Source: Citrus sinensis
Taxonomy: Eukaryota > Streptophyta > Magnoliopsida > Sapindales > Rutaceae
Length of the DNA stretch: 64,000 nt
Assembly (NCBI RefSeq): GCF_022201045.2
Contig: NC_068558.1
Coordinates: 5,547,501-5,611,500, forward strand
Direction: 5' to 3'
Shown: in pieces, positions 1 through 64,000 of the stretch
Position numbering within the stretch: position 1 is the first letter of the stretch
Layout of the letters: each line of letters starts with the position of its first letter
Notes under the pieces: generated by a model
The model's database searches: none
Told to the model about the DNA's origin: nothing
What the model saw: the letters and a program-made list of their open reading frames with translations, nothing else
Position numbers and translations under genes: made by a program

Positions 1-384
1 AAATCCAACGGCCAGCGCTTCCCAAATCGTAGTCTGTCTAAGGTAGCTTAGCTGCTCATCTCCTTTTCTTAAACAAAAATACTTGGCTTATTCCAAATGG
101 TTACATATAACCTGACGTATACTTCATGTTTTACGAACTTTTCGGACAATTGCAAATTCGTGTTTTGGTACATCAAATAATCTCAACTGTCAAACCTTTA
201 ATTTAACATCGGACGGTTTACCGTTTGAAGTTTCCAAGTATCTCAAGTCATTGACTTGATTAAGAATTTTCAGATCCCATATAAATTAAATGGCAAACAT
301 CCGTTAACTGGCTATTTCGTGGGATTATTTTTTTAAAATATTAAATAATAAATGTAGTCTATTCCAAACTCACAGTTGGTTCAG
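1..384. other. AT-rich intergenic DNA
   Basis: No open reading frame, RNA gene or repeat boundary could be supported here. The sequence is AT-rich noncoding DNA leading into the 128-bp duplication. Confidence 0.4.
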
Positions 385-645
385 AATTAGAAAGTTCCAC
401 TATCTATAATTTTTTTCAGAGTTATAAATATTAATAAATTTATTGTTCAACTGCATTAAATATTTATTGAGAGAGCTTTACCGCTTTAGTAGTTTTATTC
501 AGCTTGAATCTGAATTAGAAAGTTCCACTATCTATAATTTTTTTCAGAGTTATAAATATCAATAAATTTATTGTTCAACTGCATTAAATATTTATTGAGA
601 GATCTTTACCGCTCTAGTAGTTTTATTCAGCTTGAATCTGAATTA
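385..645. repeat. Tandem duplication, 128-bp unit, two copies
   Basis: A unit starting AATTAGAAAGTTCC at 385 is repeated head-to-tail from 513, with only about three substitutions between copies. The high identity implies a recent local duplication. The small reading frame that covers the second copy has no recognisable domain. Confidence 0.85.
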
Positions 646-1855
646 GGCGAGACTCAATATGATCGTCAAATACTAAATGTTTTAATACACATAAAAAAAT
701 TATTGTGTAATATTAAAGGGGCAAAAAAAAAAACCCTCTTATCACGTGTCTCCTCCAATTCGCAAGACACAAGATTTGCTCTCACAATGATAAAAGAATG
801 ACAAACTGAATACATATTGGAAGTCAGTCAATTGTCATGCAAAATAAAATCATTTAACAAAAGCTGAGCGTAGAGAAAAACCAATTAGAAGTATAGAGAG
901 CTAAAACTACGCCGGCCCTTGACGATTACACCGGACACTACTTGCGTTGCGTCAGTTGAGATAGCTTTATTGCTCTTTGAAAGCGAAACCAAAGATGTCC
1001 AGGACCATAGCTGCCTGCCTCAGTTGCTCACACAAACTTGTGAGCCGCCACTAACAAATATATGTGACGTGATTGGAGATGTCAACATTTACATGAAGTT
1101 TAAACACTCAAATATCAAATATTATAAAGAGATTTTATTGAATATAAAAAAAATATATGTGTGTAATTTAGATTTTTTAAGGCAAAATATAATTTAGGGT
1201 CTTTTTTTCACTTGTATTAATTAATTTGATTAAAATTCCCCAGCAATTGAATGAAAAATTGGGATCGGTGACATCGTTGTAATTGCGTAGAACTCCAAAA
1301 GCATGAGTTATAACGATCTATATAGGTGCATGTTATAAGATGAATGAAATTATATATGGAATCATTAAAGGTCTTTGCAGTTTCTTTAATATTTAGATTA
1401 ACTCCTGTATCACGTCTCACAAGTTAGCATGCATCAGAGAAACTCCATTGAAAATGATTTATTTATTTGTTTATTTTTAGACCACCTAATACTGGCCAAC
1501 AAACACAGAAGCCCTCAACAAATCAAACTATAGTTGATTTTTCAAATATGTCCATTTTATTCCATCTGCTAATCATATTTCATTATTATTTTGTCAAAAT
1601 TAATCAGAATAGAAGAAGTAATGTAATTAGAAATGAAGCAGTGGTTAACCCACCATAACACCAACAATCGAAGTCAGAATCTCCCATGAAAAGGCACGCA
1701 CGGCCACGGCAGAATCTTCTTAACTTTCTCGTAATCAATTTCTTGCTCCTTGATCTTATCTAACTGGCTTATATTGTTTCACTTATTATTATTAAATCTA
1801 AACAACAATTAACAATTCATCCGTATACTTCCCAAAAAGGGGAAAACAAAAAAAG
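646..1855. other. Intergenic DNA upstream of the metalloproteinase
   Basis: Short open frames occur here (for example 919-1197), but none shows a domain, a signal peptide or gene-like codon use. The stretch probably holds the distal promoter of the downstream metalloproteinase gene. Confidence 0.4.
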
Positions 1856-1860
1856 TCGTC

Positions 1861-1870
1861 TCTATAAATA
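1861..1870 (+). promoter_or_regulatory. Putative TATA box of the metalloproteinase gene
   Basis: The sequence TCTATAAATA lies about 60 bp upstream of the ATG at 1931. It is a good match to a plant TATA box and would give a short 5' leader of roughly 30-40 nt. The transcription start itself cannot be seen. Confidence 0.55.
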
Positions 1871-1930
1871 CGTATTAGATTTTCTTAATCCGAAATCCCC
1901 TGCAACCCCTGGCTCAATTCCCAAAACAAC

Positions 1931-3007
1931 ATGCTTCCAATTTTCAGTTATTTTTCAATCTTCCTCTACACCTCCCTCCTTCTTTCCCGCCCAATTTTTC
2001 CCGCCAGAATCATGCCGGACGCAGTAACTATAATAGCCGCCAACAACACTGCCCACAGCGCCACGTGGCACGACTTCGCCCGCTTCCTGGACGCCGAAAT
2101 GGGCAGCAACATAACCGGCATGTCCGAGCTCAAGAAATACTTCACCCGTTTCGGCTACCTCTCTTTATCATACCCAAATTTTACTGATGTTTTCGACACT
2201 CAACTCCAATCCGCCGTCGTTTTGTACCAGACGAGACTTGGTTTACCTGTTACAGGCAAGCTCGATTCTGAAACAATTTCTACGATCATGTCCCCAAGGT
2301 GCGGTGTGAGTGACACGTCATTCCGCCAGAAGATACATGCAACGAAACGTTACTCGTATTTTTATGGCAAGCCAAGGTGGGCACGTGAGTCTCCGATGAC
2401 GTTAACCTACGCGTTTTCAAAAACCGACATGATTGATTACATAGGTTTAACGGATGTGAAAGCCGCTTTCAAGCGTTCTTTTCAACGATGGTCGTCCGTT
2501 ATTCCCGTTAATTTCACCGAGATATACGACTACGACTCCGCCGATATTCATATCGGGTTTTATCATGGGGATCACGGTGACGGACAGCCGTTTGATGGGG
2601 TCTTAGGCGTGCTGGCCCACTCCTTTTCCCCTGAAAACGGAAGATTTCATTTTGACGCGGCTGAGACTTGGGCCGTTGATTTGGAATCGGTTAAGTCAAG
2701 GGTGGCCGTTGACCTGGAGTCAGTTGCGACGCATGAGATTGGGCATGTACTTGGGTTGGCTCACACTTCAGTTAAAGAAGCTGTGATGTATCCGAGCTTG
2801 ACTCCCAGGACTAGGAAAGTGGACTTGAAGGTTGATGACGTGGAAGGGGTTCAAGCATTATATGGGTCAAATCCTAATTTCAAATTTAGCTCTTTATTGG
2901 AGTCGGAAAATTTTTCTAATGATGCTATTGCACTTAAAGGTAGAACATCAAAGTGGACCATTAATTCTTTGTTAGTGGTTTTATTCTTACTTTCCTTGAT
3001 TACATGA
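1931..3007 (+). CDS. Matrix metalloproteinase (M10A matrixin), secreted, probably GPI-anchored
   Basis: A zinc endopeptidase of 358 residues in one exon, as is usual for plant MMPs. In order: an N-terminal hydrophobic signal peptide (about 1-24); a propeptide with a peptidoglycan-binding-like fold (about 45-120); the cysteine switch PRCGVSD (122-128), whose Cys blocks the zinc in the zymogen; and the catalytic domain (about 140-315). The catalytic domain has the zinc motif HEIGHVLGLAH (268-278) and the Met-turn VMYP (285-288). The last about 18 residues are hydrophobic after a Ser/Asn-rich stretch, as in GPI-anchor signals. There is no haemopexin domain, as in other plant MMPs. All key residues are intact. 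The family acts in the apoplast and is linked to growth and defence. The particular Arabidopsis counterpart among At1- to At5-MMP is not decided here. Confidence 0.95.
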   Translation: MLPIFSYFSIFLYTSLLLSRPIFPARIMPDAVTIIAANNTAHSATWHDFARFLDAEMGSNITGMSELKKYFTRFGYLSLSYPNFTDVFDTQLQSAVVLYQTRLGLPVTGKLDSETISTIMSPRCGVSDTSFRQKIHATKRYSYFYGKPRWARESPMTLTYAFSKTDMIDYIGLTDVKAAFKRSFQRWSSVIPVNFTEIYDYDSADIHIGFYHGDHGDGQPFDGVLGVLAHSFSPENGRFHFDAAETWAVDLESVKSRVAVDLESVATHEIGHVLGLAHTSVKEAVMYPSLTPRTRKVDLKVDDVEGVQALYGSNPNFKFSSLLESENFSNDAIALKGRTSKWTINSLLVVLFLLSLIT

Positions 3008-3302
3008 TGAGGGGCTTTTTTTCTTCTCCCTCTTGGTGTTTTCTTTTTGTTTTTGATATTTGTGTTTTTTTATTTCGTTTTTTGTGTCTTATATACACAC
3101 GTAGAAACATTGTTCACACAGTTAAAGGAAGTTCAATAATTCTTTGATTTTAGAAATATATTTTCATGAATATATAAATTTGGCATCTCTATTTCCACCT
3201 ACCCATGTGTACTTTCACATTATAGCGGCAATCATTTATAGGTTGAAAATATGGGAAATAAGAACCCACAAATTAAAAATGAGATAATTATAAGAGAGGG
3301 AC
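3008..3302. other. 3' flank of the metalloproteinase gene
   Basis: T-rich sequence directly after the stop codon probably holds the 3' UTR and polyadenylation signals. No sharp signal can be assigned. Confidence 0.4.
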
Positions 3303-3445
3303 TAGGATTAAGTGGTGAGTTAAGTTTTTGTTGAGTATTGAATTAATAGCTAAAATTATTTTAAATTTTTATTTTTTATTTATCTCATCTAACAACTATT
3401 GATTCAGTACTCAGTAAAAATTCAATTCAGTATCGAATCCTTATT
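3303..3445. repeat. Foldback (inverted-repeat) MITE-like element, about 140 bp
   Basis: The left arm (about 3305-3349) and right arm (about 3397-3442) are imperfect reverse complements of roughly 45 bp, separated by an AT-rich centre of about 45 bp. The outermost bases GGATT and AATCC pair. Target-site duplication is not clear: a TA flank is possible but unproven. The size and structure suit a small non-autonomous DNA transposon. Confidence 0.55.
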
Positions 3446-4179
3446 CATACGAGGGACAGGCTAAACCAAATGCCATACATGCACACTTTGTAAATCGTAA
3501 TTGGCACCCAAAGAATATGCCTACACTCGGAGAAGGCCCAAGGGGCGGCGCATGTCATAAAAGGTATCACTTACCATCCAAGAATGAAACTTGCCGTGAG
3601 CAGCGAGTGATTTCAAATATTAAGGTTGATGTATGGAGTTAGTCATATAGAAGGAAGTAATAGATGTCGAACTGAAAGGGTTTTAGGAACCTAATCCTGT
3701 TTTTTGTCATCAATGGGTCGATTTAGTCCAAGCTCAAATGTAGAAGAAAACTTAATTACATGGCGTGTTTAAAAGGGAGTATGAAGTAACATCTTTCTGA
3801 CGATTCACGAAAAGGAACTATACATAGTTTATAGAGCCATTCCTTTCGCGAATTCCAAATAAATAAACATAGAAAATTTGAAACCAAGGACTTATTTGCC
3901 GTCAAGTCCCGGTGTGAATTGCCATAACGCGAAGAATTCAAAGTCTGGTCGTCTCCACTTTATGGTCAAATCGACCCTCGACACAATGATAGAGACTGAC
4001 CAGCTTCATTTTCAGTAAGCAAGTCTACCCACCATATTACAAATACTTAAAAGTTAGATCAGTGTGTTTTGCGTTTCATTATGTAACATCACAAGTTATT
4101 GAAATTACAATTGCGTTACCTGGAATGTGGTTCGAGTTTCACTATGAGCAATATCTGCACATGTTTTACAACAGATTAA
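3446..4179. other. Intergenic DNA
   Basis: Nothing recognisable was found apart from short spurious frames. Base composition is less AT-rich at 3480-4020 than around it, but no homology is apparent. Confidence 0.35.
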
Positions 4180-4796
4180 GGTGACGTTTGTTTTTTAACT
4201 TAATGACTTAAAGTGACTTAACTTAATTAATTAAGTTAATTAGAGGTGTTTGTTTTTATAACTTAATAAGACTTTTTAGATAATTTTGACTTAATAAAAT
4301 AAGCTATTTTTTTCTTTTTACTTAATGAAAAAATCTGAATTAAGTCAATTACTTACTAATGTCAAAAATATTTCTGTTTTATAATTTATTTTTCATGTCT
4401 ATCCCAAAACTCACCCATAAATATTTACCCCACATAAAAATATCCATATTTTTTCTTTCTTATAATATATACGATAAAATTTGAAATTTATGGTATTTTA
4501 TATATTAAAATTCCAAAATAATTATGTAGTCACTTGAATATAGTTTTATTTATAAATGTTAAAATATTATGGTATTTAATATATTATTTATTTGACATTC
4601 AAATTTAATAAGGATACAAATGTAAAAGTACATATTTTCAACTTTTTAAGTTGAAAAAAACAAACAACTTAATACTTATTTTTTGAGATTCAGACAAAAA
4701 AATAAACATATTATTTAGATTCAGACATTCAGACCTATTCAGAATTCCGACTAATTGAGGTCTTTTCAGATTTAAGATAAAAAAACAAACGTCACC
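4180..4796. mobile_element. Tourist-like (PIF/Harbinger) MITE, 617 bp
   Basis: The ends are inverted repeats beginning GGTGACGTTTGTTTTTT; the right end reads AAACGTCACC on the plus strand. A 3-bp TAA is duplicated at 4177-4179 and 4797-4799, as expected for PIF/Harbinger insertion. The interior is very AT-rich, with TTAAGT-type subterminal repeats and no coding capacity, so the element is non-autonomous. Confidence 0.75.
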
Positions 4797-5370
4797 TAAC
4801 TTTTTTTAAGTTTCTTGTAGAGACTTGACTAGTTTTAGATGAGTGTCGTGAAAGTTACTTTATCACCCCCAAATTATTATTCCCCTTTTTACTATTTGTG
4901 ACGTAGAAACTCCTTTAACATCAATTATTATACATCAATTTCTTAACAACGACCATCTCAAATCATTTGTTATTCGTTCATCGAATAATGAAATTCTAAT
5001 ATCTGTGTTATCTTTAGTTGAACAACTAACAATTCTTAAAATTATTTATTTAACTATTATTTTATTTAATAAATATCAACATCACCTTAATGTGAAACGA
5101 GATCTTTAATAACTTAAAAGAGATCAGATCAGATGATGAAGAAATGACCCCACTCTAATCCCTCAAATAGTATCTCTTAGAATTTTTAATCATTTAAAAA
5201 ATAATAATTTATTTTTCCTACCTAGTGGGGTTTTTTTTTTTTTTTTTAGTTTTTTGGTTGAAAAGTTACCTACATAGTTGATAAACATAATTTATCTTAA
5301 CGGGTCACCAATCGGATTAGAAACATGTATTGTGTGGAACCATTGATCTTTCAGAACGACATTATAATAA
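4797..5370. other. Intergenic DNA
   Basis: AT-rich sequence with a T-run near 5228-5248. No gene or repeat boundary could be supported. Confidence 0.35.
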
Positions 5371-5379
5371 TATCATATA

Positions 5380-5490
5380 GGGTTATTTTCTGCCAGCCCC
5401 CATGTGTTTCAACAAAAGTTGCCGTGCACTCTAAAGTTTCAACAACCATCACCAAACCCCTAAATCAGCACATTTAGCCGTTATCTTTGA
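5380..5490 (+). repeat. Left terminal inverted repeat of the Pack-MULE
   Basis: About 93% identical to the reverse complement of 13663-13773. The match stops sharply after GTTATCTTTGA. Confidence 0.85.
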
Positions 5491-5622
5491 CAGATAGTCA
5501 CTCCATTGAGTGAAAAGACTTGTCTGCCCTTGATGTGAAAATTAGGCATCCAAAATTTAGGAATATATCGGGTGGTGCTATTCACACACTTTATGGACTT
5601 AAACACCCTTTCAATGTTTACT

Positions 5623-5870
5623 TATTCGAGTGAACATCCTACACTCCTGAGATTCAAGGAATTGTATCACCTGGAAAAAGGTTACACGATCAGTGGAAAT
5701 TTTGGGATATACAATACACAACACAAGCAGCAGAATAAGCAGGAAGATAATACATACCTTTGAAATAGCAATAGCTTCATCTAAACCAGGAGGAGGAGTG
5801 TCCAATAGTTCTCCTAGTTTTAATTCTCCTAACTTTGTCAACCATGTACAACCAATCAAGAGAAGAATAA
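5623..5870 (-). pseudogene. Captured fragment of a GET3-type (ArsA/Get3, GET3B-like) ATPase gene, downstream exons
   Basis: On the minus strand, 5845-5758 encodes LGELKLGELLDTPPPG followed by LDEAIAISK. A perfect plant intron of 87 bp follows (5757-5671, GT...CAG). The frame then continues at 5670-5623 with VIQFLESQECRMFTRI. This matches the tail-anchored-protein-insertion ATPase family; the chloroplast GET3B type is the closest by recollection. The match ends abruptly after FTRI. Upstream of LGEL the resemblance to the parent gene decays with a one-base shift near 5846. Retention of the intron shows capture at the DNA level, not from cDNA. No complete ATPase can be made from this piece. Confidence 0.8.
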
Positions 5871-5885
5871 ATCAAGATAACGACA

Positions 5886-5904
5886 TCAATTATTTATTTA
5901 TTTA

Positions 5905-5935
<31 letters not shown>

Positions 5936-5960
5936 TGTGTGTGTGTGTGTGTGTGTGTTT
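5886..5960. repeat. Compound microsatellite (TTTA)n-(TTA)n-(TG)n
   Basis: A run of TTTA and ATT repeats passes directly into about eleven GT dinucleotides. It lies in what looks like intron sequence of the captured GET3 gene. Confidence 0.9.
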
Positions 5961-6103
5961 GCACTATACCCCCATACACATGGCAAAGACAACTGAATCC
6001 TGAGTTAACAAAGTTGCTAAGTTAAACCAACCAAAATGAAAATGAAGCAACTACTGAGACTATCCATGACAAATCAAAATACAAGTCCAATCCAGGTGTT
6101 GAA

Positions 6104-7454
6104 TGTTAGAAAATGCATATTTATAAAGGAGAAAACCGTCATTTTACATTTCAAGTCTTACTAACAACCCTTACTTTTATGTATTTAACCTTCTTGTGAT
6201 TTAATTACATGTGTTTTATTTTAATTAAGTATTTTATGTATTTTAGGGGCATTATAGTAATTTCAAATTAAAGGAGAGATCAGACGGCAAAACAGACATC
6301 ACTTTTGAACTTAGGACGGTCGAAAACCTTAAGAGGAGCATAAAAGAAAAAATGGCACTATTCATATGTACGGTACTATTCACGTGTACGGTACTATCTA
6401 CATTACTGTTCACAACACTGTTCACATAGACGGATCGATGACGTGGCATTGACCGATGATGTGGCATTGACTGATGAGGTGTCACGATCCTGTTGGGCTA
6501 AAATTCTTATGTATTGTTGATGGTGACGTGGCAGCATATCATTGGATGAAAAATCTCGCGTACGGTACATGCATCACACAAGATTATTTTCAACCAAACC
6601 GCGTTACTGTTCATCCGAGTCAAACCGCGTTACTGTTCATCCGCGTGGTCAAACCGCGTACTGTTGACTGATGATGTGGCGCAATCCTGAGCGTCCAAAC
6701 TAGTTTTAATCCGATGACTATGATTTACTTGATGTATCTATAAAAAGGGGGCATCTCCCTCCTAATTTGATATCTCTGAATCCATTTTTGGGATCCATTT
6801 TCTGTAATTCTCTCTCCATCTTGTATTTTCTTCGTATTTTAATAAATTCCCATTTTACCCCTAGTTCAATTATGAGTAGCTAATTTTCTTTTAAGCTTGG
6901 GTTGAAGGTGAAGTCTCAACATGTGTCATGGGCTTAATTTGGTAAATTTATTTTCTCTTCCCCTCTAATTTTTGTGGATGTTTTGACTTCTCGTCGACAA
7001 ATAATACTAATCTTGTCTAGTACCGCCTTGGTTTCACCAGCCCTCTAGTACAAGGTTATTATTATTTGGCACGATAAGCCCTTAGCACCATATTGATTAG
7101 AGCGTGGTTCATGAGGTGTGGATTCCCCCCTCATGATTTAATTGGCATTAATACAGATTATTTAGCCCATGATGCATGTTGATACGGATCCAGATACCCA
7201 AGTACGTTATTTCAATAGAATTTTCTTCAATTTATTCTCGCCATTTCAATTCCAAATTTAGAATTTATTCTCGCCATTTTAATTTAAGTTTTAGCATATT
7301 CCAAATCATTTCCACCATAAATCCAACAACCCATTTACAAAATTAATTCTATACACAATTAAAATCCACCTTCTCGTGGGATCGACACTCGTCACCATTA
7401 GTCTATACTACAATAGATTCGTGTGCTTGCGAGTACATTAAAATTTGCACAACA
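6104..7454 (+). repeat. Single Ty3/gypsy-type LTR, 1.35 kb
   Basis: The block begins TGTTAGAAAATG and ends GCACAACA, that is TG...CA. It has a promoter-like CTATAAAAAGG at about 6738-6748, an AATAAA at about 6840, and short internal repeats containing ACTGTTCATCCG and CAAACCGCGT (6590-6665). A tRNA-Asp-type primer-binding site follows at 7461-7478, which is typical of Athila/Tat gypsy elements. No second copy of this LTR exists in the window, so the element is not intact. Confidence 0.7.
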
Positions 7455-7460
7455 AGTTTT

Positions 7461-7478
7461 TGGCGCCGTTGCCGGGGA
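7461..7478 (+). other. tRNA-Asp-type primer-binding site
   Basis: TGGCGCCGTTGCCGGGGA matches the 3' end of plant tRNA-Asp plus CCA and sits 6 bp after the LTR end. Copia elements normally use initiator-Met tRNA (TGGTATCAGAGC). The primer site therefore belongs to the gypsy LTR, not to the copia coding region downstream. Confidence 0.8.
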
Positions 7479-7810
7479 GGTAAGTAATTTTTATTCATAG
7501 AATTAATTTTTGTGAATAATTTCCTTTATTTGTTTTATTGTATTTTTTATTAAAAAAAAAGTGAATCCGCATTTAGAGGTTAGTAATTTCTTTTCTTTTT
7601 CTCTTCTTTAAATTCCTATAATTTAATTTTCAAGTTATTTTTTTTTCTTTGTAATTTTTGTTTATCTTACTAATTCTTTTCAGTTAATTTATTTCACGTA
7701 TTTATTTTTGTATATTTTTATAGAAAGTTTGTAATAGCGCAATAAGGTTAGTATCGTAATTTCTCCCTCTTCTTTATTTTTATTTATTTTGTTCCCATCT
7801 TTATTTTTTA
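7479..7810 (+). other. Gypsy-type leader up to the junction with the copia body
   Basis: T-rich, untranslated-looking sequence follows the primer-binding site. The copia gag similarity starts near 7810, inside the domain and without its N-terminus. This places the breakpoint between two different retroelements at about 7800-7815. Confidence 0.5.
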
Positions 7811-10317
7811 TTATATTTCTTAAAGTGGCATATGTTCTTGATCCGAAATTGGAACCATTTCCAGAACCAAGAGAAGATGATACCGAAGTTGTTAAGGCTG
7901 CAAGGAAACGTCGTGAAGATGATGAATTGATGTGCCGGGGTCACATACTCAATACGCTTTCTGACAGGTTATATGATCTCTACAATTCTATGACTTCTCC
8001 GGTGGAAATTTGGAATGCTCTTGAGTACAAATACAAAACGGAGAAAGAAGGTACCGACAAATTTCTTGTATCTAAATATTTTGATTTTATTATGGTAGAT
8101 ACAAAATCCATTCTTGATCAAATACATGAGTTACAAATTATTGTTGCTAAGCTTCAAGAGTTAAAAGTTGAAATTTCTGAATCATTTCAAGTTGGGGCTA
8201 TTATTGCTAAATTGCCTCAAAGTTGGAATGATTATAGAAAGAAACTCCTTCATAGTAAAGAGAACATAACTTTAGAAGAATTGCAAAAACACTTGGTAAT
8301 TGAAGAAGAGACTAGGTCTCGCGAATCCAATGATAAGCATGATTCTACTAAAGTTAATGTTGTTGAAGCTAGTAAATTCTCAAAGAATTTTAAAGTCAAG
8401 AATGACAAGAAATTCAAAAAGTCCAGCACACAAAATTTTTCTAGAAATTGTTTCTTTTGTGGTAAGAAAGGCCATCACCAAAGTAATTGCAGATTCAAGA
8501 AGAAAAATGAAGAAGTGAATTCCCATAAAGCTAATGTGATTGAAAACAAATCTGAAGAGATTTGTGCTATGGTTTCTGAAATGCAAATTGGCATGATTAC
8601 CGAAACAAATATGGCTGAAACTAAGTCCTATGATTGGTGTCTCGATTCGGGTGCAACAATTCATGTTTGTAATGATAAGAAATTTTTCTTATCATACAAA
8701 GAAGAAACAGAAGGACAAATGGTTCTTATGGGGAACAATAATGTAGCCATAGAAGCAGGGAAAGGAGTAGTTGAGATCAACTTCACTTCTGGAAAGAAAG
8801 TCACATTGTATAATGTCTTTCATGTACCTTTCGTTAGGAAGAATCTTATTTCTGCTAGTTGTATGTGTAAGCATGGGCTTAAGATTGTGCTTGAGGGTAA
8901 TACTTGTATTGTGTCAAAGAATGGATTATTTGTTGGGAAAGGGTATTCTTGTGATGGAATGTACAAACTCAGCATTAATAATAATAATATCAACTTAGCT
9001 TATATTGTTGAGTCTTGTGATGTTTGGCATGCTAGATTAACACATTTGAACTTTAGATCTTTGAAATACATGTCTAAGCATGGTTTGATTAATTGCAATG
9101 ATGGTAAAGGTCATAAGTGTGAAATCTGCATCCAAGCTAAATTAACTAAGAAACCTTTTCCTAAAGCTGAACGAAATACTCAAATATTGGATTTAATACA
9201 TACCGATATTTGTGAGTATAATGGCATGTTAACAAGAGGAGGTAAGAGGTACTTTATCACTTTTATTGATGATTGTTCTAGATACACTTATGTTTATTTA
9301 CTTAGAACAAAAAATGAAGCTTTTGATAAATTTAAAATTTTCAAAGCTGAAGTTGAGAACCAAAAAGATAAGAAAATCAAAATGATTCGTAGTGATAGAG
9401 GTGGTGAATATTTCTCAATTGAATTTAATAATTATTGTGAAGAAGTTGGAATTATTCACCAAAGATCAGCTCCATTTACTCCTCAACAAAATGGTTTGGC
9501 TGAAAGGAAGAATAGGATCTTCACGAATATGATAAATTCCATGATCCTTAATGCAAAACTACCAAAGAATTTGTGGGGGGAAGTATTACTCACTGCATGT
9601 CATATTCATAACAGAATTACATCTTTGAAAACACATATATCTCCTTATGAAATTTGGAAAGGAAGAAAACCAAACTTGATGTATTTAAGGGTCTGGGGTT
9701 GTTTAGCTTTTTATAAAATACATGAACCTAAGTCATCAAAGTTGAGTGCTAGAGGTATAAAAAGTGTTTTCGTAGGATATGCTGAAAATTCCAAGGCTTA
9801 TAGGTTGTTAGATTTAGATTCTAATGTGATTGTGGAATCTAGAGATGTTAAATTTATAGAGAATAAATTTCAACATGATTATAATATTGAATTAGAATCA
9901 AGTATTGATCAACCATGTGTTAAGACTCCTAGTACCTCCACTAATAATAATAAAAGGAAAGAGTCTATGACATCTTTCGAACCAAGGAGGAGTCAACGTG
10001 AAAAGAAAGAAAAGAGTTTAGCTCCGGATTTTATTTCATCACAAGCACTACTCTTCTTGGTTGAATGGGATAGAAAGAATGTACTTAACAAAGTACCATT
10101 GTTGTTAAATATTGAAAAAGATCCAAAGACATTTAGCGAGGCTATGTCTTCTAGAGACGCTTCTTTTTGGAGAGAGGCGGTAAATGATGAAATGGATTCA
10201 ATTATGTTAAATCAAACATGGGTCTTGGTTTATCTTTCTCCAGGATCTAAACCAATTAGCAGCAAATGGGTATTTAGAAGAAAGTACAATAGTGATTGGT
10301 TCTTTGCAAACTTTTAA
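7810..10317 (+). pseudogene. Copia gag-protease-integrase coding region (5' truncated)
   Basis: Residue numbers count from 7789. A UBN2/copia gag region lacks its first about 80 residues. A CCHC zinc knuckle of form CX2CX4HX4C lies at about 221-234, and the aspartic protease motif DSG at about 286-288. A GAG-pre-integrase HHCC zinc region lies at about 425-458. The integrase catalytic triad D473, D536, E572 has the canonical 35-residue final spacing. The frame shifts by one extra base around 10285-10295 at the start of reverse transcriptase. The apparent N-terminus from 7789 comes from the leader and is not native gag. Confidence 0.9.
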
Positions 10318-10975
10318 AGCTAGATTAGTAGCCAAAGGGTTTAAGCAAAGAAATGGTATTGATTATTTCGATACATATGCCCCGGTAGCTAGGTTAACTT
10401 CTATAAAAGTGCTATTTGCAATTGCTTCATTGAACAATTTGTATGTGCATCAAATGGATGTTAAAACAGCTTTTCTTAATGGTGATCTTGATGAAGAAAT
10501 CTATATGGAACAACCTGAGGGATTTATTTTGCCTGAAAATGAGAAAAAGGTATGCAAGTTAGTCAAATATCTTTATGGCTTAAAGCAAGCACCAAAACAA
10601 TGGCATGAGAAGTTTGATTCGGTAATTTTATCACATGGTTTTAAGCATAATAATGCTGATAAATGTGTATATTTTAAATTTACGAATGATATTGGTATGA
10701 TTATATGCTTGTATGTTGATGACTTGCTTATCTTTGGAACTAATATGCAAGGAGTAGATGATACAAAGAAGTATTTAACTTCACAATTTAAGATGAAAAA
10801 TCTTGGTGAAGTAGATACTATCTTAGGTATCAAAGTGAATAAACATAGTGGGGGTTACTCATTGTGTCAATCTCATTATATAGAGAAAGTGCTTCTTAAA
10901 TTCAATTATTTGAAATTTAAAGAAGCTAATACCCCATATGATTCTAGTATTAAATTACTAGAGAATTCAGGCTGA
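10292..10975 (+). pseudogene. Copia reverse transcriptase segment
   Basis: This continues the polyprotein after the frameshift. The polymerase motif YVDD is encoded at about 10712-10723, and the upstream QMDVKTAFLNG motif is present. The frame ends at a TGA (10973-10975), and a second stop, TAA, follows four codons later. Both are compatible with C-to-T changes (CGA and CAA in the ancestor), an inference from the family pattern. Confidence 0.9.
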
Positions 10976-11014
10976 GTAGTAGCATAACTAGAATATGCTA
11001 GTGCTATTGGTAGC

Positions 11015-11695
11015 TTGATGTATGCTATGCATTGTACGAGGCCTGATATAGCATTTGCAGTTTGCAAAATGTCAAGATTCACGAGTAACCCTAGCGTTGA
11101 ACACTGGAAAGCAATTGGTAGGATACTTGGTTATCTTAAAAAGACCATTAATTTGGGTTTGTTTTATAATGATTATCCTGAAGTACTGGAAGGATATTCA
11201 GATGCTAGTTGGGTAACCAATACAAGAGATAATAAATCCACTTCTTGTTGGATTTTTACAATTGCTGGAGGAGCGATTTCTTGGGCTTCAAAGAAACAAA
11301 CGTGCATAACTCATTCAACAATGGAAAGTGAGTTTATAGCACTTGCGGCTGCAAGCAAAGAAGCAGAATGGCTGAGAAATTTATTGTTTGATATAATGTT
11401 GTGGCCACAGCCGATGCCATCTATTTCTTTGTACTGCGACAGTAAAGCTACATTGTCTAGAGCTTATAATAAAGTATATAATGGAAAGTCTAGACATATT
11501 AGCTTGAGACATGAATATGTGAAACAATTAATAGCAGATGGTGTTATTAATATTGTTTATGTTAGGACTAATAAGAACCTAGCAGATCCTTTAACAAAAT
11601 GTCTTTCAAGAGACTTAGTTAAGGATACATATTTTGGAATGGGATTGAAACATTTACATAATAAAGTCACCAACGACGGTAACCCAACTATGTAG
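11015..11695 (+). pseudogene. Copia connection and RNase H segment
   Basis: This is the same polyprotein frame resumed after the two stops. It encodes the copia RNase H with the YSDASW motif (about 11199-11216), the conserved E in STMESEF, and the ADPLTK tail motif. It ends naturally at TAG, 11693-11695. The intact C-terminus contrasts with the truncated N-terminus of the element. Confidence 0.9.
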
Positions 11696-12209
11696 TAGTT
11701 ATACCACTACTCCATAGTTAAATGGGTAATAACAAGTTGTTGTTATGTGACTGGTTTGGCACCGAGTAATAAATAATCTCATTCGAGAGTTTCGGTGTAA
11801 ATAGCTACGAGGTTGAGATTGAGTATTTACTCTTAATGAAGTTCAAGTCTTATAGTAGCTAAAGACATGATTTGAAACTTCACCTAAGTGAACATAAGAA
11901 ATGGTGCCGTTTCTAACAAGGTCATGGTTTAATCTTGTAAATGTTCATGAATCCAAGATAGAGCACAAGGCCGGAATAATGCTAACTATTGGAACACAAC
12001 TTTGAAATCTAGGATAGCTTATATGTGATGTATCTCCGGTATTTACTTAAGAGACAAAGTTTAATGCTTAGCACACTATTGTCTTGTAAATACTTTGAAA
12101 TACACTCACTAATTAAAGGTTAAAATCGAAAGATACCTTTTTGTATGTATAAGTTGATCATTAATAAATCTGAAAAATATTTCAATCTAGTGGGGATTAT
12201 AAGAGAGAT
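11696..12209 (+). other. Copia 3' untranslated region with polypurine tract
   Basis: Noncoding sequence runs from the pol stop to the 3' LTR. The purine-rich stretch AGTGGGGATTATAAGAGAGA at about 12188-12208 lies directly before the LTR start and is the likely plus-strand primer. Confidence 0.6.
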
Positions 12210-12993
12210 TGTAACATTTTTAATCTTTGGTTTGATATTCTGGACAAAAACGGTTTGCCGTTTATGGAGAAAACGGCTAACCGTTTAACTTCAGAGAGCA
12301 TGTTTTATGGTCTAGAGAAAACGGCTCACCGTTTATGGAGAAAACGGCTAACCGTTTAACTCCAGAGAGCATGTTTTATGGTCTAGAGAAAACGGCTCAC
12401 CGTTTATGGAGAAAACGGCTCACCGTTTATGGAGAAAACGGCTAACCGTTTAACTCCAGAGAGCATGTTTTATGGTCTAGAGAAAACGGCTCATCGGTTA
12501 TTGAGAAAACGGTTAACCATTTATGTACAGAGAGCAACGTATTTGACATTCTGGAATAAAACGGCTCACCGTTTATTAAGAAAACAGTTAACCGTTTATT
12601 TCCAGAAAGGCATCAACTAGAAACGGTTGACAAGCTTGAAAATTTCAAGTGTTAATCGTTGCAAATTCAAACCAAAAGAGTTTTTTGAAGAAGTATCATT
12701 TCGAATGGTTGCATTCTTTTGAATTAACATCTTCTTCATAAAAGAAATATACATATTTTGGAAATTATCATCAGATTTTGCAGGTTTCATATATGTTCTA
12801 GAAATACAATCTTATTTGTTAGAGATTGTATTCATGATTTGATATATCTTGGGGGTAATTTACCATTAATACTCTATAGCAAACCAAGATTGGAGAGGGC
12901 AAATAAGACCTTAAAGGAAAGTGTGCAAACACGTCTCAAATCCTAAGAAATTTTCTTTGTTCTTTGCCTCCATATTCTTATTATTTTTTAACA
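12210..12993 (+). repeat. Copia 3' LTR, about 784 bp
   Basis: It starts TGTAACATTTTTAATC after the polypurine tract and ends in TTAACA at the junction with the GET3 fragment. It contains the near-palindrome array at 12245-12612. No partner 5' LTR is present. The right edge is set by where the GET3 homology resumes (about 12990) and is good to a few bases. Confidence 0.65.
12245..12612. repeat. Array of about eleven near-palindromic AAACGG...CCGTTT units in the copia LTR
   Basis: Units of form AAACGGCTAACCGTTTA or AAACGGCTCACCGTTTA recur about eleven times, alone or inside a 71-bp higher-order repeat that also carries CAGAGAGCATGTTTTATGGT. Higher-order copies start near 12269, 12340 and 12432. 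Each unit has AACGG on both strands, the core bound by three-repeat MYB proteins in mitosis-specific activator elements. A regulatory role is inference. Confidence 0.85.
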
Positions 12994-13165
12994 CTAAAGT
13001 GGGGTGCCCATTATTTACAAATTTTACAGCAAGTGAAGCCGCACAACTTGTGTTGCCTACTCCCCCCCTTCCCACCTAACATGTAATATTTCCGTTGGGT
13101 CCCAGCCACCATCTTATCAAATCCAGATACAGCTTCCGAAAGAGCGGCCACTGATCTTACTGCCA
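12990..13165 (-). pseudogene. Captured fragment of a GET3-type ATPase gene, P-loop exon
   Basis: On the minus strand this encodes AVRSVAALSEAVSGFDKMV, then KYYMLGGKGG, then (after a frameshift) SCAASLAVKF and GHPTLV. This is the N-terminal nucleotide-binding region of GET3-type ATPases. The C-run at 13062-13068 has one base too many, which shifts the frame inside the P-loop. The invariant Lys of the GKT signature reads as Asn. The sequence stops at the retroelement boundary. It is non-functional and in the same orientation and gene order as the piece at 5623-5870. Confidence 0.8.
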
Positions 13166-13662
13166 TGAAATAGTAAATGCAACATAGTTATTGCACACTC
13201 AAAGAAATAAAACAGATAATCTCAAATACTATTCTATGAAGGAATTTCTTAAACAGCCGAGTATTATACAATTTTAAATAATTAGACCGGAAAATTCCCA
13301 ATTAAACTCTCAGCAGAACAATAATATTCATTTGCATGGAACTAAGAATTAGGATAATAATACATAAAATAAAAGATCAAGTTTCATATAAGCAAAAAGG
13401 CTTAAATAAATTCACTTTGTTTTTCTCCTCTGTCTTTCGTAACACTACACCACAATTTCACTTGACTATACGGTCCATCAATTATATTTATACATATACA
13501 TTCAGCTCACAACTACCAAGTCTCAATTGCCATTAAGACTACATGAAGAAACCAATATATTTTTTCTTTTTTACCCACTATCAAATTCTGCAACTGAGTT
13601 TTGTCGGTTTCTTTTTCTTTTTCCAGTCGTTTGTATCAAATCTCACTTTTGCCCTTCTACCA
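13166..13662. other. Right internal region of the Pack-MULE
   Basis: AT-rich sequence between the GET3 P-loop fragment and the right terminal repeat. No further captured coding sequence was recognised. It may be 5' flank or intron of the captured gene. Confidence 0.4.
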
Positions 13663-13773
13663 TCAAAGATAACGGCTGAATGTGCTGATTTGGGGGTCTG
13701 GTGATGGTTGTTGAAACTTTAGGGTGCACGACAACTTTTGTTGAAACATGTGGGGGCTGGCGGAAAATAACCC
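13663..13773 (-). repeat. Right terminal inverted repeat of the Pack-MULE
   Basis: Reverse complement of 5380-5490 at about 93% identity. It is followed by the 9-bp flank TATCTCATA. Confidence 0.85.
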
Positions 13774-14055
13774 TATCTCATATATAGATTGTAAAAAGAA
13801 GAATTTCTTTTAAAAAAAAAAATTGTACGAATCACGTGACTAATTTTAAGAGGGCCTCCGTGAGGTGAGCACGGCTACATCACCATGCTTTTGAATTGAT
13901 CCGATCCGTTTTCAACTGAAATGGGTATGTGGTCGTAGCAGACTAGTAGTCACTAAAAATATCTCTTCGGCTAAAACCCTAAACCCTTGCGCCGGTTCAC
14001 TCTTTAATTCCCACATTTAGACTCCCTCGTCTGTTTCCTCAGTTAAAATTAAATA

Positions 14056-14451
14056 ATGGCATCTTCTTGTCATAGATTCATCCGCAGATCATCCCTGTCG
14101 TCCATCAAATCCGCCTTCAGATCCAACGCCCCAAAATCCCCCACCGCCGCCTCCGCTCCATTCCGTCTCCCCACAAAATCATCTCCCTCTCCTCTTCGCC
14201 GCTTCTCCCTCTCCAGGTACTCGTCCGTCAACATCTTCATTTCTTTAAATTTTTGTCTTAATAATATTTAATTTAATTTTGTTTCCTCTTTTTTTGATAG
14301 ATCTCCATCGGAATTGGGATGCGCGCAGTCGCTGTTGCCGCTGCACAGCGTGGTGGCCGCGGCGAGGATGACGTCATGCCTGAGCGCAGCATCAAAGAGC
14401 TGCAGAGCGCTTTCACAGGGTACTCTCTGCTGCACCTCTCCCGGCCTCTAG
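14056..14451 (+). CDS. Small mitochondrial protein, NOXY2-like (long C-terminal form)
   Basis: Exon 1 is 14056-14216 and exon 2 is 14301-14451 (intron AG/GT...TAG/AT), giving 103 residues. The N-terminus is rich in Ser, Arg, Pro and Ala with no acidic residues, a typical mitochondrial presequence. Exon 2 encodes SPSELGCAQSLLPLHSVVAA and a Ser/Cys/Ala-rich tail ending GTLCCTSPGL. This matches a plant-only family of small mitochondrial proteins that includes NONRESPONDING TO OXYLIPINS 2, from recollection. The biochemical function is unknown. An alternative donor inside exon 2 (G/GT at 14420-14421) can join to an exon at 16022. The gene is convergent with the PPR gene downstream. Confidence 0.75.
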
Positions 14452-16047
14452 TACTTGCTTTTTCTCTCTCTCTTTTTTATTGTGAGTACCTATAGACTAT
14501 AGTAGTTTTATTAAAATAATTAATCATTTTTTTTCTCCAGTGCTCAATCCTGTGATTTAGTTATTGGTGCTTTGGGTGATTGATTGTATTTTGATTTGTT
14601 TTTGTTCGTCTCTTTGAAACTACCGAAGTACTACCTAATGAAAATTTGCATGTAACCCTTTAGGTTTTATTCTTTGGCTAGTCATTGTACACGAAGCTGT
14701 GACTACTAATTTCACTTACAAGTGACTAGATAGTTAGGCGAAATTTAAAACTCTCACATCAAGCAACACTTGTCAGAAAGTGTTTCTTTGTTAAAACTGG
14801 TGTGTTTGGAAACTATTTAGTGAAATTGCACATATATGTAGAGGGGTCCCTCTATCTTACATGCATGTAAGATACATTCCCCTCACATGAATAGTATATG
14901 GATCCCACACATACACTATTCATGTGAGAGGAGTGTATCTTACATGCATGTAAGATAGAGATTGCCATATGTAGAGGGAAACATATTGAGCTCATGAATT
15001 GGGGCGTAAGTGCTCTGGTTGGCTATCTTAATTCTATCTAACTGGAAAATTTGGTTCCTGCAGGCACATAAGAAATAAATTGGGAATGACCTGTCAATTA
15101 TGGATCTCTGCATCATTATCAAGTACGAAACTATTAGTCCTCTTCTAGATGTCTTCCAAATTTTTAGTGATATCAGAACAAAGGAACACTTGTTTAGTAA
15201 ACTATTTTTTTTCCCTTGTTGATTTACCCATACCTTCTAAATATGTTTGGAAAACTGAGAAGGTTCGTTTGAATTTAGTGCTGCATGTGAGTTTCTTTTG
15301 CTTTTTGTGTCCGATACCGGTGACTTTCTTCCTACCATTCTAAATTCTTAACGGGTGTGTGTATCTATCTATTACATTGTATTTTCTTGTTTTTGTATCG
15401 TTGTCAGTCCTTTCTCCAAGCCAATATGCTCTGTAATTATATTAGGACACACGGAACATGTGTCACTGTAACAATAACTAAAAACTTTTGAGACATAATA
15501 AGTTGGAGATGCCCAAGAGGTAGGCACTATGATTACAATTCTAGGAGAGAATGAGACTGTATTGCTGAGCACAAATACTTTTGCTTGAGTTTGTGTACAT
15601 AGAATGATCCATTTATAAGTGATTAGAATACTATGGTAACTTAACTGCTCCTTCTCCCAGATGGAATTGATGGTACGTGAGTCATGTGTGCCGTATTTGG
15701 AGGTGGGCCTATCATCTATGCTTCATTGCTATGACTAGAAAGAATGTGGAAAACTATGCTAAATAATGATAGTGGGATGACTTAAATTGTTTTGTACAAC
15801 CTTTAAAAAATCAAGTGTACAACTATTTAATGAAACAGAAGCTGAATTTTGCTTATATGCATATTGCAGTTGAGATTGCTATATAAAAGTAGTCTCTCTT
15901 TCTCTCTCTGTATCTTTTTTGTAATTTTGATGAATGCATTTTTTTTTTTCTGGTTTGTATCAAATTTCTTTGTTCCCTTATATATTCTTCTGATCTTGAT
16001 CTTTGCATTCTGTTGCTATAGAGTTTGGCCTGTCGGTTCCAAGGTGA
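14056..16047 (+). CDS. NOXY2-like small mitochondrial protein, alternative splice form
   Basis: Predicted exons are 14056-14216, 14301-14419 and 16022-16047. Using the donor at 14420 joins CAG-G to AG-TTT and changes the C-terminus from GTLCCTSPGL to EFGLSVPR, a 101-residue protein. The intron would be 1.6 kb with GT...AG borders and would contain the palindromic MITE at 14845-14966. Both endings are familiar from related plant proteins, but this is recollection. Choice between the two forms needs transcript data. Confidence 0.55.
14845..14966. mobile_element. Palindromic MULE-type MITE, 122 bp
   Basis: Nearly the whole element is two inverted arms of about 48 bp (14850-14897 and about 14923-14970) around a loop of about 25 bp. 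Each arm contains the self-complementary TCTTACATGCATGTAAGA. The 11-bp direct repeat ATATGTAGAGG flanks it at 14834-14844 and 14967-14977. Long duplications of 9-11 bp point to the Mutator superfamily. It sits in the large intron of the NOXY2-like gene. Confidence 0.75.
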
Positions 16048-16537
16048 CTCAGTTGGCAGATATCGGAATACGAGGGGTTATGCTCGGCTGAGAAGCAACA
16101 TAATTTTAGCTTTTTGCTCAACATTATATTAATACTGCTTGATACTTTTTTAAGCCGTTAAGACTGATTTAGTTATTCTAGCGGAGAAGATTTTGTTGAT
16201 GAGGAATAAGAATTTTACCATCCTGTGTATCATTTATTCATTAACCCTGTAGTGGCCAAAGGTTTACATCTTTCTTCTGTACTTCTCGTGCGATCGCTCT
16301 CATTTTCTTCCCCAATTTGGTTAGCTTTCGTCTCTTATTATTTATCAATATCTACAGAATAATTACGAATAATTTCTTGGTTAAACTTTTATCTTTTTCC
16401 CAGCTACTGATGTCAGGCTGACATCAATGAACGTTTCTTCAAAATGATATCTCTATTGTCTACTTCCACAATTATGAGGGTTGATTTGACCCGGATCAAG
16501 TATAGTAGATGAATTATAATCAACCATATAAAGTTTT

Positions 16538-18373
16538 TCATCGTATATTTGATGAATGGGCAGCAACATTTTCCACCTCAATCCAACTACAACCGGCTTC
16601 TTTTCTCAGCCCTCTCTCCCGCATGAAGTTTCTAATCACACTTGCAACGTCCCAGTTGCCATGGCTTGTGTATAAATTACACAGCATAACGTAAACATAA
16701 TCACTATCACCCTCCAATTTAATCACCTCTGCGGCAGAAATCCTTGCTACATCCAGATCGCTACAAGCTCCAGAGGCACTAAGCAACGCTCTCCAAACCA
16801 CACCATAAGAGCCAAAACCCAGTTCACGTATCATCCTCTGTGCCCTCCAGACCTCCCCTTTTTGTCCCATAAGCCGAATCATTGAACAACAATGCTCAAC
16901 TGTTGGTTTAATCCCATAATCCTTGGTCATTGATTCAAAGTACTCACTTACCTTATCAAATGGAATGTCCGTATGGGAACATGCACCTAATACATTTAGA
17001 AATGTGACCGAATCAGGTTTTAAATCCCTCACCGTCTTCAATTGCTCAAAAAGCTCAATCACTTTGGTCAAATCACCATTCCTAGCATAGCCAGTGATCA
17101 TTGCATTCCACGTCACCAAGTTCTTTCTACATAGTGATCGGAACATCGAATCAGCAATCTTCACCTGTCCACATTTAGAGTACATGTCAAGAAGAGCACT
17201 CGCTACAACTATTGATGCGTCCAGACCTTGCTTTATCACGCAACTATGGATCAGCATTCCCCATGTTAAGGCTGAGAGACCAGCAATACCGCTCAGCATA
17301 GTGGAAAATGTGTACTCATCCATTGGGACATCTTTAGACTGCATTTCACCGAACAAATGTAGAGCTTCAGGAACTTGATTTCTGTTGACATATCCCGTTA
17401 AAATCGAATTCCATGAAGATGAATTTGGACTTGGCATACTCGATAAAATCATAATAGCATCTTCTATATCTCCAAACTGGGCAATGCCATTTATCACTTC
17501 ATTATACGAGATTGTGTCAGGATTAGGCAACCGATGGAGAAAACCGAACGCCAATTCAAGATTTCCATTTCTAGCACTTGCAGCTATAACCGAATTCCAA
17601 GAAATAATGTCCTTATCAATCATCTCGCCGAAAACCCCAATGGCATCTTCAACAGACCCGCATTTTCCATACATGTCAATCAAGCAATTAGCAATGACAA
17701 CGCCACGCTCCAGGCTATATTTAACAATCTTAGAGTGAATTGCCATGCCAAGCTGCAACGAACCCAATTGACCACAAGCCGCTAAAGCTGAAGTGAACGA
17801 ATAGGCGTCAGCATAAATTTCGCTCCTCTCAAGTTCAACAAACAAATTTAACGCCTTACGATATTTCCCAGATTGCACGTACCCAGAAATTAGGGAATTC
17901 CAAGACACCACACTTGGTTGAGGAATTTCAACAAACATTTTGTGAGCGTCAGCCAACGAATTAATTTTTCTATAGAAGCCCATCAAAGCAGTGGACACAA
18001 AGACATTAGAGAGAAACCCAGATTTTAAAATGTAGCAATGAAGCTGTTGGCAGTAAGTGTCCCAGCCCAGGTCACTTGAGGCTCGGAGCAAATGAAACAG
18101 GACATACTCATTTGGTCTATAACCAGAATCAAGCAATTGGGAGGCTTCATATACGCCAAGCTCAGTATTAAGGCCACCTTGGGCGAGTACTGAAATGACA
18201 TTTGTCCATGATTCAAGACCTGTTCTTTGGGGAAAGTCGTCAACAATGTAATTGTCAATGCGTAGACTTGTAGTGCTAGTGCTAATACAGTGACTCGATG
18301 TGCGAAGGGCACTGGGATGCTTTTTGGTTAGCAGATACTTTCGAGCTCTCTTGATTATAATAAATTTATGCAT
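16538..18373 (-). CDS. Pentatricopeptide repeat protein, PLS class with E domain, probably mitochondrial
   Basis: An intronless gene of 611 residues. The start chosen is the first ATG (18371-18373) after an in-frame TAA upstream; the five codons before it lack an ATG. A basic, Ser/Thr-rich N-terminus suggests an organellar presequence. Tandem PPR motifs with the VSWNSLISGY type of signature run from about residue 150 to 520, followed by an E/E+ region ending GCSWIEVE. There is no DYW deaminase domain. PLS-E proteins bind RNA and commonly guide C-to-U editing together with separate deaminase-bearing partners. The likely Arabidopsis counterpart is At5g47460, from recollection and neighbourhood. 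Target RNAs are unknown. Confidence 0.9.
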   Translation of the reverse strand: MHKFIIIKRARKYLLTKKHPSALRTSSHCISTSTTSLRIDNYIVDDFPQRTGLESWTNVISVLAQGGLNTELGVYEASQLLDSGYRPNEYVLFHLLRASSDLGWDTYCQQLHCYILKSGFLSNVFVSTALMGFYRKINSLADAHKMFVEIPQPSVVSWNSLISGYVQSGKYRKALNLFVELERSEIYADAYSFTSALAACGQLGSLQLGMAIHSKIVKYSLERGVVIANCLIDMYGKCGSVEDAIGVFGEMIDKDIISWNSVIAASARNGNLELAFGFLHRLPNPDTISYNEVINGIAQFGDIEDAIMILSSMPSPNSSSWNSILTGYVNRNQVPEALHLFGEMQSKDVPMDEYTFSTMLSGIAGLSALTWGMLIHSCVIKQGLDASIVVASALLDMYSKCGQVKIADSMFRSLCRKNLVTWNAMITGYARNGDLTKVIELFEQLKTVRDLKPDSVTFLNVLGACSHTDIPFDKVSEYFESMTKDYGIKPTVEHCCSMIRLMGQKGEVWRAQRMIRELGFGSYGVVWRALLSASGACSDLDVARISAAEVIKLEGDSDYVYVMLCNLYTSHGNWDVASVIRNFMRERGLRKEAGCSWIEVENVAAHSSNIR

Positions 18374-18388
18374 ATCTTTGTAATCCAA

Positions 18389-18640
18389 AACCGTATCATA
18401 GTTTGCATTGCTGACTCGGAGCTTTAAAGCAATTTGAAAGTTGTTTTAGAACATACCCGATCTTTTTTATGGTTCCATAGACAACTGTCTTTCACAATTT
18501 TTTTTTTTTTTTGAATTGTGACGGGGTTACTTGCGGCAGCAACTAGGGACAAAAAAAAAAAAAAAAAAAGCGAATGGCCCTAACTGCTGGATTCAGAAAC
18601 TAGGCTTATTCAATCAAACTTATCTCCCACGATTGTGTTT
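18389..18640. other. Upstream region of the PPR gene
   Basis: Presumed promoter. It contains homopolymer runs of T (about 18499-18512) and A (about 18552-18570). No definite TATA box is assigned. Confidence 0.4.
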
Positions 18641-18719
18641 TCTAGCTGTCATGCTCTCTTACTCTCGTGCCCTTCTATAACTATACTCTCCTAGCCATAC
18701 TTATTTGACTTATTCAAGT
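18640..18719. repeat. Diverged tandem repeat, left part (unit about 70 bp)
   Basis: This is the left half of a repeat family with the core CTTATTTGACTTATTCAAG and TCTAGCTACTGAGCT. It continues at 19442 after the hAT element. Units are diverged but share order and spacing. Confidence 0.6.
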
Positions 18720-19441
18720 TAGAGATAGCAAAATTTGGATCTCTATGCGGATAAAATCCGGATCAGTAAAAAAAAAATACGGATCCCTATGCGGATAAAA
18801 TCCACATGGATTATCGGCGAATATTCTAGATATCCGAATCTGCAAAAATTAAAATTCAATAATTTACCTAATAATATTAAATAAAATCCAATCATAATTC
18901 AACAGTCAACAATTTAATACCTAGAATAACATACAACACCATAAAGTCACAAATAAAAATATCACAATATAAATCAAACATCAAGAATAACATAAATTCA
19001 AGTCTGGCATCACCACAAATCCACAAATAAAATTATAAAAAGACTCCAAATCCACATAAAATAATGTAGATCCCAATATATTTCTTAATTTAATTTAACT
19101 TATATTTTTTTATTAATCCTATTATTTTTTATTTAACTTATATTTTTTTTCATTTAATTTGAATTTAATAAATAATTAAATTAAAAATAATACAAATCCT
19201 AATTTTTTTTAATTTAATTTAACTTCTATATTTTTTTTAATTAGTCTTATTATGTTTTTTTCATTTTACTTATATATTTTTTCATTTAATTTTAATTTAA
19301 TAAATAATTTAATTAAAAAATAATGCGGATTCGGATATCCAGTTTTTTGGATGCATTTGCATCTGGTTACAGATCCGGATCCGCATTTTTTAATATACGG
19401 ATCTAGATTTTTCCAAATCCGGATCAGTTTTGCCATTCCTA
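18720..19441. mobile_element. Non-autonomous hAT-like element, 722 bp
   Basis: The termini are TAGAGATAGCAAAA on the left and, as reverse complement, TAGGAATGGCAAAA on the right. The perfect 8-bp duplication ATTCAAGT flanks it at 18712-18719 and 19442-19449, diagnostic of hAT insertion. Subterminal regions are crowded with GCGGAT and GGATCCGGAT motifs, probable transposase-binding sites. The centre is AT-rich and noncoding. Confidence 0.85.
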
Positions 19442-19640
19442 ATTCAAGTTTCTAGCTACTGAGCTTTTCTACTGTCATCCCCTCCTATGGCCATGCTTAT
19501 TTGACTCAGTTAAGCTTCTAGCTATTGAACTCTCTTGCTGTTGTGCCCTCCCGTAGCTGTACTTATTTCACTTATTTTGGCTTCCAACTACTAACCTCTC
19601 CAATTGTGGTGCTCCCCTGCAGTTTAACTTATTTAACTAA
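19442..19640. repeat. Diverged tandem repeat, right part
   Basis: About three more units of the 70-bp repeat seen at 18640-18719 (motifs TTCTAGCTACTGAGCTTT, TTCTAGCTATTGAACTCT, TTCCAACTACTAACCTCT). The hAT element split this array. Confidence 0.6.
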
Positions 19641-20211
19641 AATTATATTTTCGCTTTTTGACCTTCCATTTCTTGTTACAATTTATCAATGATGAAAAAT
19701 AAAAAATGAGGTGAAGAGGTAACAGCCACTCAAATACGTTGGTAGAATATTTTAACTCCTGGAGTGCTATACTTATAAAATTGAGAGACTTGATAATATA
19801 CAATATACATATTGCAAAAATGATATCGTGCGTGTTGCATCATTATTTTTTTAAATTTATCATTTTACTATCATACTGTGATATATGAGGATTATATTTA
19901 GGATATAAAGTTTGCCTCCTAAAATTTTGTTAGTGCAGTATTACTATTTTTATTTAACTAAGACAATTTTTTTTTTTCATCTATTTCATTAAGTTGAAGA
20001 AGCACAAAACTTCTAAAATTTTGGGAACGATAACAGATCCGAGGATCGTATGCAATTTAGATTTCGATTTCATAAAGTCACTTGTAACAGACTACTAGTT
20101 GTTCTATTTGTCGTTTATAGCATTCAATGGAAATGATTATCAATAGAAATTTGGTTATCTCGATAAAATAAAATTTGGTTAGATTTGCAAATTAAATATC
20201 AAATGCACTTA
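19641..20211. other. Intergenic DNA
   Basis: AT-rich; nothing recognisable. Confidence 0.35.
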
Positions 20212-20817
20212 GGGCTAGTTTGGTAATAATTTAACTTTTAAAATAACTATTATTAACCATGATTATAATCAGTTATAGTTTGGTAATTATGTAACTTTTA
20301 AAATACCTGTTATTAGCCATGATTATAATCAGTTAAAACGTTTGGTAAAAATTAACTTTAAAAGTACTATGATTTTTAAAAGTATTCGTATGTGTTTGGT
20401 AAATATTACTGTTAAACTGCTGTAAACACATATATATAAAAAATTATTGTATATATAAATTAATTGATAACTAAAATAAATATTTTATTATATTATTAAT
20501 TTTGTTCTTTATTTTTTGTCTCAATATAATTGATAATAATAAGAATCTCTTTAAATTTAATGATTTTATTTCCTAATTAATAAGGATGATTTTTTGTTTT
20601 TATAATATATGTGAGGATATATATGAAATTTTATTTAGTATAAAAACTTATTCTCAAAATCAAATTTTAAAAAGTTATTTTTTCTTACTTTTCAAAGTCT
20701 ACTTTAAGATGAGGTGATTTTAAGAAAAGTTATTTCTAGAAAAATTTATCAAATATCAAAATTAACTTTTAATTTTTTTAATATTTAGTCTCCAAAAAAA
20801 TAATTTCAAACGGGCCC
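20212..20817. mobile_element. Tourist-like (PIF/Harbinger) element, 606 bp
   Basis: It begins GGGCTAGTTTGGTAAT and ends AAACGGGCCC, imperfect inverted termini. TTA is duplicated at 20209-20211 and 20818-20820. The interior repeats the subterminal block GTTTGGTAA...AACTTTTAAAAT several times and has no coding capacity. It resembles the element at 37116-37796. Confidence 0.75.
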
Positions 20818-21056
20818 TTAGCCTTATCGACAAACCTTATAGTTTGTTATCTTTGATCAAAATAGAAGTAGAATTTAGACTACCATCCATTAACATGAAC
20901 TCTCATAAACTTCTACGAATTTTATCCCACGTTTATATAATTGTGAGATGCCACTATATGGTTAAAGTTTGAACATTTTATTGGGAAAAAAAATGGCAAA
21001 ATTGAGAACGCGAGAGCTAAGTATTTCTTGCAGGTAACAAAAAAAAAAAAATACGC

Positions 21057-21085
21057 TTAATGTTAGCCGAAAGGCCGAGAAAGGT
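21057..21085 (-). pseudogene. U2 snRNA 5'-end fragment (retropseudogene)
   Basis: Read on the minus strand, ACCTTTCTCGGCCTTTCGGC followed by TAACATTAA matches the first about 30 nt of plant U2 snRNA, with 3 differences in 29 by recollection of U2. The match then stops. The direct repeat AAAAAAATACGC lies on both sides (about 21045-21056 and 21090-21101). This suggests reverse-transcription-mediated insertion of a truncated RNA copy. It lacks the branch-site-pairing and Sm regions and cannot be functional. Confidence 0.6.
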
Positions 21086-21101
21086 TTTAAAAAAAATACG
21101 C

Positions 21102-22599
21102 AAAAAAAAAAACAAAACAGAAAAAATGATGCGCACAAGCAGCGTGCGTACAAATTACAGTCAATGTTTTGTACAAAAAGAACAGAGAAGCTTGCCATAT
21201 CATGCAGACCACGGAGAGTTTAATAAACAGCAAACAGCGTGACGTGGCATCTGTCGCGTTCTCTCTGCATACGAAAACAAAGTTACAAAACATGACCGTA
21301 TCGAATACGACACCGTACATGTACTAAACCGTCCTTGTATTTGGGGAATCTATTAATATCTATTCTATATATGGCCTAGTCTTTAATTACGGCATTTCCC
21401 TAACCACTATGAATTGTTATTGTATCTAACAGAACGGCGTTTACTGCTACAACGCCAATAGCCTTCGATCTTCAAATCTAATCATGGTATAAACAAAATA
21501 ATTATGATCGAAATTTAAATTAAATTTCTGTTTATAGCAACTTGTAATATTTTAAGTCTATTCTTGGCCGGACTTAATTATCTTTAGTTTTTTTTTTTCA
21601 ATTCTATTACACTAGTTTGTTTTATATCTACGGGTCAATGGATGTGTATGGATATTTGTTTTGGCGTAAGTTTAGTTCATCCCGAAAATATTATCAAAGC
21701 TCCTTTTCAGCAGGTAGTTTTGAAGATGATGGAGACTAAAGCGCCTAAAATTTTTTTTTTTTTTTGTTGGGAATAGCGGTGATTGGATGAACTTGAAATC
21801 AAAGAAAACTGCCGTTAAAAGTGACGCCAACGAAGGCACTTCGACAGTCAAGTCAACCGGAGGTTGAAGGAGATGATGAATTTCAAAAAAAACCCTTGAA
21901 TGATACAAAATTTGAATGTTTGTGTGAGTTAGAGAACTTGCCTCCTTTGTGAGACTAACATAAACTTTTAAGTTGAAGTGCCCTTGAGGGCATCTTTGTA
22001 TCTTTTTGGATAGGTGGTAGATTGTTATTGGTTGTTTACATCCTCAGGTAAAGGTTTAAGAGTAATTTAGTGTTTCTTATTGAGGTCTTTGGGTTTTCTT
22101 GGGGTGGATGGTTGTCCTTTAAAAGATTGTCCTTACTATGATTGGCTCATTTCAAATAAGCTAATTCGGCCGAGAAGCATTTGATTTCGCTAAAGGAGAA
22201 GTAGGTAGCTGACGGCTGTGTGTGTGGTCCCCATTTCTCACATTTGATTCATATGGCCTGTAGTCAGATATTTGGGGGACGGCCCAAATGAAGACCATGT
22301 TGTGAAGATGTGTCTTGGCCTCATTGGTGAAGTTGTCACTGCTTTGTGGTCCCATACTGACATGTGGCATTTTTAATGTATTGTCGAAGACATTTTCTAT
22401 AGATTTCAGGTGATTTAGGTGGCTAAGCTGATTTTATGGGATTTTCCCATTACACCCTTGTCTTTTCAATTCCTTCTTCATTCTTCATAGAGACTCAAGT
22501 GTCATATAAAATGTCTTCACACGCGTCATATCCTAAGTATTTCTTACTCAAATCTTACCATCAACAATATCCATACATGTTACCACTTTTATCACAGTA
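21102..22599. other. Intergenic DNA
   Basis: Several short frames exist (for example 21672-21908 minus), but none has a recognisable domain. The stretch 21950-22400 is less AT-rich than its surroundings, without detectable homology. Confidence 0.35.
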
Positions 22600-22614
22600 A
22601 CTCTACTCACTTAG

Positions 22615-22899
22615 AGTCCTTGCACTTACAATATTGAGTGCAAGGGTTCGACCCTCCATAAAAGCATTTATGGGGGTTATTTACAATCCTCCCTCAATTA
22701 TCAAATAATTGAGTGGAGCCAGTTTATCCCTCACGAAATGTGAGTGGAGTGGACAGCTCTCGAATATTTGAGAGAGTTTGAAGAATTTGGGCAGCGCTTC
22801 AGAGTAGTACATGCCACAAAGAAGGTCCCAATTGTAGAATATGTTTGTAAATATTAATTGTAATACCTACAGTCTTGTATAACAGTATTAAAAAAAAAA
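22615..22899 (+). mobile_element. tRNA-derived SINE, 5' truncated
   Basis: A polymerase III B-box-like GGTTCGACCCTCC follows a GAGTGCAAG hairpin. The body ends in an A-run at 22890-22900. The 15-bp direct repeat ACTCTACTCACTTAG flanks it exactly (22600-22614 and 22900-22914). This is a clear LINE-type target-site duplication. The A box is missing because the left end is truncated. A related, longer copy lies at about 32835-33130 on the minus strand. Confidence 0.8.
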
Positions 22900-22914
22900 A
22901 CTCTACTCACTTAG

Positions 22915-25900
22915 TCACAACTCAGTAGTGCACGTTTAATAAATCGTACCTAACTAATACGTGTACAATGTACTCGTATTAATTTTCTTATATTGTATGT
23001 CAAGTTCTTGAATATTATATCCAATGCATATTTAATTTAAAAAAAAATCTGTGGATAACTTAATACAAACAATTTCTAAATCATGAAGTATGTACATGTA
23101 AAATGAATCATCAATCCGACGTACCATATTCAACGCTTGTAAAAAAATAAGAAGAAAAAGGAAAAAAGAATTGATTACGACTGTAGATTTTGAGGATGTA
23201 GAAATTCTTGGTTAAAAGAATTCAAAAAAAAAAAGAGTAAAAAGAAGAATGCTATAATATATTAGAGGTCAATACAATCAAAAGCTACATGAATTTATTG
23301 TTTGTTCACTTTACTTTCTGTTTTTAAAGTACTGCATTATAGGGTAATTACTATTTTAGTCCCTACAGTTGAGTTAATGTCAGTTAGTCTTTGTATTTTT
23401 GAAAATGACCAAAATGGTTCTATAATTTTAGTTACTTTCATTATTCCATACAACTTAAAATTCAAATAAATACGACATAAAATTAATGAGTGAATAACAT
23501 ACGATAATTAAGTAGACTTTAATCAAAATATGTATACAACAGCGACCATTTAGCAAATTTTCAAAAATGAAAAAATTGATTTAGTAATTGACTTAAACTA
23601 TAGGAATTATTAATTACACTAATTGATATTATAATCATACGTCTACCCATAATCTAAATCATTAAAATTATAAGGTATCACGTTTTATTGAGCATAATTG
23701 AAAATTTTACGTAAAATAAATGCAACGTGGAATAAATATACACAAAATGAAGGAAGGTCTACTCTATATATTTACAACTATAAATATTTATACAGTAAAA
23801 TTTTTTATCAACGGTGACTCAAACTCAATAAGTAAAAATTTTGATATATGAGTACTCAAACTCAAATGTTTTGATGGAGAAGTAGTGTTAATGTGTTTTC
23901 ACCCGGCCATTGCCGAAAATTTGCAAAAATCATTGGTTGCAACTCATAACTCGACTCAATTTTACTCTTACACGATGAATTAACTGTGTATGATGGTCGA
24001 AGGTTCGAAAATAAGAAAATTTGATTTCACACACAAAAAAAGGACAAAAAAAGAAACAATAATGATAATAAAAGGAGAGAGAAGCTATTTGTTTCTCGTA
24101 ATAATAACAAGAAACGAAATTAATAAAAGCCCTTTCGCATTAGGTCCGTTTTTTTTATCACAATCATGTGTGGAGCGTGGGTTACTCTGTTAAAAGCATC
24201 GGCCGGCATGCTAAAACTCGTTGTTGCAATCAACTGGTGCGCAAATTTACATTACCCATAAAAAATTACAAAATCTTTAATTTAGATTTTGTTTAAGATC
24301 GAAGTGTTGTAATTTTTAAGTTACAATGTAGTAAATATAAATTTTAAATAATAAAATTTTGATAAAATTATTAAAGATATAGTAGATTTCTATTATACAA
24401 ATGAAAAATCACATCAACATAAGTTCTAAATTATAACAGCTAGTATTTATCAAATACTTTAACAGTTGCCCAACTTCAATATCAAACACACCCTTAGACT
24501 TTGAACTAATTTTTTAATCTTGAAATCATATTGATATGAAAGTGTAATTGCAGATTGGGGTGAAGAAAAAATTTTTATTTTAGAAAATCATATTAACAAA
24601 TGACATTTGGTAGATTATTTAGGCAAAATACATTAAGGAATTGAAACTACATCTGATTATATAGAGGGGGAAGCTGTAAACGTGCCAAAAATTTTAGGAT
24701 GATTTTACGTTGAAAACGCATAAGACTTTTTTTCTTCTTCTTCTTCTTCTTTTTTTAATTTTGCAATGAAAACTTACTTTTGTTTTTTGGGAATGTGAAA
24801 TAAAATAGCTGGTTAGCACGTCTCATTCTCATGGGCATCTTGACTGATCGGGCTGTCAGATGCAACAAACCCAACAGTTCTCTTGACTTGTTTAACTGTA
24901 TAAGCCACCTATGCATCTAATTTTTAACCCAAAATTTTCCCAAAACATTCTTCAGTCATACTGGAATTATATGTATTTAGAATCTACGCAAATTTTCTAA
25001 GTATGATGTGTGTGGATTGCAATATAGTAACGGAATAAAAATGATTTTTACAAGCCCATAGTTATAAGTTTATAAATTCGAGCAATTTTTTATTTACCAA
25101 AATTGTTAAACTAAGTATCGTAAAATATGTAAAATATTATTTAATTGGGTGATAGGTGTTTCTTCGACTCATTCTTAAAATTGAGAGTTTGAGTCCTCTT
25201 ATATATATTATGTGGGTAATGTTTTTCAAAAATGTAGAAATAGCAACTTTGACCTATATTAGGTTATCATAGAGTTGATTTAGGAGATTCCATAAATTTC
25301 TGACTAAAAATTTTTTGTTAGTGTAATTGGGAGAAAAAACAAACCATATAATATGATCATTGGTCCGGAAAAGAAATTTAAAAAAAAATGGTTTTAATGT
25401 AAGAGATGCAAAGTTACACTCATCAACAAAGTTTACTGGGTCCATAGAATATATAAAAAGGGTGCGCTCAAATTTTTTGAATTGAAAACCCATCATAAAA
25501 TTAAGCTGACTGCCAAATAAATATTAAAATGATGATTCTGATGATAAGTGTTATGAATGAGTATCACTGTATCTACACAAAGCATAGTATTAACTAAATT
25601 AAATTAAGCAAAAAAAGATGTGTAATTGCCTAACTGGCAGTATATGGACTTTCAGAAAGCGGTAAAAAGAAAAGCTTATTATCCAAATGGGCAAGATTTG
25701 CATGTTACTTGTCCCTCTTTCGCCATTCATGATCACACATTTTCATAGTTTTTGCAATTCTTAAAAAAAAAAGAAAAAGAAAAAAGAAAAAAAATACAGT
25801 TTGATTAATAATATATTTTTTTCTTTAAAAATTTACAACTGTTTTTTCATATTTTATTTTCAGAATCATAATTTTTGGGTTGTGTGTTTCTTTTGGTGGA

Positions 25901-26017
25901 GGAATGCTTGTCACCTACTCCTTTTAAGTTCCCCCAATTAATCTCTCTATTTACTTGTGAGAGAAAGAAAAGTGCTTTTGCTTCAGAGGTTGCTGCTTTT
26001 GCTTATGCTCTGTGCCA
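22915..26017. other. Intergenic DNA upstream of the C2H2 zinc-finger gene
   Basis: About 3 kb of AT-rich sequence with a (TTC)n tract at about 24728-24750. No coding sequence with domain support. The last 1 kb presumably holds the promoter and 5' UTR of the zinc-finger gene. The frame just upstream of 26018 is noncoding leader. Confidence 0.4.
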
Positions 26018-26971
26018 ATGGAGAAGCACAAATGCAAGCTTTGCACTAGGAGTTTCTCTAATGGCAGAGCCTTGGGTGGTCACATGAAAGCTCACTTGGC
26101 AGCTCATCCTCTACCTCCAAAGACGAATCAACAGCAGCAACCCAGTGATAGTACCGAGTCAGCTTCAACTTCGTCTTCATCTTCTGGAGAGGGGGTGGAA
26201 GTGAAAGGCAAAAGCCCAGAAGTTGCAGAAGAGAAATCTTTGGGTTACGGGTTGAGAAACAATCCAAAGAAGAGTTTCAGGTTTGCAGATCCTGAGTTTT
26301 CTTTTGCAGTCGATTCTGGTTCTGTTGTTGTTCAAGACAGAGAGAGTGAGACTGAGTCAAGAAACCCAACTCGGAGACGATCTAAGAGGAACCGGAAACT
26401 GTTTACAGCTCATCAGGATCATCATCAGAAACCAATGTTGAAAAAACCCAATTTCCTTGAGTCACCAGCAGAGCCGGAACCGGTGAGTTCAGTATCTGAT
26501 ACTTCTCCTGAAGAGGATGTTGCCATGTGCCTTATGATGCTTTCGCGCGATGTGTGGATGAGAAACAATGACGAAGCACAAGATCATAAAATTGTCGAGA
26601 TGGTGGAGGAATCCGAAGAGATCAAGTTGACTCGCGGGAAATACCGGTGTGAGAAATGCAAGAAAGCCTTTCGATCTTATCACGCTTTGGGCGGACACAA
26701 GAAAGTTTGTGAAACAAACATTAATGCGGGTACTAAAGTTGCTGCTGATGAAAAAATATTTGAGTGTCCATTTTGTTACAAGGTGTTTGGTTCTGGTCAA
26801 GCACTTGGCGGCCACAAGAGATCTCACTTGTTAGCCAATTCATCATCAACTGCTGCCGCTGCTGCTGTTGTTGCTACAGACCCTGCAGTTAAGTTTGAGA
26901 ACAATTTGATAGATCTCAATCTTCCTGCCCCATTGGAAGAAGATGACTTTAGTGTGGTTTCAGATGCGTAA
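26018..26971 (+). CDS. C2H2 zinc-finger transcription factor with EAR motif (ZAT family)
   Basis: Intronless, 317 residues. It opens MEKHKCKLC, and finger 1 has the helix RALGGH (about 5-27). Fingers 2 and 3 lie at about 207-230 (HALGGH) and 247-270 (QALGGH). QALGGH-type fingers are plant-specific and bind DNA in the nucleus. A basic RRRSKRNRK stretch near 120 is a likely nuclear signal. The C-terminal DLNLPAP (about 298-304) is an EAR repression motif that recruits TOPLESS-type corepressors. The family acts in stress and developmental repression. The ATG at 26018 gives the MEKHKCK start seen across the family. Its closest member is of the ZAT1/ZAT4/ZAT9 type by layout. Confidence 0.92.
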   Translation: MEKHKCKLCTRSFSNGRALGGHMKAHLAAHPLPPKTNQQQQPSDSTESASTSSSSSGEGVEVKGKSPEVAEEKSLGYGLRNNPKKSFRFADPEFSFAVDSGSVVVQDRESETESRNPTRRRSKRNRKLFTAHQDHHQKPMLKKPNFLESPAEPEPVSSVSDTSPEEDVAMCLMMLSRDVWMRNNDEAQDHKIVEMVEESEEIKLTRGKYRCEKCKKAFRSYHALGGHKKVCETNINAGTKVAADEKIFECPFCYKVFGSGQALGGHKRSHLLANSSSTAAAAAVVATDPAVKFENNLIDLNLPAPLEEDDFSVVSDA

Positions 26972-28712
26972 TAGATGATTTGGGAAAATCAAACTGTTCT
27001 TTGTAGTTAGCTTTAATGTTCATTCGATAATTTTTTGAAGTGTATGGATTCTCCTTTGTGGAAAGAATAGTTCTTTTCTTTGGTTTCTTCACCGCTTACT
27101 TTGTCATTACTAGTTTAAACTCAGTCTCTGTAACATTGACTGACATGCCAACATTCATCCCTTTGAAATCTTGAACTCATTCATTTAAGCAATTTAAGAG
27201 TGGAGCAAGTAAGCACGCATTCAAGAGTGTCCTGGTAGCAATGCTTAGCAAAACTTTGTTTCGTTTCGGATGAGTACTTTTGGGGTTTTGCCAGTGGACC
27301 CAAGAACATGTTCTCTGCAAGTACCTGGGGGAGTTCAATTCAGTTAATGTTACATGTCCTATTCACGTTTCCAGCTGTTCATGTAAAAACTGCTTGCTAG
27401 TTGCTAGTTTCTACTCTCTTTAAGTTAAAGCTGACAAGTTTGCTAAAAAAATGATCATGGGCTTTGTCCGCTTGGGGAACGAAGCTGAAGAAGAAGAGTT
27501 CTTTCTCTCTCACAAGTCTCGCACACTATTTCTTTTGTTCTCTGATTCAGGCTTTCAGCCTCAGTTTGTTGGTTTAGCTTAAAAGTATAAAATCAATGAT
27601 TTGATTAGAAGATGAACCACAAACTACAAGATGAAATGACAGGAATAACCTCAATGGACCACGTAGTTTTTGTTTACGCACTCATATCCCCATAATGTGA
27701 CTGGTGGAGATCTGAATTCTCCTAATTTTTTTCTGACTGGAAAGATATGTAAAAAATAATCTGCCTTGAAATGAACGAAATATCCGGGCAAAAGGAGGCA
27801 CCCAACCCACGCTATTCTTATAGAAGAATCAGTCAAGATTTATTTATTAAAAGGAAGTAGAATACTAATATAATGGAGAGTTAATTAAATTAAATATATG
27901 AGTTGATAATGCTTTAGGTTAGTAAAGACAGTACAGTCTTGATTACAAGGACATGTCAGTCAATAAATGATTGGTCATTGGGTTCCTTTCTTTCATGCAT
28001 ACCAATGTGATTTCTTGGTTCACAAGATTTTTCAGCTTAAATTATGTTAGGGATTAGTGCCAGTGCAACCCATTGTTAGTTGTTTTCACCTTTCATGGAT
28101 GGGAAGCTTCATCTACCCAAAACCATTTTGTGCTCTCTCATCACTTTCTCATTTAACCTATGAATTTTTTTTCAAGGATAATTTTGTCCATGTAACCCAA
28201 ATTATATATTTCAAAAGTTATATTCAATTTGACTTATGCACGTAAAATAGATCATGTTCTTAGTAAATTGTGCCACCAAAAAAAAAAAATTCACAGTTGA
28301 AAAGATGCCATTAATTATTTTTGTTCTAAATTCTTAATTAGATTGAGTCAAATTAATTTTTTGATTTTTAGAATCAAAACTCAAAGCAAATTTTATGTTC
28401 ATGGTTTCTCTAAATGATAGCATATAGTTGATTTGATCTCTTACGATGAAAACAACAAATTAAGGATGAAATACGATTAAGTTGTCGTGAGAAAGGGGTG
28501 GGAACAAAGTAACGCAAGAAAAAAAAAATTATGCTGATAAATATCCAACCATATTAACACCAATTTGTCTGACAAAAGACTTGTCTATTCAATGAATAAT
28601 GCTAGAGACACAAACTATTTGCATTGATTAATTTGTTTCATTAGCTGTCATTACATGCATAAACTTTTATATACCACATTAATTAATACAAAAAATTATA
28701 TCCCCCAAATAA

Positions 28713-28743
<31 letters not shown>

Positions 28744-29869
28744 GTTTTTGCTCGCACCACTGCTAAACCCCTTAAAAGGGTATATTATAGTTTTGATTAT
28801 TTTGCCTGTGCTTCTAAAAACTTTCACTTTCTCACAATTGTGATTGCTAATGTCCCCTTTAAAATGCATCGTCTTCGTAAGGTCACGGTAGTAATTGCTT
28901 ATAAATTTACAATGTAGATTCTTGCTAAGGGGACGTCAAAATAGCTTTTTTTTTTGGGCCTTTTCCTGTCAAAAAAACACATGCAATGAAAAATTACGTT
29001 GAAAGTGATCATTTTTCTTTTTCCGGGTTGATAACAACGGTTAAAGTGGTTATTGATGTACCTTGTAGTGGAAATGAAGACAAGAAAAAAGCGAAGGGGT
29101 GAAATATAAAAAGAAAAATTAAAAAAAGGATTTTATTTTCTTTTTACTAGGCCCCGAAATTGCAAACTAACAAACTACTATACAAATTATTAAAATATAA
29201 CACTTTACTAGATTAATTTTTTTTTAAATAATAGTTTAATATATTTTTATCACTTCCATTAGTTGACCCATTAATTGACTTATAAAATACCAATTTTATT
29301 CTTAACGAACAACTCCTAAAATAAAATAAAAAAAGTAATAGAAATGAGTGCCGTGCGAATTTACAATCTTACCCTATTCTTAGTGTGAAACAAAGTACCA
29401 TTGCTGCTTATAATGATATTTAAATTACAATATTATCCCTGCAATTGATCTATTGTATTGCAAATTGATAGCTGTTATTTTTAAAAAAGTTAATATAGTG
29501 AAGTGTTATCTCTTAATAATAAGCATTGCCGTAATGAAAGGATAATAACCCTAACACTTAATTACAAATTTGGGTTTCATTTGATAAAAATATAAATTTA
29601 CTCCTATGACGTCAACATGATACCATCATTAAACCATTGGCAGTGATAGAAATATATAATAAACTGTTATTTTTCAAAAAATTAAGGTGAAATGTTATCT
29701 TTCAATAATTTGTGTGGTTGTAGTGAAAGGATAATAACTCTTAAAAAAAGCATACAACAAAAGATTATTGTTTGAATCATTCACAATGCTAAATAAATTG
29801 ATGAAAATAAAACATTTACAAATTAGGGAGATGTTTACCTATCTAAATATTTGAAAGGAAAATGAGCCC
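26972..29869. other. Gene-free intergenic DNA
   Basis: It begins with the 3' UTR of the zinc-finger gene (T-rich to about 27100). It contains a T-run of about 31 bases at 28713-28743. No supported gene. Confidence 0.35.
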
Positions 29870-29935
29870 TGGTTGAAGCTCGAACTCGCGGACGCGCCCG
29901 GATGTTAAAGGTGTGAGCCGGTGGCTATTTTCATT
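29870..29935 (-). repeat. Possible tRNA-like or SINE relic
   Basis: A GC-rich island of about 60 bp in very AT-rich DNA. On the minus strand it has a B-box-like GAGTTCGAGCT and an A-box-like TAGCCACCGGC. The outer ends GAAAATGAGCC and GGCTATTTTC can pair. It does not fold as a clean tRNA to my eye. A decayed SINE head is the best guess. Confidence 0.3.
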
Positions 29936-32834
29936 TTTTTAAAAAAATAATAATGTTAAGAATCACTTATCATGGGAATGGGACGTGACTATTTTCTCTA
30001 TTTAATACGCGAAATAAATTATGACCAAAATTAATTACGTAGGTGCTTCATATCAACTAATCCATTATCCATGATTATTAAAAAAGGATTTTGGTGGTTC
30101 TGTCATTATCAAAAGGTTAGATAGAATAACACGATAGGGCCTATCACGGTGCACGTAACACGAGCCTTGTGACAAGAATGACCATGTGTATTAATGAAAC
30201 TCGACAGGCGCCAGCTAATGCAAAGAAAGAGCTTAGCAAGAGCCAAGAAGTGGGCTGCTCTAATTTTTATCCACGTGATAAATCGCATTAATTTTCCACA
30301 CATCCAACGGCAGAGGATCAGTAATTTTTTTATAAAAATGGTTGATGCACAGGAGACGCATGGGAGGGGTAGATTGGTAAATGAATTCATTTTGAGGAAT
30401 TTTAGTCAGCGTGAGTTGTGCCACGCTTCATGAGAGTTGGGCGGAAGAAAAGACGTGAAGTCGCGAAGTGGGTTAAAGTGGGGGTGGCAGTGGCTTCTCG
30501 GTCAACTTCCGCAAATCATTTTCTTAGAAAATGTTATCCGGGCCCCATCTGAACCCGCTAGAGTTATTTCCTACGTGGAAATTAATTTATTATCTTTTTC
30601 TCCAGTCAAATTTATCATTCACCCGTGATCCGAAATTAAAAGGAACAGTAGCCAAAAAAGAGTCCGGCGGAAAGATGAGAATAAGTGAATGGGGTCTGCA
30701 CTTGTCTCTTGCGAAGTGGCTAATTATGCTTTTTATAACAGCAGTCCCTTTTTTTTTTTTTTTTTTTTTTTGGTTAATTATTTTTTTTAAATTACATTTC
30801 AAATCACCGAGCCGCAGTGTTTTAAGGAATTATTGACCCAATAATCCCTGGTGTTTCAGTGCCATGGTAGAATTTAGAAAGCACTTTCTTCACTTTATCT
30901 CGTGATATTCTTTTCCCGAACGACAAGTTCCAACCGACATATGTAGGTCATATTATAGGATTTTTTTGATTTATCTTAGGGTACACTAAATCATAATTTT
31001 GGGAATGATGCGCTTCCGGTTTTGAAACACTAATGGCTTCAATTATTTTTAAGAAACATATAACTCTGCACCAGAAGTACATAAGATAACAAATTTTAAT
31101 GATAAATTGTATACGGTTATTGACGAATTGTGTTCGACACAGTTTCCTTGAAAATTCTTTGGTAACAAAATGGAAGGGCATTATGTGCCCAATAATCTAC
31201 TTGGTAATTATTAACCCTCAGTCCATCACTAAAAGACTTAACAAACTACGCAATGTGTATGCATCATCATTATCAACATAATCATTTATATACCTCCTTG
31301 TCTGCTTTCTATTTGTCTTCCTGGCTAAACATTTTATTATTTCCATAAAAAAGCTGTAATTTATCTTTGTATTCTCTTGTTTAGTACGCTCATGGCTCGG
31401 CTGGGACCCGTAGGTTTTTGAAATTTCGATCCAGGAAAAAGAAGGTTGAAATAATAATTGATAACATTTATTGAGTAGGAGAAGAGGTATAACTTAGAAA
31501 GTCTTAACTCAGTTTTCATGGATTGAGAAAAGACTCTAAATTTTTTTCAGAGTGCCAATGTCTTATTTGGTGTGAATATTTAGACTTTTGAGAAATACAA
31601 ACTTGGCTAGTTAGTAGTTGCTGACAACTAGCTAAAACAGAAATGAATTTCAATGCTCTCTCTGTCTCTTATTTTGCGGTTGGTTACCAATAACTAATGC
31701 CAAATCTGCATACATTCAAAATATGGACGTACAAAACAAATAAAGGTTTAATATTTTCAAGGAAATAAGAGTCCCTCTTGCGGCGTAAATGCTGTTGGTG
31801 TCAACAATGTAAATAACCATGAATGCCTCTCACCAGTCACCACCCCACTTTTCTCTTTAACAATTCAGTGCTTTACTGCGGATAGCGGCATCTCTCACTT
31901 ATTATTACTTTATTTCGAAGGCTCAGGAGTGTGTGTTAAGCCCACAACTTTGTTGCGTCCTTTGGCATTAACCTTGATTCACGCCACGCCGCATTACAAA
32001 CACCATGATTTCACGCACCAATTTTATAGGTCGTCACAGCTAAACACGGCAAATTAATGCTCCCTTGCTCACTCACTTCAGTCCCCGTCAATATGCTGCC
32101 TGCCTTCCAGCAGCCACACAAAAGCGCGCAGCATGTGATCCGAGCCTTTCGATTACCTAAAAGTCCCAACACCCATTATGCTATGCCTCCACCCCTCTAT
32201 ACCGCGCATGGATATGATTATCTGCTGCATCTACTGAACGCCAATCTTCACCGTCCGATTCAGGTTTTATCCGACCTCCTTATGGAGATTGATGAAACTC
32301 TTAAATTCCAGATTAGTATACTTAGCATGCACGTGCTGAACGCTGATCAGATGACTAGATGAGGTACTAGTCAAGCCTGGGTCAAACTGGGGGGGGGGGG
32401 GTGGGTTGGAAGGAGAGGAGGAAATTAGCAGCTATTTTACCAAATATAATGTCCAGCTACAAATCCCACATTAACAAGATCTACACATCTATACAAATAG
32501 CTTTCTACGCTTACCAAGTATTTAAATCATTATAAATTCACTCACATTAGTTCGACGGAGAAGTAGTTTTTGAAATAATACAATTTCATCAATAAATTAT
32601 GTGCACATTAAGAAATAGATTATGACCATAGATTTATATATCATAAACTCATTTAGATCGTATTGCACCATTAATATAATTATGTAAACTTTTTTTTAGA
32701 TACAGTGACTGATTTTATGAGTAAGTCAAATTTCTATGGGCTAGATTTACCCCGTTTATGTTTAAACTTGAATGTGAAAACATATTTTAGAGAATGATAT
32801 TTTTTTCCTTTTTTTGGGGGGGGAGGATTTTTTT
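29936..32834. other. Gene-free intergenic DNA
   Basis: Less AT-rich islands at 30110-30560 and 31960-32400 contain ACGT motifs and a 101-codon frame (32057-32362) of no recognisable family. A G-run lies at 32390-32401. No gene is called. Confidence 0.35.
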
Positions 32835-33130
32835 TTTAATTATGTATACAAAGATTGTTTACTGATATTACATCGATATTACAATTCATATTTACAATCA
32901 TACTATACAAGTGGGATTACCGCCATATATTGACACACTGAAGCACTTGTCCTAATACTTTAAACCCTCTAATGTGTCTACTTCACTTATTTTTCGTAAA
33001 GAATATATTGTTTCCACTCAATTAGTTGATAATTGAAGTAGTACTGAAATTAATCTCCATAAAACTCTTACGGAGGATCAAACTCTTATATTCAATATTA
33101 TAAGTACAAGACTTCTCCCATTAGATCATA
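32835..33130 (-). mobile_element. tRNA-derived SINE, second copy of the 22.6-kb family
   Basis: On the minus strand an A box (TGATCTAATGG, about 33121-33131) and a B-box-like TTTGATCCTCC are followed by the same body and tail as the SINE at 22615-22899, including GTAAATATGAATTGTAATA, ending in an A-run near 32835. It is diverged and probably older. Flanking duplication is not clear. Confidence 0.65.
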
Positions 33131-34366
33131 TTATCAAAGGTCATTTAAAACACACAGGCATCTTTGGAGCATGTGCTGCTGTAATCCTTGAAAAAAAATT
33201 CTTTATGGTTATCAATAAAGATTGGATAATATCAAAATGAACAATCATATGGAGCCAAAAATGCACTGCGGCCTGCTTAATTGGATTGTTTTGGATGTTT
33301 GTAAATTGGCCACGGTCGCATATTCCAAAACGATGATTAAAGCCACTGTATGTGCTTATGCAAATTTTGTTCATTTCTGGTGTTGTCCCCCCTCTGTGTT
33401 GTTGCAGATAAAGCCATGGACAAATAAATATCAAATTCCACTTTATAGTTTATAGCTTTTATTAGGCAACTGCCCTGTACTGTCATGGTTAAGAAATATA
33501 ATGCATAAAAGGTAATTTTCTCACTTGGAAGTTTGTCAATTCGTTATGGACTCCATGACAAAAATTTTAACATTACTTGATAATTAACCGTAGCTTCCAT
33601 TCTACTGCCAAGAATCAAGATACCCAGCTTGTTTAAATACATAAAGACAATAAGTGGAAAATCGAAAAATTAAAAATTAAAAAGAAAAAGATTTTCTACT
33701 CATGGCAACAATCAGTGGTATACATATATATCGTTCTGTCACACGCATCCATTATACTGTATATTAAAAGGAAATATAAATGAACATCGTAGTTGTAATA
33801 ATACTAAAAATATCAAACAAATTGATAATATGTTGCCAAAAAAAAAAATTACATTGATACTTTGCTACAAATTTCTTTGAGATGTAATTTTATAATGAAT
33901 CATTCTGTTTTTTTAGATAATCAAAAGAGTGACACTGTTTCCTTTAATCACAAATATTTTAATAAAGAATTTAGGTTTTGAAGATGATGTGTGTTGATGT
34001 ATGTACTTTTCAAACTAGGCCTAACCCACCATGACAGGGCCACGACCACATATCACTGTCATGGAACTTGAGTCACAATTTGGACCCAACTCAACGTAGG
34101 GACTTTTCAGTAACGGAGAAAGATTTCTCGAATCATACATAGCTCAGGGCCTAGGCCTAATCATGACCAAAAGGAGAACTATCTTAATCTCAAGAGAGTA
34201 AAGGAAGGCGGAAATCAGACCTATTGGTTGAATGGCAGTTAATCCACCTTTCATTGCACGCCTAGAAAGTACAGTTTCAGTCTTTTGTGAAGGAAGACTT
34301 ATTTCAAATATTTAGAAATAGAATGGGTTTCATATAGGCTCAAATATTCAAGCTACGCCTTTAATA
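33131..34366. other. Intergenic DNA
   Basis: No supported gene or RNA. Confidence 0.35.
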
Positions 34367-34906
34367 GAGTCAATACAAGAGATCTGAAGATAGATCCATT
34401 TCATTTCAAACTCTTTTAAGTATATATTTAGATTGCACTCCATCGAGTCCATATATGATCAACTCATACATTTTATATTCAGGTTGGACTCAACATCAGG
34501 ACTTGACCATAGTAGAGTATAGTTAGGAGATAAATGCTTGATTAGTCTCTATATTTTATAAAATACCTCAAGATATTCATGTAGTTAAATGTATTACATT
34601 TTTACAATTACTTTTTCCTTCTTTTTAGCCAATTCATCACCTTAATGGAGTTGATACAAGACAAGAGATCTAAAAATAGATCCATTTCATTTTAAACTCT
34701 TTAAATATGTACTTAGATTGCACTGCACAGAGAGTCGATACAAGGTAAACTCAGATATTTTATATTCAGATTGGACTCAATATCCATACTTGACCATAGT
34801 AGAATTTGTTTAGGGGATAAATACTTGTTTAATCCCTTTATATTATAAAATATCTCAAAACATCTATGTAGTTAAATATATTATACTTTTACACTTACTT
34901 TTTTTT
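34367..34906. repeat. Tandem duplication, unit about 280 bp, two diverged copies
   Basis: Copy 1 (about 34367-34616) and copy 2 (about 34648-34906) share GATCCATTTCATTT, TTAGATTGCACT, TGGACTCAA, TTGACCATAGTAGA and TGTAGTTAAAT in the same order. They differ by many substitutions and small indels, so the event is old. Nothing coding was found. Confidence 0.75.
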
Positions 34907-37115
34907 TTTAACAATAATACACTTTCAACAATATACTTGATATTAATTAATTTATCTATAAATGAGTAAATTAACCAATAATTATTTATTAAAAATTAAT
35001 TAATTAATATCAATGTGAAAGAATTATTATTTTTTGTACATGTACAACAACCTTACTATCATCAAATTTAAAGCAATGTTTCAACAATATCATTAATAAT
35101 TATTTTATAAAATAAATTAATTAATAAACTAATCCTAAAAATAAAATAATAATATAAAAGTTTGTGTAAATTTTTATAATACTTTTAAGGTTAATTTAAT
35201 AAATTATCATTTTTTATTAATATCTTAGAAATATTATTAAAAGGGTATTATTATAAAAGAAAATAAAAAGTAAGGTTAGAAGTACAACATATTTAATAAT
35301 AAGGATGTTTTAAAATATTTTTTAAATATAAGAACTGAACATACACTTAATTCCAAGTATGAGGACCAATTAAGTATTCACCCGATAATTAGGTCACAAG
35401 AATTAAATGGAGGCCAAACAACCATCCTGCAACCGAACAGTTGTTGCCAAATGCCAATACCGGCTGGCAATGTTCATGAATCGGCCTCGTTCATTTGGAT
35501 TCTTCAGCCGGTGATAAAGAGTACCATTCATGACGCAGCCCAGCGACGTGCATGTTGATAGATGATGATGGCCCTGCTTAAAAAAATCGAGTTCTCGCTC
35601 AACAGAATTCTTGCACATTTCTGCTCTATTTCATGGGCTCAATCACATCACCCGCTCTTGTTGGCCTTGTCTCTTGGTTTTAGTTACTTTTTCATTTCTC
35701 TTTCCAGCTAATAGTAATAATAAGACTGCTTAATTATAATATAAATTCATTTTAAAGAAGTTAAAAGTAATTCTCAATGGCCGCTTTGTATTAACAGGTG
35801 CGACAAATAGGCACAGCAAATCAATGGCCGACAAGAAGCACAAGTATTTTTTTTTTTGACAAGAAGCACAAGTTTGGTGATGATTAGTCGTAAAATATAG
35901 TTGGATGTCAGAGTCATTAATACGTCGTTGACAAAAATGGTGGCCAAATAAGAAAAACGGTACTTGTTATTTTGAAAGTACAACTATTTTGCAAAATTTC
36001 ATTAATCAGCTTCAAAGTCTACTTATGTCGACTACTTGTTTTTTAACTTATTTGTTGATCATGTGCTATATGTATATATAATACACACACACACGCACAT
36101 CTATGCATGATGGGTAGTGAGTTTAGACATCATTCATCATCGGTCGACCCTAACTCTATGCCAACCATGAACAAGAAAATGCCTTATCCTATAATGTGAG
36201 AGAATTAAGAAGCACTTGATAGACTATGTATATAAATATGAAAGAAAATCCAGATCTATGTCAACAGTAGTTGATACAATATTAAGAAAAATTATGTAAT
36301 TAGGTGCTTCAGGGTGGAACAAAATATGATGCAACGGAAGTTTAAAGTTCAAAATACTCCGTTGATTCTAGAGAATGCCGGAATAAAAGAACAACTAAAC
36401 TCATGTTGATTCAAAAGAATGCCGTGAATTTAGGAGTTAAGACTCATTGATTCTGCAGAATACCGAGAATTAACTAAACTCAAACACTCACAAAGAGATT
36501 TGAAAATTGAAAATATTATTAAAATCGAACATCTATTTGTAAAAGCTACAAAAGATACTTATTTATACTAACTAAGACTTATCCTAATATGATTAGAAAA
36601 CCTATTTTAATAAGACTTATACCTAAATTAGAAATATTACTTAAATAAGCAATACCAAAACAACAAAACTCTAAATAGGAAATCAAATTAAACTAAAATA
36701 CAAATTAATTAAAATATTCTAAATATTATACATTTAAATCTAATTAGAATTTCTTCAATTTCTTGCTCTGCATCAAAATGTTATTGACTTTTATCTTCAT
36801 TACAAGATTAACTCTATCAGCTACATGCCTACATCTCAAGATGCCACTAAAATATATATGAAAAATACAATATTTAATATATTGAAATCTATCTATCTAT
36901 TTATCTCTATATATGTAAAAAAGAGAATCTTATCCTAAATATAATCTGGGTCATTCTTCTATTATGAATAATTATGATCTAGTTGGCGATTTAAGTAGTT
37001 CACAAATGCTCTTTTGGCGAAGGACACGATTTCTTTTCTCTATATTGTATTAACATTTCTTAGTTAACATTTCATATAATTGTTTATTATACTAAAATAA
37101 GAATAATAATACTAA
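34907..37115. other. AT-rich intergenic DNA
   Basis: At 36350-36480 the motif TTGATTC(N)nAGAATRCCG recurs three times about 45-55 bp apart. At about 36766 the minus strand reads GATGCAGAGCAAG, faintly like an LTR/primer-site region. Neither supports a definite element. Confidence 0.35.
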
Positions 37116-37796
37116 GGGCCAGTTTGGGAATGCTGTAACTTTTAAAATAATTATTATTAGCTGTGTTATAGAAATAATTAGTTGTGAAGAGAATAAATTA
37201 AATGTTTGGTAAATTTCGTTTTCAGAACTACTATAAATTTTGAAAGTAGTTATGGATATTTGGTAAATTTTATTGTTAAACCATTGAGAGAAAATAAATG
37301 ATTAAAATATACATAATGTAAGATAAAAGTTATTTATACATATAAAAACATGTTCATATAATATTTTTAATTGTGTATTATAATAATTTGTATTGTATTG
37401 ATTTTATTTTTTTATCTTAAAACAATTGATAATTAAATTTATAATATAGTGAAACAAATTTAATAGTAATTCATCCAACAAATTGATATTAATAAATTTG
37501 CATTGATGAATTATAATAAAAATTTATTAAAATATTGATTTTGTTTCCAATTTGAATAAAGATAATTTTGGGTTTAGGTAATAATTTTAAGCATATTTAT
37601 GGAATTGAATTAAACGATAAAATTGATTCTCAAAATCAAAATCTATAAACTACTCTTTTTTATTTTTCAAAATCAGCTGTAAGACAGGTTGATTTTGACA
37701 AAATTGATTTTGATTTTTTTTCCAAACACTAAAATTAGTTTTTAAATTTTAAAAATCACTTTTAAGCCTCTCAAAAGCAATCTCAAATGGACCCTA
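37116..37796. mobile_element. Tourist-like (PIF/Harbinger) element, 681 bp
   Basis: The ends are GGGCCAGTTTGGGAAT and CAAATGGACCC, imperfect inverted repeats. TAA is duplicated at 37113-37115 and 37797-37799. Subterminal GTTTGGTAAATTT blocks match those of the 20212-20817 element, so the two are probably one family. The interior is AT-rich and noncoding. Confidence 0.75.
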
Positions 37797-38928
37797 AGTA
37801 TTCTAGCATATTGAACCTAATTTATATCTAACATTCATTTATTAAATGGTATAGTAATAATTTTATTAGTTTGATCCGGACTAAAATAATTTTCTAACTT
37901 CACCATTGATGGTAATTGACGGCAGAGTTGTGCCGACATGTAAAATATACTGCTTTATAATTTATTTGTTTTTCAATCTCATAATTAAAATTTATTTTAT
38001 ATTGTAAATGATAGTACAAAAATTTGGGAACTAAAATTTCACATATGTAGCTATTCCTTAATATTTTAGGCATAACAAGGTTTTTACCACAATAGACATG
38101 TAGTAGTGGATAGATTTTGGAGAATGGATAGACACATACACGGCAGATATGGTAATATCAAAAGAGTAGTAGATTTAGGGTAATTAATGTCCACCTTTTC
38201 CTTAAGGCAACATTAAATATTAATAAGAGTGTTTAACTAATGGAAGAAAATTTTCCAAAAATTCGACCAATGAGAAAACAACAGAGGAAGTGGTAGCAGC
38301 AGAAATGACGCTGGGAAAATTGGAAAATAATAACGCAGCCCACGTAAATAAAATTGCTCAAATACAATGGCGGTAAAATTGAAAATCACGCAGCGACGTC
38401 CCAAATAATAATAATAAACATAAAAAAGGTATTGAAGTATAAAAACAGCTACAAAATAACTCGACATATCACGAAGGGCGAAAAGATTAGGGAAAAAAAA
38501 AAGAGTAAATAAATAAAACTAAAATTAAGAAAAAAAACGTAGCTCTCTTCTTTCTTTGTCGTGTTGGCGGTGCGAAATCGAAGGCTCTGTCTCTATTCTT
38601 CTTCTTCTCTCTCTCTCTGTCTTTGATTTTCTATGCAAATTCTCTCCTCAATCCGTAAGTTAACTTTTTGTTATTTAAACCTTTTTTTTTATTCTTCAAT
38701 TTAATTCTATCCTAAAAAAATTTATAGGTTTGTTTAATTACTGGATTTAAAATAGATCTTAAAATCATAGATCTCGTTCTTTCTCTGAATTAGGGATCTC
38801 GAACTTCTTGCAATCATACAGCTCGAATATCGAGGTATTTTTGTAAGTTATTGTGTGATTGGAGGGTGTTTAGGTTTTGATTTGTGTAGATCGCGAGGAG
38901 TGAGGGTTGTCAGGTTATAGTCCGATCG
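37797..38928. promoter_or_regulatory. Upstream region and 5' UTR of SEC16
   Basis: A pyrimidine-rich tract TTCTTCTTCTTCTCTCTCTC at about 38600-38620 resembles a plant Y-patch or 5' UTR. A plausible 5' UTR intron has a donor CCGTAAGTT at about 38656 and an acceptor near 38790. The exact transcription start is not visible. Confidence 0.4.
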
Positions 38929-41900
38929 ATGGCTTCGAATCCTCCGCAGTTTCAGGTGGAGGATCAGACGGACGAGGACTTTTTCGATAATTTAGTTAAC
39001 GACGAGGACGATTTCGTTGGCCCCACCAAAACCCCCATCGCGACCAACATCACCACCTCCTCCACCTCCACATCCGCCGTTAACGATAAATTTACGGTTG
39101 ACTCCAATGACTCTGATTCTGACGATGCGAAAGCTTTTGCAAATCTGACTATAGATGATGGCGGAATTGATTCGAGACAAAAAGTTGCCACGGAATCGAT
39201 TGGGGAAAAGAAGAGTGAGCCTGATGATTCAATAGAAGATATTGGTACGGAGTCAATTGCTGAAAATAAGAGCAAGTGGAATGGTTGGGAACAAAACTTC
39301 GGTACAGAATTGAATTTGGATGATAAGAGTGATTTGGTTGCTGGTCGTTTGGACGAATCAAATAATGAGGGTGATGCAAAGGATGGGATGGATCCGGTTC
39401 CTCATAAGAATAATGGATCCATGGTTAGGGAGGTTGGGTGGAATTCATTTTATGCAGATCGAACGGAGCAGAATGGGAATCATGGGTTTGGTTCGTATTC
39501 AGATTTTTTCAGTGATTTGGGGGAGAATTCTGCAGAGTTCCCTGGAAAAGTGGAGGGAAATGCAAATGTGGCTCTTAGTGAAAATGGAGAAGCTAAGATT
39601 CTATCCAGAAATGAAGAATCTAAAACAGGTTCACTGTTAGGGAACTCCATTGATTATGGTAATTATGCTCAGTATCAAGAGAGTCAAGTTTATGGGGCTG
39701 AACAGAATGCAAATGGTCACGATTTGAATAGTACTGAATATTGGGAGAGTATGTATCCGGGATGGAAGTATGATGCAAATACAGGGCAATGGTATCAGGT
39801 GGGTGCAACAGCGAACACTCAACAAGGGAGCTCTGATACAACTTTTGGTAGTGATTGGAATGTTATTTCAGAGAAATCAGAGCTTGCGTACTTGAAGCAA
39901 AATTCTCAGTCTATTGTGGGGACAGTTTCAGAGACGAGTACAACTGAGAGTGTGTCCAATTGGAAGAGTCAGGTTTCTCAAGTGGATAATAATGGTTTCC
40001 CCGAACATATGATTTTTGATCCTCAATATCCTGGTTGGTATTATGATACAATTGCTCAAGAATGGCGCGCATTGGAGAGTTATAATTCATCAGAACAATC
40101 TATAGTTCAATCTCATGATCAGCAGAGTCAAAATGGATTCACTTCTGCAGATGCGTATTTCAATAATAGTAACAGTATTTATGGTGAATTTGGGCAGGCT
40201 AATGATTATGGGTCTCAAGGTGATGGTATCCAAAGCCTACATGACAAGCAAGCTGATAATTATGGGTCTCAAGGCCTTGGCAACCTAAATCAAAATGGAA
40301 GTTGGGCTGAGTCTTATGGTAATTACAATCAGCAGGGTTTAAATATGTGGCAACCCAAGGTTGATGCTAATGCTATGTCTGTTTCAAATTTTCGTCAAAA
40401 TCAGCCAGTGGATAATTTTTATGGTTCCAAGGCTTCTTTAAACAGCCATGTGGATCAACAGAATGCTTTCAGTTCTATGCGGTCTATTCCATCATATGAC
40501 AAAGCAAGTCAAGGTCATGGTGTTGAAGCTAAAGGGATTTCTGGGTTTCAAAACTTTGTGCCCAGTGGGGACTTTAGTCAGCAGTTGAATCAGGCATATA
40601 CGAAGCAGAATGAACAAATGCAGCACTCAAATGACCTCTATGGCAGTCAGAACAAAGTAACTGTTCCACGGCAATCACTTCAGAGTGATTATCAGAATTC
40701 TTATGCTCCAAACATTGGAAGATCATCTGCTGGGCGTCCTCCACATGCATTGGTTACTTTTGGTTTTGGTGGAAAACTCGTAGTAATGAAAGATAACAGT
40801 TCTCTTCAGAACTCAGCTTTTGGAAACCAGGTTAGGACTTGGATATTTTCTCACTGTTTATTTTAAAAGGGCAGTGAGTTGGCTAAAAAAGAGCAGTTGC
40901 AGAAGATTTTTGGGATAGTCTTCAATTCCATACTAAAAAAATAAAAAATAAAAGTTCTGTTTTAGTTTATGGGCTAAATACTGAATTCTTATGCTGTGGC
41001 TAATAATTAATTTTTTTTTTAATTGTGAAGGGTCATGTAGAAGCATCCATTAGTGTGCTGAACTTGATGGAAGTAGTGCTGGGAAACACTGATGCTTCTA
41101 GCACTGGAACAGGTGCTTTTGGTTACTTTCGTGCTCTGTGCCAACAATCTTGTCCAGGTCCATTGGTTGGTGGAAGTGTTGGAAGTAAGGAGTTGAATAA
41201 GTGGATCGATGAGAGGATTGCTAACTGTGAATCTCTTGACATGGATTATAGGAAGGGTGAAGCATTGAAGTTGCTTCTCTCATTACTTAAAATAGCTTGT
41301 CAGCATTATGGAAAACTTCGATCTCCTTTTGGCACTGATGCTACATTAAGGGTAACCTTCTATTTTATTTTGTTTTTCTTGAACTGGGTCATGAACCTTC
41401 TTTTTTTTGGGTTTAAAAATGTTTTGCATTTATTTTCTTAATGTATTTTCTGCAGTGCTTTCCACTTGCTCTACCACTTTGAATTTGATCCTAGATTATT
41501 ACCTTGTTGTATGCTGCATTTGGTAACTTTTGCATAAAATCATGTTTCTCATGTGGTGTTAAGCACCTTGTATATCTTGGCAAAAATGCATCCGTATGCC
41601 CATTATTTGCAAATTGTATTGAAATAAAACCCCAATTGGTACTGTCAACTCTATGTAATTGATAAGTCGAAATCCTGGTGATTTGTTTATAAATAAATAA
41701 ATCTTTAAGCTATTTGTAAATGAGAACGTTGTAGTTTACATTTCATTTTCTGCCAATTTATATCGAGGTTATTTCATTTTTTTTAAAATTATATCTTTTG
41801 AGCTATTGTCTTGCATTTGTTTTGCCTTCATAACTGTGCAATCTTTTTAGTAGTTTTCACAGAGCTTTTAGTGCCATTTAGGGAGATAAGTTAATTTTGC

Positions 41901-44900
41901 ATTGGATGTTCTTTTGCTTTTGTGGTGTTGATAGGAAAGTGATACCCCAGAATCAGCAGTTGCTAAACTTTTTGCATCTGCCAAGATGAATGGCACACAG
42001 TTTGGTGCTCTTAACCACTGCTTGCAAAATTTGCCATCAGAAGGACAGATTCGGGTATGCTTTGGATCACTACTCTTTATCCATGGGACAAACATTTTGT
42101 CATTTTTCTGAAGAAAACTGTGCAATGTCTATTCCAGGCAACTGCTTCTGAGGTGCAGAACCTTCTGGTCTCTGGTCGGAAAAAGGAGGCTCTTTTATGT
42201 GCACAAGAAGGTCAGCTGTGGGGGCCTGCACTTATCCTTGCATCACAACTTGGCGAACAGGTTTGGCTTTTGTTTCACGTTGTTATCTCTTTCTTAGGAC
42301 ATGGATTTATATTTGAGAAGAAGACTGTCAAATTTGTGCTTAAGCTTGCACCTGTCTCGTCTTTCTCACACATACTGTCATTCACTTGAGTGCTTACTTT
42401 GGGACATGGGAGTTTGCAGTTTTATGTTGATACTGTGAAGCAAATGGCCCTTCGGCAGCTGATAGCAGGATCTCCTCTGCGGACATTATGCTTGCTTATA
42501 GCTGGGCAACCAGCAGATGTGTTTGCCACAGAAGTGCCAGCTGTTAATGGTTTTCCTGGTGCTGTTACTATGCCACAACAGTCCACAAACGTAAGATATT
42601 GGTGTCATAAGTATCTGTCCTAATATTTTATCACTCAATTTATAATTTAAATTAATTTGTCTTTGTGGTATTGGGGATTCATATACTAGAAATTATACAT
42701 CCTTAGAAAAAAAAAGTGGGAAATACATACTGGAGCGAGGGCAAGTTTCTTACTAGGACTAATCGGAAAGTGTGTCTGATCATTCTGGTTGGGGTGGTGA
42801 TTTTAGTCCCTTTGCGCAACAATATGGTTATATTTTAGCTCGAAGAGTAAATATGCCTGTCCGAGGACCAGGTTACCAAACTCTTGAAAACTTGTGGCTT
42901 TTAGAAAACTGTTATGTCATTGTCATATTTCTAAAATTTACAACTCTTCTTTCTGTATATACGTTAGTTGTGGAAGATTTAATGTTTGTTCTGTTTTGTT
43001 TTTTCGTTTTTCTTTCCCCCTTTTCCTAACTCTGGAACTACAGTTTGGAGACAATTGCATGCTCAATGATTGGGAGGAAAATTTGGCTGTGATAACTGCA
43101 AATAGAACAAAAGATGATGAACTCGTGATTATTCATCTCGGAGATTGCTTATGGAAGGACAGAAGTGAGGTATATTCAGGTTCATGGCTAATTTTCTTTA
43201 CATTTTATGGAACTATTTCATTCCTGAATCACAATTGAGATTTATGCTTCAGATCACTGCTGCTCACATCTGCTATTTAGTTGCTGAAGCAAACTTTGAG
43301 CCATATTCAGATAGTGCGAGACTTTGTCTTATTGGAGCAGATCACTGGAAATTTCCTCGAACATATGCTAGTCCAGATGCTATTCAGGTGCTCTTTAATA
43401 TTTTTGTGGCTCTTGTTAATGACTAGATTACATGGTTATGGTTTTTTAATCCAACCAAGAAAATAAAATGCAGATTTTAGTTGCTTTTTGTGGATGCTAT
43501 TTTCGGGTAGTGTTCTGGACTTTTAACAATTTCCAATACTAGTATGTATATTAAGCTGGGAATATTTTCTCAGTTATTAGAAATATTGATTGATTTCAAT
43601 GAGTTTTCGTTAGTATGATTGTGTTCAAGTGGTTGCAACTCATCTCTCTTTCTGAGAACCACCAGCCCTGCAAGGCGACATGACATGCACACAGGACAAA
43701 TAAACAAAGCACTATATGCTTATCTGTGCACCCAGTAATTTATTTTGTATATTATGCTTCCTAAGAAAGTCTTAATTGGTTGATTGAATGTTGTATGGAC
43801 AGAGGACCGAGTTATATGAATATTCAAAGGTGCTTGGAAACTCTCAGTTTAGCCTGCTACCCTTTCAGCCATATAAGCTCATATATGCACACATGCTCGC
43901 TGAAGTGGGGAAGGTTTCAGATTCTCTAAAGTATGTGAAGTATTCGCCTTTTCAATGTTTCTGCCAGTTCTGCCTTCAGTTCTTTCTAACAGGATGAAGT
44001 TAATTCAGGTACTGTCAAGCTTTATCAAAATCACTGAAAACTGGCCGAGCCCCTGAAATTGAAATATGGAAGCAATTAGTATCATCTCTTGAGGAGAGGA
44101 TTAGAATCCATCAACAGGTATTTTTTGGTTGCCGGTGAGTAATTTCGTCAACTTTCAGGAATTTAATTCTAGTCCTAATAATGAAATATGTCCACAGGGT
44201 GGATACACAGCAAATCTGGCTCCTGGAAAATTAGTTGGCAAATTGCTCAACTTTTTTGATAGTACTGCACATCGTGTTGTTGGCGGTCTACCACCGCCTG
44301 CACCATCCGCATCTCAAGGAACTGGTCAAAGTAATGAACATGATTACCAACCTATGGGCAATAGAGTATCAGGTAGTCAGTCAACAATGGCTATGTCATC
44401 ATTAATACCTTCTGCTTCTATGGAGCCCATCAGTGAGTGGGCTGCTGATGGCAACAGAATGACAGTGCCTAATAGAAGTGTCTCAGAGCCAGACTTTGGT
44501 AGAACCCCGAGACAGGTGGGTAATTGCTATAAAGTAGAAAACCTTGTGTTTACTTTTAACTGCTTGATGTGCTTGCCCATTATCTTGTATAATGTTTTTA
44601 TGAGGTCTGCTTTGGCACTTGGTAGCATCAGGTTGATTCGTCAATGGAAGCAACCTCATCTAGTGCAGAAGGCAAAGCATCAGGCTCAGGTGGGACATCT
44701 CGCTTTTCTCGTTTTGGATTTGGCTCAGGGCTTTTGCAGAAGACAGTGGGGCTGGTCTTAAGGCCTCGAGCGGATAAACAGGTAAGTCCTTGAGGTATAT
44801 TTCCATGTTATGTCAAGATTAAATTCATAAAACTTTCATGGAAGAATGATTGAAAATCTCTGTTGGTACAAAAGTTGATCGTTTTCTGTATTTCCATTTC

Positions 44901-46356
44901 TATTGAAGGCTAAATTGGGTGAAAAGAACAAGTTCTATTATGATGAAAAGCTTAAGAGATGGGTAGAGGAAGGTGCTGAACCCCCAGCTGAAGAAGCTGC
45001 CCTCGCACCCCCTCCAACAACCGCAGCCTTCCAGAATGGAACGTCTGACTACAACTTGCAATATGCATTGAAGAGTGAGGGTTCTTCAAGTAATGGGAGC
45101 CCAATAATCAGAAGTTCACCTCCTTCAGAACAAACTTCAGGCATACCTCCTATTCCAACAAGCACAAATCAGTTTTCAGCTCGTGGACGTATGGGTGTTC
45201 GATCAAGGTGATTTTTTTGTTCTTCCCCCCCCCCAAAAAAAAAAAAACTTAGCTTTCTTGATGCTTTTTAAGGTATTCTGTAGTATTAAAATTGAATAGA
45301 TGGTTAAAAACTTGTTGGATCAGTGGGAGCAGGTGCTTCCTTTTAAGTTTTGTTCCATGGATCTCATTACAAAATCTTTATGCTTCTTACGGCTTCGATT
45401 GCAATATTATGTACTCGGTGTAAAATTTGTGTCTCTGTTCCCCACTCTCTTTAGATGTCTAAAATATTAGAGCCCCTTGTTATAGGCTTAGTGCTAAAAT
45501 GTTGTTTGCTCCAACAAAGGTTTTAAACATCAGCTAATTTTCTCCTAACCGTGAATTAAGCTGGATTATTCTTTTGGACACGAAAGGCGAGGCTTCAGTT
45601 CTGTGTCAGGTGGCTTTACCTTCCAAATGTTGCAACCTAACCCTTTGATATTTTGCTGCTTTGAAAAATGTGGTAGAAGAATAATTAATTAAAGATTATT
45701 GAGTAATCTTTAATGTCATGACTGTCCACACTATTCAGAAATTGGGGTAATAAAATTTATGTTTAATGTTTCATTTACTTTCCATTCTTCATTCTTTTTT
45801 CTATCATATGAAAGGTGATTTAAGGTGCTAGTCAATCTTGATAATGTTATATTAATGGTTCTTTGACAGGTATGTCGACACCTTCAACCAAGGTAAAGCA
45901 AGCCCAGCAAAATCATTCCAATCACCTCCAATTCCATCTGTGAAACCAGCTGCAACTGCAAATGCGAAGTTTTTTGTACCTGCCCCGCCATCACCAGCTG
46001 AACAGCCAATGGAGGCTATTGCAGAAAATGTTCCAGAAGAGAGTGCAACTGGTGAGAAGCCTTCAACATCCATTATGAATGACTCTTTCCAACCTCCCGC
46101 ATCATCAATGACGAAACAAAGGTCCCCAAGCATGGATAATATCCCAGGTGGGTCTATGACAAGAGGGAATAGCCCCCTTCCGCCTCATACTAGGCGGACA
46201 GCTTCATGGAGTGGAAGCTTTCCTGATGGATTGAATCCAAATTTGAGAGAAACAAGACCTTTAGGTGAGGCAATGGGCATGCCTCCATCATCATTTTTGC
46301 CTAGTCCAATTAGCGGTGGCAGTGTTGGGGATGAGCTTCATGAGGTGGAACTTTGA
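38929..46356 (+). CDS. SEC16: SEC16, COPII scaffold of ER exit sites (exon 9 carries a 1-base frameshift in this sequence)
   Basis: SEC16 organises ER exit sites and COPII assembly on the ER. Thirteen coding exons: 38929-40830, 41031-41351, 41935-42054, 42138-42260, 42420-42590, 43044-43169, 43253-43387, 43803-43930, 44010-44117, 44198-44515, 44632-44781, 44909-45207, 45870-46356; about 1,462 residues if intact. The N-terminal third is acidic and disordered, with two YPGW-Y-D repeats (about 274-288 and 367-382). Exons 2-9 form the conserved central domain that binds SEC13. Exons 10-13 encode the C-terminal region with FGFG and a KLGEKNKFYYDEKLKRW motif. In exon 9 the frame is YCQALSKSLK up to 44040 and shifts afterwards; one A is missing at about 44038-44041. 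Restoring it makes exon 10 start in phase. As written, translation would stop near 44077. Neighbouring exons are all intact. Confidence 0.9.
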
Positions 46357-47254
46357 AGAAAAGTAATGATGTAAAATAAAATATCAAATTTTTGTTCCTT
46401 GTGGTCAGTCCATTCAGGTAACATGCTCTTATGCATCTCTCAAATATACGAAATTGTGGTGCATGCGCCGGGAGGGTCCATGGAAAAGTATTGTCGTCCT
46501 GGCAGTGAATGCTGAAAATGTCGGTGTTTAACCTCAAGTCTCGAGCAATATCTAATATCTATGCTTAAGGAGTTGCCACCGTCTAATGATTGAGGCCAGA
46601 GGAGCTGGGGATTTTGTCCTTCCATTTTGGTTTTTGACTAAAAGGGAAAGAAAGTCTTAATAGGCGCACTATTGTACAGTTCATTTGTTCATTTTTTTTT
46701 CAACTTTTGGGAAAAAAGCGACCCTTGAATTAGGAGAAAAGCCTCAATGGGTAACTTCTCAAGGGGAAAGGATAATTAATGTATTGATATGTAGAAAATA
46801 AGATGTTTTGACCGTGTTTCCTTTCTTTTTGCCCCCTCTCCCGAGTACGTTACACATACTGGTATAGTTTTACATAGATCTGCAGTACATTTGAGAATTC
46901 TACTCTTACTAATTTGGAGGAATAATATCAATTCCACTCGCAAACTAGTAGGAGAATAGTTTTTAATTTAACCCTGTCAGTTCAACCGTTTCTTTTTCGC
47001 AAAATTCCATGACCAAACTCCCACGAGATGATGTGAGATTGCGAGTTATTACATTAAACACTTCATAAATAAACTTTTGTACATTATAGAAATGATATAT
47101 TTATTCGATATTTTCGATACAAAAATGTAGATTTCATGACTTGAAAGTTGAAAGTAAAATCCTTTCGGGAAAAAAAAAAGGGGGAAAAAAAAGGTAGCGA
47201 GTAAAGTTATAGCGTCTTTTATGTTTGCCAATAAATCAAACCAATGTTTTGACG
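46357..47254. other. Convergent 3' region between SEC16 and the asparaginyl-tRNA synthetase
   Basis: It should contain both 3' UTRs. No additional coding sequence is supported. Confidence 0.5.
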
Positions 47255-50200
47255 TTAAAATTCTACAGAACCGGGTGTTCGAGGGAAAGGTATGGCATCT
47301 CTTATATTCTCCACTCCAGTTGCAAATTGCACAAGCCTTTCAAAGCCAAGTCCAAAGCCCGCATGAGGAACTGGCAAAACAGATATCACGATAGATCAAG
47401 ATACACAAATTAGCAGGAAACCATTTCAACCATTCAGAAACATGATTATCTGTTGATTAAAGTAAGTTCCAGATGAACAATTTTTTACCCCTCTCAAAAG
47501 CAACTTATTATACTGCTATCAAGAAACCTGTCTGCCATCAGAACAGTTCATTGATTCAATGTAGTAGTTAAACCACACTCGGTCTCTAGTAAATTTGGTG
47601 AGAGTATTATTCTTGCCTCTCAAATCTCATATAACCTCCAAATGAGCATGGGAAGCAGAGGAGATGGGGGCCAATAGAAAACTGTTCTTCGGTCTATTTT
47701 GATGCATGAACATGGTGTACAGCAGACCAACTATACTCAAGGATGTAAAACAAGCTGCTTCCCTTGGTTAATTTGTTGAACAGACATTTTTACTACCAAC
47801 AATTCAACTCTAAATTCCAATAATGCAGACAACAGAAAATGAGTCCTCAATCTGTCAGTCACACATAATGAGATCAACTTGTGTCTGTTCTCCATGCACA
47901 AATGAATCCTCAATGATGAAAATATTGGACGTATGATGGTTATCGAGGCAACCCACCATCATTATGGTGTACCCAACAGTGAACCTATTAAAACATATGG
48001 AAACCATAGTTGTTTAACTAAATGAGAGGTGGGCAAGAATAAATATGGAGAGCCAGCCTACTTTCCCTTGAGGTTATCTATTCTCACCAGAGCAGGAAGA
48101 TGAGTAATCCTATAGAGACCTATAGAAGTTTAACTTCTCCCTAACTAATCGATTTAGATTGTGAAATTACTAGAAACTTGGTCACAATAAGTATATTGCA
48201 CATTAAAGTGTACCCGAACAACTTATTGGAATTAGTCCCACCGCAACAGTTACTGAGAAAGGTCAAGGCAGGACAAATAGAAATATGCCTTAAACTAAAT
48301 CAACTCTACCAAGCCCCATGCATGTAAACATGAAGGATAGAAACAGGCATCTTACAATTTAACTTGAATGTTTAGAAATAAATCTTCCAACACAGAGAAA
48401 ACATAACACGTAAAACAATGAGTCAAACTCAAGCTTCACAATTTTCAGCAATTTAAGAAATTAGTAACTTTTATCAAGATGAAAACCAGACCTGACCCAT
48501 AATGACGCAGATCAAGATACCACCAATAGCTATCTCTATTCAGCTTTAACTCATCCAATCGACCTTCCAGATATTCAAGTCTTTCTTCTCTTTGGCTTCC
48601 ACCAATAAGCTCCCCAATCTGACAAAAGAAAACAATGAAAACAGTAATAAGCAAACAGAAATATTCTCATAGAAGGCAGCACTCATGTTCTATAAGCTCA
48701 TTCCCAACACTCATTAACATTTACAGTGAATCTAACATATAAACATAAAATAAGAAAAAGAGTATATTACTTGAGGAACCAACATATCCATGGCCGCGAC
48801 AGTTCTCCCATCATCATTCTGCCGCATATAGAATGCCTTGATCTCCTGAGAGTTTTACATTGAGGAACATAACCAATTATCAGTTCCACACATGGCAGAA
48901 AGTCCCAACATATAACCTGCCACTTTCTTCTAGAAGAGAAGCAGAAAAGGGAAGGGGATTGCATACCTTTGGATAATCACTGACAATGACAGGACATCCA
49001 CCAAATGCCTCTTCAGTTAAATAACGTTCATGCTCGCTCTGCAAATCGCATCCCCACTTCACCTAGAGAATAAGAACGTGGCCATTATGTAAGATATTTA
49101 ACATGTATAATTATATTAATTTAACAGATAACGACAAACCAAAAGACTAAATCCTCGTTGCACCATACATCCTGAAAAATTATCAACGATCGCAAGCGAA
49201 AATTAGAACATCAGACATGCCACAAGCAAAGATCAAGATAGGGGAGATTATTCTTGCACTACTTCGGAACAAATAAGGAGAGAGAAGTAAATCAAATATA
49301 TTGATAGTCAGGAAAATAATTCTCAATTATAACAAGTGTCACCATGCATCCACTATTAGGTATTGATAGTCAGGAAAATAATTCTCAATTATAACAACTG
49401 TCAACATGCATCCTCTACCAGGTGTTTTTCTTGAATGTCAATATATACTTTTTCTTTCTCAATTGGAAAATTTAGTTCTCAATTGGACAATGACACCCCA
49501 ACCCTGCACCCCCTATTGGCTGGCCCCAGAGATTAAGGATGCTGCACCAAAATATGAGCGACTGGCAAAATTTGAACCAAAACATTAAGAATGAGAGCAC
49601 TCCACTTTCCATTGTGGTGAATTCCGCCCTCCCAACTCCCCCAACCCCAACCTCCCACAAAAAAAAAAAAAGTGCATTGCGGCAGCCAATAAACACTTGT
49701 TGATCACAGATAACAAAGGTCATGCATTCAGTTACTGATGAATGACACCTAGAATGATGAAGATTATCTGGGAAAAAGAAAATTCAGTCGACAGGGAAGC
49801 AACAAAAGAGGAGATAAGATCATGTTACATTCACCCATCTAAATATCCTCATATAGCAAACCGTTTTTTCTATCAACACTTTTAATCATTAAGAGAATTA
49901 GAAAAGGGAAAATAAATAAATAAATGATATAGGTGATGCTGAATCATGATTAATGTATATTACCAGATAACTTTATGTGACTACTGCCTCAAGCTCACGA
50001 AAATATACACTCCATGTCCTATTGACATTAGGTAACAAGTCATTGTAATGATTGAATAATCCTGCACAAGTTCTATGGTTGCTATTTGTATGCAGAAGTT
50101 GCATGTTTGAATGCACCAAAAATGACAGTCCATTGCCTGAGCTGTCTTAATAGCATGAACTGTTTTCGTCAAGTAACACACAACAAATGACTTTTGCAGC

Positions 50201-53200
50201 TAAATCAGATAGGACACATGGTTAACGCACCAAGGAATATGTAGCACTGTTGCCCAAATTATCTCCAGGATAGAAAGAAAAATCACCCAATAATAAAGGA
50301 AAAACTTCACAAAACTAGTAGAATATTATAATTCGGCATTCAAAAAACATAATCAATACATTTGTGGACACAAAAGCCTGATCTTCCTATACCCAAGTAC
50401 GAGAAAAACTATTATAGTGCATTAGTGCTGCATCAGAAAATAAAGAGATAGCAATAAGGTTTTAACCAAATCACATTCAAGGAAAACATCTGAAATTGAA
50501 TTTGCACCCAACTGGGATCACAAATGTTCCAACAAATTGAAAAAAATGCATTACCGGGAATTCAAATTTCTTTTTTGCTTTTATCAGGAGCTCAATTGCG
50601 TCAGTGTAACTCAACTGAACAAAGTCCCTCTCAGCCACAGTCTATTAATCAGATAAATATCACCAAATATTAGGGAATTAATAACAATGCAATTAGTTTG
50701 AAAAAGTTAAATATAGCAAAAAGCACGGAAGGATTAATGAATTACAGAAGGGATTAAGAAAGATAAGTTACACTGAGAGCTCATACACTCAATCGATCAA
50801 TGATTCCTTTCTCAATCCAAGTGTTGAAAAAATCCATGTCTTCCTTGCAATTATCGAGGATATATCTCACCTTCCATAAATAAAACAATATGAATCTCTT
50901 TCATCCAAAATGATAAACTCAAGAAATTCAATGTCTGCACCTGCATGCAAGAATACAGTCTACTCATGAAGTTGAATTGACAGCAGATGTGAAAAGTAAC
51001 ATACTACATACTGGAGATAGGCAGTTGCGCACGCCATGTCATCTTTTAGATCAGCAAATGCTAGTTCTGGTTCAATCATCTTGAATAAAACAAAAATGTG
51101 GTTCTCACATCATTCAAAAAAGAATAAGTACTAATCTTGAAAAAATAAGTAAAAATAAATATGAACTTACAAAAGATAGCAAACACAAATGAGGATGGCT
51201 TACCCAAAATTCAGCTAAATGCCTAGAAGTGTTGGAATTTTCTGCTCGAAATGTGGGACCAAATGTATACACCTGAGAAGAAGCAAAATTATATTAATTC
51301 GAAACTAAAAAGATTACTTTCTCAATTTGTGATCAAATTAAGGACAAGTATGAGATAGAAAGTAATACATTAGAAAGAGCGGTAGCATATGTTTCAGCAT
51401 TAAGTTGGCCCGATACTGTCAAGAAAGCTGGTTTTTCAAAAAAATCCTGAGAAAACAAAATAAGAAAGGAATAATAAATTAATGGCAACTAACAACATTA
51501 CATGCTTCTTCAAAGTGCTGACTGGACATAACTTTAAATACAAAATAGAATTCAACAAAAACAATTTTCTGAATACTAGCTTTCAGCCATAATATAAAAC
51601 ACAACACAAAGGGGACTAACTCAAAAATTTTGAAAACCAGACTCAGACGTATTCACCTGTGACCAATCGATCAACCCATCCTTTGTTTTTGGAATGGCAT
51701 CCACAGGGGATTCAGCTGCTTCTCTAGAACTTGGAATCTATCAATTTAACATAATTTTAGTGTTGAGATCTACCAAAGAACTTTATTAAAAGCAGAGCAT
51801 AAGACCTATTATACAAGCAATTGGTAATCACCTCTCACAGAATTTCTATGCACAGAGATATTTTACGGAAACAAAATTTCTCACCACTCAGACACCAATT
51901 AGGAAAGAAAATAAATGATCGAGCAAACAAAAAGAAATGATCTCAATGAAAAAACAAGCATGCTGCACGCATAAACATATATCATTAAAACAAAACTGAA
52001 ATTCTAATAGGTATACCCTAGACGTAGTCAATATGTGCATCATTAATTTATTTTTTTGGTGAATTATAATAAATCTAAAAATCATATGGCAAATAAACCA
52101 GTGCAAAAGGTTATACTATTTTAGGCTACCGAGCATACCAGTGTAGTCACACAGAACTGTTCACCCGCTCCTTCACAATCTGAAGCTGTAATAATAGGGC
52201 TGGAGATCCAAATAAAACCATTTTCTTGGAAAAACTTGTGAGTAGCATAGGCCAAAGCATTTCTAACTCTTGCAACCTAAAACCAACTTCCACCATTTAG
52301 TAAAGAGAGAGATTAAACAAACAAAATAAATATATGAACAAATATCTCTGCCGCCTACCAAAGCCCCAGCCAAAGGCAAGCCATTATAGAGATCTAACCG
52401 CATGCTTTAAGCACGTCAAATAGAAAGAAGCTTAATAACAACTATAATAAAATGAAGAACCTACCGCCCCAAACGTGTTTGTTCTAGGACGAAGATGAGC
52501 TTTAGTTCTCAAGAATTCCCTGCTGACTCTTTTCTTTTGAATGGGGTAGGAAGGATCACTTTTGCCAACCTATGAAAAGAAATGAATGGACAAAATCAAT
52601 GCCACAACTAGCAGCCAGAAGTACATGTAACCACTCAGCAATAAGTCAATAAGTACATGTAAATGTGAGCCGTTGGCTCTATGACAACTTAGAGGCTAAA
52701 TTTGCAAACATGCACAGATGCTACCAAATTAGTAGAGAAGTTGTAGAAAGTTCTGAACTTTTTTTTTTTTTTTTCAGAACAAGTTCTGAACATTATAACT
52801 TCACTTGAGTAATAAAAGGCCGAAAAAGGTAAAAACTCTTATCAAATGGAATTGAAAAAAGGGTCTTGTTCAACTAGAACAGTGAGCAATACCATACCAA
52901 TACAATCTTGTTGACCTTCAATTCCACTTTTTGTTTTGATCCTTGGCTTGGCACTACATTACCTTGTATCCATATTGATGCACCAGTGGTGATCAAGCCA
53001 GATTTAACCTATTAATAATAAACACCAAAGCTTGACATAAACAGATAATTGATGACTAAGATTAAATTAAATTTAAAAAAAAAAACTTAAAAATCAGTAT
53101 GATAGAAAAATCTAATAAGTAATACCTGATCATAACCTTCAGCATCAGAGGTCATCACACATTGCATGTTTGAAAGACATGAACCATCATTAACCTATAC

Positions 53201-53902
53201 ACAGCAAACGGAAAAAGGTTATGAATACCAATAATACTGGACCTTTTTTTTTTTAATTGCTTCATAAGCACTGCCATAATGTTTTTATGGACACCCAAAA
53301 CCCTTACTCTCACACATTGTGAGAGTAAGGACTCTCCTACTAGACCACAGTCTCATTGGTAATACTGCACTTAAACAGTCGTCGGTGTACAAATTTCATT
53401 TTTATAAACTATAACATAATATTATAGAATATATGTGACTTTTTGTAATGTGACAATTATATAGTAATAACTCACACATCAAATTCCAGAGTGCAGTGGC
53501 CAGTGAGGAAATGGGCGTTACCTCGATAAATGTGACACTGCTCTGGGCCCGTAGAGTTCGTACCCAGCCCGCGACAACAATCATCTGCCCGACCCGGTCC
53601 AAACCTTCATTAGGCCCACCCTTAACATCAACAATCTTCAACTTCTTTCTGAACTCCCCAACTTTACTTCCCATTTCGCCCATCTGTTTTTCCGCCAGTT
53701 CCGATTTCGTCCTCTCGCCAGAGTGCAGGGCTCCGGAGATCACTGAGGAGAATAATCTACGGGGGGAAATTGGCGAGCGGCGGATAAGTGGCGGGAAAAC
53801 AGGATACGGTTTTGTTAGGTTTTTGGGATAGAAGGAGAGGCACCGTAGAGTAGAGTACGGCCGTAACCGGAGAGTAGTGGACGGTGCAAAAGCAGCAGCC
53901 AT
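47255..53902 (-). CDS. OVA8: Asparaginyl-tRNA synthetase, chloroplast/mitochondrial (exon 5 carries a 1-base insertion in this sequence)
   Basis: Charges tRNA-Asn in organelles. Fifteen exons, 5' to 3' on the minus strand: 53902-53522, 53194-53126, 53008-52898, 52569-52465, 52277-52139, 51737-51657, 51446-51369, 51272-51204, 51079-51005, 50870-50787, 50641-50555, 49062-48967, 48845-48771, 48618-48492, 47370-47255. About 563 residues, close to the family length. The first about 60 residues form a Ser/Arg-rich transit peptide. An OB-fold anticodon-binding domain follows ([10 protein letters not shown]). Class II motif 1 lies in exon 5, motif 2 (FRAE) in exon 8 and motif 3 (GFGLGFERL) in exon 15. 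Exon 5 is 139 nt instead of 138: the T-run at 52260-52263 has one base too many, so the frame breaks after VARVR. All other exons are in phase. Introns 11 and 14 are long (about 1.5 and 1.1 kb). Confidence 0.92.
53240..53359 (-). mobile_element. Short tRNA-derived SINE in intron 1 of the asparaginyl-tRNA synthetase gene
   Basis: On the minus strand an A-box-like TGGTCTAGTAGG is followed by GAGAGTCCTTACTC, a GAGAGTAAGGGTTTT stretch and an A-run at about 53247-53256. TAATACTG is repeated on both sides (53232-53239 and 53360-53367). The layout is like the SINE at 22.6 kb but shorter. It lies within intron 53195-53521. Confidence 0.65.
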
Positions 53903-54737
53903 TTTCGTGCTGGCGGGAGGATTATTGGATGCTGACTACTCCCTGCTGTTTTGTGCTGTTATCTTTTTGAGGGAAGGAGTTTAGGGCCTCAACCTGAACT
54001 GAATTTTTTTTTTTTGTCGAATATTGCTTGCTTAAGTCCCTTTAGTCGTCAGTATTGCTGCGCAGATCTATATTTTAGTTATAATTTTATAAATGCCCTG
54101 CATATTTCAATTTAATTGTGATTTCGTCTAAAAATATTTTACAATTTTTTTTTTAAGGAAAATTATCGAATATCTTAAATTTACACTTTTATAAAAAATA
54201 TTACAATATTTTAAGTATATATATCAATCATTCATTTTAAATTGACAAAAATTATCTGCCAACTACTAAATTATTAAATACTATTTAAAATTTAACAGAA
54301 TTGTAGTAAATTAATATTTTACCTTTAAAAATTATTCTTTATGTACCTTTAAAATCTCTTATTATTACTTATATATTTTTAAATTATTATTTATATCATA
54401 TAAAAATATTAAATTATTTCTTTTACGTCAAGCTTATAATAAATTTAATTAAGAGTATACGATTAATTTTTTTTTTTTAACGAGTAATAATATAAACCAA
54501 ACTAAAGACACGAAAAACAAGCTTTGTCTTACTTGGCTTGACAATTTCGTACTCCCCAACGCGTCAACACTACACCACGGCAGAACTTGTCTGGGACCGC
54601 ATCTAATCGGTCCCACAATTGTATTCCCCGTACCCGTGGTAATCGGCGTTGCCAATCTTCGACAGCGACAACAAAAGCACCTTAGAAAACCACAACAAAA
54701 GCACTGGTTTATCTCGTACATACGAGATCACAAACTT
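53903..54737. promoter_or_regulatory. Divergent promoter region between asparaginyl-tRNA synthetase and the RGG zinc-finger gene
   Basis: The two genes start head-to-head about 835 bp apart. The interval is AT-rich in its middle (54000-54480) and GC-richer near both starts. No clear TATA box; a shared or separate promoter cannot be decided. Confidence 0.5.
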
Positions 54738-57700
54738 ATGATGGACCTCTCATCCCTCCCAGAAGCTCAACAGCAAAATCAAGATTACGCTTCTCAATCT
54801 TATTATGATCAAACACAAATCCAATCATACGATCAATCATATTATTATTACTACCACCAACAACAACAACACCATCACGCTTATTACCAACAATCATATT
54901 ACTCCACAGCCTATCAGAGCCTGCCACATCAGCAGTATCCTGAAACGAGTACGTTAAATCCGCCGGGGGTTTCAGTTTCTGCAAATGAAGCGGCGGAGAT
55001 AGCCGGCCCCGGTGGGGCCCAACAGGCACGACAGCAGCATAGCGCGTATTATCCGGCTGCTGCGCCTTTGTCACAGCTGGCGCAGTTTGCAGGGACGATG
55101 CAGGCGGCGGAGGGGGCGATGGGCGGAATGCATACGCCGGTAGGTGGTCTGCTTGGAATTTTTTATGACACCCTTCCTTGATTCAGTCATTGGCGAATTT
55201 TACAATTTTATTTTATCCTTTCTGTAGGACTATTATTATTTAATCTCATGTGTCATTATTAATAGTAAACGAATGAATTTGGAGAGCTCTTGCTATTGAT
55301 ATTGCCAGTGTTTTTCTTATCTCTAACGGAACACTCAATTTGTCGGTAGCAATATGACTAGAGAGAGCTGAAATGTAAGGTTAGCAGATGTGTGAGGGCC
55401 ATTCTACCTTGCTGAGATAAATATTCCTGTATTGATACGGGTTTGTTATGGACCATTGGCAAGGATTAGGGGTTCAAAAATATCTGATATCAATACAGGA
55501 AGGAATTATGGAAATTTCCATAATGTAAACTGTTGAACTGAGCCAAGCAAGCTTGAGCTTGTTCACTTTGGAATCTGTGTTGTCAGCTCAGCATAAACGA
55601 GGATGAGCTTAAGCCTTGGCCAAACTCAGTGTCGCAGTTATGCGCCTGAGCCAAATTGTTGAAATCTTGCTTATAGCATTGCTCTTGACATGTCCTTTTG
55701 TATTAATCTTAACTGATAGTTGCCTTAAATTTTCTTGATATTGTGTGGTAGAATGTTAAGTCTCAGTAAGAAATGGAGATGCTGAAATTTTACCAACTAG
55801 AGATTGCAAATCAGGAGCCCTTCTCTTGTACGATGACCATCATATTATTGTCATTTGAATTCTCATTGGATTGGATTCTTTGCGAAAAGGAATAGGTATG
55901 GATCTTTTGAATCACTTGTTTTGCTTTTAGTAAGTGTTTTAAAAAATATTTGAGGTTAAGGACCTACTTGGATCACCCAGACATTTACTCTTCTGATAAG
56001 TTCACTGGTCACAGTGAGTGGGATTCAAAAAATTTATTGAGGTTTATCTCATTGAATTAACTCACTTGATTATAATTGTAGTGAACTATTTATTGGTCTG
56101 CCTACCCAATTCTACTCAGAATTTTGCATGTCTGAGAGTTTTGCTTGAGTTGCAATCACAGTTTCTGATGGGCAATATGGTTTGCCTCTTTAAAATCTAA
56201 TTATGTGCTTTGAGGTGGAGATTCCGAATCTTAGGTTCTTCTTTCTTTGTTAAACTAATAGTGTCTAGCATGAAGAATTGTCTTTTGCCCCTCCTTTCAT
56301 AAAAGGTTTGGATGGGGATGAGAAATTTCACTCACTAAACACTAACCATCGCCCCCCTATACTAACATGAACTTGGGCGACCGTGGGCTCAAAGCACATT
56401 CACTCTAGACAACCTGCGCCCAGAAGGCAACCGCGCAAGCCTGAATAATTGATTTGTTTGTTCTTTGCTAGTACAAGTCGTTAAATTATTGCGTTTGTGC
56501 ACACCTGGAAAATAATTTAGCTTAGGCTTTTAGCTTTTGCAGTGTGGACGTTTCAAATTGCTGGTGTTGTTGATCGGGGCTATCTCGCATATGATTCTAC
56601 TGAGCAAGTCCCTCTGCTGTTTTACATGTCTAATAGCATTACAGGTGACACGTCATAGTGCATGTCATATGTAATCAATATTGATACATTATTATTCTGT
56701 TGATTTTTTTATTTTTCCCTGATTTTGAGAACTATTTTTTCCTCAGCATGTTATGAAGACATTTTTGGCTCTGCTGTTTTCATGATTATTTAGTTTGTTC
56801 ATTTAGTTTTGAAATTCTATTTTAATATGACTTGTTTTTAGATTTGAATTTTGAACCAGACTTCCCCTACAGCTTGTATTGAGCACATGTTTGGCTGCAC
56901 AGGCTTTTTAATACCCAAGCAAACAATTTAATAAATTTTGCAGGGTGGTCAATTCCCCAACAAAGGTGGTTGCAGACAGGGTGGCAGGCCATTCCAAGGT
57001 GCTGGTCATAAAAATTTTGGTCCCCGTCATTCTAATCCCGCTACTTCTGGCAGATCTTTTCGTGGAAGAGGACGTGGTCGGGGTAGGGGAGGTTCAAGAC
57101 ACGTCCTAGCACGTGGTGCATCATCATCTTCTCCAAATCCTGAATATACTGCTGCTGAGGGTGCAGAACTGGCAGATCCTTCACCTAATGCAACTGAAAA
57201 AGCAGCTCAATTTCTACCTGAGCCATTGCTATCTACTACAGCAGCAGGGAAGGTAGAGCCAAGCCAGCAACCCTTGAAGTCAGCATGGTGTGAACTTTGT
57301 AGAGTTGATTGTACTAGCTTGCAAATTCTTGAACAGCACAGGAATGGAAAGCGACATAGAAAGAACTTGCTGAGGATTGAGGAGTTGAGAAAGGCTGTTA
57401 AACCAATGGCCGAAATCCAGATGGAACAGAAACCCATAGCTGAGTGCCAGACAGAAGCATCTGAGCAGCCTGAGCTTGCACAGGATGGTGAAGAAAAAGA
57501 GGCAGCAGTTGATGTACCTTCTGAAACTGTCAACGATGAAAAGGAAATAGAGGCTGAGCATCCAGGTAATGCTGATGACCAGCCTGAAGTTCCTGTGAAT
57601 GAGTCTTCCAATCCACAAGAAGAGAAGCCTAGGATGGATCGCTTTGATAATTGGAGGCGTGGAATGAAACGTAAGAAGAGAGTTGGTCAAGGAAGAAAGT

Positions 57701-58122
57701 GCATGAAATCAACATTTGAAGGTTCAAGGCAGTCAATGGAACCTCCCAAACCTAAAGTGGTAATTCCCTTAATCTGTAGCTTGTGCAATGTCAAGTGCGA
57801 CACAAAGGAAGTTTTTGGACGCCATCTTTCTGGTAAAAAACATATTGCAAAGCTTAAAAGATTTGAAGGTCACCAAGCCATGTATGGGCCTGAGGGGGTT
57901 CAGGCTCTTTACCCCCCTAACCCTATAGTACATACTCTTTATGGTTCTCAGGGCTCATATCTTCAGCGTGGGGCTTATTTACCATCCCAAACTCACCAAG
58001 CTGTGGCCACATCAGTTAGCACGGATCCTCAATTTCAACACTATCCCATGGCTCAGGCAGAAACCACTGTTCAAAATGGTGGACAGAATGCTGTTACAAC
58101 GGCATCAGAAGCTCAGCATTAG
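54738..58122 (+). CDS. RNA-binding-type protein with Q/Y-rich N-terminus, RGG box and two U1-type zinc fingers
   Basis: Exons 54738-55139 and 56944-58122, in phase, give 526 residues; the intron is 1.8 kb. Residues 1-60 are very rich in Gln, Tyr and His, a prion-like low-complexity region. An RGG/RG box (about 165-185) follows after the splice. Two zf-met/U1-type fingers come next: WCELCRVDCTSLQ...H...H (about 245-272) and CSLCNVKCDTKEVFGRH...H (about 412-436). Between them is a Glu-rich linker. Such fingers bind double-stranded or structured RNA, and RGG boxes assist RNA binding. The role is inferred to be nuclear RNA metabolism. The start is the first of two adjacent ATGs (54738 and 54741). 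No specific gene name can be given. Confidence 0.85.
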
Positions 58123-58459
58123 GTAGCAAAAGGAAGGTTCCCACCAGAGTAGCAGAGTCACTGGAGTGTGAAAACGATGTCATATTACATTGAGATGGCA
58201 GCAAATGCAGTTTTCGCTGGCTTAAAATATATAAAAATATATTCGTAAATAGCGATATTGCTTTATACATTCCATGTGCAATCTTTTTTTTTTTTTATGG
58301 CCTTCTTTTCAAAACGTTCCAAAATATATCAATGCTTCCATAATATAACTGTGCATTTCCGTTCTAAAATTAAGGGCGGCAACACTGTTTCAAGTATATC
58401 AAAGGAAGACTTTCCACAATTCCACTTTGACTGCTCTGGGTCAGAAAAAAAAAAAAAAA
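58123..58459. other. 3' flank of the RGG zinc-finger gene
   Basis: Probable 3' UTR, then A- and T-runs. Ends at the direct repeat before the CSC1 remnant. Confidence 0.4.
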
Positions 58460-58460
58460 A

Positions 58461-58500
58461 TTGCACACACCTTCAACTAAAAAAGTTAGTTAGAAACAGT
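58461..58500 (+). repeat. Direct repeat, left copy, flanking the CSC1 remnant
   Basis: TTGCACACACCTTCAACTAA and the following 20 bases recur at 59457-59496 with 3 differences in 40. The two copies bracket the CSC1 gene fragment. Confidence 0.8.
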
Positions 58501-58891
58501 CCGGTTTGGTATTAACAAACCGGAGGTGTCCATCGTCATCCCTAAAAACAGCTCTCCCAGCCAGTGGGAGTCCTCATCATCAGTCAACAACTCTGATTTG
58601 AGATCGCCCGTCTATTTATTTATAATTTCCTTTCTTGACACTATCCCTTGCCCAGCAGCAATAAAAATAAATAAATTTAATTTAATTTAAGCTGATCTTT
58701 GCATGTGAAACGTGTTCTTTTTTTCTTTTTTCTTTTTTTAATTCACGGGAAAAAATAAAAATAAAAACAAATTTTTTCTTGTTGATGAATAAAGCTAGGC
58801 CAGCAGCGGAGTTGTGTGATTCTTCCTCCATTTCTCTTTCGCATGTATATGTAATATGCATGTACAATAATAATCTCTCTCTCTCACTCTC

Positions 58892-59449
58892 TCACTGACC
58901 AGTACCACTTCCAGCTTTAGAACTGGCAGCAGACTCATTTTTACTAGCATTCCAATTCCTCCTCTTCGTTGCAACAAGTGGGCTGCTATCCTCCTCCTCC
59001 TCAACCGCCGGCGGATTCTGCTCCTGAATCCCCTTGAAAACAGGGTGCACGTACGCATCCTGGAGATAGGTTCTCAAGTTGAGGTTTGGTTCTGTAGCCA
59101 GTTCAAGTGTATCCTTCACCATTGCCTCCTGCATTCAGCTTTCATTTCTCAGAAAACAAACATCATATATTCGCCACCCAAATAACCCCGAATACAAATA
59201 TTCCAACAAACCTGTAATGGGAACGTCACAAATGCAGGCTCGAAACGACCCTTGCAGTACACATGAAGCCATATGGTTATAACTGGAAGCAGGATCAGCA
59301 ATGGCGTTGACTTGTCAGCTTTCCTTGTGCTCAACAATCCCATCAATAGAAGTTGAGATATTATTAGATTTATTATTATACGCCGATGCACATCAGGCCA
59401 GAATGCAGCTCCACTCTCATATATTTGGTCGTACACATTGATAACCTTA
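58892..59449 (-). pseudogene. 3' remnant of a CSC1/OSCA (DUF221) osmosensitive calcium-channel gene
   Basis: Only two exons are present on the minus strand: 59449-59212 and 59128-58892, joined by an 83-bp GT...AG intron in phase. They encode the last membrane helices (LLLMGLLSTRK, LLILLPVITIWLH), then EAMVKDTLE and NAYVHPVF-type C-terminal sequence of the ERD4/CSC1 family, about 155 residues out of about 750. The homology begins right at an exon border (acceptor TTTGTAAG before VINVYDQ). All upstream exons are missing: the sequence above 59450 is unrelated. The reading frame has no stops, so the loss may be recent. A 40-bp direct repeat flanks the remnant. Expression as a protein is unlikely without a start. 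Confidence 0.8.
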
Positions 59450-59456
59450 CAAAAAA

Positions 59457-59496
59457 TTGCACACACCTTTAACTAAAAAGGTTAGTTAAAAACAGT
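59457..59496 (+). repeat. Direct repeat, right copy, flanking the CSC1 remnant
   Basis: Second copy of the repeat at 58461-58500 (37 of 40 identical). It begins 7 bp beyond the last recognisable CSC1 base. Confidence 0.8.
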
Positions 59497-60212
59497 TTAA
59501 AAAATATATTTTTTGCACACAATTTCTTTTTTTACTTTTGTAATAATTAAGATCCTAACATTTGAATTCCAATAGAATGTATTACTCATTTATTGGATGA
59601 TTGATTTTTATTAAATTATTTAACTATTATCTAATGGTTATGACTCAAATTGTGACTTAAAAGTTAAAATACCTAATATTTTTTATTGTAACTACTCAAT
59701 TAGTATATATATAGATACTGATACAAAAATTAAATATAAAAATTAAAATTCTTTAATTGGCTTGAACTAAGAGGTTGAAAAAAAAAATCAATTTGTAGTA
59801 TTAGGCTTGCACCATAGCAAATACAAAACTCTTTTTCTTATGAAATCAAAAAAGTAAAATATATTCTATCAAGAAAGAAATATATTAGGACAAGAAAATA
59901 TATATTAAAAAAATAATAATAATAAGATCCATCAAGTATCGTAAGACTTTGGGGGTCAAAAAAGTCCAAAACAATTCCTCAAAACTAAAATAACAGCCTT
60001 TGGATATTTTGTATTTGATTCAAACAAACAAACTTCATCTTGACGTCGTTTCCACCGCCTAATCACGTGATCATCTGCAGCATTTCCTCCTTCACAATTC
60101 CGCAACAACCCTAGTCTTAGCCTAGAACTCGCTCGTAGATAATATAATATAGTAGGAGATAAAGGATAATTGAATTTCAATTGATTTGGATAATACAGTT
60201 GCAGTTGAATCC
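59497..60212. promoter_or_regulatory. Upstream region of PEX19
   Basis: AT-rich to about 59970, then GC-richer leader sequence before the ATG at 60213. No clear TATA box. Confidence 0.4.
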
Positions 60213-62564
60213 ATGGCTGACCCCTCCGATGATTTAGACCAACTTCTCGACAGTAAGTCTTCATCTTTGTTCCTTTCGCTTAAAAAACTCTATATTTATT
60301 TTAACGAAAGTTTTCCTAATTTATTAACTTTTCAGGTGCTTTGGATGATTTCCAGAATCTCAATCTCACTAATCCGTCTCAAAGGTCTATAAAATTTGTT
60401 CGAAATTTGAATTTTGAGTTTTGATTTCTATATGATATTTTCCTTAGCTGTAAAATTTTGAAGTTTTATTCGTTTTGGTTAGAGAAGTCTTAGCTTTTTA
60501 GTTGCTTAATAGGAGTTGCGAAGGGAATGGCGCAGAGAAGAAGCAAGAATCTGGTTCTTTACCGTCTGGAGTGCAAGGGTTGGGCATGGGATTGCCTGAC
60601 TTGAAGAGCAAGAAAAAGGGAAAACAAAAGGTGTCAAAGGAATCCCATGCCACTGAGGCACTTGATAAATTGAGGGAACAGACTAGGGAGACTGTCAAGG
60701 GATTGGAGTCGATGGCAAAGCCGGGTGAGGATGCAATGGTTGATGATTGGGTTAAGCAGTTTGAGGAGCTTGCCGGCTCTCAGGTGACAATTTTTACTCC
60801 TTCCCTGAATGAATTGGGTTTCTGGGTTGTGTTCATGCTTTTGAGTTTTTGCCCTGGATTGAATTTTAGAATGTTGTGAATCATTATTAAATATGATAGT
60901 GTAGTTTTTGTTTAAGTGATTATGACTTTGCTTATGGATGTCTGCTGTTTGGTTTCAATTGTAACATTGTTGAAAGAGGACCATGACCTGAAACATCATT
61001 AGAGATTGGAGTTTGGAGGGACTCTTGTTGCATCATGTGGCCTCATCAGTAATTAGGCATACTTGACCCATCTGTTTTTCATGCCTACTTTGGAGTTTCA
61101 TTTTCAGAAGCACTTAAAAAAATACTGTTGATGAATCTCTTGTTCTGGGATTGGTAATATTTGCATGAGATTGATTTGCAACTTGTAGTGTTTTTATTCA
61201 TGGATATGGTTATGGACTTATAGTTGGCATAGACCAAAGCTCAACTTTCTCAAATGGTCAATCTAGTAGCTTTATGATGCATAGACCCATGCTTTACCTC
61301 TATATTTATTGAGTTTCCAATTATCAAGAAAAAGGCTGTATAGAGAGCTACTCTTCTTCGCTTAGCAATACTTTGATGTTTAACCTCATTGTCCTATGTT
61401 GGAAGAGTGCTCAAATTCGATAGCTCTGATGCTTCATTGCGTGATGCATGGGAGGGTATAGGGTGCATTTTTCAGTTGAATGCCGCATGTCTCAACTGTA
61501 ATAGCATTAGTCTGTGTTCTGAAATTGCTTGAAATAATTTGAGTTTGAGTTGGAGAGCCTTTATCATGATTCCTTATATCCAATCTGACATCAGCGAGAA
61601 TCATGTGGTCAAATTGGTAGGGGCTTATAGCTGAAATGTGATTATGTTCAATGTTTTTACTGAGTTCTCTTGCTTCAATTATGGGTTTAGATAAGATCAA
61701 ACGTTGGCGCTTCATCTACTAAGCTAAATTATGTCCTTTCCTTATATATTTTGGCACTGGCTTTGATTTGATTCGTAATTCAAAGTATAGAGTTCAGATT
61801 AACGTATCATATGCTCATATGTGTCCTCCCATTTGTCTACTGAGTAAATTAGATATCTGTATGTTTGATATTAAGATCTTGGGAATAAGACATTTTTACC
61901 TTTTTTTTTTTTTTTGTTCTTTCATTTACCCAGGACATGGAATCAATAGTGGAGACCATGATGCAGCAGCTGTTGTCTAAGGATATTCTTTATGATCCGA
62001 TGAAGGAAATCGGAGAAAGATACCCTAAATGGTTGGAAGACCACAAAGCCAGTTTGAACAAAGAAGAATATGACCGTTACTTCCACCAATATGAACTCAT
62101 AAAACAGCTTAATGAAGTATACGAAAATGACCCTGGTAACTTCACCAAGATTGTAGATCTCATGCAGAAAATGCAAGAATGTGGCCAACCACCAAATGAT
62201 ATTGTGCAAGAGCTTGCTCCTGATTTTGATTTAGCTAGTCTTGGCCAGTTGTAAGTGCTCTTCTTTTATTACCATAAAAATCAAAATTCTGATTCATATG
62301 CAGTTGTCTGGCACAAGTGTTCACATATACAAGAATTCTTGAATTTATTCTGCCAAAACTATGCAACAAAAATGTAAATAACAGTAACTGGTCAGTGGAA
62401 GGCGGACACGTCCTTTAGATATTTATTATCAATGTTAAGTAAATGGGAATTAACTTTATGTGTGTGCGTCCGCACGCTTGTATGTATGACATGACTAATA
62501 AGTGTCTGACTTTTGCAGGTCTACAGAAATGCATGATTCTCAGGAGAAGTGTTGTATAATGTGA
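60213..62564 (+). CDS. PEX19: Peroxin-19, peroxisomal membrane-protein chaperone and import receptor
   Basis: PEX19 binds newly made peroxisomal membrane proteins in the cytosol and docks at PEX3. Exons 60213-60252, 60336-60384, 60513-60783, 61934-62250 and 62519-62564 give 240 residues, close to the plant family length. The N-terminus [19 protein letters not shown] is the acidic PEX3-binding helix. The middle has a Lys-rich stretch (KSKKKGKQK), and the C-terminal half is the helical cargo-binding domain ([13 protein letters not shown]...). The protein ends CCIM, a CaaX farnesylation box known to raise cargo affinity. All splice sites are GT-AG and in phase. Intron 3 is 1.15 kb. The CaaX box lies alone in a tiny last exon. 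Confidence 0.95.
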
Positions 62565-63186
62565 AGCAGCATGTTCTAGTTGCAAGTCCCAGCTGTTGTT
62601 TCAATTTGTGCCTTAGATATTCTTTTCATATGAATTTGCAAGGAATAAATTAATTTAATTTCAATATCAGTTCAATGAGATATAAAGTTTGGGGATAGAG
62701 TTGAGTGTATGCTTGTTTGGTGATTCTTTTAATGAACCAGGTTAGCTTTTATTATTTATTATCCAAAGAGGTTTATATACCAATCACCATGATGTGAGAT
62801 CACCAAAGGAATAATTTTCTTGTTTGATATTTTGAGAATGATGGTCCGTTGCAAAATGCTTCGTCTTTTGATTCATAACTGACTGTACTAGATTTAAATG
62901 AGTGACAAAAGTTTATCTGGGCAGCTAAGCTTGAGCTTCCACAGGATTATTTTGCAGACTGCTCCTGGCTAACCAACCCACAGCGATGGTTGTTAAACAA
63001 ATATTGTATAAGGCAGTATATTGATTTCGAATACAACTAGGTGCAAAACTGGACAAATTTCAAAGAATAAACAAATGAATTGAATGGACAGGAACTTCGT
63101 TGTTACGGTTCATGTAAAGAATGGAATAAACGAATTTCTGGAGAAGAAGAAAGAGGACGGAGGCATGGATGTGGGCCGTCATCATG
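62565..63186. other. Convergent 3' region between PEX19 and the pectinesterase
   Basis: Holds both 3' UTRs; no further gene seen. Confidence 0.5.
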
Positions 63187-63729
63187 CTAAGCGTCTGATG
63201 GTGCAATCCAGTGCCTGCCATTGATGAAACTCTTCACAAGAAATGGATGGGCTGATTCGTAATCCAGCTCTCTAGCCCATGACGCGCCGCGGACGTTTGC
63301 TGCTCCAGGCCCCCAGCACTTGTACACTCCGAAAAATGCAGTCCTGCATTTGCAAATCGAAAGTAAAGCGCGTTTCAGTCAGACGCACAAAGCATCAACT
63401 GACACAGTACGTCAAAATGGAATGTTGAATAGAATTAGAAAGATGGGGCAGCATTTCTTCTTCTTTAGGAATTTGGAGGTGGGATTTTACTTGTTTTTGT
63501 TACTGATGTGGTCCCAGTCATCCCAGCCACCGTGAGCAACCAAGTCGTCAAAGTAAGTGAATGAGTAAACAATTCTCGAGTACTGGCCCATGGCTCGGCC
63601 CACATATAGTGGGCCCGTACCCGTTACCCTGCATCGTACAAAAGCAAATCCTGTCTTCTCATCCGGCGATTTTCTATCGTGGGCCGCAATTGACCCGAAT
63701 CTTGTGGCTATTGAATGCAGCTCACAGTC
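63187..63729 (-). CDS. Pectinesterase (pectin methylesterase), last two exons; gene continues beyond the right edge
   Basis: Removes methyl esters from cell-wall homogalacturonan. The visible exons are 63729-63491 and 63343-63187, joined in phase (intron GT...AG, 147 bp). They encode the C-terminal about 130 residues: [17 protein letters not shown] (the family's LGRAW-type block), [13 protein letters not shown], and [11 protein letters not shown]...[11 protein letters not shown], ending [11 protein letters not shown]. The acceptor AG precedes 63729, and upstream exons lie outside the window, including the catalytic Asp, Gln and Arg motifs. Group-3-type PMEs without a long pro-region end like this. 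Position near SEC16 suggests an orthologue of At5g47500 (PME5), from recollection. Confidence 0.88.
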
Positions 63730-64000
63730 CTGCCGCCAATCAATCAACAGTCAACTTTTCTTTTCGTGACCAAAAGTAAGAAAAGGCAGAAATTAATATA
63801 TATATATATATATATATAAATATAAAAGATTCTTTATGAACGCTAGAGTCGCTTGTTTTCATGCAACTATGCCTATAAGGAAAATTTCAATAATTTTCCC
63901 ACCTGGATCCCACCCGTAAAGTTCTTTAAATGATAAAAATGTATTTTTTCAAATGGATGCCATAATGGGATATGATAATTATAAATTAATTCAAACTTTA
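63730..64000. other. Intron of the pectinesterase gene with (AT)n microsatellite
   Basis: Noncoding sequence after the acceptor, with an AT dinucleotide run at about 63797-63819. The next upstream exon is not reached before the window ends. Confidence 0.5.

Follow-up and report, generated by a model that had tools for sequence, protein, structure and literature searches.

Evidence for a GET3-type gene fragment captured by a Pack-MULE and later split by LTR retrotransposons in Citrus sinensis

Positions 5380-13773 of the window (the whole 64,000-nucleotide stretch of Citrus sinensis DNA analysed) very likely represent a non-autonomous Pack-MULE that captured part of a GET3-type ATPase gene and was later split by two LTR retrotransposons and a deletion. 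Pack-MULEs, according to passages in PMC8903248 and PMC13317346, are Mutator-like elements with gene fragments, of which rice has more than 3000. The original prediction of a Pack-MULE with GET3-type capture is borne out by sibling elements, a donor gene and sharp junctions. The prediction was right about the GET3 pieces within the interval, but it overlooked the LTR-retrotransposon sequence at 6097-12993.

Element ends and sibling family

The features at the two ends are as follows.

5371..5379, no strand: left 9-bp flank TATCATATA, target-site duplication (TSD) candidate
5380..5490, plus strand: MULE 5' terminal inverted repeat (TIR), 103/111 against the other arm (13663-13773)
5380..5622, plus strand: MULE 5' terminal plus subterminal sequence, homologous with L041 and L043
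13599..13773, minus strand: MULE 3' subterminal sequence and TIR, the arm being 13663-13773
13774..13782, no strand: right 9-bp flank TATCTCATA, 7/9 against left flank TATCATATA

The interval is enclosed by 111-bp inverted repeats that begin GGGTTATTTTC and are identical at 103 of 111 positions, in agreement with the predicted 93%. The arm-to-arm alignment extends to 5370-5490 and 13663-13783 (92% over 121 nt), passing beyond the TIRs because the flanks resemble each other. The flanks agree at 7 of 9 positions, as predicted, though on its own such agreement is within chance for AT-rich flanks: of 72 flank pairs mismatched across the family, 8 score at least 7. If an extra TC is assumed in the right flank, the remaining bases would match the left flank at 9 of 9.

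Additional evidence came from genome-wide searches for elements with the same termini. The two TIR arms returned 15 and 16 genome matches, their own arms included, and nine complete elements were delimited in the 299.7-Mb genome: the GET3-carrying element and eight siblings, whose TIR arms agree at 90-106 positions in alignments of 111-115 columns. The first 245 bases of the GET3-carrying element are similar to L041 and L043 (82-83%), with homology reaching window position 5624, and its positions 8221-8394 align with one end of L044 (86%). A perfect 9-bp TSD flanks seven of the nine elements, including L041, whose TSD lies inside a TAA repeat and is uninformative; L047 has 8/9 and the GET3-carrying element 7/9. 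None of the 72 mismatched flank pairs reaches 9. The family thus has the long TIRs (about 100 bp or more) and the 9-bp TSD of MULEs, the single copy at 5380-13773 giving 7/9 for the latter, and the pattern fits a Mutator-like family. A PIF- or hAT-like element, for which PMC8903248 gives TSDs of 3 or 8 bp, is ruled out by the 9-bp TSDs of the siblings. The family also has short, MITE-like members of 0.57-0.65 kb dispersed through the genome.

Of the eight siblings, three contain sequence that also matches another locus, which for two of them is the same one: L046 and L071 match C3:3965.7-3966.8k at 95-98%, and L044 matches C5:30472689-30473643 at 85%. The interior of L047 is multi-copy and was left out of this count. 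In L046 and L071, the donor-like sequence is now part of both inverted repeats.

MULE transposase domains are plentiful in the genome (899 candidates for PF10551, 150 of them scored), but the 150 scored matches yielded no autonomous element carrying these termini. The nearest of these lies at least 59 kb from any family place, as judged by eye from lists of positions. Assignment to MULEs is made through TIR length and TSD length because no transposase partner was found. Seven open reading frames (ORFs) of at least 80 amino acids lie within 4900-14300, and four were scanned against Pfam; two have copia domains, the GET3 remnant and 11015-11692 have no family, and no DNA transposase was found among the four. 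The other three (94, 86 and 110 amino acids) lie opposite copia frames or opposite the GET3 remnant. A lack of transposase genes, as seen in the frames scanned, is characteristic of a Pack-MULE. A 70-amino-acid ORF of L045, possibly GRF-zinc-finger-like, had no Pfam match, nor did a 99-amino-acid frame of L046; L050 has just short broken frames related to L045. A tRNA scan of the window found none.

Captured pieces and their donor

Between the arms lie two pieces of a host gene.

5623..6096, minus strand: captured GET3 piece 1, 474 bp, corresponding to donor L040 4622-5083; part of exon 6 (5623-5670), intron 5 (5671-5757), exon 5 (5758-5832) and part of intron 4
12994..13598, minus strand: captured GET3 piece 2, 605 bp, corresponding to donor L040 3518-4120; exon 2 (12994-13159, 166 bp), which encodes the P-loop, together with part of intron 1

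The two same-strand ArsA/Get3 pieces had been predicted, and their extent is now longer: window 5623-6096 and 12992-13598 match L040 5083-4622 and 4122-3518. For both pieces the best other match by far is one locus, in collinear order (E values of 2.4e-189 and 3.4e-269). No other place found matches the pieces better than this locus, which lies in the same genome and holds an intact ArsA/GET3 gene; its matching part is at G000:C4 4865017-4866582 within L040 (C4:4861500-4871400). Piece 1 differs from the donor at 21 of 461 aligned sites and piece 2 at 23 of 600 (in the 607-base stretch from 12992), giving 44 of 1061 together; identity is 95-96% at aligned sites and 93-94% by BLAST. The match covers introns and exons. 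The 87-bp intron that had been reported as retained is donor intron 5 (L040 4949-5035) at full length, with GT..AG ends and two base differences. The retained introns indicate capture at the DNA level and rule out a processed pseudogene. On both sides, donor homology ends within two bases of MULE subterminal sequence. A host gene fragment with introns thus lies between MULE arms, with sharp junctions and its donor elsewhere, the arrangement that identifies a Pack-MULE. A paralogue on C8 (L052) was rejected as donor, matching at just 84% over 88 bp and 83% over 138 bp compared with 93-94% for the C4 gene, as were two C3 loci with 50% protein identity over 52 residues.

The donor, at C4:4864681-4869063, has an intact reading frame of 413 codons in 11 exons with GT..AG introns. 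It belongs to the ArsA/GET3 ATPases by its PF02374 (ArsA_ATPase) domain, at 8e-72, and its intact GKGGVGKT P-loop; 28 PDB sequences match it, most of them named GET3/ArsA-type ATPases. The original prediction of a GET3-type parent holds, with the correction that the gene is of a longer, probably organelle-targeted type (GET3B). The class name GET3B, a plastid type, is suggested by an N-terminal extension: the ATPase domain follows a first exon of 66 codons. The best structure match is named ATPase ARSA1, which leaves the class undecided because the abstract of PMC5382584 describes both ArsA1 and ArsA2 of algae as cytosolic. With its 11 exons, 413 codons, PF02374 domain and N-terminal extension, the donor comes closest among known systems to plant GET3B (PMC12040988). 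In contrast, all that the captured copy retains of the exons is 166 bp of exon 2, the whole of exon 5 and 48 bp of exon 6; the P-loop exon (exon 2) has gained one base, and the P-loop lysine is lost (Walker-A K to N). Exons differ from the donor at 14 of 289 sites and introns at 30 of 772 (Fisher p 0.49), in line with neutral decay. The copy looks like a dead, decaying pseudogene that has presumably lost its function. Only one carrier of the GET3 pieces was found in the genome, and copies therefore do not demonstrate movement after capture.

LTR retrotransposons within the element

LTR-retrotransposon sequence (6097-12993) makes up 82% of the interval; the 5' end of one element, A, runs directly into the body and 3' LTR of a Ty1/copia element.

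6097..7454, plus strand: 5' LTR of LTR retrotransposon A (TG..CA), from genome matches
7455..7816, plus strand: leader of element A, truncated; siblings reach query 1651-1720
7461..7478, plus strand: primer-binding-site-like TGGCGCCGTTGCCGGGGA of element A, from sequence
7817..12993, plus strand: Ty1/copia without 5' LTR and start; gag, integrase and reverse transcriptase (RT) in broken frames, and 3' LTR
12198..12993, plus strand: copia 3' LTR, containing a 71-bp AAAACGG tandem array

Among the best 40 of 3248 candidates for a 1720-base query of element A, 35 other places match near full length at 90-95%, and four match the LTR alone at 95%, ending at query 1358-1366. We assume that TGGCGCCGTTGCCGGGGA is complementary to tRNA-Asp. 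The copia body is 97% identical over 4719 aligned bases to the Ty1/copia copy L051, and comparison with L051 set the start of the 3' LTR at 12198. Like such copies, it has gag and integrase ahead of RT (Retrotran_gag_2, Pol_BBD, gag_pre-integrs, rve, SH3_retrovirus and RVT_2) and a 3' LTR common to L051; unlike them, it lacks the 5' LTR and start and is joined to the 5' end of another element. The frame at 11015-11692, without a Pfam match, is presumably RNase H.

The two GET3 pieces stand apart because this sequence intervenes and because 501 bp of donor sequence between them is absent. One explanation is a one-time insertion of a chimeric LTR element that deleted 501 bp of its target. While this would account for an A-type LTR on the left, a copia LTR on the right and the lack of an LTR pair, it is unlikely: the A/copia junction recurs in none of the 39 other scored matches among 1225 candidates, all of which start at query base 202 or beyond, and the A side adjoins CCAGG whereas the copia side adjoins CTAAA, different single 5-bp target candidates. 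Another proposal is that two MITE insertions happen to flank a GET3 copy that arose by ordinary segmental duplication or as a processed duplicate. MITE-like family members do occur, but the retained introns exclude processing, donor homology stops at MULE subterminal sequence on both sides, and in three of eight siblings the corresponding place between the arms is taken by different sequence that has its own match elsewhere in the genome, making this proposal extremely improbable.

A functional role for the captured stretch, with an antisense transcript or small RNAs dampening the donor, is consistent with its minus-strand pieces and their high identity to the donor. Such a role is nonetheless very unlikely given that 6.9 kb of retrotransposon splits the stretch and that exons have diverged like introns. 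Equally little credence is given to the combined proposal that the family repeatedly captures host DNA (the GET3-type gene, a second donor common to two elements, and possibly a third) and that the GET3 copy is an antisense or siRNA source directed against an organellar membrane-protein insertion ATPase.

Proposed history and significance

Capture by a Pack-MULE followed by nested insertion suggests the following history. The original Pack-MULE would have been non-autonomous and about 2.0 kb long, relying on MULE transposase in trans, and would have made a copy of one unbroken genomic segment, some 1.57 kb running from intron 1 into exon 6 of the GET3-type gene on C4, possibly by filler synthesis during gap repair. 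It would have inserted on C3, about 280 bp upstream of the apparent start codon of another gene. Retrotransposon A may then have entered the captured stretch beside CCAGG, and the copia element beside CTAAA. We infer this order of events, and that one deletion joined A's leader to the copia body at the cost of a 501-bp part of the captured gene, what was left of A and the copia element's 5' LTR.

The element resembles known Pack-MULEs in its long TIRs, family 9-bp TSDs, host-gene fragment with introns, intact donor elsewhere and pseudogene-like decay; it differs in its GET3-type donor, its splitting by two fused LTR retrotransposons and the lack of an autonomous partner among the scored transposase matches. 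Gene capture by a MULE is a well-known type of event, and here the donor is clear. The locus is a well-resolved case of gene capture by a plant DNA transposon, in which donor, ends, siblings and later nesting are all readable. It illustrates that what look like two independent gene remnants can be parts of a single captured fragment that retrotransposons have pulled apart, and the L046/L071 pair may aid tests of models for the acquisition of host DNA by MULEs.

Element ends and family

The original prediction rested on terminal inverted repeats, and these were borne out: the 111-bp arms of the element (window 5380-5490 and 13663-13773) are identical at 103 of 111 positions. Siblings with the same termini were sought across the genome (299.7 Mb, 11 contigs) and are present. 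In this genome, which judging by its genes is probably that of a plant, the window occupies C3:5547501-5611500. Window 5380-5560 gives 15 matches and the arm of one sibling, L045, gives 16, with the element's own arms counted in both. Nine complete elements were delimited, eight of them outside the window, while four further places (L048, L049, L050 and, from the match list, C4:20282665) hold one arm or a remnant only.

Complete elements of the family
Window element, 5380-13773, 8394 bp
L041, complete sibling, 645 bp
L042, complete sibling, 569 bp
L043, complete sibling, 651 bp
L044, complete sibling, 1479 bp (L044:1496-2974)
L045, complete sibling, 1323 bp
L046, complete sibling, 1074 bp (L046:3255-4328)
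L047, complete sibling, 1207 bp
L071, complete sibling, 1576 bp (L071:38-1613)

The flanking 9-mers agree at 9 of 9 positions in seven of the nine elements (including L041, which sits in a TAA repeat and so carries little information), at 8 of 9 in L047, and at 7 of 9 in the window element, as predicted. None of 72 mismatched flank pairs used as a control reached nine, so a 9-bp duplication is a feature of the family; eight of the 72 reached at least seven, so by itself the 7/9 duplication of the window copy lacks significance. Both of its mismatches would be accounted for by an extra TC in the right flank.

Source of the captured sequence

Window 5623-6096 and 12992-13598 both find their best non-self match at the same locus on the minus strand of contig C4 (region L040, C4:4861500-4871400), with E values of 2.4e-189 and 3.4e-269. 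Otherwise the left piece matches sibling MULE sequence, a C8 paralogue over a short stretch, and one further place over 43 bases. On the plus strand of L040 (3182-7564), 11 donor exons with GT..AG introns between them form a complete reading frame. The conceptual translation, 413 residues long, matches ArsA_ATPase (PF02374) at 8e-72; the predicted gene family, GET3/ArsA, was right. Related to the donor are the C8 paralogue (27126-27127 kb) and, more distantly, two C3 loci; the C8 paralogue was rejected as the source because the captured pieces match it less well than C4. The long N-terminal extension of the donor product, with what we take to be a likeness to plastid GET3B sequences, suggests that the donor is of the plastid GET3B type. 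The best of 28 distinct matching PDB sequences is ATPase ARSA1 (5zme), a match that does not discriminate between classes, since the abstract of PMC5382584 calls algal ArsA1 and ArsA2 cytosolic. Plant GET3B is covered in PMC12040988.

Both joints are sharp, as expected of a Pack-MULE. At the left joint, similarity to L041 and L043 extends to window 5624, with the donor match beginning at 5623; at the right joint, the donor match stops at 13598 and similarity to L044 begins at 13600. The 87-bp intron (intron 5) that had been described as retained is full length at 5671-5757. Captured copy and donor differ at 44 of 1061 aligned sites (23/600 and 21/461). Exon sites (14/289) and intron sites (30/772) diverge alike (Fisher p 0.49; the start of exon 2 may be one base off), as would be expected of a copy without protein constraint. 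In the exon with the P-loop, one base has been inserted and the Walker A lysine is replaced by asparagine. At plant substitution rates of 6.5e-9 to 1.5e-8 per site per year, the copy would very roughly be 1.4-3.2 million years old.

Nested retrotransposons

While element and gene family were correctly predicted, the LTR-retrotransposon sequence nested at window 6097-12993 (6897 of 8394 bp) was missed.

Retrotransposon features in the window
6097-7454, element A 5' LTR, TG..CA, high-copy element
6097-7816, element A 5' LTR and leader
7817-12993, copia element, 97% to the genome copy L051 over 4719 aligned bases
12198-12993, copia 3' LTR, ending where donor homology resumes

With 40 of 3248 candidates scored, 35 places outside the window match nearly all of 6097-7816 at 90-95%; the same search gave four LTR-only matches at 95% and four weaker ones. 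The copia element contains gag, Pol_BBD, gag_pre-integrase, integrase, SH3 and RT domains (Pfam), with broken frames and a missing 5' LTR. Its LTR includes tandem units of about 71 bp rich in AAAACGG (12247-12613), and L045 contains similar AAACGGTTAACCGTTT sequence. With the A/copia junction as query, none of the 39 other scored matches (1225 candidates) spans the joint; none begins before query base 202. The 501 bp of donor sequence between the two insertion points (L040 4121-4621) are gone from the window.

In the simplest history, whose order we infer, a MULE would have captured a stretch of the GET3-type gene and then inserted; two LTR elements would have followed, with CCAGG and CTAAA as target candidates, and one deletion after both.

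Capture across the family

Three of the eight siblings have an insert matching another locus, so that, with the window element, such inserts occur in four of nine complete elements, involving three places. L046 and L071 are two Pack-MULE siblings with one captured fragment in common, their interiors matching C3:3965.7-3966.8 kb at 95-98%. The reading frame there presumably resembles a demethylase tail of the REF6/ELF6 type; a 99-aa frame in L046 has no Pfam match. In both, the first 38-53 bp of donor-like sequence reappear in inverted orientation at the other end, so the inverted repeat now includes host DNA. The L044 interior matches a single other place (C5:30472689-30473643, 85% over most of its length), making it a possible older capture with the C5 locus as candidate gene and candidate source. 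The L047 interior is multi-copy.

MULE transposase domains are abundant in the genome (150 scored of 899 candidates). No autonomous partner was found among them, the nearest scored domain lying 59 kb from any family place (coordinates compared by eye). A short reading frame common to L045 (3024-3254) and, broken, L050 (4139-4586), which we take to be GRF-zinc-finger-like, may be a remnant of an autonomous element; the L045 frame has no Pfam match.

Genomic setting

Long reading frames in the window
1889-3004, plus strand, presumably a matrix metalloproteinase
16541-18445, minus strand, presumably a PPR protein
38890-46353, plus strand, presumably a SEC16-like protein

A plus-strand reading frame starting MASSCHRFIRRSS..., presumably NFD6/NOXY2-like, has its ATG about 280 bp after the element's end (window 13773-14056), so the element may lie in this gene's promoter region.

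GET3 capture by a Pack-MULE was not found in print, in a literature search limited largely to non-subscription papers; the words Pack-MULE and ArsA occur once each in PMC5745447. Pack-MULE facts used here rest on PMC8903248 and PMC13317346. By structure the window element is clearly a Pack-MULE, ordinary in kind, and regulation of the donor gene by its captured copy is speculation.
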